Shown one piece after another: positions 1 through 64,000 of a stretch of DNA of 64,000 nucleotides. The position numbers and the translations under genes were made by a program. This stretch comes from Planctomycetota bacterium (GTDB taxonomy: Bacteria; Planctomycetota; Phycisphaerae; SM23-33): positions 1 to 64,000 of the forward strand of contig JAKPKY010000003.1 of NCBI GenBank assembly GCA_029553505.1, in the 5' to 3' direction. How positions within the stretch are numbered: the first letter of the stretch is position 1; each line of letters begins with the position of its first letter. The notes under the pieces were generated by a model. The model was given only the letters and a program-made list of their open reading frames with translations. It ran no database searches and had not been told where the DNA came from.

Positions 1-1174
1 GGCGGTCGCCCCCCGCTTTCACGCCGGCCATCAGGATGTTCTCGGTGGCCATGAACGGAAGCTCCGCCGCCACCGCTGCCTCGATCACCGCCGGATACAC
101 CACCAGCCCCTGCGCGACGTTCAGCACGATCAGCAGCGCCGCGTCGGCCGACAGGAACGCCTCCGTCATCGCCAGGCGCTTGTTGGCCGAATCGTCCAGC
201 GTGCGCTCGAACCACTGCTCCGCGGCCGTGTGCAGCGGGCTCTGCGCCACGTCCATCAGGAACCGCGCCAGCGCCGTCGCCCGCTCGCACCGCATCGGGT
301 TGCGCTTGTAGGCCATCGCGCTGGAGCCCACCTGCGTAGACTCGAAGGGCTCCTCCATCTCCTTGCGGTGCGCCAGCAGGCGGATGTCGTTGCAGAACTT
401 GTGCACGCTCGCGCCGATCCCCGCGAGCACCTGCGCCACGGCGGCGTCGATTTTCCGGCTGTAGGTCTGCCCGGTGATGGCGGCGATTTTCTCGAAGCCC
501 ATCTTCTTCGCCACCATCCGTTCCAGCTCGAGCACCTTGTCGTGGTCGCCGTCGAACAGCGCCAGGAAGCTCGCCTGCGTGCCGGTGGTTCCCTTGACGC
601 CGCGGAATTCCAGGCACTCCAGGCGGAACTCCAGGTCGCGCAGGTCCATGACGAACTCGCGGCACCACAGCGCCGCGCGCTTGCCCACCGTCGTCAGCTG
701 CGCCGGCTGGAAGTGCGTGAACGCCAGGCACGGCAGGTCGCGGTACTTGTCGGCGAACTTCCCCAGCGCGTCGATGATGTTGACCAGACGCCCGCGCAGG
801 ATTTCCAGACCCTCGCGCATCTGGATCATGTCGGTGTTGCAGTTGACGAACTGGCTGGTGGCGCCCAGGTGGATGATCGCGCGGGCGGCGGGCGCCGCAT
901 CGCCAAAGGCGTAAATGTGCGCCATCACGTCGTGACGGAGCTTCTTCTCATACTCGGCCGCCAGGTCGTAGCCGATGTCGTCGAGGTGCGCCGCCATCTG
1001 CCGGAGCTGCTCGCTGGAAATGTCCAGCCCGAGCGCCTTCTGCGCTTCGGCCAGCGCCAGCCAGAGCCTGCGCCAAGTGGAAAACTTCCGCTGGTCGCTG
1101 AACAGCTCCCGCATTTCCCGGCTGGCGTAGCGTCCTTCCAGCGGGCTGACGTAGGTGTTCCTTCGGTCGTCCAT
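1..1174 (-). CDS. purB: Adenylosuccinate lyase (C-terminus truncated by window edge)
   Basis: Reverse-strand translation [28 protein letters not shown]...[10 protein letters not shown]...[17 protein letters not shown]...[17 protein letters not shown]; signature [10 protein letters not shown] of the fumarase/aspartase superfamily. Not in the ORF track because it runs off the edge. Confidence 0.95.
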
Positions 1175-1399
1175 GGCGTTCGGAGTGTACCGCAACGGCG
1201 GGGGTTTGTCACCTGTCCAGGGGGGCAAATCGCACACAGTGCGCTGCCCGCCGGCCGCCGGATTTTTCCGACCCCCCTCGGGAAAATGAGAAATTTTTTC
1301 TTCCGGCCCGGCCGGGAGTTGCGGCGGCAAAACGCATTTTCGCGCGACTCCTGGGCAGCGCACCGCCGAGCGCGCCGGGAAAGGGTGAGGAGCGACATC

Positions 1400-3013
1400 A
1401 TGGGATTCGACCTGACAAACTTCCGCGACCCGCATCTCGACGCCGAGTATCTCGCCCACGTGGTCAGTCGGCAATCGCACCGGACCGAGGCCCGCTTCGA
1501 GCGGCTGTGGAACTATTTCCGCAACCCGCTGCTTCCGGCGGTCGGCCCGGCCGCCGAGGCGCTCAACGGGAACAGCCGCCCCTATCTCCAGGCGCAGGAA
1601 GTCGGACTGCCCGCCCGCATCACCGGCGTCCATCGCGGGGGAATTTCCGACCACCTCACCGACCTCCGCCGCAAGGAGGTCGTCATCGAGAACGACATCG
1701 GCTGGCGCGTCCAGACGATGGTCGAGTTCCTTTTCGGGCGTCGCCCGATGATCCGCTCGCTCGCGGCCGATCCGCGGCAGGCGCGGACCGTCGAAACGGT
1801 CCTCGCCCACCTGCTCGAAGCCAACGGCGGCCTGGCGTTCCTCCAGGAGCTCGCGCTGCTGGGGGCCGTGTTCGGCTTCGTCGACGTTGCCCTTCGCACC
1901 CCTGCCGGCGACATGTCCGCCGACTCCGCCGAACTTTCCCTTCCCCCCCCTCTCGACGAACCCGTCTCTCCCCCGCGCCGGCAGGGCGATGCCTCGGCCT
2001 CCGACGGCCGACAGGATGACGGCACGGACCCCGCGCCGGCCCGGTCTAACACCTCCCTTGCACGGGCCATCCGGTTCGCCCGCACGCTTCGGCTCGAGAC
2101 CATCGAGGCCGGGCGGGTCCTGCCCATCCTGGACGAGAACGATTACCGCCGCGTCCGCTACTGGGTGCAGCGGTTCGAGAAGCACCCGCCCCGCCTGGCC
2201 TCGCAGGATCGCCCGTGGTGGCGTCTGGGCCGCGGCCCGGCCGCTCCGTCCCCCGAAACCGTCGAGGTCGTCGAGATTCTCGGCCCGACGTGGTGGCAAC
2301 GGTATGAGAACGGCCGCCTGGCGGTCGAGGGTCCCAACGCGCTCGGGCGGCTGCCCGTCGTGCACATTCCCAACCTCGCCGTCCCCGGCGCGTACGAGGG
2401 GCTCAGCGACGTCGAACCGCTCATTCCCCTCCAGGACGAACTCAACACCCGCCTGAGCGACCGGGCGCATCGCGTCACGTACCAGTCGTTCCGCATGTAC
2501 CTGGGCAAGGGCATCGACGACTTCCTGGAGCGCCCGGTCGGCCCGGGGCAGATGTGGGCCACCACGAACATCGACGCCTCCATCCAGGAATTCGGCGCCG
2601 ACAGCGGCTCGCCCAGCGAGGACGCCCACATCGACCAGGTCCGCCAGGCGATGGACAAGGTCTCCGGCGTCACGCCGCTGGCGGCAGGGCTGATCCGCGG
2701 GAACGTGGGCAACCTCACCAGCGCTGCGGCGCTGAAGGTGGTGCTGGCCGGCCTGCTCGCCCGCACCGCCCGCAAGCGCCTGACCTACGGCGAGGGGCTC
2801 CAGCGGATCGTGGAAATGAGCCTGGCCGTGCTCGACCGGTTCGGCGCGCTGCGAACCGCGCCAGCCGACCGCCGCGTCGAGATCCACTGGCCCAGCCCGC
2901 TGCCCAGCGACGAGTCGGAGCAGCTCCGCAACGCCCAGATCAAGGCGCAGCTCGGCGTGCCCGCGGAACGGATTCTCGCCGAGCTCGGCTACGGACCTGA
3001 GAACAACGAATGA
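1400..3013 (+). CDS. Phage portal protein (SPP1 gp6-like)
   Basis: C-terminal part of ORF 230..3013, starting at ATG 1400 after [28 protein letters not shown]...LPVVHIPN...[40 protein letters not shown]...[20 protein letters not shown] is typical of portal proteins. Confidence 0.85.
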
Positions 3014-3045
3014 CCCCGCGCAAAAACCAAGCGAAAGGAACCCCC

Positions 3046-3624
3046 ATGACAGAGCAGCAGGATATCCCGGTCGAGGCCGAACCGCGGGACGACAGCCCCG
3101 CCGAAAGCCCCGCCCCCGGACGGCTCGTGCCGGTGGCCGAGTCCATCCGGTATCGCCGGCGGGCGCAGCAGGCCGAGGCCCGGATTCACGATCTGGAACA
3201 GCAGTTCCGCGAAGTCCAGGCGCAGCTCGAGGACCAGCGCAACCAGCTCGCGCTGGCCGAGGCCCAGCGCGACGAGGCCCGTCAGCAGATTCTCTTCGCC
3301 GAGAACCGCATCGCGGCCGAGAGGGCCCTCGTCGAGTCCGGCGTGACCGATCTTGAGGCGGCGTCGATTCTGCTGTCCAAGCGCGTGGACCTCAACGAGC
3401 CGCTCGGGGCCGACGCCCTCGGCCGGCACGTCGAGCAACTCCTGCTCGACAAGCCGTACCTTCGCGCGGCGGCGGGCGGGCTTCCCCCGCCGACGGCCGC
3501 CCCGAAGCCCCGGCAGGCTCCCGCGGCCGACCTGGCCGACGCCGCGCGACGCGCCGCCCACAGCGGAAACCGGCGCGACGTCGCCGACTACCTGCGTCTC
3601 CGCAGGCAACTGGCAACCCACTGA
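3046..3624 (+). CDS. Phage scaffold-like protein
   Basis: Coiled-coil, acidic N-terminus, located between portal and capsid; RBS GAAAGGAA before ATG 3046 (upstream ATG at 3010 also possible). Confidence 0.55.
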
Positions 3625-3653
3625 CCCCTTTTCCCACACAGGAGAAACCATCC

Positions 3654-4814
3654 ATGGCATTCACAGGCAAGGCAACCTACTCGGCCGGCGCGACGCTGCC
3701 GGAACTCGCCGAGGACGTGTCGGACATCGTCAGCATCGTCTCGCCGTACGAGACGCCCCTGCTGGACCACCTGGGCGACGCGCCCCGCGCCGCCGGCAGC
3801 ACCTACCACGAGTGGCTCGAGGACGAGCTGCTGCCCAACACCGACGCCGTCAACGATGACACGTGGACCGACCCCGCCGCCGACACGACCTTCGGCGTGG
3901 CGCACGCGGCGCGATTCCGCGTCGGCGACCAGCTGCGTCCCCACGGCAGCGGCGAGTTGATGCTCGTGACGGACGTCGACACCGGCGCCGGCACCCTCAC
4001 CGTCACTCGCGGCTACGGCGGCTCCACGCCCGAAGACCTTTCCGACGCCCAGGTGCTGCACATCCTGGGCAACGCCGCCCTCGAGGGCGACGACGCCCCG
4101 GCCGCCCGCTTCACCACCCGCGTCCGCAAGGGAAACTGGACGCAGATCTTCACCTCCGCCGTCCGCGTCAGCGGGTCCGACCTGGCCGTCCGCAAGGTCG
4201 CCGTCAGCGACGAACTGGACTACCAGAAGCAGGAGCGCCTCCGCGAACTGCTCCGCGACCTGGAGAACACCGTCGTCAACGGCATCGCCCCCGTCAGCAA
4301 CCCGCAGGGCGGCGAGTCCGTCCGCCGGACGATGCGCGGAATCCTGCCCAGCCTGACGACAAACGTCTTTTCGCCCGGCGCCGACGGATTCCCCGCCGAC
4401 ACCGACCTCACCGAGGCGCAGCTCAACCTCGCACTGCGGAGCATCTGGGAGCAGGCGTCCAGCCGCATCGACACCCTCGTCGTCAACGGAAAGCAGAAGC
4501 GGCGGATCAACTCGTTCCTCACCTCCGGTCGGGCGTACGGACCGGCCGACACGTCGTACCGCGACCTGGTGAGCGTCTACGAGAGCGACTTCGGCGTCTG
4601 CCGCGTCATCCTCTGCCGGGCCGTGCCCGCCGACACGGTGCTGCTGCTGGACTCCGGACGGATCGACGTGCTGCCGCTGGCCGGGCGCAGCTTCCACTAC
4701 AAGCCGCTGGCCAGCGCCGGCGACTACGAGGCCGGCGAGGTCATCGGCGAATACACGCTGGAACTCCGCAACGAGAACGCCCACGGGCTCATCACCGGCC
4801 TGAGCATCTCCTAG
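3654..4814 (+). CDS. Major capsid protein, SU10-like (DUF5309 type)
   Basis: LAEDVSDIVSIVSPYETPLLDHLGDA..STYHEWLEDELLP ... NGKQKRRINSFLTSGRA..YESDFGVCRVILCRAVPADTVLLLD..GEVIGEYTLELRNENAHGLITGL. Confidence 0.85.
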   Translation: MAFTGKATYSAGATLPELAEDVSDIVSIVSPYETPLLDHLGDAPRAAGSTYHEWLEDELLPNTDAVNDDTWTDPAADTTFGVAHAARFRVGDQLRPHGSGELMLVTDVDTGAGTLTVTRGYGGSTPEDLSDAQVLHILGNAALEGDDAPAARFTTRVRKGNWTQIFTSAVRVSGSDLAVRKVAVSDELDYQKQERLRELLRDLENTVVNGIAPVSNPQGGESVRRTMRGILPSLTTNVFSPGADGFPADTDLTEAQLNLALRSIWEQASSRIDTLVVNGKQKRRINSFLTSGRAYGPADTSYRDLVSVYESDFGVCRVILCRAVPADTVLLLDSGRIDVLPLAGRSFHYKPLASAGDYEAGEVIGEYTLELRNENAHGLITGLSIS

Positions 4815-4946
4815 CGGCATCGAACCCCGGCGCGAGGCGCCGGGCCTGTCCCGCCCGCGCCACGCCCGCGACAGCGGACCGGCGACCGGCAGACTGGGCG
4901 GGACAAACCCCGCGCCTCGCACCCGACCACCAACGAGGAAACGACC

Positions 4947-5600
4947 ATGAGCGAATTCTGCCAGGACAGGGACCTGCTGGGCATCGAGCCAGGGCTGTTT
5001 CTCGGCGGGGGCTTTGCCGCCCAGCAACTCGTCGGCGGCTCCGACGGACAGCTTTCCGGCACGACCTTCACCTCGCCCGGAAGCGACTTTTCCGCCGCCG
5101 GCGTGACGGCCGGCATGGTCCTGTGCGTCTACGACGCCTCGCCGGACGAGGGCGTGCCGCTGGAAATCCTCGCCGTGCCCTCCGCGACGACGCTGACGGT
5201 CTCCGTGCTCCGCGCCGAGGCCGACGGCCCGGCCGTTCCGCCCGCGTCCGCCGAGGGCCTGTCGTTCCGCGTCCGCACGTTCCGCCCGCAGATTCGCAAC
5301 GCCTCGGCCGCGCTGGCCGAAAAGCTCCGCCAGCTCGCCGAGACCGCCGGCGTGCAGTCCGCCGACTTCGCCGACTCGTCGCAGCTTTGCCTGACGGCTG
5401 CGTATCTCACGCTGGCGGGCGTGTTCGTGGCCCAGGCCCAAAACGCCGCCGCCCACGACGCCCACTGGATCAAGGCCGAGCATTACCGCCGCGAGTCCGT
5501 CCGCATGCAGCTCCAGCTCCGCCTGGCGGCCGACGAGGACGGCGACGGCTTCGCCGAGCGGACGCGAACCCTCGGGCACGTGACGCTGAGGAGGTCGTGA
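4947..5600 (+). CDS. Putative head-tail connector / hypothetical phage protein
   Basis: ORF with RBS directly downstream of capsid gene; position only. Confidence 0.5.
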   Translation: MSEFCQDRDLLGIEPGLFLGGGFAAQQLVGGSDGQLSGTTFTSPGSDFSAAGVTAGMVLCVYDASPDEGVPLEILAVPSATTLTVSVLRAEADGPAVPPASAEGLSFRVRTFRPQIRNASAALAEKLRQLAETAGVQSADFADSSQLCLTAAYLTLAGVFVAQAQNAAAHDAHWIKAEHYRRESVRMQLQLRLAADEDGDGFAERTRTLGHVTLRRS

Positions 5601-5601
5601 G

Positions 5602-6030
5602 ATGCCCTCACCCGTGGCGGACATCCTGAACGACATCGTCGAGACGCTCCGGGGCACGGGGCGGTTCGCGCTGGTGACGCTGGGCGAGTGCGCCGCGGCG
5701 ACGGCAACGCCGCGTGCCTGCGTGACACTCGCCGGGCTCGATGAACTTCGCCCCGACGACGCGCCCGGCGCCCGCTGGTTCCGCCTGCGGGCCCGCGTGA
5801 CGGTGCACGCCCGCGCGCATGAGCCGCCGGGCGGAACGATCCGCGCGGCGGAACTGTGCGACGCGGCGAGCGCCCTGCTGGCCGACCCCTTCCGCGCCGG
5901 GCGCTGCCAACACCTGCCTACCGGCGCCGCCACCGAAATCGGCTTCGCCGAACCCGCAGCGCTGCGACGACCCGAGGGGGAAATGTGCCTTTCCGTCCGC
6001 TGCCACTTCCAGACGCAGGACCAGCCATGA
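5602..6030 (+). CDS. Putative tail terminator-like protein
   Basis: Small ORF MPSPVADILNDIVETLRGTG..; size and position match minor tail/terminator proteins; ATGA overlap with next gene. Confidence 0.45.
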   Translation: MPSPVADILNDIVETLRGTGRFALVTLGECAAATATPRACVTLAGLDELRPDDAPGARWFRLRARVTVHARAHEPPGGTIRAAELCDAASALLADPFRAGRCQHLPTGAATEIGFAEPAALRRPEGEMCLSVRCHFQTQDQP

Positions 6031-6434
6031 ACCGCTACACGCGCATCCAGTCCGTGACGTTCGACGGCGTGGACCTCCCCCTGCCGCTCCAGGTGCGCGT
6101 GTCGCGCCGGTGCGAGCCGCAGGCGGCAGCCGGCGACGGCGACGCCTTCGTCACGAGCGTTCAGTGCTCCCGGCCGGTCCTGGCGGCGGAGGTGCGCCTG
6201 CGCGGCACGGCCGCGGCGGAGGCGCTGTCGCCGGGGCAGATCGGGACGCTGACGTTCGTCGTCGGCCCTGCCGCCGCGGGCCAGGCGCCGCGCCGCGTCA
6301 CCCTCGCCGGCGCGGTCCTGACGGGCGCGGATGTCGCCTACGAGCAGGCGGGCTTCGCCGAGGCGACGCTGCGGTTTGTCGCCGAGGCCGCCGACGGCCT
6401 GACCGACCCCCACGCCGCGGAGGACGCCCAATGA
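6027..6434 (+). CDS. Hypothetical phage tail protein (possibly tube-like)
   Basis: MNRYTRIQSVTFDGVDLPLPLQV...; in-frame start inside ORF 5856..6434, ATGA overlap with upstream stop. Confidence 0.45.
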   Translation: MNRYTRIQSVTFDGVDLPLPLQVRVSRRCEPQAAAGDGDAFVTSVQCSRPVLAAEVRLRGTAAAEALSPGQIGTLTFVVGPAAAGQAPRRVTLAGAVLTGADVAYEQAGFAEATLRFVAEAADGLTDPHAAEDAQ

Positions 6435-6796
6435 GCACGCTCGACGGAAACAACCTCTTCGGCAGCGGACCGCACGAGATCCACCCCGAGTCCTGGCAGC
6501 GTGCCGTGATGCGCCGCGCCTTCGCCGCTCTCGATGGCGAGCTGGCGATGGACCTGGGCCTGCGCTCGCGACGCATCGTCCAGACCGGGCGGCTCCAGGC
6601 GGCCGGAAGCGACGTGCTCAACCTGCTGCTGGCGCAGATCGAGTGGCTCCTCGACGGCCAACTGCACACGCTCGTCGATTCCTACGGGCGCGTCTACGAT
6701 CGCGTGCTCGTTGAGGAATTCGCCCCGGCCTCGGCCATCCGGCACGGCCGGGGCTTCTGGTGCGATTACCGCATCGTCTACAGACAATTGCCATGA
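6431..6796 (+). CDS. Hypothetical phage structural protein
   Basis: MSTLDGNNLFGSGPHEIHPESWQRAVMRRAF...; ATGA overlap with previous and next genes. Confidence 0.5.
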   Translation: MSTLDGNNLFGSGPHEIHPESWQRAVMRRAFAALDGELAMDLGLRSRRIVQTGRLQAAGSDVLNLLLAQIEWLLDGQLHTLVDSYGRVYDRVLVEEFAPASAIRHGRGFWCDYRIVYRQLP

Positions 6797-7518
6797 GCGA
6801 CGAGTTCACCACCGACAACATCACGCAGCTTCGCGCGGTGCCGCGCGGCACGGGTTGGGAAATCCGCTTCGCCTCCGGCAACGCGGCCTGCTGCCACCAG
6901 CTTTACGTGAACGGCCGGCTGGCCGACTGGACCGACACGGCTGCGCAGCGGGCGTTCGCGCTCGACGTCATTCTCGGCGGCCCGGCCGAGATCCTCGTCG
7001 CGGCCGTCGCGCCGGCGCTGCGACGGACGGACTTATCGGCGCGGCTGTCCGACGCCCAGCGGAACCCCGCGTGGGTGTATCGCGCGTCGGTGGTCCGGTC
7101 CCATCGGCACGGCCGGGGCGACTGCGCCGCGCTGCTGGGGGACCACGCGACCGGACAGATCGACGACTGTCCGCTCGACCGGCAGGAGCTTCGCCCGGCC
7201 TGGCTGGACGAGTGGGGGCTCGGCGCCGGGCCGTTCGGCTCGGGCGGGTTCGGTTACGACGCCGCAGCCGCGCCGGGCTTGCGCGGGGCATTCGGCGCCG
7301 GACCGTTCGGCATCGGCGCGGAACTGCTGGAACTCAGTGCCGCGCTGGCCGAGGAAGGCGCGCACCAGCTTCTCGTGCGGACGATCGCCCCCGACGGCAG
7401 GGGCGCCGACGGCGAGCCGGTTGCCTTTCAGGCCGCCCCGCCGCCCGCGCCGCCCGCTGCCGTCACCATTACCGATTACGACGCCGAAACGCAGACCGTC
7501 ACCATCCAGATTTCGTGA
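6793..7518 (+). CDS. Hypothetical phage protein
   Basis: MSDEFTTDNITQLRAVPRGTGWEIRFASGNAACCHQLYVNGRLADW...; translationally coupled. Confidence 0.5.
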   Translation: MSDEFTTDNITQLRAVPRGTGWEIRFASGNAACCHQLYVNGRLADWTDTAAQRAFALDVILGGPAEILVAAVAPALRRTDLSARLSDAQRNPAWVYRASVVRSHRHGRGDCAALLGDHATGQIDDCPLDRQELRPAWLDEWGLGAGPFGSGGFGYDAAAAPGLRGAFGAGPFGIGAELLELSAALAEEGAHQLLVRTIAPDGRGADGEPVAFQAAPPPAPPAAVTITDYDAETQTVTIQIS

Positions 7519-7527
7519 GGACACCCC

Positions 7528-8256
7528 ATGACCGAACTCTATCCCAGCGACGCGGAACTCAACTCCCTCAGCGGCACCAGCGACCCCGGCCAAGAGGTGC
7601 TCTACATCCCCACCGGTGAATCGCCCTACTACACGAGCTTCTACAAGATGCTCTACCGGCTGCTGGACGCGGCGCGGCGGGCGGGCGACCTGCGGGTCTA
7701 CAAGGACGGCGACCTGACGTTCGGCGTCCGCGCGGGCCGGCTGGCCAACGGGGACAACACGATCGCCTACGCCGGGGCATCCGCGCAGGCGCTGACCAAC
7801 AACGCCACGAACTACATCTACCTGGCCGTCAGCGGCGCGACGGCCACGCTGACGGTCAACACCACGGGTTTTCCCAATCCGTCGGCGACGCCGCACATCC
7901 CGCTGGCGACGATCGTCACCAGCGCCGGCACGTACGCGCACACGGCGATCACCGACTATCGCGGCCGGGCCCTGTACCGCACGCTCAACGCCCTGACCGC
8001 CGCGCTGGCCAACGAGGCGGCGACGTTCTTCGACGCCACGGACATCTCCGGCGCGGAGGCCGAAACGCTTTCGGACGGTTCGAACGCCGACGCCCTGCAC
8101 ATGCACGGGCCGGACGGGCTGGAAGAAACCTACTGCCGCTGGCGCGGCAGCCAGGCCGCCACGCCGACAGAACCGTCCGAAGGCGACCTGTACTGGGATA
8201 CCGCGCTCTCGAAGGTGCGCCAATACGCCGACGGCGCCTGGCGAGACCTGAGCTGA
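7528..8256 (+). CDS. Tail fibre-like protein
   Basis: LTNNATNYIYLAVSGATATLTVNTTGFPNPSATPHIPLATIVTSAGTYAHTAITDYRGR, a pattern typical of phage fibre/structural proteins. Confidence 0.6.
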   Translation: MTELYPSDAELNSLSGTSDPGQEVLYIPTGESPYYTSFYKMLYRLLDAARRAGDLRVYKDGDLTFGVRAGRLANGDNTIAYAGASAQALTNNATNYIYLAVSGATATLTVNTTGFPNPSATPHIPLATIVTSAGTYAHTAITDYRGRALYRTLNALTAALANEAATFFDATDISGAEAETLSDGSNADALHMHGPDGLEETYCRWRGSQAATPTEPSEGDLYWDTALSKVRQYADGAWRDLS

Positions 8257-8314
8257 TCGTCAACGGCCTTTGCTCTTTTCTGTAGCCTGTGGCCTTATTG
8301 AGGTCTGACGCCTG

Positions 8315-10453
8315 ATGTCTTTAGCCTGCTACATCGACGCGGAAGTGCCTTCCCTGGGCGAATGGAGCAGCGTCGTCCAGACGGGCGGTTCCCTGTTCAC
8401 GCAGACGCCCGCCGCCGCCTGGCCCGCGCGGGGCAAGGCGGGCTTCCGCGCCCAGCGCGTGACGACCGGCCTGTGCTACGCCCGCCGCGATTCCACGCTC
8501 GCCCTCGCGCCGGGCGGGGCGATCCACGTCGGCTTCTGGCAGCGATGGGACAGCCTGCCGACCGGGAGCGATTACACGCTCCACGAACTGCTCTCGACGG
8601 TGCCCGCCGGCGAAGACGCGGCGATCCGGTTCTCGACCGCCGGGGCGATCCGGTGGATGGTTCGCAACGACGCCGGCGCGAGCCTGTACACCGACTGGTC
8701 CGCCGCCCTGCCCGCCGGGACGTGGAATCACGTCGTGGTCGCCCTGGGCCGCGCGACGACCAACGTCAGTTCCGACGGCTGGGCGAGCCTGTGGGTAGAC
8801 GGGCGGCTCGTCGGCACGATCGCGGGCATCGACAACTACGACCGGTTCGACTGCAATCCGGGGCTGATCGTCGGGCGGCGGTGGACGGCCTCGGTGAACT
8901 TCACGTTGGACCTCGACGAGATCAAGGTCGGCACGACGCTGGCCGATGTCGAGCCGTTCAGCCCCGAACCGCTGACGGACTACGACGAGCCGCGCCGGAC
9001 GGTGCTGATCGTCCCGGACACGGCCGACGGGCGGACGTTCGCGGCGGACTGCTTTGCGGCCGGGATTCCCCGCGCGAACGTCTGCTACCTGTCCACGGTG
9101 GGGACGGAAACGCTGGCCGACTACGCGACGTTCCAGACGCAGATCGAGACGCCTTTGGCCGCGTTGCTCGCATCGCGCCCGGTCGTCGCCTCGCGCGTGA
9201 CGACGTTTTTAATCGGCCCCGGCGTCCCGGGGTTTTTCAACAGCGGCGGCGTGACCTATTCGGCCACTTCCCGCCTGATGCGCTACGGCACGGCTTTTAA
9301 TCCCGACTCGGCCAACCCGCTGTACGCGCCTTCCGTTGTTTCTCGACCTTCGATCTCCGACCTTCGAACTTCTTCTGTTTATCTTTGTTCACGCATCGAC
9401 GCCGACACCATCGCCAACGCCCAGTCGGTCCTCGCGGCGGGCTTGACGCTGTCGGCGCAAAAGCTGGCCGAAAACGACGTGCTTTATACCGACGATCCGA
9501 TTTACAGCCGCGACGACCATTACGCCGAGCCGTTGCTGCCGCGATCGAACGCGTTGGCGAACATCGAAAACGCCGCGCTGGTCGCAGCCGACGGTTCCGC
9601 CGTGCAGACGCTGCACTCGACCGGTTCGCGCGCGGTCTTCGTGTCGCGAAACGGCGACTCCTGCCCCACATTGCGATCGGCGTCGGGCTGGCCTGCCCAG
9701 GCCGTCCTGAACTGCGGATTCGCGGCCGCGCTGGGCTTTGCCGACGCCGCATGCGACTTCCACGTGGACGCTTTCCTCCGGATGCTGCTGGTTGGCGGGA
9801 GCGTCGCGGAGGCTTTCGCGGTGGCTGTGACGAAACTCGACCACACGTCCGTCGCCGTTGGCTGGCCGGGCCTGACCGTGAGCTTCCCCAAGCGCGGGCG
9901 GAAAATTTATGCCGGCCTGGGCGGGCTGGAAGCAATCGACTTCGACCAGCCCCTCGCCTATGCCCGGCCTGACCAGGACACGCTGTCGCTTCCGCTGCCG
10001 GCGCTGGCTGGCCAGAAGCACGTCCTGCTCTCCCGGAACGTCTCTGCTTCGGGCGTGGAGGAGCGCAACACGCACACGCTGGCCTGGCTGGAACTGGACG
10101 CCGCCGGCGAGGCAACGCCCCTCGCCCCGCCGCCGCCGTTCGACCTGTCGGCCGAGGTCGAAATGCCCGATACGGTCCTGCTGGGCTTTTCCTGGCGGGC
10201 GGAAGACGGCTGGGCCGAGGCCGAACACTTTGAAGTTTTCGCCGACACCGGGGGCGGATTCGACCTGGAAAACCCAATCGCGACCGTCGAGTGCTCCGCC
10301 GGCGGGCCAGGCGACTTTGAGACGCGCCTGGACGGCCTGACGCTGCCGGCCTGGCTGGCAGTTCGCGCCGTCGGCGCGGGTCGCGCCGGCGAGCTGAGCG
10401 CGGCGGTGCTCGTGCCTGCATATCCCGCTCCGCAAGCGCCCGAACTCCTGTAG
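8315..10453 (+). CDS. Large structural protein: LamG/ConA-like N-terminus plus TIGR03790-like domain
   Basis: N-term GAIHVGFWQRWDSLP...GTWNHVVVALGRAT..WASLWVDGRLVGTI (LamG-like); middle RRTVLIVPDTADGRTFAADCFAAGIPRANVCYLSTVGTETLADYATFQTQIETPL... VYLCSRIDADT... AFLRMLLVGGSVAEAFAVAVTKLDHTSVAVGWPGLT resembles TIGR03790. Confidence 0.6.
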   Translation: MSLACYIDAEVPSLGEWSSVVQTGGSLFTQTPAAAWPARGKAGFRAQRVTTGLCYARRDSTLALAPGGAIHVGFWQRWDSLPTGSDYTLHELLSTVPAGEDAAIRFSTAGAIRWMVRNDAGASLYTDWSAALPAGTWNHVVVALGRATTNVSSDGWASLWVDGRLVGTIAGIDNYDRFDCNPGLIVGRRWTASVNFTLDLDEIKVGTTLADVEPFSPEPLTDYDEPRRTVLIVPDTADGRTFAADCFAAGIPRANVCYLSTVGTETLADYATFQTQIETPLAALLASRPVVASRVTTFLIGPGVPGFFNSGGVTYSATSRLMRYGTAFNPDSANPLYAPSVVSRPSISDLRTSSVYLCSRIDADTIANAQSVLAAGLTLSAQKLAENDVLYTDDPIYSRDDHYAEPLLPRSNALANIENAALVAADGSAVQTLHSTGSRAVFVSRNGDSCPTLRSASGWPAQAVLNCGFAAALGFADAACDFHVDAFLRMLLVGGSVAEAFAVAVTKLDHTSVAVGWPGLTVSFPKRGRKIYAGLGGLEAIDFDQPLAYARPDQDTLSLPLPALAGQKHVLLSRNVSASGVEERNTHTLAWLELDAAGEATPLAPPPPFDLSAEVEMPDTVLLGFSWRAEDGWAEAEHFEVFADTGGGFDLENPIATVECSAGGPGDFETRLDGLTLPAWLAVRAVGAGRAGELSAAVLVPAYPAPQAPELL

Positions 10454-10463
10454 GAATGATCCG

Positions 10464-12155
10464 ATGCTCACGTTGACCCTGTTTTCCAACTCGACACGCG
10501 AGTCGATCGTCTCCTGCCGCTCGCCGGCGGTGTATGTCGGCGGCGCGAGGCGGCGCGACCTGAAGGTCGCCTCGTGGGAAGTCCTGCCCGCGCCGCGGTT
10601 CGGCGCGGCCCGGCTGGTGCTGGTTCCCACGCGCTCGCTTGCGTCGCTGCCTCGCCCCGGCCAGCGCGTGCTGGTTCGCGCAGATGGAAACAGTGGCGAG
10701 TTCCGCGGCGTCGTGGCGCGGCAGGAGATGAGCGTTTCGGATACGGAGCAGGAACAATCTGTCGTGGTCGCGAGCGAGGTGGCGGAACTGCTCAGCCAGC
10801 CGCTCCTGGGCCTCTGGCGTTCGGGCGACGACGGCCCGGCGGCTTGCCCGCTGTCACGCTTGCGGTTCAATGCCGACGCCAACGGTCTGGCCAGCGCCGA
10901 GCGCGTCGAGGTCGCCGGCCGGACGACCCGCGTGTTCAACAGCGCCGCCAACGCGACGGCGTGGACTGTCTCCGATGCGCTGACGTACCTGTTGGCGACG
11001 GCTGCGCCGAAGGAACTCGACGTGCCCGACCCGGACGAACTCGACGCCGTTTGCGGGGCCCTCGATCTGCCCGCGATGGACCTGACCGGCGTCACGCTCG
11101 CGGCGGCGCTGGCGCGCGTGGCGGGCGTGGCGGGCGTGGAGATCCGCGCGGCGCGCGAGGGGCTGGGCTTGACGTTCTTCCGCCCGGGCCGACAGGGACG
11201 GCTGCGGCGCATCGGTCTTCAGCCGGCCGGGGAACTGCTCGACCCGTCGGCGAGCAATCTCTGGCGCGGCAGGCTGGGCTTGCAGCGCCGTCCGGCGGCG
11301 CGCGGGGTCATCGCCCTGGGGGCGGCAAGGCGATACGAAGTGACGCTGCCGCTCTCGCCCGGCTGGGACACAGCCGCCCAGACGACCCGCTGGCGCGATT
11401 TGGTCCGTAGCGAGTCGGACGACTGGCCCGCTCGCGCCCCCGTCTTCCGCAAGTGGGTGCTCAACGAGCACGGGCGATATTCGGCCGCGCCATGGAACCT
11501 GCCGCGGAACGACCTGTCGGAACTCGGCGTGGAGGGGTTCGCCCTTCCGGTTGCGCGGCGGCTGCTGCCGTGCCTGTCCGCCGACGCCACCGGGCAAAGC
11601 CTCGGCGTTCTCGTCGAGTACCGCGACGTGTCGCAGGGCGACTGGCGGCGCTGGACGAACCCGTTGTGGGTTTCGCCCGATGAATGCGCGATCTGGCTGG
11701 GGGGCGACTCGCTGCCCGCCGACTACTTCCGCGCCGCGGCGGCCGACGAACTCGAGCTGCGCGTCACCGCCTGCCTGGAGTCCGACGCGCGCCTGACGGC
11801 CGAGGTTCCCGGCTCGCCCGGCCTGCCGCCGGAGGTGATCGACCTGTCGGACCGTTTCGGCTGGGCGCGCGTGCACGAAAGCAGCGCGTTCTTCGGAAGC
11901 GCCGTCGCCGACGAGTGCGACGACGCGGAGTTGCTGGACGTCCACGCGCGCCGCCTGGCCGAGCAACTCCCGCAGGCCGTCGAGACCGAACTGACGCTCG
12001 GATGGATCGACGAGTCGTGCCACGTCGGCGATCTCGTCGAGCGCGTCGAGGGGCGCGGGCCGGAGTTTCGCTCCCGCGCCGACGCGCTGCCCTGCGTGCG
12101 GGCCGTCCGGCACGACTTCGAATCGCAGACCACCACCCTGACCGTGAGCGGATGA
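10464..12155 (+). CDS. Hypothetical phage tail/baseplate-associated protein
   Basis: Long intact ORF in the structural cassette with RBS; function by position only. Confidence 0.5.
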   Translation: MLTLTLFSNSTRESIVSCRSPAVYVGGARRRDLKVASWEVLPAPRFGAARLVLVPTRSLASLPRPGQRVLVRADGNSGEFRGVVARQEMSVSDTEQEQSVVVASEVAELLSQPLLGLWRSGDDGPAACPLSRLRFNADANGLASAERVEVAGRTTRVFNSAANATAWTVSDALTYLLATAAPKELDVPDPDELDAVCGALDLPAMDLTGVTLAAALARVAGVAGVEIRAAREGLGLTFFRPGRQGRLRRIGLQPAGELLDPSASNLWRGRLGLQRRPAARGVIALGAARRYEVTLPLSPGWDTAAQTTRWRDLVRSESDDWPARAPVFRKWVLNEHGRYSAAPWNLPRNDLSELGVEGFALPVARRLLPCLSADATGQSLGVLVEYRDVSQGDWRRWTNPLWVSPDECAIWLGGDSLPADYFRAAAADELELRVTACLESDARLTAEVPGSPGLPPEVIDLSDRFGWARVHESSAFFGSAVADECDDAELLDVHARRLAEQLPQAVETELTLGWIDESCHVGDLVERVEGRGPEFRSRADALPCVRAVRHDFESQTTTLTVSG

Positions 12156-12715
12156 CCATGACAGCCCATCGCCCCTATCGTGACGCGATTCGCCGGCTCG
12201 CCCAGGCCGGCCAGGCCGCCGGAATCCGGCTCGTGCGGATCGTCGAGCGCGAGCAGACAAACCGCTACGTCGCGCGGCCCGTCGAGTTCGACGAGCAGGG
12301 CGCGACGCAACTCGTTGGTGACCGGACGCTCGTGGTGACCAACCTCGCCGAGCCCGCCGACGCCGACGGGCAGGTGCCGCCCGACACCGACGCCGCCGCC
12401 CTCGACGTCGAAGGCCGGTGGGTGGTCTTCCTCCGCTGCCCGGCGGCTGCCGTGTTTGCCGCGAGAGTCGTCGCGCCCGTCAGCGGCGCGGCCTACCACG
12501 TGCTCGAACAGGAGCCTACCGGCGAGGGAACCTTCGCCGACAAGTCCGGCGCCGCCGAGATCACCGCCTGCAACCTCGCGGAACTTTCGCTCGGGCCCGG
12601 TGGCGCAGTCGACGAGGGCGAGATCGTCCTGGTGACCGCGCAGGCCGACACCGGCCAGCCGTCGACGATCCGCTACTTCTTCGACCACCCCGCCTACGCC
12701 AAGTATCTGGATTGA
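12152..12715 (+). CDS. Hypothetical phage protein
   Basis: ATGA overlap with upstream gene; MTMTAHRPYRDAIRRLAQAGQAAGIRLVRIVEREQTNRYVARPVEFDEQ... Confidence 0.5.
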   Translation: MTMTAHRPYRDAIRRLAQAGQAAGIRLVRIVEREQTNRYVARPVEFDEQGATQLVGDRTLVVTNLAEPADADGQVPPDTDAAALDVEGRWVVFLRCPAAAVFAARVVAPVSGAAYHVLEQEPTGEGTFADKSGAAEITACNLAELSLGPGGAVDEGEIVLVTAQADTGQPSTIRYFFDHPAYAKYLD

Positions 12716-12745
12716 AGAGTGGAGAGTGCAGAGTGGCGAGTGAGG
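12716..12745 (+). repeat. Low-complexity 'GAGTGGAGAGTGCAGAGTGG' repeat
   Basis: AGAGTGGAGAGTGCAGAGTGGCGAGTGAGG; reverse complement of the 21568-21605 type. Confidence 0.75.
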
Positions 12746-12876
12746 AATCCCGGCGCACTAACAGAGCCCCGACCGTGAGGGAGGGGTCACCGACAGCCGC
12801 AAGTGGAAAGGCCGAAGGCCAGAGGCCTAAGCGGAAAACGGCGAACGGAAAGAGCCGCCGGAGGAGAGAGTGAACG

Positions 12877-13917
12877 ATGCCTTACCTCGCAACATGGACC
12901 AACGGCGACGCGCAGGGGCGGGTGGCCCCGGCTGTACACCGCATCCGCCTGTCCGACGCCCAGGAACTCGCCGAGGCGATCAACCGCCGCCGCCTGCTGA
13001 CGTACCAAGCCGCGCAGGACTTCTCGTCGCACGTGGCGACGGGCAAGCGGCTGCGCGAGCCGACCTTCGACAGCGCCGCCGCCCCGCCGCTGGACAATTT
13101 CCGCGCCGCGCTGGCCGAGAAGATCCTCTCCGCGCCGCTCGGAACGCTCGGCGGCGACCCCGCCACGCCCACGGCGATGGACTGGCTCTGGCCGCTCGCC
13201 GACGGTGACGAGAACAAACTCATCATCGCCAGCCAGGCGGGCGCGGGCGAGGTGTCGCTGTTCGACAAGCTCAACGCCACGGCCGGCTGGACCGACGCCG
13301 ACCTGCTGGCGGCGGCATCGCCCGTCCGCGCTGCGCACTGCAACGAGCTGCGGCAGGCGGTCGAGTGGCTCCGTCGCGGGCGATGGGTGCTGCCGGTCTA
13401 CCTGGCGACGGGGCTGTTCTCCCCCCTGCCCGACACGCCGTGGATCGGCGAGCTGATCGCCAACAACGGCACGCAGGAGCTTCGCACGCTGGGGATGGCG
13501 ATTCTCCGCACGACCGACGACCCGCCGCGCGGCCTGGCCGGCGCGACGGCGCGGGAGTCTTGCTCGCTGGCGGTCACGGCCGACGCCGACTGCCAGGTGG
13601 AGGTCTACCGCTGCAAGCGGACGGTGGACTTCGTGACCGACCGCCCGACGTGGAACGAGTACGACCCGAGCGCCTCGGCCGCGTGGGCCGGCCCCGGCGG
13701 CGCGGGCGCCGACGACGCCGCGTGGATCGGCTCGGTCTCGCTGACGGCCGGCGTGCCCGGCTGCCTGACCGGCGCGGCGCTGGCCGAAGCAGTGCAGGCC
13801 ATGATCGACGGCGCGGAGCAGAACTTCCTCCTCCGCCGCGCCGACACCGGATACGAGACCATCGCCGTGGCGGCAGAACTGACCGTCGAATTCGACCTCG
13901 ACAGCCCGCCGAACTGA
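12877..13917 (+). CDS. Hypothetical phage-associated protein
   Basis: MPYLATWTNGDAQGRVAPAVHRIRLSDAQELAEAINRRR...; GGAGAGAG upstream. Confidence 0.5.
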   Translation: MPYLATWTNGDAQGRVAPAVHRIRLSDAQELAEAINRRRLLTYQAAQDFSSHVATGKRLREPTFDSAAAPPLDNFRAALAEKILSAPLGTLGGDPATPTAMDWLWPLADGDENKLIIASQAGAGEVSLFDKLNATAGWTDADLLAAASPVRAAHCNELRQAVEWLRRGRWVLPVYLATGLFSPLPDTPWIGELIANNGTQELRTLGMAILRTTDDPPRGLAGATARESCSLAVTADADCQVEVYRCKRTVDFVTDRPTWNEYDPSASAAWAGPGGAGADDAAWIGSVSLTAGVPGCLTGAALAEAVQAMIDGAEQNFLLRRADTGYETIAVAAELTVEFDLDSPPN

Positions 13918-13951
13918 AGAAGGCAATAGCAAGGAAGGACAGGGAGATTCG

Positions 13952-14230
13952 ATGAACGTGTTGAGCGTGATGTTCGACCTGGCGACGTTCGGCGCGGCCG
14001 GGCTGATGGGCGCGATGTGGCTGTGGGAGCGAAAGCTCAGCCGGCATCGCGAGGAGCAGCTCAGCGAAGCGCACGGGCGGATTCGCCGCGACGAGGAGCG
14101 GTTGGCGAGCCTGACGCGTGTGGTGGAGCACAACACGGCCGCTATCACGCGGTTCGCCGAGATCCAGCGGGAAACCTGCGACGTCCTCAAGCGACTCGTC
14201 GAGGAGATGCACCATGTCCGGACGCGGTAG
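13952..14230 (+). CDS. Small membrane-anchored coiled-coil protein (lysis/holin-accessory-like)
   Basis: N-terminal TM segment then charged helix; 92 aa; late position in cassette. Confidence 0.5.
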   Translation: MNVLSVMFDLATFGAAGLMGAMWLWERKLSRHREEQLSEAHGRIRRDEERLASLTRVVEHNTAAITRFAEIQRETCDVLKRLVEEMHHVRTR

Positions 14231-14354
14231 GCTCCGTCGGAAGGCTCGGCGTCCGATGCGTGAAGGGTGGCACTGCTTGCTTGCAAGCAGTGTTCTCGCG
14301 GCTGCACGGCTTGACGAGCAAGCCGTGGCACACGCCATGCGAATTGACAGGCAG
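14231..14354 (+). repeat. ~125-bp double-hairpin palindromic element, copy A1
   Basis: GGGTGGCACTGCTTGCTTGCAAGCAGTGTTCTCGCGGCTGCACGGCTTGACGAGCAAGCCGTGGCA core; matches A2 and A3; begins directly after stop TAG 14228-14230. Confidence 0.9.
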
Positions 14355-14377
14355 AGCGAAACGGAAAGGAAATTGCC

Positions 14378-14650
14378 ATGCGAACGATCCTGATTCTCGG
14401 CGTCCTGTGCGCCGTCTGCGGCGGGCTGCTGCCCGGCTGCGGAAACGTGACCCTGCGCGGCGAGGCCCTGACGGCCGCCGAAACCAGCGCGATGGACGCT
14501 TACCAGGCAGTCCAGCGCGCAGGCGCGACGACAACCACCCAGCCGACGTGGGAACAGTCCTACCTGGTGGAAAACTTCAGGCAATGGCGCTACTTCGTCC
14601 GCGCGGCTCGCAAAGACCTTACGTGGGGACCGAAGCTCGCCGGCGAATAG
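14378..14650 (+). CDS. Small lipoprotein (possible o-spanin-like)
   Basis: Signal peptide and lipobox MRTILILGVLCAVCGGLLPGCGN; RBS GGAAAGGAA. Confidence 0.5.
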   Translation: MRTILILGVLCAVCGGLLPGCGNVTLRGEALTAAETSAMDAYQAVQRAGATTTTQPTWEQSYLVENFRQWRYFVRAARKDLTWGPKLAGE

Positions 14651-14757
14651 CCAGCGAGCTAGAGCAGGCGAGCAGTTGAGCAGTGGAACAGTAGAAAAAC
14701 GCTCCGCGAGCCTGCGGTCTCCTGCTCACCTGTTCTCCTGCTCAGGAATGTTGCCGA
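14651..14757 (+). repeat. Low-complexity 'GAGCAGG/CCTGCTC' block
   Basis: GAGCAGGCGAGCAGTTGAGCAGTGGAACAGTAG ... CTCCTGCTCACCTGTTCTCCTGCTCAGG. Confidence 0.75.
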
Positions 14758-14857
14758 CCCGTTGCGCCGGGAGCGCCGAAAGGGGCGAAAGAAGGTCGCA
14801 CGCGAAGCTTCACCTCTAACCTTTCCCCTCTACCCTCGCGCCGGAAAGGATTCGACG

Positions 14858-15205
14858 ATGACTGACCTGACCGAATGTATCGAAAAACTGTTGGAGCGCG
14901 TTCCCGACTCGCAGCGCCAGGTCGCGTCGGAGTTGCTGGCGCAGTACGGCCCGCGGTTGTTCGAGCTGGCCCAGGAGGACGCGTGGCAGTGGCTTCGCCG
15001 TCTGCTGGCAGGCGACCTGGACGTGGTGACCGAGCTGGACTCCAAGCTGTCGGATGACCAGTTCGTCGCCAAGGTCAAGACCAACACGGCCCGCTGGGAA
15101 AATGTGGCCGGCTACAACCAGGTCCGCGACGAACTGCGGAATGAAATTCTGCTGCGGCTGGCGCCGGTCGTGCTGAACCTGCTGGCCGGTTTGGTGGGGC
15201 TTTAA
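14858..15205 (+). CDS. Hypothetical protein
   Basis: MTDLTECIEKLLERVPDSQRQVASELLAQYG...; start at 14858 after CCGGAAAGGA. Confidence 0.5.
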   Translation: MTDLTECIEKLLERVPDSQRQVASELLAQYGPRLFELAQEDAWQWLRRLLAGDLDVVTELDSKLSDDQFVAKVKTNTARWENVAGYNQVRDELRNEILLRLAPVVLNLLAGLVGL

Positions 15206-15290
15206 CCCGGCTTCGCCTTCGGCTACGCCGTGGCAAGCCGGGTTATCACGGCGTAGTCCCGACGGGACGAAGCCGGATGGCAACGAAAGG
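15206..15290 (+). repeat. Palindromic intergenic repeat after stop codon
   Basis: TAACCCGGCTTCGCCTTCGGCTACGCCGTGGCAAGCCGGGTTATCACGGCGTAG, inverted repeats. Confidence 0.65.
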
Positions 15291-15299
15291 AGTCGGGAG

Positions 15300-15497
15300 A
15301 TGAATCGCGTTCGAAACTGGATTCGAGGGAAGAAGACCTACCTCACGGCCGCACTTGGCCTGCTGGGCGCTGTGGTCGCCTGGGCCGACGGGCAGATCGA
15401 CACGCTGGCGCTGCTGGCGGCCGTCTGGGCCGCGGCGCAGGCCTGTTTCATCCGCGCGGGAATCGGCAATGAGGTCCAGAAGGCGCAGGGACAATGA
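15300..15497 (+). CDS. Holin-like small membrane protein
   Basis: MNRVRNWIRGKKTYLTAALGLLGAVVAWADGQIDTLALLAAVWAAAQACFIRAGI; size and TM content resemble small phage membrane proteins. Confidence 0.6.
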   Translation: MNRVRNWIRGKKTYLTAALGLLGAVVAWADGQIDTLALLAAVWAAAQACFIRAGIGNEVQKAQGQ

Positions 15498-15512
15498 CTG
15501 CATCGCAGGCAT

Positions 15513-15761
15513 TCAATCCACTGCATTGTGATATGCCTGTTCGAGCATCCTGGCTGGCGTGAATACCAGGTCAATTACCTGCGCCTCGGCCCCGTCAGAC
15601 CCGACGGAAACTAAGTGCCCGGTTTTACCCTTTTCCGGGTCCCACTCGTTTACTGGGCTGAAATGAGTGATGACGTGTGTCGCGCGGAGACAGACGTAAG
15701 TGCCCGCGTAAACGGTGATGACGAGGAAGAATGCGATGCCGATGCGCCAGATTTTCTTCAT
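15513..15761 (-). CDS. Hypothetical membrane protein
   Basis: MKKIWRIGIAFFLVITVYAGTYVCLRATHVITHF...; lower GC than neighbours. Confidence 0.5.
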   Translation of the reverse strand: MKKIWRIGIAFFLVITVYAGTYVCLRATHVITHFSPVNEWDPEKGKTGHLVSVGSDGAEAQVIDLVFTPARMLEQAYHNAVD

Positions 15762-15849
15762 GGTCCACCCCGCGAAAACGCCATAGGAACGAATGTCGCC
15801 GTAACACGAAGGATTGTAGGGGCTTCGCGGAGACGAAACAAGATGCCCG

Positions 15850-15926
15850 CAAGTTCACGTAGGGTGGGCAACTTCGTTGCCCACGGAAACAATCGGCACA
15901 ATCCCGTGGGCAGCAAGTTGCTCGCT
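15850..15926 (+). repeat. GTGGGCAAC-TTC-GTTGCCCAC hairpin pair
   Basis: GGGTGGGCAACTTCGTTGCCCACGG and CCGTGGGCAGCAAGTTGCTC in tandem. Confidence 0.7.
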
Positions 15927-15939
15927 CTATCGCTATACC

Positions 15940-16287
15940 CTAGAGGATGAGCATCAGGCATGCGCCGGCGAGAATCGCGCCGACGCCGATGGCGATCACG
16001 TTGCGCCTCAAAAACATGCCGCCGGGACGGGCCATAGCGCTCAGCAGGACAGTCGCCACGCCGAACACGAGGATCAATGTCCCGAGGGTCGCGAATACGC
16101 CCGAACTCCCGCTGAGCGCCATCAGGACAATGCACAGGGCCAGCAGGATCGCGGGGCCGGCAAGCAGGTCGCCCTTGCGGCCGCGACGGATGCCCCGTCC
16201 CCAGAAGAAGATCGCCGCCCCAAGGACAACCGCCAGCATTACGAAGGCGGCCGTTTCCAGATATTGGTTCCCCACGTCGAAGCCCAT
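15940..16287 (-). CDS. Hypothetical multi-TM membrane protein
   Basis: MGFDVGNQYLETAAFVMLAVVLGAAIFFWGRGIRRGRKGDLLAGPAILLALCIVLMAL... Confidence 0.55.
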   Translation of the reverse strand: MGFDVGNQYLETAAFVMLAVVLGAAIFFWGRGIRRGRKGDLLAGPAILLALCIVLMALSGSSGVFATLGTLILVFGVATVLLSAMARPGGMFLRRNVIAIGVGAILAGACLMLIL

Positions 16288-16342
16288 GCCATGAGGATAC
16301 CCGCGAACGCCGGTCAGCGCCAAGGCCGGACCGCCCGGCGCG

Positions 16343-16690
16343 TTATCGCCGAAGGGTCTGTCGCTTGTGGGCGGCCATGTCGTCGGCGTGGCTTTGCAGG
16401 CCGAGTTGCCGCACCTGGCGGATGCAGGCGGCGCGGTCGGAGCGGAAGACCAGCGCGAACAGCCTGGCCACCCAGTTATTGAACTTGCCGCACTCCCGCG
16501 GATCGGCGAACTGCCGGCAATCGGCGCAGGTGGCGAAGGAATTCTCGACGCAGCAGGCCCGCACCTTGCACCAGCTAGCGCGGGAGTTTTCGTGGCAGCC
16601 GGGGCAGCGGCCTCGCAGGTAGGCACGGCACGCGCCGCAGTACAGGCCGCAATAGGCGACCAGGTTCGGATCGGAGATGATCGGCTTCAT
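16343..16690 (-). CDS. DUF3795-type cysteine-rich protein
   Basis: MKPIISDPNLVAYCGLYCGACRAYLRGRCPGCHENSRASWCKVRACCVENSFATCADCRQF: CGLxCGxC start and spaced Cys. Confidence 0.75.
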   Translation of the reverse strand: MKPIISDPNLVAYCGLYCGACRAYLRGRCPGCHENSRASWCKVRACCVENSFATCADCRQFADPRECGKFNNWVARLFALVFRSDRAACIRQVRQLGLQSHADDMAAHKRQTLRR

Positions 16691-16721
16691 GCGCGCCTCC
16701 CGCCGCAAAGAGGCCCTAGCG

Positions 16722-17090
16722 CTACTGGGTGAGGTTGAACTCGGCGATGTCGGGCCCGGCGGCCTGCTTGGCCTCGGCGAGGCCCCTGCGGGCGGCCTCG
16801 TTGCTCGGTTGGACGTCCAGGCACGACTGGTAGTAGTACATCGCCTTGGCGTACTCGCCCTGCGAATAGCAGATTCTCCCGAGGTAGAACAGCGAGTCGG
16901 CGTCGGCGGGTTCGGTCCAGAGCACCTGGCGGAACAGGTCGCGGGCCTCTTCGAGTTTTCCGACCTGGTATTCGCTGATGGCCTTGGTGCGCAGCTGTTC
17001 GGGCGTGGGCCCGCCGCACCCGCTGACGGTCAGCAGCGTCGCGCCGGCCAGGAGTATCGTCGCCAGTCCACACAAGGTCACGCGCTTCAT
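16722..17090 (-). CDS. TPR-repeat lipoprotein
   Basis: MKRVTLCGLATILLAGATLLTVSGCGG lipobox; LEEARDLFRQVLWTEPADADSLFYLGRICYSQGEYAKAMYYYQSCLDVQPSN TPRs. Confidence 0.75.
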   Translation of the reverse strand: MKRVTLCGLATILLAGATLLTVSGCGGPTPEQLRTKAISEYQVGKLEEARDLFRQVLWTEPADADSLFYLGRICYSQGEYAKAMYYYQSCLDVQPSNEAARRGLAEAKQAAGPDIAEFNLTQ

Positions 17091-17161
17091 GTCGCTTCTC
17101 CTCATGCAGCCCCCAAGGGCTTGCCATTCCATGCGCCCTGGATTGTGCTAATATCATAACG

Positions 17162-17527
17162 ATGTCGAGAGCGTTTGTCATCCAAATCCATACCGGGCAC
17201 GGTCCGACGCATTTCGACCTGATGGTGGACCGGGGCGAGGCGCTGGAGACCTGGCAGGTACGGGAAGACCCTGCCGGGCTGGCGGCTGGGCAGGCGGCGA
17301 CCGCCCGGAAGCTGCCCGACCACCGGCGGGCGTACCTGACGTACGAAGGCCCGGTCAGCCGGGGGCGCGGCAGCGTGCGCATCGCCGACGGCGGACAGTG
17401 CGAGATACTGGAACGGACCGACGCCCTGCTGCGGGCGCGGTTCGCGGGACGGCGGATGGCGGGCGTCTTCGAGCTGGTGCGGCCGGCCGGCGGCGACGAC
17501 TGGCAATTGCGGCGAATTGGCGAGTAG
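17162..17527 (+). CDS. Stand-alone LigD N-terminal (3'-phosphoesterase)-like domain protein
   Basis: FVIQIHTGHGPTHFDLMVDRGEALETWQVREDP...YLTYEGPVSRGRGSVRIADGG...LRARFAGRRMAGVFELVR matches the fold pattern of LigD_N (PF13298). Confidence 0.6.
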   Translation: MSRAFVIQIHTGHGPTHFDLMVDRGEALETWQVREDPAGLAAGQAATARKLPDHRRAYLTYEGPVSRGRGSVRIADGGQCEILERTDALLRARFAGRRMAGVFELVRPAGGDDWQLRRIGE

Positions 17528-17657
17528 GTTCTGTCGGAAAACTCCCTGCCCGATGCACCCCCAAGGGTGGCACTGCTTGCTTGCAAGCAGTGTTCCTGCG
17601 GCTGCACGGCTTGACAAGCAAGCCGTGGCACCTCCGATTGGGAGTTTTCAGGCAGGG
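17528..17657 (+). repeat. Double-hairpin palindromic element, copy A2
   Basis: CTGTCGGAAAACTCCCTGCC ... GGGAGTTTTCAGGCAGGG ends around the same core; begins directly after stop TAG 17525-17527. Confidence 0.92.
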
Positions 17658-17673
17658 CTTGACCGCGGCGCGG

Positions 17674-18453
17674 TCAGGGTTCCTGGCTGGCCCGGGCGAC
17701 CGGCTCGACATGCAGCGTCAGGCCTTCGGGGCGGACTTCCACGCAGGCGATCCGCACTTTCTTTCGACCGATGGGCAGCTTCAACTCGTTGGGAATCGGC
17801 CCGGAGTCGATCCCCGCCAGGACGGTCGAGACCAGCCGCCCCACGTCCTCGGGTCGCAGACCGCCCAGGCCCGACGCGCCCTGCTCCTGCCCGGCGGCGT
17901 GGGCCGCAGCGGCCGTCAGCTTCTCCCGCAACGCCTCGATCTGCGTGTTGACCAGCTCGCGCGGCACCTCGAGCCGTCCGACGCGTACGGCCGCCAGGCG
18001 CACCCGCAGCGCGCCGTCGGCGTCCTGACGGATGGCCAGGTCGGCCGAGAGCACCTTGTTGTACTCGGTCTGCCGGGCCAGCAGGCAGATGACCCCGTCG
18101 CCCAGCGCGACGGCAGGGTCTGCCAGCGCCGCGCGGGCCAGCAGGCGGCGGGCCTCGCCGCTGTTGGGCCCGTGGCGGACGTCGGAGATCTCGTCGAGCG
18201 AGGCGAGGTACTCGTTGATCTGCCGCTCGGTGACGGTCCAGGTGAACGCCTGGGGCAACTGGGCGAGGTTGCTGAACTCCAGCAGGCGGTTGGCGAACTC
18301 TCCGGCGGCCTGTCGGCGCTGGGGCAGCGAGAGCTGCGCGGGGCGGTAATTTTCGGGCACGCGTCCGGCCTGGACGTACAACCAGCCGGCCGCGACGACA
18401 ATCGCCGCCGCCAGCGACAGGAGCGTCCACTTGACGATGCCGCCGATTCGCAT
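17674..18453 (-). CDS. Hypothetical single-TM protein
   Basis: MRIGGIVKWTLLSLAAAIVVAAGWLYVQAGRVPENYRPAQLSL... Confidence 0.6.
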   Translation of the reverse strand: MRIGGIVKWTLLSLAAAIVVAAGWLYVQAGRVPENYRPAQLSLPQRRQAAGEFANRLLEFSNLAQLPQAFTWTVTERQINEYLASLDEISDVRHGPNSGEARRLLARAALADPAVALGDGVICLLARQTEYNKVLSADLAIRQDADGALRVRLAAVRVGRLEVPRELVNTQIEALREKLTAAAAHAAGQEQGASGLGGLRPEDVGRLVSTVLAGIDSGPIPNELKLPIGRKKVRIACVEVRPEGLTLHVEPVARASQEP

Positions 18454-18644
18454 GGTCTGTCCGTGGGCCCGGCGCGGGCCGCCGCGAAGTTTGCCGCAAC
18501 GGCAGGCCGATTACAAGGCCTGTTCGGCGCGGGACCGAACTTTCGCCGAAGCGGCGATTGCTTTCGGTCGCGGCGGTGGTATCATGATTGCCCGTTGTCC
18601 CGGGGCGGATTCGCCGCGCCGGGAGCCGATGGACTTGACCAGAG

Positions 18645-20930
18645 ATGTCCGGACCCCGTTCCGTTTTGCTGAACATGCCCCTGCCGGCCGAGTTGGCCCA
18701 CTTGGCTGCCAAAGAAGGCGTCGAGGTCGACCGCGCCTGGCTGACCACCGCCACCGACCTGAACCTCGCCGGAAGTTACGAGCGGGTCTTCCTGCTGGCT
18801 GAGACCGACCGCCTGGTAACGCTCGCCCTGCCCGACAAGTCCGGCCGACCCGCCACGCGCATCTGCCTGGCGCGCCAGAGCATCTCCGAAATCCGCACGC
18901 GCCAGGGCGTCGGCGGCGGGTTCCTCGACGCGCTGGTGGACGGCATCTACGTCGAGGTCGTCGCCTACTCCAACGCGCGGGCGGACGTGTTCCACAAGAC
19001 CGCCGCCAAGCTCAAGAGCTGGTTGAGGGGCATCCAGCCCGACGTCGGGCCCGAAGACGACGCCGACCCCCGCCGCTGCCCCAAGTGCGGCATGATGCTC
19101 GAATTCAAGGGCGACCTCTGCAAGCGGTGCATCAACCGCGGCGCGGTCTTCGTCCGCGTGCTGCGGATGATGCGCCCCTACACGGGCAAGGCCGTCGTCA
19201 TGATGGCGCTGGTGCTGGCGGGCATCGGGCTGAGCCTCATTCCCCAGCAGATGATCCGCGTGCTGATCGACCAGGTGCTGGCCCCGGGGCAGGCGGGCAA
19301 CCTTCCGCCCGCCAACGCGACGACCTGGCTGCTGGCCCTGGTGGCGGCGCTGCTGGGCATTCACGTCGTGATGGCCGGCATCCACATGATCATGGGGCGA
19401 CTGGCGAGCTTCGTCGGTACGCAGATCACCTTCGACATGCGCAGCCGGGTCTTCGGGCACCTGACGCGCCTGGGCGTGGACTACTACGACCGGTACAACG
19501 TCGGGCAGCTCATGAGCCGCGTCGCGGGCGACACCGAGCAGATGAAGGGTTTCGTCCACCAGATGACCAGCGGTTTCATGGCCCAGATGATCACCGTCGT
19601 CGCGGTCGGCGCGGTGCTGTTCAGCCTGAACTGGAAGCTCGCGATGATCACCCTGCTTCCGGCGCCGCTGGTGGTGACGGCGGCGATTTTCTTCTGGAAA
19701 CGCATCTACCCGCGCTACTTCCGCGTCTGGGACGCCAACAGCAAGCTCCACGGGACGCTCAACACCATCCTGTCAGGCATCCGCGTGGTCAAGGCGTTCG
19801 GGCAGGAGCACCGCGAGCAGAACCGCTTCGCCCGGTCCAGCGGGTACGTGCGAGACAGCTTCCGCGGCGTCGAATACACCGTCACGCTGTTCAACCCGTC
19901 CATCGGCGTGCTGTTCCAGCTGGGCGGAATCCTGGTGTGGTTCGTCGGCGGGCAGTGGGTGCTCGCCCACGACCTGACGCTGGGCAAGCTGATGGCCTTC
20001 CTGGGCTACCTGGGGATGTTCTACCACCCCCTGGGACAACTGACGCAACTGACCAACTGGTTGACGCAGTTCCTGACCGCCACCCAGCGGACGTTCGAGA
20101 TCCTCGACACCAACCCGCAGATCGCCGAGCAGGACCAGCCGCGCCCCCTGCTGGAGAAAGGCGGGAGCATCCGGTTCGAGAACGTGACGTTCGGTTACAG
20201 CCGGCACGAGCCGGTCATCAAGAACGTCAGCTTCGAGGTGGCCCCAGGCGAGCACATCGGAATCGTGGGCAAGAGCGGCTGCGGAAAGACCACGCTCATC
20301 AACCTGCTGGCGCGGTTCTACGACGTGGACGAGGGACGCATCCTCGTCGACGGCATCGACGTCCGCGAGCTTCAGCTCCAGCAGCTCCGCGCGTACGTGG
20401 GCGTGGTGCTCCAGGAGCCGTTCCTGTTCCGCGGGACGATCTACAACAACCTGACGTACGGCCAGCGCGACGCGACGCCGGAGCAGGTGCTTTCGGCCGC
20501 GAAGGCCGCCAACGCGCACGAGTTCATCATCCGCCACCCGCTGGGGTACGACACGTACATCGGCGAGCGCGGGGCCGGGCTGTCCGGCGGGGAACGCCAG
20601 CGCATCAGCATCGCGCGGGCGCTGCTGTACGACCCGAAAATCCTCATCCTCGACGAGGCGACCAGCAACGTGGACACCGAGAGCGAGCAGCTCATCCAGG
20701 AGGCGCTGGAGCGCGTCACGGCGGGGCGCACCACCATCGCCATCGCGCACCGCCTCAGCACGCTCAAGAACTCCGACCGCATCCTCGTGGTGGACAACGG
20801 GCAGATCGTCGAGCACGGAACGCACGAGCAGTTGCTGGGGCAAAAAGGCCTGTATTACAAGCTGGTGAAGATCCAGACGGAACTGTCCCGCGAGCCGAGC
20901 GTGGACGCCCTGTCCAACCGGAAGCCGTGA
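18645..20930 (+). CDS. ABC transporter, fused TM + ATPase, with N-terminal zinc-ribbon extension (DUF1854-associated type)
   Basis: Walker A GKSGCGKTTL, signature LSGGERQR, Walker B ILILDEATS; CPKCGMMLEFKGDLCKRC ribbon in N-term; next gene DUF1854. Confidence 0.9.
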   Translation: MSGPRSVLLNMPLPAELAHLAAKEGVEVDRAWLTTATDLNLAGSYERVFLLAETDRLVTLALPDKSGRPATRICLARQSISEIRTRQGVGGGFLDALVDGIYVEVVAYSNARADVFHKTAAKLKSWLRGIQPDVGPEDDADPRRCPKCGMMLEFKGDLCKRCINRGAVFVRVLRMMRPYTGKAVVMMALVLAGIGLSLIPQQMIRVLIDQVLAPGQAGNLPPANATTWLLALVAALLGIHVVMAGIHMIMGRLASFVGTQITFDMRSRVFGHLTRLGVDYYDRYNVGQLMSRVAGDTEQMKGFVHQMTSGFMAQMITVVAVGAVLFSLNWKLAMITLLPAPLVVTAAIFFWKRIYPRYFRVWDANSKLHGTLNTILSGIRVVKAFGQEHREQNRFARSSGYVRDSFRGVEYTVTLFNPSIGVLFQLGGILVWFVGGQWVLAHDLTLGKLMAFLGYLGMFYHPLGQLTQLTNWLTQFLTATQRTFEILDTNPQIAEQDQPRPLLEKGGSIRFENVTFGYSRHEPVIKNVSFEVAPGEHIGIVGKSGCGKTTLINLLARFYDVDEGRILVDGIDVRELQLQQLRAYVGVVLQEPFLFRGTIYNNLTYGQRDATPEQVLSAAKAANAHEFIIRHPLGYDTYIGERGAGLSGGERQRISIARALLYDPKILILDEATSNVDTESEQLIQEALERVTAGRTTIAIAHRLSTLKNSDRILVVDNGQIVEHGTHEQLLGQKGLYYKLVKIQTELSREPSVDALSNRKP

Positions 20931-20931
20931 C

Positions 20932-21486
20932 ATGACGGACGAGCCGACACAACCCGAATCCGAATCCGGGCCGGACCCGACGCGGGTGCGCTACCTCACG
21001 CCGGACTCGTGCCGCATCCACCTCGGCACGCACGGCGCGCTGCACGTGACCGTGCGCGACGAGCGCATCTACGGCGGCGTCTACGCGGCGTACGCCTTCC
21101 CGGTGGCCTACGGCGACCAGTTCATCTCCCTGCTGCACAGCGCGGGCGAGGGAAAGGACGTCGAGATCGGGCTGATCCGCAACCTGTCGGACTTTCCGCC
21201 GCAGCAGGCCGACCTCGTCCGCCAGGCGCTCGCCCGGCGGTACTTCATCCACACCATCACGCGCATCCACGAGATCGGCTGGAAGTACGGGTTCGTCTCG
21301 CTGGACGTGGAGACCGACAAGGGGCGCGTGCAGTTCATGATGCGATGGAAATCCGACCGCGCGGTGGACTACGGGCGGCGCGGCAAGGTGCTCATCGACG
21401 TCGACGAGAACCGCTACCTCATTCCCAACCTCGACGCGCTAAGCCCGGGCGAACGGGCCGACTTCACCCGGATCATCTATTGGTGA
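20932..21486 (+). CDS. DUF1854 family protein
   Basis: VTVRDERIYGGVYAAYAFPVAYGDQFISLL...GKDVEIGLIRNLSDFPPQQADLVRQALARRYFIHTITRIHEIGWKYGFVSLDVETDKGRVQFMMRW; immediately downstream of ABC transporter. Confidence 0.8.
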   Translation: MTDEPTQPESESGPDPTRVRYLTPDSCRIHLGTHGALHVTVRDERIYGGVYAAYAFPVAYGDQFISLLHSAGEGKDVEIGLIRNLSDFPPQQADLVRQALARRYFIHTITRIHEIGWKYGFVSLDVETDKGRVQFMMRWKSDRAVDYGRRGKVLIDVDENRYLIPNLDALSPGERADFTRIIYW

Positions 21487-21605
21487 AAAGCGAAGGAACC
21501 CGGAACTCGGAACCGGGAACACGGTCTTCCAATTGTCAATTTGCAATTGTCAATTGACAATTTCCCCACTCGCCACTCTCCACTAAGCACTCTGCACTAT
21601 GCACT
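21487..21605 (+). repeat. Low-complexity composite repeat block
   Basis: GGAACCCGGAACTCGGAACCGGGAACACGG + CAATTGTCAATTTGCAATTGTCAATTGACAATT + CCACTCGCCACTCTCCACTAAGCACTCTGCACTATGCACTC. Confidence 0.85.
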
Positions 21606-21673
21606 CTTCTTGCATTCCGCGCGCGGATGCTCAATAATCTCGTCTCGCGGACCCCAGTACGGAAAGGCCGGCC

Positions 21674-23056
21674 ATGGATACGATCGAAAAGGTCTTCAAG
21701 GCATACGACGTGCGCGGTCTCTACGGCGAGGAGGTCACCGAGGACCTTGCCTGGAAGATCGGTCACGCGTCGGGTCAGTTCCTGCGGAGCCTGTTGAGCG
21801 GATACGAGCGCGGGCAGGCGGCGAGCAACCGCGTGGTCGTCGGGCGGGACATGCGCCCCCACAGCGAGTCGCTGGTGCAGGCGATGGTCGAGGGCATCAC
21901 CTCCAGCGGGGCCGGGTGCATCGACATCGGCCTGTGCGACACGCCGATGGTGTATTTCGCAATCAACCACTTGGGCGCGTGCGGGGGCATCCAGGTAACG
22001 GCGTCGCATAACCCCATCCAGTACAACGGGTTCAAGATTTCCGGCGCCAAGGCCCGCCCCGTGGGCGCCAACACCGGCCTGAAGGAAATCCAGCACATCG
22101 TCAGCACGCTCCGGCGGATGCCGATCGGCGCGTCGCTGGCGCCGGCGCAGAAGGTGGACCTCTGGAGCGAGTACCGCTCGCACGTGCTGAAGTTCCTCAA
22201 GACGCCGCGCCGCCTGAAGGTGGTGGTGGACGCCTCCAACGGGATGGGCGGAAAGATGTTCCCGGCCATCTTCTCCGGAACGGACATCGAGATCCTTCCG
22301 CTGAACTTCGAGATCGGCAAGGGCTTCGTGCACGAGCCGAACCCGCTGGTGGAGGCGAACCTCCAGATGACCAAGGACGCGGTGCGGAAGCACCATGCCG
22401 ACGTGGGCATCTGCACCGACGGCGACGCGGACCGCTGCATGTTCGTCGACGAGAAGGGCCAGACCGTTCGGTGCGACCTGATGACGGCGCTGCTCTCGCG
22501 GCACTTCCTGAAGGACAATCCCGGCGCGATGGTGGTGTACGACCTCCGCTCCAGCCGGGTGGTGCCCGAGGAGATCCGCGCCGCCGGCGGGGTGCCCCGG
22601 CGCGAGCGCGTCGGGCACGCGTTCATGAAAAAGGCCATGTCCGACGGGCACGGCGTCTTCGGCGGCGAACTGAGCGGGCATTTCTACTTCCGCGACAACT
22701 TCAACTGCGATTCCGGCGCCATCGCCTTCGCGACGGCGCTGAGCGTCCTGAGCGCCCAGGAGCTGCCGTTCAGCCGGCTGATCGAGCCCCTGAACCGCTA
22801 CAGCCACAGCGGAGAGATCAACTTCCAGGTCCAAGACAAGGACGCCAAGATGAAGGAGATCGCCGGGAAGTTCTCCGACGCGCAGATCGACCACCTCGAC
22901 GGGGTGACCTGCCAGTACGAGGACTGGTGGTGCAACGTCCGCCCGTCGAACACCGAGCCGCTGCTGCGCCTGACGCTGGAAGCCCGCACGCCGGAACAGA
23001 TGAAGGCGCGCCTGAAGGACGTCGAGGCGATCCTGGGCAAGCCCGTCGCGCATTAA
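21674..23056 (+). CDS. Phosphomannomutase/phosphoglucomutase
   Basis: FKAYDVRGLYGEEV, VTASHNPIQYNGFKI, CTDGDADRCMFVDEKG, GGELSGHFYFRDN, PSNTEPLLRLTLEA. Confidence 0.93.
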   Translation: MDTIEKVFKAYDVRGLYGEEVTEDLAWKIGHASGQFLRSLLSGYERGQAASNRVVVGRDMRPHSESLVQAMVEGITSSGAGCIDIGLCDTPMVYFAINHLGACGGIQVTASHNPIQYNGFKISGAKARPVGANTGLKEIQHIVSTLRRMPIGASLAPAQKVDLWSEYRSHVLKFLKTPRRLKVVVDASNGMGGKMFPAIFSGTDIEILPLNFEIGKGFVHEPNPLVEANLQMTKDAVRKHHADVGICTDGDADRCMFVDEKGQTVRCDLMTALLSRHFLKDNPGAMVVYDLRSSRVVPEEIRAAGGVPRRERVGHAFMKKAMSDGHGVFGGELSGHFYFRDNFNCDSGAIAFATALSVLSAQELPFSRLIEPLNRYSHSGEINFQVQDKDAKMKEIAGKFSDAQIDHLDGVTCQYEDWWCNVRPSNTEPLLRLTLEARTPEQMKARLKDVEAILGKPVAH

Positions 23057-23185
23057 ATCCTGTTGAAAACCAGGAATCCGGGGTGCCACGGCTTGCTTGT
23101 CAAGCCGTGTAGCCGCAAGAACACTGCTTGCAAGCAAGCAGTGCCACCCTTCAGAGGAATCTGACGGGGAGTATTCAGACAGGGC
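23057..23185 (-). repeat. Double-hairpin palindromic element, copy A3 (inverted orientation)
   Basis: Reverse complement aligns with A2 across its length; begins directly after stop TAA 23054-23056. Confidence 0.92.
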
Positions 23186-23229
23186 CTGCGCGGAACGGGA
23201 ATCTTTCGCCGCAACGGGGAGACAGGTGA

Positions 23230-23982
23230 ATGAACGTGGGACCGACACCTCCGGGCGCCCTGCCGCCCCTGCCTCGGACTGGCACCAATTGGCCAACCAT
23301 CCTCGGGATTCTGTGCATGGTTTTTGGCGGACTTGGCTTGACTGGCTTGGCATGGAACGTGCTGGCGAGTTCCAAACAGATGGCCGATCCGTTGGGGATT
23401 TACGCCTGGAACGAACGGGAAACCCGTCGCATTGAAGAGGAGTCGCTGGTTGCGTCCCAGCCGTCCGAAGACGTCGAGATCGAAATGCCTGATGGCGAAA
23501 AAATTCGCGTGTCCTTCCCCAAGCCCGAGCCGGCGACGACCCAAGTCGAGGAGGCCCCCGCCCCGCGGCAGGTGGGGGAGGAAATGAGCCGACTGACCAA
23601 TCCGTATCATGGCCGCTCGGTGTGGTCGGTCCTTCTGATGGCGCTGGCGATGCTGGCAAAATCGCTATTGGTGGTCGGCGGATTCCTGCTGTACCGTCGC
23701 AGGCCCGTCGCCAGGGGGTTGCTGCTGGGGACCGCGGCGCTCCTCGTGCTGGAAACCCTTTTGGCACAATCCATCGTGCTGAATGGAATTCTGTCTTCCC
23801 AAGGATTCGGTCTCCGGGGATTCGGCGGAAAGATGGGAGAAGAGTTCTTCCGCGGAGCGGTTCTGTTCGGCACACTGATAGGGTTGGTCTTCTCGCTGGC
23901 GGGGCCGGTTTTCCTGCTGATCTGGTTCCACCGCCGAAAGATCATCCGCGAAGTCGAATCGTGGCGACTTGCCGGCGCGTAA
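23230..23982 (+). CDS. Hypothetical membrane protein
   Basis: Several TM segments; start near GGGAGACAGGTGA. Confidence 0.55.
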   Translation: MNVGPTPPGALPPLPRTGTNWPTILGILCMVFGGLGLTGLAWNVLASSKQMADPLGIYAWNERETRRIEEESLVASQPSEDVEIEMPDGEKIRVSFPKPEPATTQVEEAPAPRQVGEEMSRLTNPYHGRSVWSVLLMALAMLAKSLLVVGGFLLYRRRPVARGLLLGTAALLVLETLLAQSIVLNGILSSQGFGLRGFGGKMGEEFFRGAVLFGTLIGLVFSLAGPVFLLIWFHRRKIIREVESWRLAGA

Positions 23983-24218
23983 ACCGATTTGCTCAAGTCT
24001 GTCGCCCCTCCGGGATTCGGGGGAAAGAGAGCGGGATTTCAGGATTCCAGAGATTCCGCGGATTGATTCCATTATCAATCCATCCGTGTAATCCCATGAA
24101 TCCGAGGAATCCCGCTCCGTTTTTCTCTCGCACGTCGGGAAAAAACCTTACGTCGCCATTTCCCCGCCGGAAAAAGCAAATCCTATATTTCCGCTGGAAG
24201 CCTTGGTGGAAGCACTCG

Positions 24219-25145
24219 ATGCCGATGGACGAAAACAACCAGACCCTGTGCAACTTCGTGTTCCGCAGCGACAACGCCCCGGCGCGGAAGGAAGCCCGCA
24301 AGGCCTTCCTGATCGTCATGTCCGGGTCGCGGGCGGGCGAGATGTATCCGCTCCAGAAGCCCGAAGTGACGGTCGGCCGCGCGCCCGGCTGCGACATCGT
24401 GCTGGACGACCCGAGCGTCTCGCGCGTCCACGCGCGGTTCCTGTTGGACGCCGAGGGCAAGGTCACCGTCGCCGACAACCGCAGCACCAACGGAACGTAC
24501 GTCGACGGCGCGGCGGTCGTCACGCTGGCGCTGCGCGACGGGCAGCGCATCGAGTTCGGCGGCACGACGATCCTGAAGTTCTCCTACCAGGACACGATCG
24601 AGGAGGAGTTCCAGCGAGGCCTGTTCGAGAACGCCATCCGCGACGGGCTCACGCAGGTCTACAACCGCAGGTACTTCATGGAGCGCCTGGCGGCGGACGT
24701 CTCGCACGCGATCCGCCACGTCGTGCCCCTGAGCCTGCTGATGCTGGACCTGGACCACTTCAAGAAGGTCAACGACACGTACGGGCATCCCGCGGGCGAC
24801 TTCGTGCTGCGCCAGCTCGCGATGCTGATCGGAAACACGCTGCGCGAGGAGGACATTCTCGCGCGGTACGGCGGCGAGGAGTTCGTGCTGATTTTGCGCG
24901 ACACCGACGCGGCGCGGGCGGAAGTGCTCGCCGAGCGCGTGCGCAGGCTCGTCGAGCGGACGCCCTTCCGCCACGAGGGCAGGCTCATCGAGGTGACGGT
25001 TTCCGTCGGGGTGACGACGCTGGGCGGTTCGATCGACTCGGCCGAGGCGATGGTCCGCGAGGCCGACCGCCTGCTCTACGACGCCAAGCACTGCGGGCGG
25101 AACCGCATCCGCAGCGCGGACATGCCGATGGTGGAGACTTCGTGA
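24219..25145 (+). CDS. FHA-GGDEF diguanylate cyclase
   Basis: [56 protein letters not shown]...[18 protein letters not shown]...[14 protein letters not shown] (active GGEEF with RxxD I-site). Confidence 0.93.
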
Positions 25146-25157
25146 CGGGGGGCGGTC

Positions 25158-28115
25158 CTACGCTCCGGCCGGGCTCGCCGCCTGCGCCGCCAGGTGGCGG
25201 GTGAGGTACTGCCCGGTGTAGCTTTCCGCGTTGGCGGCGACATCCTCGGGCGTGCCTTCCGCGACGATCCGTCCGCCGGCGTCTCCCCCTTCCGGGCCCA
25301 GGTCGATGATCCAGTCGGCGCACTTGATGACGTCCATGTTGTGCTCGATGACCACGATCGTGTTGCCCATGTCGGCCAGGCGGTTCAGCACGTTCAGCAG
25401 GTTGTGGATGTCGGCGAAGTGCAGGCCCGTCGTCGGCTCGTCCAGCACGTAGAGGGTGTGCCCGGTGGCGCTCTTGCCCAGCTCCGAAGCCAGCTTCACG
25501 CGCTGCGCCTCGCCGCCGGACAGCGTGGTGCTGCTCTGCCCGAGCTCGATGTAGCCCAGTCCGACGTCGTTGAGCGCCTTGAGGAGCTGCTTGATCTTGG
25601 GGAAGTTGTCGAAGAAGCCCAGCGCCTCCTCGACGCGCATGCTCAGCACGTCGGCGATGTTGCGGCCCTTGTAGCGGACCTCGAGCGTCTCGCGGTTGTA
25701 GCGCGTGCCCTTGCACTCCTGGCACTGCACGTAGATGTCGGGCAGGAAGTGCATCTCGATCTTCTTGGTTCCCTGCCCCTGGCAGGCCTCGCAGCGCCCG
25801 CCCTTGACGTTGAAGCTGAACCGCCCGGCCTTGTATCCGCGGATTTTCGCCTCGCGCGTCTTGGCGTAGAGCTGGCGGATGAGGTCGAACACGCCGGTGT
25901 AGGTGGCGGGGTTGCTGCGCGGGGTGCGCCCGATGGGCGACTGGTCGATCTCGATGACCTTGTCCACGCGCCCGATGCCGAGGATCTTGGCGAACTCGCT
26001 GGGCTTCTCGCGCGAGTTGTACAGGCGGCGCTTCAGCGCGCACAGGAGCGTCTGGTTGACCAGCGTGCTCTTGCCCGACCCGCTGACGCCCGTGACGCAG
26101 ACGATTCCGCCCAGGGGGAACCGCACGTCGATGCCCTTGAGGTTGTGCTCGCGGCAGCCCCGCAACTCCACGCAGCGCCGGGCGGAGACCTTCCGCCGAC
26201 TGGCGGGAAGCTCGATCTGCATCCGCCGCGAGAGGTACTTGCCCGTCATGGAGTCTTCCGAGGCGAGAATTTCCCCCGGCGTGCCCTGCGCGACGATCTT
26301 CCCGCCGTGTCGCCCCGCCGCGGGGCCCATGTCGATGATGTGGTCGGCGGCGAGGATCGTCTCCTCGTCGTGCTCGACCACCAGCACGGTGTTGCCCATG
26401 TCGCGCAGGTGCGCCAGCGTGCGGATGAGGCGCGTGTTGTCGCGCTGGTGCAGGCCGATGGTCGGTTCGTCCAGCACGTAGCAGACGCCCACGAGCCCGC
26501 TGCCCACCTGCGTCGCCAGGCGGATGCGCTGCGCCTCCGCGCCGGAGAGGGTCGCCGCGGTGCGGTCCAGCGTGATGTAGTCCAGCCCGACGTCGCGAAG
26601 GAACGTCAGGCGGTGGCGGATCTCCCGCAGGATCGTCTCGGCGATCTGCGTCTTTTCCGCGTCGAGCTTCAGCGAGTCGAAATACGCCAGCGCGTCGGTG
26701 ATGCTCAGGCGGGTGACCTCGTGAATGTTTCGCCCGCCGACGGTCACCGCCAGCGAGGCCGGGCGCAACCGCGCGCCCCGGCAGGCGGGGCAAGGCTGCT
26801 CCGACATGTACCCGTGCAGGCGCGCCTTGACGAACTCGCTGTCGGTGTTCTTCCAACGGCGGGTGAGGTTCGGGATCACGCCCTCCCAGTTCGACGCCGG
26901 GTCGCCCTGCATCAGCAGGCGGCGGAGGTTCGCGGGCAACTCCGAGTACGGAAGGATCGGCGAGACGCCGTACGTCCGGCAGAACTGGCGGAGCTGGCGG
27001 TTGTAGAAGATGTTCATCCGCTTTCCGCCGTGGCGCCAGGCATCGATGGCGCCCTGGCTGATCGACAGGCTCGTGTCCGGCACGATCAGGTCCGGGTCGA
27101 ACTCGAGGATCGTCCCCAGTCCGTCGCAGCTTTCGCACGCGCCGTAGGGCGAGTTGAAGCTGAACATCCGGGGCGACAGTTCCTCGAGGTTCGCCTCGGG
27201 ATGCTCGGGGCAGGCGTAGGTGGCGCTGAAGAGGCGGTCCTTCCACGCGGCGCCGCCGTTTCCGTTGTCCGTCGCGGGCGGCGGCGCGGGCGCGTCGCCC
27301 GCCGGGGCCGAACGGTCCTCGTAGGAAATCGTCACCAGCCCGCCGGCCAGCGCCAGCGCCGTCTCGATGCTGTCCGACAGGCGGATGCGCACCGAGTCCC
27401 GGAGGATCAGGCGGTCCACCACCACCTCGATCGTGTGCTTGCGGTTCTTGTCCAGTTCGGGGGCGCTCTTCAACTCGCACACCTGCCCGTCGATCCGCAC
27501 GCGCACGTACCCCTCGCGCTGCACGTGCCGCAACAGTTCGGCGTGCTGCCCTTTTTGCCCGCGCACCACCGGCGCCAGCACCATGAAGCGGGTTTCCTCG
27601 GGCATGGTCATGATGGCGTCGACCATCTGGCTGACCATCTGGCTGGTGATGGGCCGGCCGCAAATCCAGCAGTGCGGCTCGCCCACCCGGCTGAACAGCA
27701 GGCGGAGGTAGTCGTAGATCTCCGTCGTGGTGGCGACGGTCGATCTCGGGTTGGACCCGCCCGCCCGCTGCTCGATGGCGACGGTCGGGGGGAGCCCCTC
27801 GATGTGCTCCACGTCGGGCTTGGACAACTGCTCCAGGAACTGCCTCGCGTAGGCCGAAAGGCTCTCGACGTACTTGCGCTGCCCCTCGGCGTAGATCGTG
27901 TCGAACGCCAGGGAGCTCTTGCCCGACCCGCTGAGTCCGGTCAGCACGACCAGCTTGTCGCGCGGGATGCGGACGTCGATGTTGCGGAGGTTGTGCTCCT
28001 TGGCGCCGAGAACGACGATCTCGCGGGCCGCGTCAGGGCCGTGGGCGGCGGACTTGCCGTTCCGGCCGTTCCGCCCGTTGGACGCGATCGAGGATGTAGG
28101 ACTCTTGTTTGCCAT
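25158..28115 (-). CDS. uvrA: UvrABC excinuclease subunit A
   Basis: [75 protein letters not shown]; two ABC ATPase modules. Confidence 0.98.
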
Positions 28116-28165
28116 GGATACGGAAACGGATGATTATACCAACACCACCAGACGGGCACAAGCAT

Positions 28166-28251
28166 CCTCGGCGCAAGCAAAAGCAATCCGGATTCCCGTG
28201 CGCGGGCGAGACGCCCACGATACAAATTAGTGCCCTCGGCGCAAGCAAAAG
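28166..28251 (+). repeat. Direct repeat CCTCGGCGCAAGCAAAAG x2 flanking a GGGCGAGACGCCC hairpin
   Basis: Copies at 28166-28183 and 28234-28251, identical 18 bp. Confidence 0.8.
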
Positions 28252-28277
28252 GCCCGCCGGTAACGACCGGCGGGCCC
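28250..28277 (-). terminator. Rho-independent terminator of the STAS gene
   Basis: On minus strand GGCCCGCCGGTCGTTACCGGCGGGCC followed by TTTTGCTT. Confidence 0.7.
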
Positions 28278-28299
28278 GGGGATTCTTCTCGCCTGGCGC

Positions 28300-28635
28300 T
28301 TATTCCTTGGCCAGTTGCAGGCTGGCCAGGGCGGTCGCGATGTCGTTGGTGAACTCGAAAATCTTGTCCAGGCCCGTCACCAGGAACACGCCCCAGACCT
28401 GCGTGTTGACGTCGCACAGGACCAGCTTGCGGTCCGAGGCGATCATCTGCTTGCGGAGGCGCAGCAGGCGGGCGATGTTGGAGCTGTTGATGAAGCTGAC
28501 GGCAGAGAAGTTCAGCACCACGTCGGTGGGCTTGGACTCGAGCGCTTCCATGAGAGTGCCCAGCTCGTCGGTGAACTGCGGGTCGTCGGACAGCTCGGCC
28601 ACCGTGATCTCGTCGGACCAGTTCTGAATTGCCAT
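28300..28635 (-). CDS. STAS-domain anti-sigma-factor-antagonist-like protein
   Basis: MAIQNWSDEITVAELSDDPQFTDELGTLMEALESKPTDVVLNFSAVSFINSSNIARLLRLRKQM. Confidence 0.85.
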   Translation of the reverse strand: MAIQNWSDEITVAELSDDPQFTDELGTLMEALESKPTDVVLNFSAVSFINSSNIARLLRLRKQMIASDRKLVLCDVNTQVWGVFLVTGLDKIFEFTNDIATALASLQLAKE

Positions 28636-28691
28636 GCCGGTTTCCTTCCCTGAGGCTTTACTGCGCAGGGTACACGCCCGGGGCAGACGGG

Positions 28692-29291
28692 TCAAGATGC
28701 AGGCTCGGATTCGCCGCCGCCGGCCGCGCGTCCTGCCGTCTGGGCCACCGCGCCGATGGCGGTGTCGGCCGCCACGTGCAGCCCGGCCAGGAACGCCAGA
28801 AGCGGCGCCATCGCGCGCAGGTCTTCGGGAATCTTCTCCATCCTCGGGAGCAGCGCCAGCGTCACCCCCCCCAACGCCGCCAGCAGCGCCAGCAGCACCT
28901 GCCCCCAGGCGACCATCCGCCGCCCATAGGCCCGGCGGCGCAAAAGCATCGCCCCACCGACGCCCGTCAGCACCCCGCCGACGACGATGTACGCGGCCGC
29001 GAGAATCTCCGCCGGCAAGGGGTCGTGCCGGGCCCGAACGACCACCCACCCCAGCCCGCCCAGGACATTCAGGCCCGCCCACCCCAGCGCCGCCCATGCC
29101 GACGCCAGCAGACCTCTCGTCCTCGCCACCGGCGCGGGCGGGTTCGGATCGACCACCGGCTCGTACGGCCCGGGCAGCGCCGCCGTCCCGCGGATGCCCC
29201 GCAGGAAATTCCGCACCCACAGGACGGCGATGACCGCCACCACCGCCGTCACCACGCCGAAGATTCCCGTCACCGTCTTGTCGCCGGACAT
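28692..29291 (-). CDS. Hypothetical multi-TM protein
   Basis: MSGDKTVTGIFGVVTAVVAVIAVLWVRNFLRG... Confidence 0.6.
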   Translation of the reverse strand: MSGDKTVTGIFGVVTAVVAVIAVLWVRNFLRGIRGTAALPGPYEPVVDPNPPAPVARTRGLLASAWAALGWAGLNVLGGLGWVVVRARHDPLPAEILAAAYIVVGGVLTGVGGAMLLRRRAYGRRMVAWGQVLLALLAALGGVTLALLPRMEKIPEDLRAMAPLLAFLAGLHVAADTAIGAVAQTAGRAAGGGESEPAS

Positions 29292-29312
29292 GTTTTCCCT
29301 TCCCGCTACAAC

Positions 29313-29349
29313 GCGGTTGTTCCGCTTCGCTTCGCAAACCACGGCGCCC
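29313..29349 (+). repeat. Hairpin repeat B1
   Basis: GCGGTTGTTCCGCTTCGCTTCGCAAACCACGGCGCCC; near-identical to B2. Confidence 0.8.
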
Positions 29350-29370
29350 GCAATGTCAAACTTCCCCGCC

Positions 29371-30339
29371 CTATCGGCTGCGGTAGATGAGCCTCTCGTC
29401 GAGGTTCCGCTGGCGGATCGCGTCGCGGATTTCGCCGAAGAAGCGGTTCCCGTCGGTGTAGTAGCCCGCCGTCGGCGTCAGGCCCGGCACCTGTTGCGTC
29501 CAGTACGCGTTGAACTGCTCCATGAACAGCTCGCGGAGCAGCTTGCTCAGCATCGACGCCAGGGCCACCGGCAGGTGTCGGTCCTCGGCCTCGGTGGCGA
29601 AGACGATCTCGGCCATCCGACGGTCGTCGCTGATGCGGTAGGCGCTGAGGGTTTCGCTCTCGTCGATGACCTTGAACCGGCAGCCGGGGAAAATCCGCTG
29701 GAGGTGCGGCAGGTAGTGGGTGCGCCCGCCCTGGCGGTCGACCCAGATGCGCAGCAGCCCGCCCGACGCCGACCGCCAGACGCCGTCCAGCAGGCGGCTG
29801 GTCACGCTGAACAGCGCGGCGGATTTGTTGTCGGTTCCCTCGACGAGGCGGTTGTACTCGCCGACGAAGACGGGCTCGGCCCGGAGGTTCCGCAAGGACA
29901 GTTCCGACTGGCGCATGGCCACGCGGAGAGAATTGGCGGCCAGCGGAATTTCCTCGGCGCTGACGGACCGGGGCAATGGCAGGGCGCAGTCGGCGTGCCA
30001 GGGATACCCGGCCGCATGGGCGCGGGCCTGCGGCGCGACGGCATCGAGCAGCGCGCCCAGGTCGGGCGGCGGGCTCGCGCGCGTCGCCAGGAAGCCCAGC
30101 ACGCCGCGCTCCAGGTGCTCCAGGCTCTTGCCCGTCCGGCGGGAGTAGAGCTTCTTGCTGTCGGCGACGGCGATTCCCGTCCGCTTGCGCGTCGGCGATC
30201 GCAGCACCGCGCCGGCCAGCAGGTCCCACATCGAGACGTCCACCAACTCGTCGGGCACGTCGAACGCGCTGGCCGAGACCACCAGCGGCCCCAGCACCGG
30301 CCCGAACCCCGCCTCGTCGATTCCCGCGACAATCGCCAC
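29371..30339 (-). CDS. Divergent RNase HII-like protein
   Basis: MAIVAGIDEAGFGPVLGPLVVSASAF (GIDEAGxGPxxGPLV motif), VADSKKLYSRR, IWVDRQGGRTHY; long central insertion versus canonical RNase HII. Confidence 0.7.
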   Translation of the reverse strand: MAIVAGIDEAGFGPVLGPLVVSASAFDVPDELVDVSMWDLLAGAVLRSPTRKRTGIAVADSKKLYSRRTGKSLEHLERGVLGFLATRASPPPDLGALLDAVAPQARAHAAGYPWHADCALPLPRSVSAEEIPLAANSLRVAMRQSELSLRNLRAEPVFVGEYNRLVEGTDNKSAALFSVTSRLLDGVWRSASGGLLRIWVDRQGGRTHYLPHLQRIFPGCRFKVIDESETLSAYRISDDRRMAEIVFATEAEDRHLPVALASMLSKLLRELFMEQFNAYWTQQVPGLTPTAGYYTDGNRFFGEIRDAIRQRNLDERLIYRSR

Positions 30340-30424
30340 CGAAACGCTCCCTTTCCGAACGGGAGCCGATTATATGCCCTCGCGGGAAAAATCACTATTT
30401 CCGAAAACGCCCTTTCGCAGCTTT

Positions 30425-30463
30425 GCGTGGTTGCTCCGCTTCGCTCCGCAAACCACGGCACCC
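30425..30463 (+). repeat. Hairpin repeat B2
   Basis: GCGTGGTTGCTCCGCTTCGCTCCGCAAACCACGGCACCC; same orientation as B1. Confidence 0.8.
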
Positions 30464-30465
30464 TG

Positions 30466-30590
30466 CTCTGTAGAAAACATCAAAAAGAGAGGGTGGCACG
30501 GCTTGCTTGCAAGCCGTGTTCCGGGCAAATTCGGGCAACACGCCCGTACGGGCGTGCCACCCATCCCGGAAACGAATGTTTTCTACAGAG
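30466..30590. repeat. Double-hairpin palindromic element, variant A4 with perfect 15-bp terminal inverted repeats
   Basis: CTCTGTAGAAAACAT ... ATGTTTTCTACAGAG; inner hairpins CACGGCTTGCTTGCAAGCCGTG and CACGCCCGTACGGGCGTG; outer GGGTGGCAC/GTGCCACCC. Confidence 0.92.
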
Positions 30591-30717
30591 CACTTTCATC
30601 GGCGTTCATCCCTGCTGATTCTTCTTTCCGGGCGGGAAACGCGACTTCGGCGGGGTTTTGGTTGACACTGCCGGCTGGACCGGGCACGATGGACGCGGCT
30701 GGCAAGGATCAACCCGC

Positions 30718-31689
30718 ATGTCCGAGCTCTGGAACCAACTGGCGTCGCTGGTGGAGAAGTACCTGCGGCTGCCCCCGCACATGTTCAACAAGATCGTCCT
30801 GACGCTGCTGGTGCTGGGGCTGTACTTATTGTTCCAGAGGATCCTGCAACACGTCGCGGGGCGGCGGATCCAGGACATCGCGCGGAAGTACATCGCCAAC
30901 AAGACCATCACGTACCTGCTGGGGCTGGTGGCGCTGGCGGCGCTGGCGGCGCTGGCGCGGATCTGGATCGGCGGGTTCGAGGGGTTCGCCACGTACCTGG
31001 GGCTGGTGTCCGCCGGCGTGGCGATCGCCTTGCAGGACCCGCTGAGCAACCTGGCGGCCTGGCTGTACATCATCGCGGCCAAGCCCTTCTCCACCGGCGA
31101 CCGCCTGATGATCAACGAGCGCGCGGGCGACGTCATCGACATCAGCCTGTTCCAGTTCACCCTCAACGAGATCGGCGCCCACATCGACGCCGACCAGTCC
31201 ACCGGGCGCATCATCCACGTGCCCAACAACTGGATCTTCAAGCACGCCTGCGCCAACTACACGCAGGGATTCAACTTCATCTGGAACGAGCTGCCGGTCA
31301 CCGTCACGTCCGAGAGCAACTGGGAAAAGGCCAAGCAGATTCTCTCGCGGATCGCCGAGGAGCACTCGGCCGTCAAGAGCGAATACGCGGCGAACCAGAT
31401 CCGCAAGGCCGCCCAGAAGTTCATGATCTTCTACGAGAAACTCACGCCGATCGTCTGGACTTCCGTGGCCGACTCGGGCGTGCTGCTGACGGTCCGCTAC
31501 CTCTGCACGCCGCGCCAGAGACGTTCGTCGGCCATGAAGATGTGGGAGGAGATCCTCCGCGAGTTCGCCAAGTGCGAGGACATCGACTTCGCCTACCCGA
31601 CGCGGCGGTACTACGACAACGCGGGCGAGGGCAAGGCCGGCTGCAAGGGCGGCACGCCCGCGCCGACCGAGCCGCCGCCGGGCGCTTGA
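30718..31689 (+). CDS. Mechanosensitive ion channel (MscS family)
   Basis: VSAGVAIALQDPLSNLAAWLYIIAAKPFSTGDRLMINERAGDVIDISLFQFTL...TGRIIHVPNNWIF. Confidence 0.9.
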   Translation: MSELWNQLASLVEKYLRLPPHMFNKIVLTLLVLGLYLLFQRILQHVAGRRIQDIARKYIANKTITYLLGLVALAALAALARIWIGGFEGFATYLGLVSAGVAIALQDPLSNLAAWLYIIAAKPFSTGDRLMINERAGDVIDISLFQFTLNEIGAHIDADQSTGRIIHVPNNWIFKHACANYTQGFNFIWNELPVTVTSESNWEKAKQILSRIAEEHSAVKSEYAANQIRKAAQKFMIFYEKLTPIVWTSVADSGVLLTVRYLCTPRQRRSSAMKMWEEILREFAKCEDIDFAYPTRRYYDNAGEGKAGCKGGTPAPTEPPPGA

Positions 31690-31750
31690 CCCCGCGGGCC
31701 CCGCGCGGGAGAAATCCCGCTACAGCGCACGCGTATCGCACAGGAAAGAC

Positions 31751-33706
31751 ATGCCCGCCAGAAAGACACTCCCCCGCCGCCCGCGGCGAAGCGAAAGTTT
31801 CCTCGGAATCCACTTCGACTGCCACATGACCGACCGCTGCCGCGAGGTCGGAAAAACCCTCACGCGGCGGAAGATCGAGCGGATTCTCGAACAGGTGAAG
31901 CCCGACTACGTGCAGGTGGACTGCAAGGGCCACCCCGGCGTGTCCAGCTACCCGACGAAGGTCGGGCACGCCGCGCCGGGTTTCGTGCGCGACCCGCTGC
32001 GCCTCTGGCGCGACGTGACGGCGGCGCGCGGCGTGGCCCTGTTCCTGCACTATTCCGGCGTCTGGGACGCCGAGGCCCTGAAACGCCACCCCTCCTGGGC
32101 CCGCATCGACGACGGAGGAAAGCGCGATCCGAAGAACACGTCGGTCTTCGGGCCCTACGCGGACAAGCTGCTGATCCCGCAACTCCGCGAGTTGGCCGGC
32201 GCGTACGGCGCTGACGGCGTCTGGGTGGACGGCGACTGCTGGGCCACCGGACTGGATTACGGCAGGGAGGCCCTGCGGCAGTTCCGCCAGGCCACGGGAA
32301 TCCGCGCCGTGCCGCGCCGCCCGGAAGACCCGCACTTCTTCGAGTTCGTCGAGTTCTGCCGCGAGGCGTTCCGCCGCTACCTGCGCCATTACGCCGACGA
32401 GCTGCACAGGACGCACCCGGACTTCCAGGTGTGCAGCAACTGGGCGTTCAGCACGCACATGCCGGAGCCGGTCTCGGCCGGGGTGGACTTCCTCTCCGGC
32501 GATTACCCGCTCCAGGACAGCGTGCATTGCGCCCGCCTGGAGGCGCGCGTGCTGGCTCGCCAGGGCAAACCGTGGGACCTGATGGCCTGGAGCTTCGCCG
32601 GGAAATTCGGCGAGGGCCCCTACAGCACCAAGACGCCGGTGCAGTTGGAGCAGGAGGCGGCCGTCGTGCTGTCCGTCGGCGGCGGGTTCCAGGCGTACTT
32701 CAAGCAGAAGCAGGACGCGAGCATTTTCGACTGGACGATGAAGCTGATGGCCGAGACGGCGGAGTTCTGCCGCGCCCGGCGGACGTTCTGCCACAAGGCG
32801 CAGGCCGTGCCGCAGGTGGCGCTGCTCTACTCGGGCAAGGCGCACTATCGCAAAACCGCCAAGCCGTTCTCGACGGCCGGGCTGGACGGCCTGCGCGGAA
32901 CGCTCATGAGCCTGCTGGACGCGCAATATTCCGTCGAGGTGCTCATGGAGCACCAGCTCTCGGGGCGCATGGCGGACTATCCGCTGATCGTCGTGCCGGA
33001 GTGGGAGTATCTCGATCCGGCGTTCCGCGCGGAGTTGCGGGCGTATGTCCGGGGCGGCGGCCGGCTGCTGCTGATCGGCCCGGCGCCGGCTGCGATGTTC
33101 CGCAAGGAACTGAAGGCGCGCCTCGTGGGCAAGCCCGAGCAGCGCGGGCAATACATCGAGCAGGACGGCTGGTTGTTCGCGCTGCGGACGACGTCGCAAG
33201 TGGCCCGGCTGGGCCGCGGCGCGCGGGAGTTCGGCAAGCGGTATCCCGCCAACGAGACCGCCGACGCGCTGGGGCCGGCCGCGTCGATCACGAAGTGCGG
33301 AAAGGGTTACATAGCAGCGACTTACGTGAACCTCGGCGAGCGATACCTCCACGCCCGAACCTGCGGGGCGCGCGACTGGCTGGCCGCGCTGGTCCGCGAG
33401 TTGATGCCCCGCCCGATCGTCGAGGTGCGCGGCTCGCACCAGGTGGACGTGCAGGTCAATCGCGTGGCGGGGCGGCTGGCCGTCAACCTCGTCAACACCT
33501 CCGGGCCGCATGGCGATCCGAACGTGCACGTGTTCGACCATGTGCCGCCCGTCGGACCGCTGGAGATCGTCCTGCGTCCCGGCCGCCGCCCGACGCGCAT
33601 CACCCGCCAGCCGGCCGGCAGGAAAATGCGTTTCGCGTGGTCCGGCGGCGAGGTACGCCTTATCTTGCCGAAATTGGAAATCCACGAGGTCATTTGGGTG
33701 GAATAA
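31751..33706 (+). CDS. Glycoside hydrolase-like protein (alpha-L-fucosidase/beta-galactosidase-like TIM barrel plus C-terminal trimerisation-like region)
   Basis: GIHFDCHMTD...YVQVDCKGHPGVSSYPTKVGHAAPGF...GADGVWVDGDCW...HPDFQVCSNWAFSTHM. Confidence 0.6.
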   Translation: MPARKTLPRRPRRSESFLGIHFDCHMTDRCREVGKTLTRRKIERILEQVKPDYVQVDCKGHPGVSSYPTKVGHAAPGFVRDPLRLWRDVTAARGVALFLHYSGVWDAEALKRHPSWARIDDGGKRDPKNTSVFGPYADKLLIPQLRELAGAYGADGVWVDGDCWATGLDYGREALRQFRQATGIRAVPRRPEDPHFFEFVEFCREAFRRYLRHYADELHRTHPDFQVCSNWAFSTHMPEPVSAGVDFLSGDYPLQDSVHCARLEARVLARQGKPWDLMAWSFAGKFGEGPYSTKTPVQLEQEAAVVLSVGGGFQAYFKQKQDASIFDWTMKLMAETAEFCRARRTFCHKAQAVPQVALLYSGKAHYRKTAKPFSTAGLDGLRGTLMSLLDAQYSVEVLMEHQLSGRMADYPLIVVPEWEYLDPAFRAELRAYVRGGGRLLLIGPAPAAMFRKELKARLVGKPEQRGQYIEQDGWLFALRTTSQVARLGRGAREFGKRYPANETADALGPAASITKCGKGYIAATYVNLGERYLHARTCGARDWLAALVRELMPRPIVEVRGSHQVDVQVNRVAGRLAVNLVNTSGPHGDPNVHVFDHVPPVGPLEIVLRPGRRPTRITRQPAGRKMRFAWSGGEVRLILPKLEIHEVIWVE

Positions 33707-33834
33707 ACCCCCGCCCGGGCGGTCAAAAGTGTTCTTTCCAGTGGCGAAATGGTTCGAAATTCGGGTATATTCGCTCCGGATTGGGCGGAAACTCCCGCCC
33801 AAATCCCGGGTTTGTCGTCCTCAGGAGATGCCTC

Positions 33835-34908
33835 ATGCGATACGCGGTGATCCTCGCCGGCGGAGCCGGTCAACGTCTCTGGCCGCTCAGTCGTGAGACG
33901 CGCCCCAAGCAACTTCTGCGCCTCGTCAGCGGAAAGAGTCTGCTGGAGATGGCCGTCGAACGCCTCGAGGGGCTGTTCGACATGGAACACATTCTCGTCG
34001 TCACCAACGCCGAATACGCCGACCAGGTCGCCGCGGCGCTGCCCGCGATGCCGCGAGAAAACCTCATCGGCGAACCGGAGGGGCGCGACACCGCCAACGC
34101 CATCGCGCTGGCGGCGGAACTGCTGGCCGCCCGCAGCCCCGACGCCACGATGGCGGTCTTCACCGCCGACCACGTCATCCGCCCGAAGGAGTGCTTCCAG
34201 CAGTGCGTCCAGGCGGCGATCGACGCCGCTGAAGCCAACACCGACGCCCTGCTGACGTTCGGAATCCGCCCCACCTGGCCGCACTCGGGACTGGGGTACA
34301 TTCACTTCGGACAGAAGCTCTCCGATGGCGTGCATCGCGTCCTGGGCTTCAAGGAAAAACCCGACCACACCACCGCCCGACGCTACGTCGAAAGCGGCGA
34401 CTACTACTGGAACAGCGGCATGTTCATCTGGAAGCTCGGCGCCATCCGCGCCGCGCTCAACGAGTTCCTGCCCGACTCGATGCGCAAGCTCGCGCCGGTC
34501 GGCCAGGCCGTCGCCGACGGGCAGGACCTCCGCGCCCTGCTGGCCGACGTCTACCCGCAACTCCAGAAGATCAGCATCGACTACGCCGTCATGGAAAAGG
34601 CCCGCAAGGTCCTCGTCGTCGAGCTCAAGTGCGAGTGGCTGGACGTGGGCTCCTGGCCGGCGCTGGAAGACGTGCTGGAGGCGGACGAGGCCGACAATGT
34701 TGTCGCAGCCGGGAACACCGCCCTGCTCGACAGCTTCCGCAACATCGTGGTCTCCGCCGACGACCACCTGCTGGCGGTGCTGGGCATCGACGACTGCATC
34801 GTGGTGCACTCGCCCGACGCGACGCTGGTCTGCAACAAGTCCGACTCGCAGCGGATCAAGGAACTGGTCGGATTCCTCGAGCGCAAGTTCGGAAAGAAAT
34901 TCCTCTGA
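33835..34908 (+). CDS. Mannose-1-phosphate guanylyltransferase
   Basis: MRYAVILAGGAGQRLWPLSRETRPKQLLRLVSGKSLLEMAVERL; LGFKEKPDHTTARRYVESGDYYWNSGMFIW; CEWLDVGSW. Confidence 0.95.
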   Translation: MRYAVILAGGAGQRLWPLSRETRPKQLLRLVSGKSLLEMAVERLEGLFDMEHILVVTNAEYADQVAAALPAMPRENLIGEPEGRDTANAIALAAELLAARSPDATMAVFTADHVIRPKECFQQCVQAAIDAAEANTDALLTFGIRPTWPHSGLGYIHFGQKLSDGVHRVLGFKEKPDHTTARRYVESGDYYWNSGMFIWKLGAIRAALNEFLPDSMRKLAPVGQAVADGQDLRALLADVYPQLQKISIDYAVMEKARKVLVVELKCEWLDVGSWPALEDVLEADEADNVVAAGNTALLDSFRNIVVSADDHLLAVLGIDDCIVVHSPDATLVCNKSDSQRIKELVGFLERKFGKKFL

Positions 34909-34927
34909 TCGTCGTCCCCCTCAACGA

Positions 34928-35377
34928 ATGTCCCGCTGGATAGGCATCGATCACGGCACGAAGCGAATCGGACTGGCCGCGGGCGACACCGCGGGCGGGA
35001 TCGCCACTCCCCTGGACGTCATCCCCGCCGAACCGCTCGACCAGGCCATCCGAAAAATCCTCCAACGGGCCGAGGAATACCACGCCACGGGCATCGTGGT
35101 GGGCTGGCCCCTGAACATGGATGACACCGAGGGCCCCCAGGGCAAGCTCGTCCGCGAGGTGGCAGCGAAGATCGAATCCGCCACCGGTCTGGACGTTCGC
35201 CTGTGGGATGAACGCCTCAGCAGCTTCCAGGCCGACCAGGCGCTGGCCGGCAAGCTGACCCGCAAGAAGAAAAAGGCCCGCCAGGACGCGGTGGCGGCCG
35301 CCGCCATCCTCCAGGACTTCCTCAGTTGCGGCGGGCCCGAAGGTGCCCCAAAACCCAATGAAATCGCCCCGGCCTGA
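34928..35377 (+). CDS. ruvX: Holliday junction resolvase-like RuvX/YqgF
   Basis: WIGIDHGTKRIGLAAGDTAGGIATPLDVI; IVVGWPLNMDDTEGPQ; WDERLSSFQAD; KKKKARQDAVAAAAILQDFL. Confidence 0.92.
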   Translation: MSRWIGIDHGTKRIGLAAGDTAGGIATPLDVIPAEPLDQAIRKILQRAEEYHATGIVVGWPLNMDDTEGPQGKLVREVAAKIESATGLDVRLWDERLSSFQADQALAGKLTRKKKKARQDAVAAAAILQDFLSCGGPEGAPKPNEIAPA

Positions 35378-35388
35378 GGACCGGGGCG
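35365..35388. terminator. Hairpin between convergent ruvX and FHA gene, possible bidirectional terminator
   Basis: CGCCCCGGcctgaggaCCGGGGCG stem-loop overlapping the ruvX stop region. Confidence 0.4.
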
Positions 35389-35437
35389 AGTTCGCGAATT
35401 TCCGTCTGTTTTCCTGCCAAGCCTACCAGCCGGCGGG

Positions 35438-35974
35438 TCATTCCTTCTTCTTTTTCTCTTCCTCGTCGGCCTCGCCCGCCAGGGCTTCCAACGCGGCGAT
35501 CGGGTCGAGTTCTTCTTCGCTCGCGGCCACGTCTTCCACCGCAGCTCCGGCCATGTCCGTCTCCGACGCCCCGGGATGTGAGGTCACCTCGGCGTCCACG
35601 CCCAGCGCGGTCTCGCGCCCGCCCTTGCCGGCCTCGGCGAGCTTCTGCCCGCGCGTCTTGACCGGCTGGATCTCTTCCGGCTCGCCGTTGACCTGAACGG
35701 TGAACACCACCGGTCCGACCACCAACCGGTCGCCCGCCTGGAGCTTCTGCTCGTTGACCCGGCGGTTGTTGACGTACGTCCCGTTCGACGAGGCCAGGTC
35801 CTTCACCGCGACCGACTCACCATCCAGGACCAGTTCGCAGTGGCGGCGCGACACCGCCAGCAGCGGAATCTGGAGGTCGCAGTTCTCGCCCCGCCCGATG
35901 ACGGTGGCGTCGCGCGTGAGGGGGAAATCTTTCCGCTGCCCGGTGCTCTTGAACATCACGAGTTTCACGTCCAT
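35438..35974 (-). CDS. FHA-domain protein with acidic/Lys-rich tail
   Basis: VIGRGENCDLQIPLLAVSRRHCELVLDGESVAVKDLASSNGTYVNNRRV. Confidence 0.9.
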   Translation of the reverse strand: MDVKLVMFKSTGQRKDFPLTRDATVIGRGENCDLQIPLLAVSRRHCELVLDGESVAVKDLASSNGTYVNNRRVNEQKLQAGDRLVVGPVVFTVQVNGEPEEIQPVKTRGQKLAEAGKGGRETALGVDAEVTSHPGASETDMAGAAVEDVAASEEELDPIAALEALAGEADEEEKKKKE

Positions 35975-36066
35975 AGGTGGTCCCAGCTTGCGTGTGAGAA
36001 ACGATACCGTACACTGGACTCGGCCGGCCAAGGGGGCCTGCCGCAAATTTCAATTGTAAATGACCC

Positions 36067-37236
36067 GTGTCCCGCTGCAAGAGAAAACCTTCCGAACTTT
36101 CGGACCGCCCCGGCGCACTGTACGTGCACGTGCCGGTCTGCCTGTCCAAGTGCCGCTACTGCGACTTCTACTCGCGCGTGGTTTCCGCCGACGGGGCCCG
36201 GCGGTTCGTCCAGGCCGTCCGAATCGAGCTGGATACCTGCAACTCCCTGCTGGCCAAGCCGCTGGCCACCATTTACGTGGGCGGCGGAACCCCCACCGCC
36301 CTGGACGGACCGCTGCTGGCGGAACTGCTCGGCGCGCTGAAACCGCTGGCTGGCGGACAGACCGAATTCACCGTCGAGGCCAACCCCGGCACCCTGGACG
36401 ACCGGAAGGCGGACGTGCTGGCCGGGGCAGGGGTTAACCGCGCCAGCCTGGGGGTCCAATCGTTCCATCCCGACGAGCTGCGCCGCTTGGGGCGAATCCA
36501 CACCCCCGACCAGGCCCGCCAGGCCGTCGCCGCCCTCCGCCGCGCCGGCGTGGGCAACCTCTCGCTGGACCTCATGTATGCCCTGCCCGGCCAAACCCTC
36601 GAAACCTGGACCGACTCGCTCCGGCAGGCGCTGGACCTCCAGCCGCAACACCTGAGCTGCTACGCCCTGAGCTTCGAGCCCGGCACGCCGCTGCACGAAG
36701 ACCTCGCCGCCGGGAAAGTCCGCGAGATGGACGAGGATCTCCAGCGGGACTGCTACGACGCCGCCCGGCACCTGACCGCCGAAGCGGGCCTGGCGCAGTA
36801 TGAAATCTCCAACTTCGCCCGGGCGGGGTTGGAATGCCGCCACAACCTGACCTACTGGCGCAACGAGCCGTACCTGGGGGTCGGGCCTGCGGCCGCCAGC
36901 TACCTCGACGGCAGCCGCCGGACCCACGCCGCCGACCTTTCCGCCTACGTCGAGGCGATTCTCGCGGGCCGGGAATGCCCGGGCGAATCCGAACGCCTCG
37001 TCGGACGGGCGGAGATGGCCGAAACCCTCATGCTCGGTCTGCGCCTGACGGCCGGGATCGATCGCGCCGCCTTCGCCGCACGTTTCGGCTCCGACCCTGC
37101 CGAGGCCTTCCCTCGCAGTTTCGCCCGCTATCGGTCGCTCGGGGCGGTGCAAATCACCCCCGGCCGGATCGCCATCGCCCCGGACTTCCTGTTCGTCGCC
37201 AACGAGGTGCTGGCCGACCTGCTGGCCGAAGCCTGA
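36067..37236 (+). CDS. hemW: Radical SAM HemW / coproporphyrinogen III oxidase-like
   Basis: ALYVHVPVCLSKCRYCDFYS; YVGGGTPTAL; FTVEANPGTLD; GVNRASLGVQSF; GTG start. Confidence 0.9.
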   Translation: MSRCKRKPSELSDRPGALYVHVPVCLSKCRYCDFYSRVVSADGARRFVQAVRIELDTCNSLLAKPLATIYVGGGTPTALDGPLLAELLGALKPLAGGQTEFTVEANPGTLDDRKADVLAGAGVNRASLGVQSFHPDELRRLGRIHTPDQARQAVAALRRAGVGNLSLDLMYALPGQTLETWTDSLRQALDLQPQHLSCYALSFEPGTPLHEDLAAGKVREMDEDLQRDCYDAARHLTAEAGLAQYEISNFARAGLECRHNLTYWRNEPYLGVGPAAASYLDGSRRTHAADLSAYVEAILAGRECPGESERLVGRAEMAETLMLGLRLTAGIDRAAFAARFGSDPAEAFPRSFARYRSLGAVQITPGRIAIAPDFLFVANEVLADLLAEA

Positions 37237-37385
37237 TCAGGCGCTTCCCGCCTCCCATTTCTCCGGATTTGCTTACTCAATCTCGTCTGCCCACAGTCCG
37301 ATAAGACCCACGTGGAGTGTACCGGAGACCGGGAAGTTTTGCCCAAGGCGGTGGAGGATCGTACGTTACATTCCGGACAAGCTAT

Positions 37386-37470
37386 CGTTGTGGCGGAAAA
37401 AGGCAAACCAGTCGCGAGGCTGGGACGCAAAGCGTTGAGTCCCAAGAGGATAGTCGCGCTACCCGCGGAG
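37386..37470 (+). ncRNA. Cyclic di-GMP-I riboswitch (GEMM-I) upstream of T4P operon
   Basis: AAAAGGCAAACCAGTCGCGAGGCTGGGACGCAAAGC...GGATAGTCGCGCTACCCGC: GGCAAACC, GNRA-capped stem (CCAGTC-GCGA-GGCTGG), GGACGCAAAGC and a GGNUAGxCGxGCUACC-like 3' part. Confidence 0.85.
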
Positions 37471-37490
37471 ATGCCTCCGGCATGCCTCCT
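37467..37490 (+). promoter_or_regulatory. Hairpin downstream of riboswitch, possible expression platform
   Basis: GGAGATGCCTCCGGCATGCCTCC inverted repeat immediately 3' of the aptamer. Confidence 0.35.
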
Positions 37491-37543
37491 TGCGCCTTGC
37501 GCGCTGGTTCCCCCTTGCGCCACCCCACAGAAACGGACGGATT

Positions 37544-38629
37544 ATGCGCCTTAAATTGACGAAAACCAAAAATCTTCCCATCGGCGTCGACCTGGGAACC
37601 TCGTCGGTCAAGATGGCGCAGATGCGGGTTTCCGACGACGGGCTGGCGATGACGGCCGCCGCCCTCTGCGAAATTCCCCGCAACCGGCGGGACCCTCCTC
37701 AGACTCGCATGGACTTCCTGGCTGGGGCGATTCGCGAGAATCTCAAGTCGCATCCGTTCCTGGGCAACGAGTGCATCCTGTCGCTCCCTGCCGAGGCAAC
37801 CGTCATCCAGCACGTCAAATTGCCGAAGCTCCCGCCCCAGGAAATTCCCAAGGCGCTCCGCACGGAGTTGCAGGGCAAGCTGCCGTTCTCAGGTTCCGAC
37901 GCGATCATCCGCCACGTCGCGGCGGGGTCTACCTACGGCGACGGGCAGGAGAAAGACGAGGTCATCGCCGTCTGCTGCTCTCGGAAGACGCTCGACACGT
38001 ACCTGGAGATGGCCCAGCGGGCGCGCCTGGACGTGATCGGGGTGAACATCGAGGCGTTCGCGGTGGTGGAATGCTTCGACCGGCTGTTCCGCCGGGCGGC
38101 CGACGCGGCCAGGACCATCCTCTTCGTCGATCTCGGCGCCGCCAGCACGCAGGTCGTGCTCTCGCAGGGGAACCGGGTGGTCTTCGCCCGCAACCTCAAG
38201 CTCGCCGGAGACCAGTTCGACGACGTGGTGGCCAAGGGCCTGAAGATTCCCCTCGAGCAGGCCGGCGCGCTGCGGCGAGACCTCGGCAAGGCGCAGGGAA
38301 GCGACTCGGAGGAAGAGCTCTACCACCTCCTGGAGGCGCCCCTGGGCAAACTGACCGACGAACTGACGCAGTGCCTGCAATACTACGAGTCGGTGTTCCG
38401 CAACCAGAGCATCGAGCGGACGATCTTCGTGGGCGGACAGGCCGGCGACAAGCGCCTCTGCCAGACGATCGCCCAGCGGCTGAACCTGCCCGCCCAGATC
38501 GGCGACCCGCTGGTTCGGGTGCGGCGCCTCGAGGGCGCCGGAATGGTCATCGGGCTGGACCGGCGCGAGCCCCAGCCCGCCTGGGCGGTGGCGGTGGGAC
38601 TGTCCCTGGGCGCCGACAAGGCGGCGTGA
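37544..38629 (+). CDS. pilM: Type IV pilus assembly protein PilM
   Basis: PIGVDLGTSSVKMAQM; ILFVDLGAASTQVVLSQG; FVGGQAGDKRLCQTIAQRL. Confidence 0.92.
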   Translation: MRLKLTKTKNLPIGVDLGTSSVKMAQMRVSDDGLAMTAAALCEIPRNRRDPPQTRMDFLAGAIRENLKSHPFLGNECILSLPAEATVIQHVKLPKLPPQEIPKALRTELQGKLPFSGSDAIIRHVAAGSTYGDGQEKDEVIAVCCSRKTLDTYLEMAQRARLDVIGVNIEAFAVVECFDRLFRRAADAARTILFVDLGAASTQVVLSQGNRVVFARNLKLAGDQFDDVVAKGLKIPLEQAGALRRDLGKAQGSDSEEELYHLLEAPLGKLTDELTQCLQYYESVFRNQSIERTIFVGGQAGDKRLCQTIAQRLNLPAQIGDPLVRVRRLEGAGMVIGLDRREPQPAWAVAVGLSLGADKAA

Positions 38630-38638
38630 GGAAAATCC

Positions 38639-39352
38639 ATGAGCACCATCAACCTGCTTCCGGAAGACTACATCGCCCGCCGATACCGGCGAAGGGCCAA
38701 CTGGATCTGTTCGATCCTGTTCGCCATCGTCATGACCGGCGTCGTTGCCGCGATCCTCGTGTCCGGGCGGAGCTACCGCCACACGCTGGAGGTCCGCGAG
38801 CGGGTCACGGCGGATTACGCCGAGGCTGCCAAGCTCATCCAGCAGATGCAGCAGCTCGACGCCAAGAAACGCCTCCTGCTGCGCAAGGCGATGCTCAGCG
38901 CCTCGCTGATGGAGCGCGTGCCCCGCAGCTACCTGCTGGGAATCATCACCAACGCCCTTCCGGAGAACGCCTCGCTGGTGTCGTTCGACCTGGACATCAA
39001 GCGAATCGTCCAGCTCGCGGCGCCCGCGGCCGGAAAGAAGGGCGCCAAGGGGGCGCCGGCGGCCGCCAAGGCGTCAGACCCCATCGTGACGATGACGGTC
39101 GTCGGGCTGGCCTCCACCGACGTGGAGGTGGCCCGCCTGATCGCCACCCTCGCCCGGAACCCCCTGCTGAACTCGGTGGACCTGGTCTACAGCCAGGAAA
39201 AGACCATCGACCAGACCGCCGTCCGCGAGTTCCGGATCGTCCTGGAGCTCAAACCGAACGTCGACGTGCTGGACGTGGCGCGGGAGGCGAATCCGTCCGC
39301 CCCGCCCGCCCCCGAACCGCTGGCGCGCGCCGACGCGGGAGCCAACACATGA
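38639..39352 (+). CDS. pilN: Type IV pilus PilN-like protein
   Basis: MSTINLLPEDYIARRYRRRANW + TM; follows pilM. Confidence 0.85.
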   Translation: MSTINLLPEDYIARRYRRRANWICSILFAIVMTGVVAAILVSGRSYRHTLEVRERVTADYAEAAKLIQQMQQLDAKKRLLLRKAMLSASLMERVPRSYLLGIITNALPENASLVSFDLDIKRIVQLAAPAAGKKGAKGAPAAAKASDPIVTMTVVGLASTDVEVARLIATLARNPLLNSVDLVYSQEKTIDQTAVREFRIVLELKPNVDVLDVAREANPSAPPAPEPLARADAGANT

Positions 39353-39906
39353 AATTCGGCCTTCGGGAAATCGTGTTCGTCCTGCTGCTGATGGGCATCC
39401 CGCTCGCGGCGTGGTGGCTGGACTTCCGACCCACCAACAAGCTCAACGCGGAGATCATGGCCGAGATCGAGACCCGCCAGGAGAAGCTCCGCCAGTTGAA
39501 CCGCGCCACCGGGACCATCGGCGACCTGGAACGGGAGATTGCCTCCCTCCAGAACGCCATCAAGTTCTTCCAGTCCAAGCTTCCCAACGAGAAGGAAGTG
39601 GACAAGATCCTCCAGGAAATCTGGAAACTGGCCGAGCAGAACAAGCTCGCCACCAAGAGCATCCGCACCCAGCAGCGCCGCGCGGAATCCTCCGACGTCG
39701 CCGGACCCCACGCCGAGCAGCCCATCACCGTCCAGCTGGAAGGCGACTTCCAGGGCTTCTACGGGTTCCTGCTGGCGCTGGAGAACCAGCCGCGGATCAT
39801 GCGGATCAGTCAGATGAGGCTCAAGAAGCTCCAGAAGGCTTCCGAGGGGCAGATCCAGGCGACTTTCGAGATGTCGATCTTCTTCGAGAAGACCGGGAAG
39901 GACTGA
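39349..39906 (+). CDS. pilO: Type IV pilus PilO-like protein
   Basis: N-terminal TM then coiled coil; follows pilN with ATGA overlap. Confidence 0.85.
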   Translation: MKFGLREIVFVLLLMGIPLAAWWLDFRPTNKLNAEIMAEIETRQEKLRQLNRATGTIGDLEREIASLQNAIKFFQSKLPNEKEVDKILQEIWKLAEQNKLATKSIRTQQRRAESSDVAGPHAEQPITVQLEGDFQGFYGFLLALENQPRIMRISQMRLKKLQKASEGQIQATFEMSIFFEKTGKD

Positions 39907-39907
39907 A

Positions 39908-40576
39908 ATGTCCAACGAGATCACCAACATGACGCCGGCGGACGACCTGGCGGGGACGTACGAGAACGCGGAGTTCGAGGCGGCCGGTAGCGACCGCGCC
40001 GCCGAAAGCGCCCACCCCCTGCACGCCGTCAGCAAGGGAAACCTACTGCTGCTGGGACTGTTTATCTCCGGGCTGGTGGCGGTGTACCTGATGAGCCTGC
40101 GCACCGGCCCGCAGGAGGCGACGGCCGAGCAGCAGACCGCCCAGCAGCAGGTGGACCTGGCGCTGGCGCAGTTTTTGGCGACTCCCGCGTCGAACGCGCA
40201 GCGGAACCTGGCGGCCTCGGTCGTGGACAACTTCTACTCCGATACGCGCCAGCGGCAGATTCCGCAAGACCAGTTGCAGTCCAACCCGTTCGAGTACCGC
40301 GCGCCGGCGAGTCGGCAAATCGCCGTCGTGGCGACGGCCTCCGACACGCCTCCGCCCGAGCCCAAGGACCTTGCCCAGGAGCAGGCCCTGGACGCGGTGC
40401 GACAATTGACGCTCCAGAGCGTACTCGTCGGAACGCACGGCGCGACGGCCATGGTGTCCAACAACCTGCTCACCGAAGGGCAGACCATCAGCGGGTGGAA
40501 GGTCGAGAAGATCCGCCCCGACGAGGTCGTCCTGACGTGGAAGAACCAGAAGCACGTGTTGCGGATTTCGCAGTAG
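39908..40576 (+). CDS. PilP/GspC-like pilus accessory protein
   Basis: Single TM; C-term LTLQSVLVGTHGATAMVSNNLLTEGQTISGWKVEKIRPDEVVLTWKNQKHVLRI. Confidence 0.65.
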   Translation: MSNEITNMTPADDLAGTYENAEFEAAGSDRAAESAHPLHAVSKGNLLLLGLFISGLVAVYLMSLRTGPQEATAEQQTAQQQVDLALAQFLATPASNAQRNLAASVVDNFYSDTRQRQIPQDQLQSNPFEYRAPASRQIAVVATASDTPPPEPKDLAQEQALDAVRQLTLQSVLVGTHGATAMVSNNLLTEGQTISGWKVEKIRPDEVVLTWKNQKHVLRISQ

Positions 40577-40598
40577 GAAGCAACGGAGGCAGTACGAG

Positions 40599-42395
40599 GT
40601 GGCCCAGAAGCAGACGGCAGTGAAGCAGCCCCCGGGCGGCGCGAAGGGCGCCGCTGAACCGGTGGAATTCGCCGAGTTGTGGCGTCCCGCCGAAGGGCAG
40701 GCTGCGCGCCGCGGACCCGAGCGCATCCTCCTGGAGCGGGGAGAAGTCTCCGTCGCCCAGGTGGAGGCGGCGCTGGCCGTTCAGAAGGACAACCCGCGCC
40801 TGACCGTCCTGGACGCGCTGGTGGGCGCCCAGGCGGTCGAACCGCTGGCCGCCTGCCGCGCCGTGGCGGAATACTTCAAGCTGCCGTTCATGCGCCTCGC
40901 TGCCGTCGACGTCGACCGCGAAGTCTTCGCCCTGCTCCCGCCGGAGTATCTCCAGGCCAAGCAGGTCATCCCCATCCGCCGCGACGACGAGGACAACGTG
41001 CTGCTGGGCATCGCGGACCCGGCCGACATCTTCCTCATCGACGACCTGCGGCGCAGGCTTCGCGGACGGATGCGCCTCGTGGTCTGCCCGCGCGGGGACA
41101 TCCGGCAGACCATCGAGGACATCGCCGCCGGACCGGCCGAAAAGGTCGATGAGATCATCAAGGACATCGCCGAGGACGCCGTCGAGGTCGTCGATCGCAA
41201 GGTCGAGGACGTCACCGACCTGGAGAAGATCGCCGGCGAAAGCCCCGTCATCCGCTACGTCAACTACCTCATCACCCAGGCGGTCAAGGACAACGCCAGC
41301 GACATCCACATCGAGCCGGGCGAGGACCGACTGCGCGTCCGCTACCGGATCGACGGAATCCTGTTCGCCCAGCCCGTCCCGCCGATGCAGATGCACGCGG
41401 CCATCATCTCGCGACTGAAGATCATGGCCAACCTCGACATCTCCGAGCGCCGCCTGCCGCAGGACGGGCGCATCCGCGCCACCGTGCACCGCCGAACCGT
41501 CGATCTGCGCGTCAGCACCCTGCCCATCACCCACGGGGAAAAGTGCGTCATCCGAATCCTCGACAACCGCAGCATCCTCGTCGGCCTGGAGAATCTCGGA
41601 CTGCTGCCCGACGTGCACGAGAAATACCGCGCGCAGGTGCTCAAGCCGCACGGCATCGTGCTGGTGACCGGCCCGACCGGAAGCGGAAAGAGCACCACGC
41701 TCTACTCCTCGCTGCGGATCATGGACGGCGATACGCTCAACATCGCGACGGTCGAGGACCCGGTCGAGTACGAGCTGGACTTCGCCAACCAGGTGAACGT
41801 GCACGAGAGCATCGGGCTGACGTTCTCGGCGGCGCTGCGGAGCCTGCTGCGCCAGGACCCCGACGTCATCATGCTCGGTGAAATCCGCGACGAGGAGACC
41901 GCCCGCATCGCCATCCAGGCGTCGCTGACGGGCCACCTCGTGCTCAGCACGCTGCACACCAACGACGCCCCGTCGAGCATCACGCGCCTGATCAACATCG
42001 GCATCGAGCCGTACCTGATCAGCGCGTCGGTCAACGGCGTGCTGGCCCAGCGCCTCGTGCGGAAAATCTGCCCCCACTGCCGCGCCAAGGTCACCGCCCT
42101 GCGGGAGACCGAGCGCGTCTACTTGGAAAAATACGGTTGGAAAGGCGGCGACCTGTTCCAGGGCGCCGGGTGCGAAAAGTGCCGCCAGACCGGATACAAA
42201 GGCCGGATCGGACTGTACGAACTGATGGAACTGGACGACGAGTTGCGCGACCTGATCTCGCGGAACCCCCCGCTGACGGAGCTTCGCCGCGCCGCCTGCG
42301 ACCGGGGGATGCGCACGCTGCGGTCAGACGGGCTACAGAAGATTTCGGCCGGAATGACCACCGTCGACGAGATCATGCGGGTCACGGAAACCTAA
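40599..42395 (+). CDS. pilB: Type IV pilus assembly / secretion ATPase PilB/GspE
   Basis: GILVTGPTGSGKSTTLYSSL-type Walker A, ASDIHIEP, MLGEIRDEETARIAIQASLTGHLVLSTLHTNDA, CPHC; GTG start. Confidence 0.95.
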   Translation: MAQKQTAVKQPPGGAKGAAEPVEFAELWRPAEGQAARRGPERILLERGEVSVAQVEAALAVQKDNPRLTVLDALVGAQAVEPLAACRAVAEYFKLPFMRLAAVDVDREVFALLPPEYLQAKQVIPIRRDDEDNVLLGIADPADIFLIDDLRRRLRGRMRLVVCPRGDIRQTIEDIAAGPAEKVDEIIKDIAEDAVEVVDRKVEDVTDLEKIAGESPVIRYVNYLITQAVKDNASDIHIEPGEDRLRVRYRIDGILFAQPVPPMQMHAAIISRLKIMANLDISERRLPQDGRIRATVHRRTVDLRVSTLPITHGEKCVIRILDNRSILVGLENLGLLPDVHEKYRAQVLKPHGIVLVTGPTGSGKSTTLYSSLRIMDGDTLNIATVEDPVEYELDFANQVNVHESIGLTFSAALRSLLRQDPDVIMLGEIRDEETARIAIQASLTGHLVLSTLHTNDAPSSITRLINIGIEPYLISASVNGVLAQRLVRKICPHCRAKVTALRETERVYLEKYGWKGGDLFQGAGCEKCRQTGYKGRIGLYELMELDDELRDLISRNPPLTELRRAACDRGMRTLRSDGLQKISAGMTTVDEIMRVTET

Positions 42396-42411
42396 CGGAA
42401 AGGAACCGCCA

Positions 42412-43473
42412 GTGGAGTTTCTTCAGGAATTGCTGAGCCAGGCGCTCAAGAGCGGCGCGAGCGACGTGCACCTCGTGGTGGGGCTGCCGCCGCTGTTCCG
42501 CATCCACACGGTGCTGGAGCCCGCGGGCGACCTGTCCCCCGTCACGGCGGAACAGACGGTCAACTACGTCAAGGGCCTCGTCGGGGACGAGCGCTACGCC
42601 AGGCTGGTTGCCAACCGTGACCTGGACTTCTCGACCGAGGTGCCGAACCTCGGGCGTTTCCGCGTCAACGCGCACTGGCAGCGCGACACGGTCGCCATCG
42701 CCTTCCGCGCCATTTCCGACACGGTGCCGAACCTGACGTCCCTGAACCTTCCGCCGGTGGTCGAGAAGTTCGTCGACCTGCCGCGCGGGCTGATTCTCGT
42801 CACCGGGCAGACCGGCAGCGGAAAGAGCACCACCCTGGCGGCCATGATCGAGTCGATGAACCACAAGTACGCCCACCACGTCATCACGATCGAGGACCCC
42901 GTGGAGTACGAGCTGCGCAGCAAGAAGTGCGTCATCGAGCAGCGCGAGCTGGGCAGCGACGTGCCGACGTTCGCCAGCGGCCTGCGGCACGCCCTGCGCC
43001 AGGACCCGGACATCATCCTGGTGGGCGAAATGCGCGACCTGGAGACCACGTCGGCCGCCATCACCGCAGCCGAAACCGGCCACCTGGTGCTCAGCACGCT
43101 CCACACGCAGAACGCCTCGCAGACCATCGAGCGCATCATCGACATCTACCCGGGCGAGCAGCAGAACCAGATCCGCTCGATGCTCGCCAACACGCTCCAG
43201 GCGGTCGTCTCGATGACGCTGTTCAAGCGGGCGGACATGCCGGGGATGGTTCCCGCCTGCGAGATGATGATCTGCACGCCGGCGGTCCGCGCCTGCATCC
43301 GCGAGAACCGCATCCACGAGATTCCCAACATCATCGCGACCAACCGCGGCATCGGAATGTGCACGCTGGACGATTCGATCAAGGCGCTGCTGCTGAACGG
43401 GAAGATCACGCGTCAGCAGGCGATCTCCCGCGCGGTGCACCCCGAATCGCTCCTGCGGGCGATGAGCGCCTGA
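42412..43473 (+). CDS. pilT: Type IV pilus twitching motility ATPase PilT
   Basis: GASDVHLVVGLPPLFRIH; GLILVTGQTGSGKSTTLAAMI; ILVGEMRDLETTSAAITAAETGHLVLSTLHTQNA. Confidence 0.95.
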   Translation: MEFLQELLSQALKSGASDVHLVVGLPPLFRIHTVLEPAGDLSPVTAEQTVNYVKGLVGDERYARLVANRDLDFSTEVPNLGRFRVNAHWQRDTVAIAFRAISDTVPNLTSLNLPPVVEKFVDLPRGLILVTGQTGSGKSTTLAAMIESMNHKYAHHVITIEDPVEYELRSKKCVIEQRELGSDVPTFASGLRHALRQDPDIILVGEMRDLETTSAAITAAETGHLVLSTLHTQNASQTIERIIDIYPGEQQNQIRSMLANTLQAVVSMTLFKRADMPGMVPACEMMICTPAVRACIRENRIHEIPNIIATNRGIGMCTLDDSIKALLLNGKITRQQAISRAVHPESLLRAMSA

Positions 43474-43492
43474 GGACGATAGGACAAAGGAC

Positions 43493-44716
43493 ATGACGAG
43501 CTTCAAATACGAAATGCAGACGCCGGGCGGGCAGATCACGGCGGGCACGGTCCAAGCCGAGTCCGTCATGGACGCCACCAGCCAGCTCCGCGCCCGCGGG
43601 GGGTATGTCCTGCGGGTCGTCCCGTCCGCCCTCGGGCCCCAGGACATCCTGGAAAAGCTCCGCAGCGTCAGCTTCGAGTTCGGACCGAGCCTCAAGGACG
43701 TCCACTCGTTCACCAACCAGCTCGCCGTGATGATCAAGGCGGGCATCAACGTGCGGACCGCCATCGCGGGGATCGCCGACCAGGTGGACAACCTGAAATT
43801 CAAGCGCATCATCCAACAGATCAAGGACGACGTGGAGTCGGGCCACCCCTTCTCCGAGGCGCTGGCCAAGTACCCCAAGGTGTTCAGCCCGCTGTACGTG
43901 AACATGGTGCGCGCGTCGGAGCTGTCGGGCTCGTTCGGGCACATGCTCGACCGGATCGCCACGTACCTGGCCCAGCAGCTCGAGACGCGCAGCATGATCC
44001 GCGGCGCAATGGTCTACCCGGTCATCATCGGCGTGATGGCCATCGCGACGACGATCTTCCTGCTGACGTTCGTGCTGCCGAAGTTCACCGCCCTGTTCGC
44101 CGGGAAGGAAGACCTGCTGCCCAAGCCCACGCTGATCCTGATCGGCCTGTCGACGGCGATGCGCAAATTCTGGTACCTGTTCCTGGGCGGCGTGGGCGGA
44201 TTGGTCGGCGGGTTCGTCTGGTGGATCCGCACCCCCTTCGGGCGGCTCTGCTGGGACCGCTTCAAGCTCCGCGCCCCGCTGCTCAAGCGGATGTTCCGCG
44301 CCCTGTGCATCACGCGCGGAATGCACACCATGGGCGAGCTGGTCAACGCGGGCGTGCCCATGCTCGAGACGCTCTCCATCACCGCCGACGTGTCCGGAAA
44401 CTCGCTCTACGAGGCCATGTGGCGCGACGTCCACGGCGCGGTCCAGCAGGGAAAGAAGATCGCCCAGCCGCTGGCGCGATACACGCTGCTGCCCGCCAAC
44501 GTCGTGCAGATGGTCACCGCGGGCGAGGAATCCGGAAAGCTCGGCGAGGTGCTTCGCGACATCGCCGAGTATTACGCCAAGGAACTCCGCGCCACGATCA
44601 AGGCGGTGACCGCCATGATCGAGCCGCTGATGATCGTCGTGATGGGCCTGATCGTCGGGTTCATCGCCATGAGCATCATCCTGCCGATCTTCAAGATGTC
44701 CAGCCTGGTCAAATGA
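43493..44716 (+). CDS. pilC: Type IV pilus inner membrane protein PilC/GspF
   Basis: FTNQLAVMIKAGINVRTAI; GHPFSEALAKYPKVFSPLYVNMVRASELSG; T2SSF repeats. Confidence 0.95.
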   Translation: MTSFKYEMQTPGGQITAGTVQAESVMDATSQLRARGGYVLRVVPSALGPQDILEKLRSVSFEFGPSLKDVHSFTNQLAVMIKAGINVRTAIAGIADQVDNLKFKRIIQQIKDDVESGHPFSEALAKYPKVFSPLYVNMVRASELSGSFGHMLDRIATYLAQQLETRSMIRGAMVYPVIIGVMAIATTIFLLTFVLPKFTALFAGKEDLLPKPTLILIGLSTAMRKFWYLFLGGVGGLVGGFVWWIRTPFGRLCWDRFKLRAPLLKRMFRALCITRGMHTMGELVNAGVPMLETLSITADVSGNSLYEAMWRDVHGAVQQGKKIAQPLARYTLLPANVVQMVTAGEESGKLGEVLRDIAEYYAKELRATIKAVTAMIEPLMIVVMGLIVGFIAMSIILPIFKMSSLVK

Positions 44717-44735
44717 CGGAGGTCAACGAGGTGAC

Positions 44736-45257
44736 ATGATGGTTCACAAAACGGATGGAGTTGCACGCGGCGTCCCCACGGGAGAGGGGTTCACCCTGAT
44801 CGAGGTCGCGATCGCAACCGCCATCATCGCCATCGGGGTGGTTGCCCTGGTGGTGTCTGTCGGAAGCGGCACCCGCGCCAACCAGGGGGGAACCGAACTG
44901 ACGCAGGCCGTCTTCCTGGCCCAGGAAATCCGCGAGTGGACCCTCCGCCTGCCGTACATCGACCCCGACGTCGCCGATCAGTCCAACCCCCCGGGCCCCG
45001 ACGGCTCCGACCCCCAGGTCTTCGTGGACGACCTGGACGACCTGCTGAACGTCACCTACAGCCCGCCGCGCGACGGGCGGGGCGTCGCCATCGCCGACAT
45101 GCCCGGCTGGAGCGAAACCATCACCCTGACCTACCGCAACCCCGACAACCTCTCGCAGATCGTCAGCGGACGGACCGACGTGGTCCGCGTCAGGGTCGAG
45201 GTGTTCCACCATTCCCGGCCGGTCTTCTCGACCGGCTGGATCGTAGCGAGGAAGTGA
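44736..45257 (+). CDS. Prepilin-like protein (PilV-like)
   Basis: GEGFTLIEVAIATAIIAIGVVALVVSV type III signal peptide. Confidence 0.88.
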   Translation: MMVHKTDGVARGVPTGEGFTLIEVAIATAIIAIGVVALVVSVGSGTRANQGGTELTQAVFLAQEIREWTLRLPYIDPDVADQSNPPGPDGSDPQVFVDDLDDLLNVTYSPPRDGRGVAIADMPGWSETITLTYRNPDNLSQIVSGRTDVVRVRVEVFHHSRPVFSTGWIVARK

Positions 45258-45260
45258 ACC

Positions 45261-46646
45261 ATGAAACGCAACGCAAGCATCCGACGGAGGCCGGCGCGAG
45301 GGAACGCCTACATCCTGGCCATGATCCTCCTGTGCGTGTTCGCCGCGGTGGCGGCGGCCTACACGTCGTTCACCAGCCTGAACGTCCGCAAGAGCGACAA
45401 CCTGCGGGCCGCCACCGGCGCGAGAATGACGGCCGAAAGCGGAATGGACTTCATGCTCCAACGCCTCGGCCTGGTTCGCCTGCCGGGGAACACCACGCAG
45501 TCGAACTTCGCGACGAACCTGGCGGCCGCCCTCAACCAAGCGATGGGCGGCACGACGAACCTCGCCGGACTGAGCGTGACGGTGATCTCCGATGAGGTGG
45601 TCGTCCCGCCCATCGCCGCGCCGGACGGCGTCTTCACCAGCCGGCTGGCCTGGATCGACACCAACCGCTGCGGACTGGTGGTCACGGGATCGACCGGCGG
45701 CGTGGCGCGCTCGCTGTCGATGGAGCTGACCTTCACCCCACGCCGCGCGGGGGCGTTCGACTACGGTCTGGCGTCGCGCGGGCCGATCAACCTCGGCGGG
45801 AACGCCCGCCTGGTCGGCGTCAACGCGCCGAGCGAGGCGAGCGTCCTGTCGGCCACCACCTCCACCACGCAGGCGATCTCGGTCGAAGGCAACGTCCAGG
45901 TCAGCGGCGACCTCTACGCCGCCGGCGCCGACAACCAGGTCGTCGTCTCCGGAAATCCGACCATCGCCGGATCGAAAGATCCCGCCGTCTACGCCGAGCA
46001 CATCCATCTCGGCGCGCCGGTGCCCGATTTCCCGACCTTCGACATTCCGCCGCTGGCGGCGCTGGCGACTTACACCCTTCAACCGGGCGACCCCACCAAC
46101 AAGGGCACGTACAGCAACCTGCGGATTCCGGCCGGGAGAAACCCCGTCTTTGCCCGCGACATCGTCCTGAACGGCGTGGTCTACGTCGAGGCGCCCAACG
46201 TCGTACAGTTCGAGGGCAAGACGACCCTCAACGGGTTCATCGTGACGCAGGAATCCACCCAGCCGCTGTCGGACTGCCAGTTGCGGTTCGCGGGGAACGT
46301 GGTGGCCAACGGCGTCGAGGCGCTTCCGAATCTGCCCGAATATTCCGCCGTCAAGGCCCAGCCCGGAACCTTCGTCCTGGCGCCGGGATTCGGCGTGGTG
46401 TTCTCGGGCAACTTCAGCGCGGTCAACGGTTCGATTGCCGCCGACCAGCTCACGTTCACCGGCACGGCCGAGGGCGTGGTCAAGGGCTCCGTCATCGGGC
46501 TCAAGGACCTGCCCGCCCAGATCGGCGGGACGGTGGACATCTTCGTCGATCGCACCAACGCGGTGCAGGATCCCGCGGGCTTCGTGCCATCGATGGCGTT
46601 GGAACCGCAGGGAGCGACCTACACCGAATTGACTGGAGGAGGTTGA
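45261..46646 (+). CDS. PilX-like protein with beta-rich 'GN..V' passenger (copy 1)
   Basis: RGNAYILAMILLCVFAAVAAAYTSFTSLNVRKSDNLRAATGARMTAESGMDFMLQRL then GNARLVGVN...GNVQVSGDL...GNPTIAGS repeats. Confidence 0.7.
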   Translation: MKRNASIRRRPARGNAYILAMILLCVFAAVAAAYTSFTSLNVRKSDNLRAATGARMTAESGMDFMLQRLGLVRLPGNTTQSNFATNLAAALNQAMGGTTNLAGLSVTVISDEVVVPPIAAPDGVFTSRLAWIDTNRCGLVVTGSTGGVARSLSMELTFTPRRAGAFDYGLASRGPINLGGNARLVGVNAPSEASVLSATTSTTQAISVEGNVQVSGDLYAAGADNQVVVSGNPTIAGSKDPAVYAEHIHLGAPVPDFPTFDIPPLAALATYTLQPGDPTNKGTYSNLRIPAGRNPVFARDIVLNGVVYVEAPNVVQFEGKTTLNGFIVTQESTQPLSDCQLRFAGNVVANGVEALPNLPEYSAVKAQPGTFVLAPGFGVVFSGNFSAVNGSIAADQLTFTGTAEGVVKGSVIGLKDLPAQIGGTVDIFVDRTNAVQDPAGFVPSMALEPQGATYTELTGGG

Positions 46647-46649
46647 CCC

Positions 46650-48020
46650 GTGCGCCGAGGCCGAAAACAAAGTGGCCTTGTGATGATCCTGGCGCTGCTG
46701 TTCCTGGGGCTGTTCGCCAGCCTGGCCGTCGCGTATGCCTCGTTCACGACGGGCAGCCTGACGCGGGCCCGCAACCAGGCGCAGCAGTTGGACGCGCGCC
46801 TCCAGGCCGAAGGCGGTCTGGATTTCGTCGCCGTCAAGCTCCTTGCGATCACGCCGCCGAACGGCACGACCGAGCAGATGCTGGAATCCCTCCGCGCGCA
46901 GCTGCAGACGGCGCTGGCGGGGTCGCTCGTCGCGCCGGACGACCAGTTGCAGATCGTCAACGGCGTGCTTGAGATTCCGCCCATCCGCGCCGACGGAAGC
47001 GGCGGGCAGTTCGGGGCGGAGCTGTGGTTTGAATCTCCGATGTCGCTGCGTCTTCGCGCCCGCGGGGCCGCGGGAACGGCCGTCCGGGCGGTGAGCGTCG
47101 CATTCGCCCCCGCGCCGGGGCAAAGCGGGATTTTCGATTACGGTATCGCTACGCGCAGCGCGGTCCGCCTGACCGGAAACGCCCGTGTCCGCGGCGCCAA
47201 CAGCGCCTCCGAAGCCAGCATCCTGTCAGCCACCTCCGCCACCAACGAGACCTTCCGCCTGACGGGAAACTGCGACATCGACGGCGACCTGTTCATGACC
47301 AATCCCGACGGGTACGCCTCGCTGACCGGAAACGTCACCGTGGGCGGCGTGAGCGCCAGCGACCCCGCCATCGCCGAGCACATCCACATCGGCGTGCCCG
47401 ACGCGCCGTTCCCCGAGGTGGACCCCTCGGTCTTCGCGCCGTTCGCCACGTGCCTCGTCGATTCGGGCACGTCCACCAGCGGGAACAAGACGTTCAACAA
47501 CATCCGCATCAAGGCGGGAACCAACCCGACCTTCTCCGGGAACATCCAGCTCAACGGCGTGATCTTCATCGAGACGCCCAATCGCGTGCATTTCTCCGGA
47601 AACGTCACCCTCAAGGGCGTGATCGTGACCGAGGACGCGGGCGACGACGTGTACGACACCAACACCATCAAGTTCACCGGCAACATGACCGCGCGCGGCG
47701 TGGAAGAGCTGCCCGACACGCCCGAGTTCCACGACCTCCGGCAGATGCCTGGCTCGTTCCTGTTGGCGCCGGGGTTCGGGGTGGAGTTCACGGGCAACTT
47801 CGGAACCGTCGGCGGGACGATGGCGGCCGACAGCTACAAGTTCACCGGGAACGCCGGCGGAATCGTCAAGGGAAGCGTGATCTGCTACAGCGATTCGGAC
47901 TTCAAGCTGACGGGAAACTCGTCGCTGACGATCGACCGGTCGGGCAACCCCGAGACGCCGCCGGGATTCTCCCTCCCGCCGACGTTCACCATGACCGTTT
48001 CGACGTATCAGGAGTATTGA
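46650..48020 (+). CDS. PilX-like protein with beta-rich 'LTGN' passenger (copy 2)
   Basis: Same architecture and collinear motifs as 45261..46646 (AEHIHIG, FVLAPGFGVVFSGNF vs FLLAPGFGVEFTGNF); GTG start. Confidence 0.7.
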   Translation: MRRGRKQSGLVMILALLFLGLFASLAVAYASFTTGSLTRARNQAQQLDARLQAEGGLDFVAVKLLAITPPNGTTEQMLESLRAQLQTALAGSLVAPDDQLQIVNGVLEIPPIRADGSGGQFGAELWFESPMSLRLRARGAAGTAVRAVSVAFAPAPGQSGIFDYGIATRSAVRLTGNARVRGANSASEASILSATSATNETFRLTGNCDIDGDLFMTNPDGYASLTGNVTVGGVSASDPAIAEHIHIGVPDAPFPEVDPSVFAPFATCLVDSGTSTSGNKTFNNIRIKAGTNPTFSGNIQLNGVIFIETPNRVHFSGNVTLKGVIVTEDAGDDVYDTNTIKFTGNMTARGVEELPDTPEFHDLRQMPGSFLLAPGFGVEFTGNFGTVGGTMAADSYKFTGNAGGIVKGSVICYSDSDFKLTGNSSLTIDRSGNPETPPGFSLPPTFTMTVSTYQEY

Positions 48021-48021
48021 C

Positions 48022-48540
48022 GTGACACGAGGAAAACCCAGTGCGTTCTCACTGATCGAGCTGCTGATCGCCATCGCGCTGCTGGCGACGCTGCTGACGG
48101 CGGTGGCGGTGGCGGTGAATTCGTCGGTGTCCAGCTACACCGTCAACGAGCGGTTGGCCGAGGTGACGCAGACCGCGCGGTCGGTCCTGGAGCGGATGGC
48201 GCGGGAGATTCGGACGGCCTCGGCGGCCGACGGAACGACCACGCGCCTGGTCCTGACTGCGCCGGCCGACGGCAGCGGCCTGACCCAGGCCGAATACGAG
48301 CTGGTCAACGGGACGCTCTACTACCGCCGCACGACCGGAAGCGGGACGACGGAGCATCCCCTGATCGCCTCGACCGACACGGTGCGCGTCAGTTCGTTCA
48401 ACGTCCAGCGCACGCAGGCCCAACGGCCCGGCGGCGAATGGTACACCGCCAGCGTGACGGTCACGCTGACGCTCTCGGCCGGCGGGGAGACCTTCCCCCT
48501 GACCTCGACGGCGACGCTTCGGCGGAACCAGACCTACTGA
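48022..48540 (+). CDS. Prepilin-like protein (PilW-like)
   Basis: SAFSLIELLIAIALLATLLTAVAVAVNSSVSSYTVNERLAEVTQTARSVLERMAREIRTA. Confidence 0.85.
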   Translation: MTRGKPSAFSLIELLIAIALLATLLTAVAVAVNSSVSSYTVNERLAEVTQTARSVLERMAREIRTASAADGTTTRLVLTAPADGSGLTQAEYELVNGTLYYRRTTGSGTTEHPLIASTDTVRVSSFNVQRTQAQRPGGEWYTASVTVTLTLSAGGETFPLTSTATLRRNQTY

Positions 48541-50222
48541 GCGGGGCCCGTCGCCGGTTCTTCCGCCAGCAGTTCCGCCAGTTTGCGCGCGTCCAGCACG
48601 GCCATGCGGTCGGAACCGGCCGGCAGTTTCAGGACGATTCGCGCGCTGTCGAACCGCCCTTCCTGCAATCCCTGCCACAGTGCCGGACACCAGCGGTGAT
48701 CGGGGTTCTCCTGCTGGTGGCGGACGTCGACGACGAGCAGATCGGCGCGGCTTTCGCCCAGCAGATCGCGCAATTGCCCGGCCGTCAGGACGGTTTTTCG
48801 CCATTCGGGGATGGGGATCATCTTTCCCCGCGCGTAGTAGACGGTGTCCGGCGACTTGGAGACGATTCGCCGGTCCGGGCCAAGCGCGCGGAGGAGGAAC
48901 TCGCCGGCGTAGCGGCGGTCCACGCGCGTGATTTGCGCCCGGCGGATTGCGAAACCTGCGCAGACGGCCAGCAACCCCGCCAGCAGCAGCATCTGCGCCC
49001 AGCCCAGGCGAGTGGTCCACGTATCGTGCCAAACAGATTTCCCGCGATGGATCGCGCGGGCGCGGAGTTGCTCCACGACGGCCACCAGCCCCACCGCCCC
49101 CTCGATCGTCACCAGCGGCGCCACCACGGCCAGGTATCGCGCCTGCCAGTCGTGCGCCAGCCCGGTCGCCAGCAGCTGCATCGCCACCAGCAGTCCCAGG
49201 CATGCCTCGGCGCGTCCCTGCCGCGCGAGCGGCCGTCGCTGCCACAGCCCCACGCACGCCAGCACGACCACCAACGGGTTCCACGCCGCCAGCAGCGATT
49301 GGGCGTTGTTCAGCGCCCACTCCATCGGCGTGTCGTCGGGGCGGCGCCAGGTTTCGCGCGGGATCGACTCGATGGTCGCCCCCAGGCCCTCGGCCTGGAT
49401 GGGCATGGACCGCCAGACTTCCTGTGGCACGCGCCGCTCGGCGCCCAGCAACGAAGCCGCCCGGACGTCCAGCAGCCAGAGGCCCGTGACGTCATGGACG
49501 CGCAGCAGTTGGGGCGTCCAGACAGCCGCCGTCACCGCCGCGCCCAGCACGCACGCGCCCGCCCAGGCCGCCACGCTGCGGAACGACCGCCGCAGATGGC
49601 AGACCGCCAGGCACACCGCCGCCACCGGCGGCGCCAGGATGCCCTCGGCGCGAATCAGCGGCGCCGCGCCCGCACAGGCTGCCACCAGCACGACCGCCCA
49701 CCACCGCAGACGCTCGCGCGAGAGCACCAGCAGAAGCGCCAGGAGCGCCAAATCGGCGGCGAACAGCGGTTCCAACCAGACGTTCGCGCTCAACTGCGCC
49801 AGGCGCGGGTTGAGCCCCGTCAAGGCCACCGCCACCAGCGCCACCCGCCGCGAGAAGAGCTTCAGGCAGATTCCCAGCACGCTCAGCAGCACGACATGCA
49901 TCGCCGCGGCGCTGACCAGTGTCCCGCCCAGTTCCGCCGGATAGGCCGCGTTGGGAAACAGCCGGGCTGCCAGGCCCGCGAGAATCGGGTACGCCGGAGG
50001 AAACTTGGGGCTCCAGGCGTTCGCCCAGTCGCCCCGGGCGGCGGCATCGGCCAGCGGCAGGTACGCCCCACAGGCGTCCTGCACGGAGATTTTCGAGCGG
50101 ACGAAGACCGTCGCCTGCGTCGCCAGCACCGCCAGCCAGACGCACGCCAGTGCGACGCGGAACTGCCTCGGTGTGAAATCCAATGGCGTCAGGGCGGACG
50201 CTGCTGTATGTTCCTCGCTCAT
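48534..50222 (-). CDS. Membrane glycosyltransferase-like protein (GT39/ArnT-type)
   Basis: Start MSEEHTAAS at 50222; many TM segments; DACGAYLPLADAAARGDWANAWSPKFPPAYPILAGLAARL; LNPRLAQLSANVWLEPLFAADLALLALLLV. Confidence 0.7.
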   Translation of the reverse strand: MSEEHTAASALTPLDFTPRQFRVALACVWLAVLATQATVFVRSKISVQDACGAYLPLADAAARGDWANAWSPKFPPAYPILAGLAARLFPNAAYPAELGGTLVSAAAMHVVLLSVLGICLKLFSRRVALVAVALTGLNPRLAQLSANVWLEPLFAADLALLALLLVLSRERLRWWAVVLVAACAGAAPLIRAEGILAPPVAAVCLAVCHLRRSFRSVAAWAGACVLGAAVTAAVWTPQLLRVHDVTGLWLLDVRAASLLGAERRVPQEVWRSMPIQAEGLGATIESIPRETWRRPDDTPMEWALNNAQSLLAAWNPLVVVLACVGLWQRRPLARQGRAEACLGLLVAMQLLATGLAHDWQARYLAVVAPLVTIEGAVGLVAVVEQLRARAIHRGKSVWHDTWTTRLGWAQMLLLAGLLAVCAGFAIRRAQITRVDRRYAGEFLLRALGPDRRIVSKSPDTVYYARGKMIPIPEWRKTVLTAGQLRDLLGESRADLLVVDVRHQQENPDHRWCPALWQGLQEGRFDSARIVLKLPAGSDRMAVLDARKLAELLAEEPATGPAQ

Positions 50223-50294
50223 CGTGAGACGGATTATCCGGACGCCCCGAACGGAAGTCAACGAACCGGCCCCGGCGGGCCGCGCGAGCCGCGC

Positions 50295-51029
50295 ATGAAA
50301 ATCTCGGTCATTCTCCCGGCGTACAACGAGCAGGACAACCTCGCGCCGACGGTCGAGCGGTCGGTCGAGGCGCTGCGCGAGCGGTTCGAGGACTTCGAGC
50401 TGATCGTCCTGGACGACGCCAGCACCGACCGCACGCTTCAGGTCGCCCGCGAGTTGGCGGCGAAGCATCCGCAGGTGCGCGTGCTGCCCAACGAGCGGAA
50501 CCTCGGCCAGGGGCTCAGCCAGCTGCGGGGCTTCCGCGAGGCGCGGTTCGAGCTGGTGATCCACAACGGCGTGGACTACCCGTTCGATTTCCGCGATCTG
50601 GACAAGATGCTCCCGCTGCTGGACGAAGCGGACATCGTGGTGGCCGCCCGCACCAGCCGGCCGGGGTACACCGTCTACCGGCGGTTCCTTTCCTGGGTGA
50701 ACCGCATGCTGCTGCGGGCCCTGTTCCCCCTGCGCCTGAGCGATTACAACTTCGTGCAGCTTTACCGCTGCGAGACGCTCCAGGTCGTCGGCGACGTGAT
50801 GGCGACCAGCGCCGGATTCGTCGTGCCGGAAATCCTCTTCCGCGCCCGCGATCTGGGCTACCGAATCCGCCAGACGCCGATCGAGTATCACCGGCGGCAG
50901 CGCGGGGTGGCGACGGTGGGCAACCCGCGCGTGGTCTGGCGGTCGTTCTGCGACCTGTTCGCTTTCTGGTGGGCGCGGGCCCGCGGACGGACCGCCCGTC
51001 GCCCGCGAGATTCCGCATCCCGGCGTTGA
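50295..51029 (+). CDS. Family 2 glycosyltransferase
   Basis: MKISVILPAYNEQDNLAPTVERSVEAL..FELIVLDDASTDRTLQVARELAAKHPQVRVLPNERNLGQG. Confidence 0.9.
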   Translation: MKISVILPAYNEQDNLAPTVERSVEALRERFEDFELIVLDDASTDRTLQVARELAAKHPQVRVLPNERNLGQGLSQLRGFREARFELVIHNGVDYPFDFRDLDKMLPLLDEADIVVAARTSRPGYTVYRRFLSWVNRMLLRALFPLRLSDYNFVQLYRCETLQVVGDVMATSAGFVVPEILFRARDLGYRIRQTPIEYHRRQRGVATVGNPRVVWRSFCDLFAFWWARARGRTARRPRDSASRR

Positions 51030-51101
51030 ACGGCGAGGCTGTTTTTGCTATGCTTCTCGAATTCCGGCTCGGGCCGGAACGTACCCTCAACTGGAGAGAA
51101 C

Positions 51102-51611
51102 ATGGCTGCCAATCCCGTTGTCACGATGGAAACGAGCATGGGCACGATCACGGCCGAACTCTGGCCCGACAAGGCCCCGAAGACCGTCGAGAACTTCCTG
51201 ACCTACGTGGACGAAAAATTCTACGACGGGCTGATCTTTCACCGCGTCATCGACGGGTTCATGATCCAGGGCGGCGGATTCACGCCCGAGATGAGCCAGA
51301 AACGCGGCCATGCCCCGGTCGTCAACGAGGCCAGCGCCGAGGCCCTCAACGACCGCGGCACACTGGCCATGGCACGAACCAGCGACATCCACAGCGCTAC
51401 CTGCCAGTTCTTCATCAATCTGGTGGACAACGACTTCCTCAATCACACCAACAAGACTCCGCAAGGCTTCGGATACTGCGTGTTCGGCAAGGTGACGGAC
51501 GGTCTGGACGTCATCGACAAGATCGCCAAGGTTCGCACGTCCACACGAGGAATGCACGAGAACGTGCCCGCCCAGCCGGTCAAGATCGTCAGCGTCCGCA
51601 AGACCAAGTAA
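51102..51611 (+). CDS. Peptidyl-prolyl cis-trans isomerase (cyclophilin type)
   Basis: TSMGTITAELWPDKAPKTVENFLTYVDEKFYDGLIFHRVIDGFMIQGGGF; ATCQFFINLVDN. Confidence 0.95.
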   Translation: MAANPVVTMETSMGTITAELWPDKAPKTVENFLTYVDEKFYDGLIFHRVIDGFMIQGGGFTPEMSQKRGHAPVVNEASAEALNDRGTLAMARTSDIHSATCQFFINLVDNDFLNHTNKTPQGFGYCVFGKVTDGLDVIDKIAKVRTSTRGMHENVPAQPVKIVSVRKTK

Positions 51612-51631
51612 CTTCGAAGGAAATCCCATCC

Positions 51632-52048
51632 ATGACGGGAACCAATAAGATTCTGGGCGGAGGCGGATTCCATCACGTGGCTGTCCGCGTGAAGGATTTC
51701 GACGCCGCCGTGCGTTTTTACACCGAGGTGCTGGGCCTTCGTGCGACGCTAAGCTGGGGTGAAGGCGACTCGCGCGCGGTGCTGATGGACACGGGCAACG
51801 GAAGCTTTCTGGAGGTTTTCGCCGGCGCGAAAAGCACCGACGGCTCTGAGGCGCCGCTGATGCACGTTGCCCTGAATTGCAAGGACGTCGACGGCGTGAC
51901 GGAGAGCGCTCGCCGTGTCGGCGCGCAAGTTACTATAGAACCGAAAGATCTGGAAATTCCGAGCAACCCGCCCCTTCCGGTGCGCATCGCGTTTTTCCGG
52001 GGTCCCGGCGGCGAGTTGATCGAGCTGTTCTGCCAGCGCAAGGCGTAG
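51632..52048 (+). CDS. VOC (glyoxalase/bleomycin-resistance) superfamily protein
   Basis: GFHHVAVRVKDFDAAVRFYTEVLGLRATLSW..VRIAFFRGPGGELIELF. Confidence 0.9.
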   Translation: MTGTNKILGGGGFHHVAVRVKDFDAAVRFYTEVLGLRATLSWGEGDSRAVLMDTGNGSFLEVFAGAKSTDGSEAPLMHVALNCKDVDGVTESARRVGAQVTIEPKDLEIPSNPPLPVRIAFFRGPGGELIELFCQRKA

Positions 52049-52100
52049 GGCGGCAGCAGAGACGACGTGCCACCCCCCACACAAATCGCGCGCGAAGTAC

Positions 52101-52129
52101 TTGACAATCTAAGCATTAGCATGCATAAT
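52101..52129 (+). promoter_or_regulatory. Sigma70-like promoter of csp gene
   Basis: TTGACA (52101-52106) - 17 nt - CATAAT (52124-52129). Confidence 0.65.
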
Positions 52130-52347
52130 GCTGCCTGAAAGCCGGTGGGCTGTATCGAGGAAGAGGTTCCCGTCCCATCGGTGACGCCCGGATGGCAGCC
52201 GGGCGCGTTTGCAGGATGCATTGCAGTGACACATCTTTCGAGAGTCGTTTGCCCGACGGGGGTTACCCGAATTGCGGACACTTTCTCTCAGTGCCTGCGC
52301 ATCTGTCGCAAATCCTGATCTGCCAATTTGCTTGAAGGAGCCTATGT

Positions 52348-52551
52348 ATGGCTACCGGTACGGTGAAGTGGTTCAACAATTCCAAGGGTTATGGGTTCAT
52401 CACCTCCGAGGACGGGACGGATTGCTTCGTCCACCACGGCGACATCCTCGGCGACGGGTTCAAGACCCTCGACGAAGGGGAGAAGGTTGATTTCGAGATG
52501 ACCCAGGGCCCGAAGGGTCCCAAGGCCGTCAACGTGAAGCGCGGCAGCTAG
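52348..52551 (+). CDS. Cold-shock protein (CspA family)
   Basis: [63 protein letters not shown]. Confidence 0.97.
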
Positions 52552-52580
52552 CCGGGCTTTACTCCGGAACCATGTTCCAG

Positions 52581-52606
52581 GCGCCGCCTTCGGGCGGCGC
52601 TTTTTT
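52581..52606 (+). terminator. Rho-independent terminator of csp
   Basis: GCGCCGCCTTCGGGCGGCGC followed by TTTTTT. Confidence 0.85.
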
Positions 52607-52692
52607 ATGCGCCGCCGGGGCGAGTCAGGGCGTTGCATTCGTCCCCGACGGCGCGTATAATCCCCGGTCTTTCGACAAGTGAAAGGAACGTC

Positions 52693-52812
52693 ATGGGACA
52701 GCGTAGAGACCGTTTGGACAAGCGACTCCGCCGGCAGAAGGCGACCCGCGAACGCAACTGCATCCGCAAGGAAAAGGAACGCGCCCGCCGCGCCACGCGC
52801 GCCAAGAGCTGA
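52693..52812 (+). CDS. 39-aa highly basic small protein
   Basis: MGQRRDRLDKRLRRQKATRERNCIRKEKERARRATRAKS*, RBS GAAAGGAACGTC; below ORF-track size cutoff. Confidence 0.6.
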   Translation: MGQRRDRLDKRLRRQKATRERNCIRKEKERARRATRAKS

Positions 52813-52876
52813 TTTCCGCAGAGTGCTTTGTCCTGTGCAACTGGCCCTCCCCGCCGGCAGCGCGTAGAATCCTGAT

Positions 52877-53569
52877 GTGCGATCCCGGCGGACCATTCCC
52901 TGGCTTCGAGTCGCCGGCGGCATGATGCTGCTGGCGGCGGCGCAGTTTCTCGTGCTCGTTGCAGCCGCCATGGCTCGCTTCGGCGGCGGAACCGTGTTTG
53001 ACCCTTCCGCCGAAGGATACAGCTTCTGGAACAACTCGCTGAGCGACCTGGGGCGGACAATCTCGCCCTCGGGGCGCTCCAGCGAAACCTCGGCCGCGCT
53101 GTACCACACCGCCCTGTTCGGCCTGATCTGCTCGTTCGTGCCGATGTTCCTCGCCCTGCCCGCCCTGATGCCCAACTGTCCGCGAACCGGACGCCTGGCC
53201 CGCGGCGCGGGGCTGGTCTCCCTGGCGGGAATGGTCGGGGTGGCCGTGACGCCCACCGATGTCTACCCCCTCGCCCACATGGTGACGATCGGACTGGCCG
53301 CGGTGCCCGCGCTGGCGGCAGCCTCGCTCTGCCTGACCGGCATGTGGCGCGACCGGGCGTGCCCGCGGTTCCTCGCGCTCGCCACCACGATCATGCTGGT
53401 CTCGGCGGTCGCGCATTTCTCGCAGTACGTGCATCACTTCTGGCTAGGAGGCAACTGGACGCCCGCCTGCACCGCCGCCCAGAAGGTTCTGGCGATCTGC
53501 GTGCTGGGGTGGGTGGCGCTGGTGGGCGCGGCGCTGCTGGGGCGATTCGTTCCGCGCACCCCGGACTGA
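52877..53569 (+). CDS. DUF998-like multi-TM protein
   Basis: FDPSAEGYSFWNNSLSDLGRTISPSG..; GTG start; ~6 TM. Confidence 0.65.
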   Translation: MRSRRTIPWLRVAGGMMLLAAAQFLVLVAAAMARFGGGTVFDPSAEGYSFWNNSLSDLGRTISPSGRSSETSAALYHTALFGLICSFVPMFLALPALMPNCPRTGRLARGAGLVSLAGMVGVAVTPTDVYPLAHMVTIGLAAVPALAAASLCLTGMWRDRACPRFLALATTIMLVSAVAHFSQYVHHFWLGGNWTPACTAAQKVLAICVLGWVALVGAALLGRFVPRTPD

Positions 53570-53639
53570 GGTCTGGAAGCCCTGCGCCGGGAAGGTATAA
53601 TGTGCCCGGCCGGTTTCGACCGAAGCCCAGGAGTCCGCA

Positions 53640-54464
53640 ATGCCGAAGATTCACCCCACCGCGATCGTGCACCCCAAGGCCCAGCTTGCCGACGACGTGG
53701 AAGTCGGACCGTACTGCATCGTCGAGCAGGACGTGACGATCGGCTCGGGCACCGTTCTGAGACAGCACGTGATCGTCCGCCGTTACACCACGATGGGCAG
53801 CGGAAACTTCGTCGATTCCTTCGTCGTGCTGGGGGGCGAGCCGCAGGATTTCGGCTTCGACGCCGCCAGTAAGACGTTCCTCCGCATCGGCGACCAAAAC
53901 GTCTTCCGCGAAGGCGTGACCGTCTCGCGCGCCACCGGCGAGGGCAAGACCACCACCGTCGGCAGCCGAACGTACTGGATGACCCATTCCCACGCGGGGC
54001 ACAACGCGACCATCGAGGACGGGGTGATTCTCGCCAACGGCGCCGCCGTCGCCGGCCATGCCGTCATCGGGCGCAAGGCCATCCTGTCCGCGTGCGCCCT
54101 GGTGCACCAGTTCTGCTGGGTCGGCGAGATGGTCATGACCCAGGGACACGCGGGCGCCAGCATGCACATTCCGCCCTTCTGCCTGCTGGCGAACATCAAC
54201 AACGTCGTCGCCCTCAACACCGTCGGTCTGCGGCGGGCGAAAGACATCACCGAGGAGGACCGCCGCCAGATCCACGAGGCGTTCCACCTGCTCTATCGCA
54301 GCGGTCTGCCCACGTCCAAGGCGCTGGAGAAGATGAACGAGCATCCCGAGTGGGGCGCCGCCGCGAGCCGGTTCCGCGAATTCATCCGTAAGGCGCTGGC
54401 GGCGGAAAAACCCTTCCGGCGTGGAATCTGCCCCATGGTCCGGCGCGAGCGAGAACGGGGATAA
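53640..54464 (+). CDS. lpxA: Acyl-[ACP]-UDP-N-acetylglucosamine O-acyltransferase-like (LpxA)
   Basis: IHPTAIVHPKAQLADDVEVGPYCIVEQDVTIGSGTVLRQHVIV; hexapeptide repeats; LNTVGLRRA. Confidence 0.9.
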   Translation: MPKIHPTAIVHPKAQLADDVEVGPYCIVEQDVTIGSGTVLRQHVIVRRYTTMGSGNFVDSFVVLGGEPQDFGFDAASKTFLRIGDQNVFREGVTVSRATGEGKTTTVGSRTYWMTHSHAGHNATIEDGVILANGAAVAGHAVIGRKAILSACALVHQFCWVGEMVMTQGHAGASMHIPPFCLLANINNVVALNTVGLRRAKDITEEDRRQIHEAFHLLYRSGLPTSKALEKMNEHPEWGAAASRFREFIRKALAAEKPFRRGICPMVRRERERG

Positions 54465-54469
54465 TCGAA

Positions 54470-54502
54470 AAACGCGACAGGCGAGACGCCTGTTCTACCC
54501 CG
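54470..54502 (+). repeat. GGCGAGACGCC hairpin repeat
   Basis: CGACAGGCGAGACGCCTGTTCTACCCC; same core as 28202-28222. Confidence 0.65.
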
Positions 54503-54513
54503 CAAGCCAATCG

Positions 54514-55629
54514 TCAGACGATCCGCAGGGGATCGCGGTCGCGCCGCGAGAGGACAACCCGCAGGCCCGGCAGTTCGACCCGCAGGCGTCGGGCCAGTTC
54601 GGCCAAGGCAGGGCGCTCGGAGTGGCTGTGCCCCAGGCAGACGACGGTCATTCCCTCCCTCGCAGCCGCGAGCGCGTCGTGATGACGCATTTCGCCGGTG
54701 AGGTAAAACGTGGCGCCGGCCCGGAGGGCTTGGCGCCACAGGTCGCCGCAGGAGCCCGCGGCACAGGCGGCGCGCTTGACGCGGGGGGGAGTTTTCGTCC
54801 GCCGGGCGGAGGCAGGTTCCGCCACCCAGACCCGCGCGACATCGGCGGCACGCTTGACCCGCCGCACCAGTCCGGCAGCGCTCAACGGGCGGACGACGGC
54901 GCCCACGCGCCCCATTCCACTGCCGGGCGGAAAACGGCGGAGGGGGTAAACGTCCAGAACGGGTTCCTCGTAGCTGTGGGCGGCACGGATGGCGGCGCAG
55001 ACGTCGGCGGCGCGCCCGGCCGGGGCCACCACCTCCAGGCGCATTTCCTCGACGGCTTCGTGCCTGCCCGCCCTTCCGATGGCGGGATGGGTTCCCTCCC
55101 CGCCGCAGAACGTCCCCACGCCGTGGGCGAAAAAGGCGCAGTCGAAGTAGTTCCCGATCCGTCCGGCGCCGGCGCAGAACGCCGCTTCTGCCACGGCAGA
55201 CAGCTCCCGCGGGGGAACGAACGTCACGATCTTGCACTCATCGTCTGCGCCGGCCGGGGTCAGGGGGCGTGTGTCTCGCAGGCCCAGCATCCCCGCCAAC
55301 ACATCGTTGGTTCCTCCGGGCGCGGCATCCAGCGCGGTGTGAACGGAACAGACGGACAGTCCGCGGCGGACAGCTTCAAACACGAGCGGCGCCTCGTCCG
55401 CCGTCACGCGCCGCAGCGCCTTGAAGATCGGCGGATGGTACGCCATGACGACCTGTGCTTTGGCGGCAAAGGCCTCGGACAGAACTTCCGGGGTCAAATC
55501 GATGCAGAGCAGACACTTGCGGGCCTCTGCCCGGGCGTCGCCGGCCAGAAGCCCCACATTGTCCCATTCCGCCGCCAGCGCTGACGGAGCGATCCGCTCC
55601 AGCGCCGCGGCAACATCCTGAACATGCAT
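54514..55629 (-). CDS. Nif3-like dinuclear metal centre protein
   Basis: ALAAEWDNVGLLAGD; VVMAYHPPIFKALRRVT; SVCSVHTALDAAPGGTNDVLA; FYLTGEMRHHDALAA..GMTVVCLGHSHSERPAL. Confidence 0.9.
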   Translation of the reverse strand: MHVQDVAAALERIAPSALAAEWDNVGLLAGDARAEARKCLLCIDLTPEVLSEAFAAKAQVVMAYHPPIFKALRRVTADEAPLVFEAVRRGLSVCSVHTALDAAPGGTNDVLAGMLGLRDTRPLTPAGADDECKIVTFVPPRELSAVAEAAFCAGAGRIGNYFDCAFFAHGVGTFCGGEGTHPAIGRAGRHEAVEEMRLEVVAPAGRAADVCAAIRAAHSYEEPVLDVYPLRRFPPGSGMGRVGAVVRPLSAAGLVRRVKRAADVARVWVAEPASARRTKTPPRVKRAACAAGSCGDLWRQALRAGATFYLTGEMRHHDALAAAREGMTVVCLGHSHSERPALAELARRLRVELPGLRVVLSRRDRDPLRIV

Positions 55630-55743
55630 CGGACGTTCCTTCTCCTATTCCGCGCGCCCCTCCCGCGTACCGCAGGGAATTCGATCTGGCGGCGTTCGAG
55701 GCGCGAACCGCCGAACCAATCCGCCAGGACTGACCGTTCGCGA

Positions 55744-56019
55744 TTATTCCACGCGAACCACGGAGTTCATCGTTCCGAAGGGGTTTGCGGACCAGTCGCT
55801 GTGGTCGGGATCGACGGACCACTGTCCATCGACGACGAACTTGTACTCGTAGACGCCGGCAGGCAGGTCGACTGTCGCCGAGAAAGACCCGTCCTTTCCC
55901 TTGCGCATCGCCTGGGGCTGCCATTCGTTGAACGACCCGACGAGGAAGACTTTCGCCGCCCCCTTGGTCGGCTGGAGCGAAAAACGAACGCTGCCCTTTT
56001 TGCGTCCCTTGGTAATCAT
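55744..56019 (-). CDS. CBM48/AMPK glycogen-binding-like domain protein
   Basis: VRFSLQPTKGAAKVFLVGSFNEWQPQAMRKGKDGSFSATVDLPAGVYEYKFVVDGQWSVDPDHS. Confidence 0.85.
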   Translation of the reverse strand: MITKGRKKGSVRFSLQPTKGAAKVFLVGSFNEWQPQAMRKGKDGSFSATVDLPAGVYEYKFVVDGQWSVDPDHSDWSANPFGTMNSVVRVE

Positions 56020-56160
56020 GTTCGGTTCCTTCACCCGGAGAGTGCAACGGGTTCGCTAGAACCCGCATGCTCGTATTGTATGCCCCTGAAGCGGCCGTGT
56101 TGCAATCCTGCTCGAAAAAAATCCATAAGTTCCTTCTTTGCAAGGGATTGCACGAACAGA

Positions 56161-56877
56161 TCAATGGATTTCGATCTCCTGGACGCCGGGAAGTTCTTGC
56201 AGGATGCTCATCAGGTCGCCCGGGTCTTTTCGAGTGGAAAATGACACCCGGACGGTAATTCGGTCCATGCCGCGAGGCAAGTCGCGACGGAGATCGGTTT
56301 CGCGGACGTTGATTCCCCGTTGGATGAAGGTCTCGGTGAGACGGGCGGAATTCTTCCCGTCGCCCGTCGGCAGCAGCACGCAGACGCTTTTGTAGATCCG
56401 CGAGGGCATCCATTCCTCGAACTTGTGCAGGATGACGAGGGCGAAGATCATGATCGCCGTGGTCGCAACGGCCAAGAAGTACATCCCAAACCCGCACGCC
56501 AGACCGATGGCGGCGTTGCACCACAGGCTCGCGGCGGTCGTCAGCCCGCGGACGCCGATCTCGTGGCGGATGATCGCACCCGCCCCCAGGAACCCGACGC
56601 CCGCTATCACGCCGTACGCCACGCGGGCGGGGTCCACGCGGAGAGATCCGCCCATGGCCCCGAAGACCCGCTCGAAGTGCAGGCTCACCAACATCGCCAT
56701 GGCCGAGCCTAGCGTCACCAGCAACTGGGTGCGGAACCCGGCGCTTCGTCCGCGATGCTCGCGTTCCGCCCCGACGATGGCGCCCAGCAGCGCCGCCAGG
56801 CCGAGTCGGCCCAGACCTTCCGCGTTCCATACCCAGTCATTCGCAAACTGACTCATGTCCGCCAGCATCGCCATCAT
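56161..56877 (-). CDS. MgtC/SapB family membrane protein
   Basis: LGRLGLAALLGAIVGAEREHRGRSAGFRTQLLVTLGSAMAML...GVGFLGAGAIIRHEIGVRGLTTAASLWCNAAIGLACG. Confidence 0.9.
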   Translation of the reverse strand: MMAMLADMSQFANDWVWNAEGLGRLGLAALLGAIVGAEREHRGRSAGFRTQLLVTLGSAMAMLVSLHFERVFGAMGGSLRVDPARVAYGVIAGVGFLGAGAIIRHEIGVRGLTTAASLWCNAAIGLACGFGMYFLAVATTAIMIFALVILHKFEEWMPSRIYKSVCVLLPTGDGKNSARLTETFIQRGINVRETDLRRDLPRGMDRITVRVSFSTRKDPGDLMSILQELPGVQEIEIH

Positions 56878-57037
56878 GATTCACCTCGGCTTTCCCAATC
56901 TGGAGACGTCCGCGCTGGCTGTATTATGTGCGCGCGCCGCGACCAGTGCAACGTTCCGCCCGAGGGGGGGCGCTTTCTTCGTCCCGCTCGCACAGGGATT
57001 TGCATTTTCCCGCGGGAGGGGGGTATCATCTGCACAC

Positions 57038-58084
57038 ATGACCCGATTGCTTCACATGGTCGATCGCGACGTGCCGGCGGACTGCCTGGCCCAGTTGGCG
57101 CAGCTGGCCGACGAAGGCGACGAGGTGGTTTCGGTCGGAGCGCCGCCCGTGGGCCTGGACGCCGTGGTCCGCGTCGAACACGCGCCGTTGGGGCTGGCGT
57201 CACTCGCGGGGCGGCGAATGGCGCGCCGCGTCGGCGAGTTCGAAATCGTTCACGCCTGGTCGCCCCGGGCCGCGCAGGCCGGAGCGGTGCTGGCCCGCTT
57301 GGCGGGGCGCGAACTGCTTTTGACGCTGCCCGCCCTGCCCCGCGGAAACGCCCTGGACGAACTGTTGGCGCGGCTGCGCGATGATGCGTGGACCGTCACC
57401 GTGCCCACCCGCGTCGCGCGCGACGCGCTGGTCGCGCGCCAGGCGCCCGAGGGACGGGTGCGCGTGCTGCCTCCCCCGGCCGCGGCGATCGATCAGCCAG
57501 GGCAGCGCCGAATGCGAGTGCGCGAGCAACTGGGCGTCGGCGAATCGGAGTTCCTGCTGGCGGCGCCGGCGCCGCTGGTCCGCGGCGCGGGACACGAGAT
57601 GGTCGCCTGGGCGCACGCGATCGTGCGGGAGATCGGCCCGCGCCTGAAGGTGGTCGCGCCGGACGGCGCCCGCGCCGGCGAGTTGCGCACGTTCGCCGAC
57701 AGCACGGGATTCGGCCCAGACTTGCACATTACACCGGCGGACACCCTCGACCTGATCGCGGCGTGCGACGCTGCCGCGTTCCTCTGCAAGTTCGACTGCG
57801 GTGTGCAGGCGTTGGCCACAGCGCTGGCTGCGGGCAAAGCGATCGTTGCGTCTTCCACGCCCGATATCCGCGAGCTGACCGGCGACGGCGAGGGAGCGAT
57901 GCTCTGCGCCCCCGGAAAGGCGCGGGAGGCAGCTGCGGCGATTCTCAAGCTCGTCGAGGAGCCCGAGACGTCGGCGGCGCTGGCGGCGCGGGCCTTGGAA
58001 CGGGGCGCCCGACTGACCGTCGCAAGCGCTCGCAAGACCCTGACGGAAATCTACACCTCGCTGGGCGCGGACAGCCCGGCTTGA
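57038..58084 (+). CDS. Glycosyltransferase family 4-like protein
   Basis: EIVHAWSPRAAQAGAVLARLAG...TVPTRVARDALVARQAPEGRVRVLPPP...FDCGVQALATALAAGKAIVASSTPDIRELTGDGEGAMLC. Confidence 0.75.
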   Translation: MTRLLHMVDRDVPADCLAQLAQLADEGDEVVSVGAPPVGLDAVVRVEHAPLGLASLAGRRMARRVGEFEIVHAWSPRAAQAGAVLARLAGRELLLTLPALPRGNALDELLARLRDDAWTVTVPTRVARDALVARQAPEGRVRVLPPPAAAIDQPGQRRMRVREQLGVGESEFLLAAPAPLVRGAGHEMVAWAHAIVREIGPRLKVVAPDGARAGELRTFADSTGFGPDLHITPADTLDLIAACDAAAFLCKFDCGVQALATALAAGKAIVASSTPDIRELTGDGEGAMLCAPGKAREAAAAILKLVEEPETSAALAARALERGARLTVASARKTLTEIYTSLGADSPA

Positions 58085-58147
58085 TGCTCCCCTCCGCAGG
58101 GCAGTATAATCCCTCGATGCGCCGCCCCCGGCGGCCCGAGAGGTCCG

Positions 58148-59905
58148 ATGAATCCGCACGCTGAGTCCAGCCAACCGCTCCCGAAGGGAGCGAAAGCAGA
58201 CTACACCGACGAGTCGGCCCGCGCCCTGCTGGCCGGACAGATCGATTTGCTGCGCGTCCCGCGCGCCGACGCCTGGACGCTGGTCAAGCAAAACGATTCC
58301 CGCAGCGTTTACCGCGGACAAATCGACGGGCAGGAACTCTACCTCAAGCATTATCATCCGCAGTCGCTTGCGCGCCGTCTGGCCAGGGCCATGGGCTTTT
58401 CCGACGCCCGCCGGGAACTGACGTTCTCCCGCTATCTCTCCTCGCGCGGCGTGGAGACGACGCCCGCACTGGTCGCATACTGCAACGGGACGGTGGAGTT
58501 TCTCGTTTCCCGCGCGGTCGCCCCTGCCGAACCCGCCGACGCCTGGCATCTCCGCCAGCTCGCCGCCGGCGAAGACGGAAGGAAGGCGATCCAACGAGCG
58601 ATCCGTCAACTGGCGGGCATGGTTGGGCGCATGCACGCGGCCGGGGTGATCCATCGCGACCTGCATTGCGGAAACCTGCTCGTCCGCACCGACGGGGCCG
58701 CCCCGAGGCTGGTGCTGACCGATCTGCACCGCATGACACGCCGACGCCGCCTGGGCAGACGCGTGCGAGCGGCGAACCTGGCGCAGCTGCTTCACGATCG
58801 CTTCGAGACGACCACGCGGACCGAGCGACTGCGGTTCCTGACGCACTACCTGCGCGCCAGCGGCGCCGACGGCACGCTGCGAGGCTGGCAAATCCTCGTC
58901 GAGGAGTTCGCCCGCCGGCACCGCCACAGGCAATACGCCCAACGAGATCGCCGGATCCTCGGGCGGAATCGCTACTTTGCCCCACTGAGCCTGTCCGGCG
59001 GGTGGCGCGGACACGTGGTGCTGGCGAGCAAGCGGCGGATGGCGGGGTCGCAGGCCGCCGAGGTGGTCTTCGATCCGTCGGCGTGGAAAGAGGCGTTGAA
59101 GAACCCCGACGTCCTGTTTTCCGGCGAGGGCGTCGAGGTCATCAAGGATTCTCCCTCCAGCCTAGTGGTGCGCCGGACGCTCCGCGTCGGCGAGCATTCG
59201 GTGCCGGTCTTCCTCAAACGCCCCCGCCGCAAGTATGCGTGGAAGCTTCTGATCGACTGCTGCCGGGCCGCCCGCCCCCTGCGGGCGTTCCGCCTCGGGC
59301 ACATGCTCCTGGCTAGGAGGATCCCCACCGCGCTGCCCCTGGCGGCGATCCAGCGGCGAGTCGGACCGATCCTGCTGGACAGCATCCTCGTCACCGAGGC
59401 GGTCGACGCCCCCCACCTGCACCGGTTCCTGAATACCTGGTTGTCGAACCCGCCCCGGGGCGACGCCGTACTCTCCGCCCCCCAGCAGCGGATGCTCGCC
59501 CAGGACGTCCTCTGGCAACTGGGACGCACCGTGCAGCGACTCCACGACAACAACTTCGCCCATCGCGATCTCAAGGCCACCAATCTCCTGGTCCGTTGGT
59601 CGACCGGCGAACCGCCCGAGCTGGTGCTGGTGGACCTGGACGGGCTCAGCCGCAAACGACTCATGACCCTGCGCCGCCGGTTCCAGGGGCTCATGCGCCT
59701 CAACGTTTCGCTTCTGAAATGCCCCGTCGTGAATCACGCCGGGCGCCTGCGGATGCTGCTGGGGTACCTGCGTCGTCCCGGCTGCGGGCGAATCAACTTC
59801 AAGCCCTACTGGCGCGTGCTGGAGCAATGGTCGGCCGATAAGATCAACCGGCAGATTCATTCCCGGCGCAAGAGGCAGAAGGCGGTGCGGAGGCCCGGCG
59901 CATGA
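58148..59905 (+). CDS. Tandem lipopolysaccharide-kinase-like protein (two WaaP/InaA-type kinase domains)
   Basis: Two catalytic loops: VIHRDLHCGNLLVR and FAHRDLKATNLLVR, with LVLTDLHRM and LVLVDLDGL. Confidence 0.8.
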   Translation: MNPHAESSQPLPKGAKADYTDESARALLAGQIDLLRVPRADAWTLVKQNDSRSVYRGQIDGQELYLKHYHPQSLARRLARAMGFSDARRELTFSRYLSSRGVETTPALVAYCNGTVEFLVSRAVAPAEPADAWHLRQLAAGEDGRKAIQRAIRQLAGMVGRMHAAGVIHRDLHCGNLLVRTDGAAPRLVLTDLHRMTRRRRLGRRVRAANLAQLLHDRFETTTRTERLRFLTHYLRASGADGTLRGWQILVEEFARRHRHRQYAQRDRRILGRNRYFAPLSLSGGWRGHVVLASKRRMAGSQAAEVVFDPSAWKEALKNPDVLFSGEGVEVIKDSPSSLVVRRTLRVGEHSVPVFLKRPRRKYAWKLLIDCCRAARPLRAFRLGHMLLARRIPTALPLAAIQRRVGPILLDSILVTEAVDAPHLHRFLNTWLSNPPRGDAVLSAPQQRMLAQDVLWQLGRTVQRLHDNNFAHRDLKATNLLVRWSTGEPPELVLVDLDGLSRKRLMTLRRRFQGLMRLNVSLLKCPVVNHAGRLRMLLGYLRRPGCGRINFKPYWRVLEQWSADKINRQIHSRRKRQKAVRRPGA

Positions 59906-60951
59906 CCGCCCTGCCCGTCCAGCCCGAATGCCCGCGGCGGGTGCTGCTCATCAAGCCCAGTTCGCTGGGCGACGTGGTGACCGCGATGCCCGTCCTGCGC
60001 GGGCTGCGCCGCAGTTTCCCGCAGGCCCATATCAGTTGGCTGGTCAGCCGCTCGCTGGCGGAACTGATCGCTCACGATCGCGACCTGGACGAGACGATCC
60101 TCTTTGACCGCCAGGGGCTGGCGCACTGGTGGCGGTCACCGCGGGCCGGGCTGGCGCTGTGGGCCCTGAAGCGCCAGCTGCGGACCGGGCGGTTCGATTG
60201 GGTGATCGACTTACAGGGACTGTTCCGCAGCGGATACTTCGCCCGCGCGACGGGCGCCGCCGTCCGGGCAGGTTTCTCCGATGCCCGGGAGATGGCCCGC
60301 GGATTCTACACGCACGCCGTTTCCGTCCGCGCTGCGCATACCGTCGATCGAAACATCGAACTGGCCAAGGCGCTGGGCGTGGACGCGCGGAGCGAGGACT
60401 TCACGCTGGAGTTGTCCGATGCCGCTCGGCAGTTCGCCGATGCCTTCTGCCGCGAGCGAACCTTGCGCCCGGGAGGGTTCGTTGCCGTTGCGCCGGCAAC
60501 TCGCTGGGCCACCAAGGCGTATCCCGTGCGGCAATGGCGAAATGTGATCCGGGCCCTGTCCCGCGATCTGCCGGTGGTGCTGCTGGGCGCGCCCAACGAG
60601 CGGGACGTCTGCGCCGCGGTGCGCGAGGGAATTTCCGGCGCGATCGACCTGAGCGGACAAACCGGGATCGCAGCGCTGACGGGCGTTGTCGCCGCGTCTG
60701 CGGGAGTGCTCTGCAACGATTCTGCCGTCATGAACATCGCCCCCGCGCTGAACGTGCCTGCGGTCGTGATGATCGGACCGACCCGCGCAGAACACACCGG
60801 CCCCTATCGGCTGGGGCAAGCTCTCGTGGCCGACGTCCCCTGCCAGGGATGCCGCAAACGAACCTGCCGGCATGTGACCTGCATGCAGTCCATCGAGGCC
60901 GGTCGCGTCCTCGATGCGGCGCGGGCAATGCTTGCCCCTCGGAGCGCGTAA
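59902..60951 (+). CDS. Glycosyltransferase family 9 (heptosyltransferase)
   Basis: RRVLLIKPSSLGDVVTAMPVLRGLRRSFPQAHISWLVSRSLAELI; GPTRAEHTGPY. Confidence 0.92.
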   Translation: MTALPVQPECPRRVLLIKPSSLGDVVTAMPVLRGLRRSFPQAHISWLVSRSLAELIAHDRDLDETILFDRQGLAHWWRSPRAGLALWALKRQLRTGRFDWVIDLQGLFRSGYFARATGAAVRAGFSDAREMARGFYTHAVSVRAAHTVDRNIELAKALGVDARSEDFTLELSDAARQFADAFCRERTLRPGGFVAVAPATRWATKAYPVRQWRNVIRALSRDLPVVLLGAPNERDVCAAVREGISGAIDLSGQTGIAALTGVVAASAGVLCNDSAVMNIAPALNVPAVVMIGPTRAEHTGPYRLGQALVADVPCQGCRKRTCRHVTCMQSIEAGRVLDAARAMLAPRSA

Positions 60952-60952
60952 G

Positions 60953-61471
60953 ATGCCCGTACGATACGTCCTGAATCGCGTGAGGCGCTTCTTCGTCTAT
61001 CGCGTGTTGAGCCTGGACGACACCCCCCACCGCATCGCGCTGGGGGTGGCAATCGGCATCTTCGTTACCTGGACCCCGACCATCGGTTTCCAGATGGTTT
61101 TGACGGTCGCGCTGGCCTGCCTGCTGCGGGCAAACAAGCTCGTGGGCGTCCCCTTCGTCTGGATTTCCAATCCCTTCACCCTCGTGCCCATCTACGGCCC
61201 GAACTTCCTTCTCGGAAGCTGGCTGCTGGGCGGGCAATACACCTGGCGAGAATTCGATCGCGCCTTTCACCAGGCGATGGCCTTCCACGGCGCCTGGTAC
61301 GAACGGGTGCAGGCGTGGTGGCATGCCATCTGGCCGATTTTCCTGCCGCTCTGGCTGGGAAGCTTCCTCGTAGGCCTCCTGCTGGCGATCCTGGCGTATG
61401 TCCTGGTCTATCGCGCGGTGCTATTGTTCCGCCTTCGACGCCAGTTGCACGAACCCGCCATCCACAAATAA
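60953..61471 (+). CDS. DUF2062 family membrane protein
   Basis: DDTPHRIALGVAIGIFVTWTPTIGFQMVLTVALACLLRANKLVGVPFVWISNPFTLVPIYGPNFLLG. Confidence 0.88.
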   Translation: MPVRYVLNRVRRFFVYRVLSLDDTPHRIALGVAIGIFVTWTPTIGFQMVLTVALACLLRANKLVGVPFVWISNPFTLVPIYGPNFLLGSWLLGGQYTWREFDRAFHQAMAFHGAWYERVQAWWHAIWPIFLPLWLGSFLVGLLLAILAYVLVYRAVLLFRLRRQLHEPAIHK

Positions 61472-61578
61472 TCCCTCCCTCCCCCTGGGGTGCGATTTGG
61501 AGTTGTGAGAAGGGCCTTGCCCGGTATAATTGGGTGTGGAGGACCCCGGAGCGGGAAACGCCCGGGGGGCAGAGCACC

Positions 61579-62124
61579 ATGAGCATCGGCCAAAAACAGA
61601 GACTGGAGAACCTCCGGTTCTACCTGTACGACCGACCGCTCCACCCGGAGTTGTTCGAGATCTACCATGACGATCGCATCGTCAAGGCCGCCTACGAGGC
61701 GCAGATTTGGGTCACCGGGTGCACGCACGTCGTCGGGTTCTACCGCGGGGGAACCTCGCTGGTGGAAGTGACCGCCGAGGCCGACGCCCTCCTGCCCCAG
61801 CGGGGACTGCTGGTTCAGTTGCCCTTCCGGGGAGAGCGCGACCACGAGTGCAAGCAGTCCGAAGGCATCAAATACATGATGAGTTTCCAGGTGGAGACCA
61901 TGAGCCCCGCGGTCTACGCCAAGACGCATCACGACCTGGCGAAGGCCGGCGCCCGCCGGGGACTGTTCGTCCCCTTCCCGATGTGGATGACCCGTTCGTC
62001 GCTGACGCCGTTTTCGTACATCGACTACCAGGCCAAGCCCAATGAGCTGCACGTCTACTCGTTCCACGCCTTCCCGGAAGAAATGACGGTCATCCGCACC
62101 CAGTCGATCTTTGAGCTGGTGTAA
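61579..62124 (+). CDS. Hypothetical protein
   Basis: MSIGQKQRLENLRFYLYDRPLHPELFEIYHDDRIVKAAYEAQIWVTGCTHVVGF...; clean start. Confidence 0.7.
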   Translation: MSIGQKQRLENLRFYLYDRPLHPELFEIYHDDRIVKAAYEAQIWVTGCTHVVGFYRGGTSLVEVTAEADALLPQRGLLVQLPFRGERDHECKQSEGIKYMMSFQVETMSPAVYAKTHHDLAKAGARRGLFVPFPMWMTRSSLTPFSYIDYQAKPNELHVYSFHAFPEEMTVIRTQSIFELV

Positions 62125-62214
62125 GCGTCACGGGGGCAATTTTCGGTTTGCATATCCTGTCCCGTTGCCTGCATAGTCTCTGTCCTGACGGGCGCAATCC
62201 GAAGGAGTCTGGAC

Positions 62215-62856
62215 ATGCAGAAACAGTTTCGCATCATCATGGCGGGGGTGCTCCTGGCGGCGCCCTTCGCGGCGACGGTTTACGCCGTCTATTGGCTGGG
62301 TTCGTCACTGGATCGCCTGGGCAAACAGGCGATCGTGAACTTCTGGCCGGGCGTGGAAAAGCTGCACGGCTTGGGGATCGTCGTCGTGATCGTCTGCGTC
62401 TACCTGCTGGGGCTGCTGACGCACCTTTGGCTGTTCCGCTGGGCGCTGGGGCACGTCGAACGGGTCATCACGCGCCTGCCGGGAGTCAAGACCATCTACG
62501 AATCGGTGCGCGACCTGCTGAAGCTGTTCGGACCGTCGGGGGCCGAAGGCAAGATGGGGCGCGTGGTCGAATGCACCTTCCCAGGCACGTCGGTCACCGC
62601 GCTGGGCATCCTGACCAACGACCGACCGGTCGGCACGGCCGACGGAACCGACCGGGTGGCGGTCTACGTGCCGCTGGGATACATGCTCGGCGGCCCGGTG
62701 CTGTTCATTCCCCGGCAAAACGTCCGTGAGGTGGACATGCCCGTCGAGACCGCGCTGAAGCTCAGCGCCACCGCACAGGTGGGCGCCGACGCGTTGCTGT
62801 CCGCCTCAAAACATCGGATGGATCGTCGTCGGCACGATGCCGCCCATCCGGGATGA
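62215..62856 (+). CDS. DUF502 family membrane protein
   Basis: Two TMs then IPGVKTIYESVRDLLKLFGPSGAEGKMGRVVECTFPGTSVTALGILTND...VAVYVPLGYMLGGPVLFIPRQNVREVDM. Confidence 0.88.
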   Translation: MQKQFRIIMAGVLLAAPFAATVYAVYWLGSSLDRLGKQAIVNFWPGVEKLHGLGIVVVIVCVYLLGLLTHLWLFRWALGHVERVITRLPGVKTIYESVRDLLKLFGPSGAEGKMGRVVECTFPGTSVTALGILTNDRPVGTADGTDRVAVYVPLGYMLGGPVLFIPRQNVREVDMPVETALKLSATAQVGADALLSASKHRMDRRRHDAAHPG

Positions 62857-62990
62857 GAGCTTCTTCGTATCGCTTACAACGTGCTGAGGGTATTGGACTA
62901 ACCGCTGCCGGCATTCCTGCCTTTCCGGGCAAAAGGCAACGGCGCTTCCTTCTTGCGAATATCGAGCATGTCGATATACAATGATGGTTA

Positions 62991-64000
62991 ATGCCTAAAC
63001 CGCTTTGCACAACCAAGCATTTCAAGCTGGCGCAAAGGCTTCGAAGCCGCATCCGGAGTTTGTCGGCGGGCGACCCCCTTCCGACCGTTGCGGAAATCAA
63101 GCGGGAATACGGCGTTTCCCAGGCGACCGCGGAACGCGCCTTGGACCGCCTGCGTCGCGACGGGCTCGTGGTGCGCCCGCCGGGACAGTTGCGGGTTGTG
63201 GTGGCCGAAGCGGGCGACCCGGCGGTGCGAAGGGTCGCCATGATCCGCCCGGACTACCCCTCGCCCACCTTCGATGAACTGTGCCGGGCCATCGCCCGCG
63301 CCGGGGCGGAAAAAGACTGGGCCTTTGACTTGGTCAGCTATCGCAAGCTCGAAACGCTGGACCTCAAGCGGGCCCTGGGCGACAACGACGCCGCCATTCT
63401 CCTGCCGCCCGCGGAGTTCTTCCCGCCTCGCCTGCTGGCGGCGCTTCGTCGTCCGCGCCGCCCCATCATCATCATCCAGGATCCACCCGAAGGCGCCCGC
63501 GTCAGCAGCGTGCAGATCGACGACCGCCAGGTGGGACGCCTTGCCGTCGAACACCTGGCGGGCCTGGGGCATCGGCGAATCCTCCTGCTGCTCAGCGAAC
63601 CGGCGGCGCCATCGGGTGTGCAGCGGGCGGAAGGTTGGCGCCAAGCAATGGAAACCCTCGGCGAAAAAAACCTCGACGAGTTGGTCGTCAGCAGCGGGAC
63701 GCCCATGTTCGCTCAATCCCTCGTTTCCACGTATGAGTTCTTCTGCCGCTGGTTGGACAATCCGCATCCTGAATTCACCGCCATTTTCTGCGCCGCGTGG
63801 ACCGGCGCCGTCGCCGCCATGAGAGCACTGCGGGAACGCGAAATCCACATCCCCGAAGACATCAGCCTGATCTCGCATGGTGGAGAGGGGATGATCGGTC
63901 CGTTCCTCAATCCGCCGCTGACGGCCGTTGAAACCGACATCGCCGTCTACGGAAAAGCCGTCGTGGAACTGATGGAAAGGCACTTTGCGCCTCCCCATGT
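62991..64000 (+). CDS. GntR-type HTH + LacI-type sensor transcriptional regulator (truncated by window edge)
   Basis: KLAQRLRSRIRSLSAGDPLPTVAEIKREYGVSQATAERALDRLRRDGLVVRPPG then periplasmic-binding-like VAMIRPDYPSPTFDELCRAIARAG...VQIDDRQVGRLAVEHLAGLGHRRILLL. Not in ORF track (runs off edge). Confidence 0.85.
   Translation, partial: MPKPLCTTKHFKLAQRLRSRIRSLSAGDPLPTVAEIKREYGVSQATAERALDRLRRDGLVVRPPGQLRVVVAEAGDPAVRRVAMIRPDYPSPTFDELCRAIARAGAEKDWAFDLVSYRKLETLDLKRALGDNDAAILLPPAEFFPPRLLAALRRPRRPIIIIQDPPEGARVSSVQIDDRQVGRLAVEHLAGLGHRRILLLLSEPAAPSGVQRAEGWRQAMETLGEKNLDELVVSSGTPMFAQSLVSTYEFFCRWLDNPHPEFTAIFCAAWTGAVAAMRALREREIHIPEDISLISHGGEGMIGPFLNPPLTAVETDIAVYGKAVVELMERHFAPPH

Follow-up and report, generated by a model that had tools for sequence, protein, structure and literature searches.

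A head and tail-tip gene cluster beside purB, the probable structural half of a dispersed GTA-like particle system in Phycisphaerae

The structural cluster and its flanks

The window, i.e., the whole stretch of 64,000 nucleotides analysed here (C188:1-64000), belongs to a MAG of 264 contigs that is 73% complete. The contig starts within purB (2–1174, reverse strand; PF00206, 1e-20), which is thus truncated by the contig end, and this left neighbour is conserved in family f1, being the same in about 10 members. Divergently from purB, and adjoining it as originally predicted, run 17 co-directional genes on the forward strand, from a portal gene (1400–3013) to that of a small transmembrane (TM) protein (15300–15497). 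The original prediction had recognised the common direction of these genes but counted only 14 of them; the open reading frames, as well as the ATGA overlaps at 3010, 6027, 6431, 6793 and 12152, are present as it described them. The leader of this operon (1175–1399, forward strand) is presumably regulatory, with a pair of GCGC-type dyads, spaced by about 110 bp, on either side of an A/T tract, followed by an GGGTGAGGAG ribosome site. The dyads emerge as a phylogenetic footprint from 13 genomes of the family, several relatives having perfect TTGCGCGCGCAA-type versions near -158 and/or -48, and they are degenerate in the source genome. On the right, the host flank (16722–18453, no strand assigned) comprises a TPR gene (16722–17132), a LigD_N gene (17162–17527) and an unnamed gene (17674–18453), members of this set directly adjoining purB in family members that lack the cluster.

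The portal protein (phrog_104, 1.6e-22; PF05133, 3.5e-12) is found in 30 of 60 relatives. It is followed by a scaffold-like protein (3010–3624), recognised by weak matches (PF06810, 0.005; phrog_4708, 0.002) and by its conserved position in the portal–capsid interval, and by an SU10-like major capsid protein (MCP; 3654–4814; PF17236 SU10_MCP, 2e-84), which has solved relatives (9ny2, 7z45) and whose nearest homolog in an isolate phage shares 31.6% identity. Profile searches thus confirmed all three head assignments made beforehand, the scaffold match being the weak one. The next gene, g4 (4947–5600), gave no PDB match, and is a candidate head–tail adaptor by virtue of its position after the capsid, conserved class-wide, and its retention in almost all reduced clusters (see below); we take its C-terminal pattern to resemble that of adaptor proteins.

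The following genes point to a tail tip. g5 (5602–6030), restricted to family f1, is a possible tail terminator (very weak phrog_4204 match, 0.18), and g6 (6027–6434), conserved in f1 with a distant match in f5, probably codes for a small tail-like structural protein. g7 (6431–6796) is a Dit-like distal tail protein, with an AlphaFold pLDDT of 92 and Foldseek matches to a monocin tip and to SPP1 Dit (2x8k) at E ~7e-5. g8 (6793–7518) has no family match, and its alignment reveals a conserved family, likely structural, with an apparently Fn3-like start; g9 (7528–8256) is conserved and virion- or fibre-like (weak phrog_20787 match, 0.007), and g10 (8315–10453) carries a LamG domain (PF13385, 9.9e-9), being likely a receptor-binding or fibre protein. 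For g11 (10464–12155), structure prediction was needed because the hub profile gave no PDB sequence match; the model (pLDDT 87.5) matches in Foldseek the hub proteins of contractile systems, including those of MuSo2 and Mu, with E-values between 5e-11 and 1e-6, identifying a tail hub of the gp27/Mu gp44/VgrG type. g12 (12152–12715), g13 (12877–13917; family f1 and G046 of f11) and the small g16 (14858–15205) are known by their conservation among relatives.

Holin-like and lipoprotein genes had also been predicted, and both were recovered. g14 (13952–14230), with one TM segment and a coiled coil, is holin/BhlA-like (weak phrog_2429 match, 0.0099) and is kept in several reduced clusters, while g15 (14378–14650) codes for a small lipoprotein (lipobox LPGC), possibly spanin-like by position; many relatives likewise have a lipoprotein gene after g14. 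The terminal g17 may be a second holin-like protein, judging from its sequence and from the 70–80-residue TM genes that also end the relatives' clusters. With regard to the host-style repeats proposed in four intergenic spacers, that at 14231 indeed recurs as a dispersed host repeat, at 17563, 23180 and 30490, that at 12716 has a single weak 32-bp copy, and that at 15206 is an inverted repeat; the proposal fails for 14651, no further copy of which occurs within the window. Profile searches of the cluster matched no protease, tape measure, integrase or lysin, as predicted, and no confident small terminase was identified, so that some parts are either missing or unrecognised.

An unlinked terminase and regulator locus

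The large terminase was likewise correctly reported as absent from the cluster, but the suggestion that the system lacks one altogether is overturned by an unlinked, class-conserved gene in the same genome. A PF03354 search of the source genome detected no terminase; the broader phrog_2 profile found a full-length TerL on another contig (C198:5773-7293). Its Walker A/B and nuclease residues are invariant, its nuclease matches G20c and SPP1 TerL, and the nearest isolate phage homolog is about 30% identical. Beside it lie the genes for a sigma-region-4-like protein, for an ABC-GNAT protein and for a LexA/CI-like repressor whose sequence contains an AG cleavage site and a Ser/Lys dyad. There are occasional departures from this pattern, the repressor of one family member being devoid of the catalytic Ser and the terminase of the congener G001 being split over two frames. 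Comparison of the repressor–sigma intergenic region with the portal leader yielded no palindrome obviously common to both.

In the 40 genomes with both genes on one contig, the TerL-to-capsid distance ranges from 2.5 kb to 982 kb (median 22 kb). The terminase adjoins the portal in G046 and G055, and this order, kept by one family, is perhaps the ancestral one.

Distribution in Phycisphaerae

The capsid gene is present, single-copy and intact, in 186 of 396 Phycisphaerae genomes (153 of the 313 high-quality ones), with 57–98% identity among the proteins compared and rare stop codons, and the portal occurs in step with it. Capsid and terminase are found together in 179 of the 396 genomes and are both absent from another 179, seven having only the capsid and 31 only the terminase. 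The system is therefore dispensable, as about half of the class does without it. Absence from close relatives, named beforehand as a point against long residence, was examined, and the cassette proved syntenic in many genera across the class.

Many lineages keep the full tail tip with its LamG fibre. Several complete genomes retain head genes and terminase alone; such reduced clusters comprise portal, scaffold, capsid, adaptor and terminase, and no Dit-like or hub protein was detected anywhere in these complete genomes. A head–terminase cluster related to this one also occurs in another class of the phylum. Two genes of 416 and 393 codons after the reduced cluster of G054 were considered as counterparts of the 431- and 375-residue proteins of that class; they do not match, and look host-like by eye (ATPase, MltA-like).

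Inheritance, selection and mobility

TerL shares 11 of 16 splits with the RpoB tree and the MCP 8 of 16, for a random mean of 0.25. In this comparison a congener represented the source MAG, because the 73% complete assembly yielded no rpoB. Within family f1, the correlation between MCP and RpoB distances is weak (r = 0.26). The dN/dS ratios, proposed beforehand as a check, are mostly 0.09–0.3 (purB, 0.115), indicating purifying selection, with g9 and g11 evolving fast in one pair (~0.4). The GC content of the loci ranges from 0.41 to 0.70 across genomes. The site next to purB is conserved, with matching empty sites and interspersed losses.

Neither an integrase nor replication genes were detected in the cassette or at the terminase locus, and the longest word common across the boundaries is 10 bp, the same as in shuffled sequences. 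The terminase–integrase module with bounding att sites that could have spoken against domestication was thus not encountered: the terminase is unlinked and class-conserved, and neither an integrase at the two loci nor a boundary repeat above chance was found.

A probable domesticated, GTA-like system

Congruent trees, purifying selection and the co-occurrence of capsid and unlinked terminase support the domesticated or GTA-like nature suggested for this locus. Several hallmarks of GTAs were found: a head–tail cluster derived from tailed phages (head and tail tip here, the tail lacking in some other lineages), its own TerL with intact motifs, genes distributed over several loci with regulators elsewhere, long vertical inheritance under purifying selection, and no sign of self-mobility (integrase, replication, att) at the two loci. 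On these genomic grounds, the cassette probably codes for the structural half of a GTA-like particle system that Phycisphaerae inherit vertically and whose genes are dispersed. We lean, with somewhat less assurance, towards a new, independently domesticated GTA family, inherited class-wide and related to the cluster of the other class, in which a self-cleaving LexA-type repressor would act as a switch at the terminase locus, and in whose tail-less lineages selection would maintain capsid, portal and terminase as packaging shells with no recognisable delivery device. Our literature search found no published description of this system.

We can propose that, during normal growth, the repressor silences its divergent neighbours, namely, the sigma-region-4-like activator, the ABC-GNAT gene and the large terminase. 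DNA damage would induce its self-cleavage, after which the cell would produce the activator and terminase and turn on the structural operon next to purB. Heads would be assembled from portal, scaffold and capsid, and filled by the SPP1/G20c-type terminase, probably in a headful mode, with what is expected to be chromosomal DNA. In lineages that keep a tail, a short Dit/hub/LamG one would be added together with the adaptor, and the holin- and lipoprotein-like genes may finally release the particles for transfer.

Alternative explanations

The capsid may have been domesticated for a use other than transfer. It might serve as a compartment, act as a decoy or against phages, or mediate packaging and lysis linked to damage, and the tail would have been lost in several lineages. 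The reduced clusters, in whose complete genomes neither Dit nor hub was detectable, fit this reading; DNA packaging appears retained, however, because the terminase catalytic residues and the portal are conserved, and the full tail tip of many lineages also argues against it, so that we regard it as unlikely. Slightly less likely still is an active, long-resident phage or satellite. The tail-less head and terminase sets of several complete genomes resemble capsid-forming PICIs, which encode portal, capsid, connectors and terminase, build their own heads and use the tail of a helper phage (PMC10690885), and a phage contig (L163) carries a capsid gene 79% identical. However, capsid-forming PICIs are mobile, helper-dependent islands uniting integrase and regulators, whereas capsid and terminase here occupy two distinct loci, in many cases with tens to hundreds of kb between them, in single copy, at a fixed position in the family and with host-like trees, and searches of both loci revealed neither integrase nor replication genes nor att repeats.

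An ordinary cryptic prophage persisting by chance as a defective remnant would account for the missing integrase and replication genes, the terminase-less cassette and the broken copies (G001 TerL, rare capsid stops), but is highly improbable in view of the intact frames in about half of the class, the low dN/dS, the co-conserved unlinked terminase and the mostly host-congruent phylogeny. Nor does the locus have the make-up of a temperate prophage, in which att sites and the genes for integration, replication and lysis belong to one contiguous genome.

Comparison with known systems

The GTA-like system of Phycisphaerae, known here from its genes, has in common with RcGTA and CcGTA a vertically inherited structural cluster with dispersed additional loci. 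CcGTA is under the control of the repressor RogA and of GafYZ, where GafZ carries an HTH resembling that of sigma factors (PMC11150451). RcGTA-like clusters are present in 57.5% of alphaproteobacterial genomes (PMC11841831), a prevalence similar to the class-wide pattern reported above. In contrast with both, family matches identify an SU10-type capsid with an SPP1-type portal and terminase, the terminase lies mostly outside the structural cluster together with regulators, the repressor looks LexA-like and self-cleaving, hub and Dit are absent in several lineages, and the host belongs to the Planctomycetota. BaGTA, VSH-1, Dd1 and VTA, compared by description only and reported in other phyla, are likewise independent domestications with dispersed gene sets (PMC11841831). 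Tailed phages of the SU10-like and SPP1-like types share with the system the capsid (7z45, the SU10 head protein, and 9ny2), the PF05133 portal, the terminase nuclease (SPP1, G20c) and Dit (SPP1 gp19.1), but they are set apart by the low capsid identity and because neither of the two Phycisphaerae loci examined has a module for phage replication or integration.

Known GTAs come from few lineages, and their frequency outside Alphaproteobacteria is an open question (PMC11841831); here, a system with GTA hallmarks occurs in about half the members of a class that is large and for the most part uncultured. Prophage-finding methods would likely label the cassette a partial prophage. The natural variants, with terminase linked or unlinked and tail present or absent, offer a way to ask what makes bacteria retain such particles and how the host comes to control them.

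Head, tail and candidate release genes of the block

The window (C188:1-64000) belongs to a MAG of 264 contigs that is 73% complete. Between 1400 and 15497 on the forward strand, a home-made gene caller delineated 17 co-directional genes, not 14 as in the original prediction, whose named genes are nevertheless all present and whose five ATGA overlaps were all correctly placed. Portal and SU10-type capsid are both certain from profile searches, whereas the scaffold-like protein matches its profile weakly but occupies a position consistent with a scaffold. Terminase, integrase, protease, tape measure and lysin gave no profile match within the block; the claimed lack of a terminase thus holds for the block, but not for the genome, which encodes one at C198:5773-7293 (locus L063; 506 aa, intact frame).

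The predicted structure of g7 (6431-6796; pLDDT 92) matches Dit-type distal tail proteins, e.g., the monocin tip and SPP1 Dit, and that of g11 (10464-12155; pLDDT 87.5) matches tail hubs of the Mu, MuSo2 and VgrG type, the models being built from about 25 sequences; g10 carries a LamG domain, as judged by profile match. Overall, the block is a head plus tail tip without recognised tape measure. Its end encodes a TM-coiled-coil protein, a lipoprotein and a second small TM protein, which by analogy plausibly form a candidate release module. Of four intergenic repeats regarded as host repeats, that at 14231 clearly is a dispersed one, but the other three are not clearly so. Copies of this family lie at 14231-14377, within the structural cluster, and at 17563-17631, 23083-23180 and 30490-30521.

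The unlinked terminase and its putative control locus

Most capsid-bearing genomes carry, according to profile search, a terminase-like gene elsewhere in the genome, and on single contigs the capsid-terminase distance ranges from 2.5 to 982 kb (median 22 kb). Walker A, Walker B and the nuclease acidic residues are invariant across 16 diverse members, and the nuclease domain matches the G20c and SPP1 terminases. Both genes occur in 179 genomes, capsid only in 7, terminase only in 31 and neither in 179, with a Fisher value of 6e-69 that overstates significance because the genomes are not independent. Several terminase-only genomes harbour a more divergent terminase, possibly part of a related system using another capsid; G006, G026, G030, G035, G037, G042 and G051 encode such same-family proteins (E about 1e-105 to 1e-124) and no capsid. 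In two genomes of one family (G046 and G055), the terminase adjoins the portal, an arrangement that is perhaps ancestral. In the congener (L064, G001:C8), the terminase gene spans two frames and contains an insertion; either a recent loss or an assembly error might account for this.

Upstream of the terminase lie a sigma-region-4-like gene, a divergent XRE-S24 repressor and an ABC-ATPase fused to GNAT (L063:4628-5776; phrog_11143), which shares 4 bases with the start of the terminase. Clustering places this fusion family in most of 24 terminase loci, and homologues are found near the terminase in most families. At several loci, a small gene immediately 5' of the terminase could be its small subunit. 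The Ala-Gly cleavage site and Lys of LexA-type self-cleavage are conserved in all 15 repressors compared, and the Ser in 14; SOS induction is inferred. In CcGTA, gafYZ is repressed by RogA, and GafZ contains a sigma-like helix-turn-helix (PMC11150451); the repressor and sigma-like gene recall RogA/GafZ by analogy, with no homology claimed. In the family, the leader of the structural operon carries a footprint made up of two GCGC dyads, separated by about 110 bp and flanking an A/T tract; these dyads are degenerate in the window's own genome.

Distribution and inheritance

Of 60 relatives, 32 have the capsid gene, each in one copy, and portal presence tracks it. Identity to the window's capsid is 98% for the congener, 71-82% among full-length sequences from the family and 57-67% for other families. 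The gene occurs in 186 of 396 sampled Phycisphaerae genomes, almost always as a single, full-length, stop-free frame, draft MAGs among the genomes limiting the reach of such comparisons. Across GTDB (one genome per species), there are 331 stretches coding for a relative, and the top 80 all bear the name of Phycisphaerae, Sedimentisphaerales or other Planctomycetota. The order portal-scaffold-capsid-g4-g7-g8-g9-LamG-hub is kept in dozens of lineages. GC of the loci ranges from 0.41 to 0.70. A related head cluster also exists in a second Planctomycetota group outside the class, in one case (L243) with the terminase in the same block. In loci L240-L245 of this other class (f46, f87, f89), portal-scaffold-capsid-g4 precedes genes for two conserved proteins (~431 and ~375 aa) that did not turn up in Phycisphaerae loci.

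Distance matrices of capsid, portal, terminase and RpoB intercorrelate, and in 19 genomes the TerL and capsid trees share 11 and 8 of 16 splits, respectively, with the RpoB tree (random-tree mean 0.25). Inside the window's family alone, the capsid-RpoB correlation is weak (r=0.26), so that some exchange there is possible. Most genes have dN/dS of 0.08-0.3, close to that of purB (0.115); g9 and g11 evolve faster in one pair. In family members devoid of the cluster, the window's right-flank genes directly adjoin purB, and carriers and non-carriers are interspersed in the purB tree, well-supported branches forcing at least three changes. The shared site and interspersed absence are best read as repeated loss. 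No att sites or integrase emerged, boundary repeats not exceeding chance and the scanned neighbour genes including no integrase. There is good support for both domestication and vertical inheritance, in line with the domesticated-phage reading.

Predicted function, reduced lineages and nearest phages

Judging from sequence, a predicted gene transfer agent (GTA) is the best explanation for the system. According to a review, GTAs have several origins and are dispersed, and those outside known families are not yet recognisable by homology (PMC11841831). Searches of the open PMC literature turned up no description of a GTA in Planctomycetes or Phycisphaerae.

In families f14, f10, f8 and f19, complete or near-complete genomes possess capsid and terminase, while hub and Dit-like protein are undetectable anywhere in them; in family f5, a distant Dit-like gene is the only one kept. 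An unrelated tail has possibly replaced the original in these reduced lineages.

A comparison with 50,697 isolate phage records gave at most 31.6% identity for the capsid; for the terminase, the top matches are about 30% identical across 39% of its length. The IMG/VR phage contig L163 (IMGVR_UViG_3300033145_000895), which has methylases of its own and another terminase, carries at 6734-8183 a capsid gene sharing 79% identity with that of the window, together with a C-terminal scaffold fragment and with no portal nearby; this gene was perhaps captured from the domesticated system.
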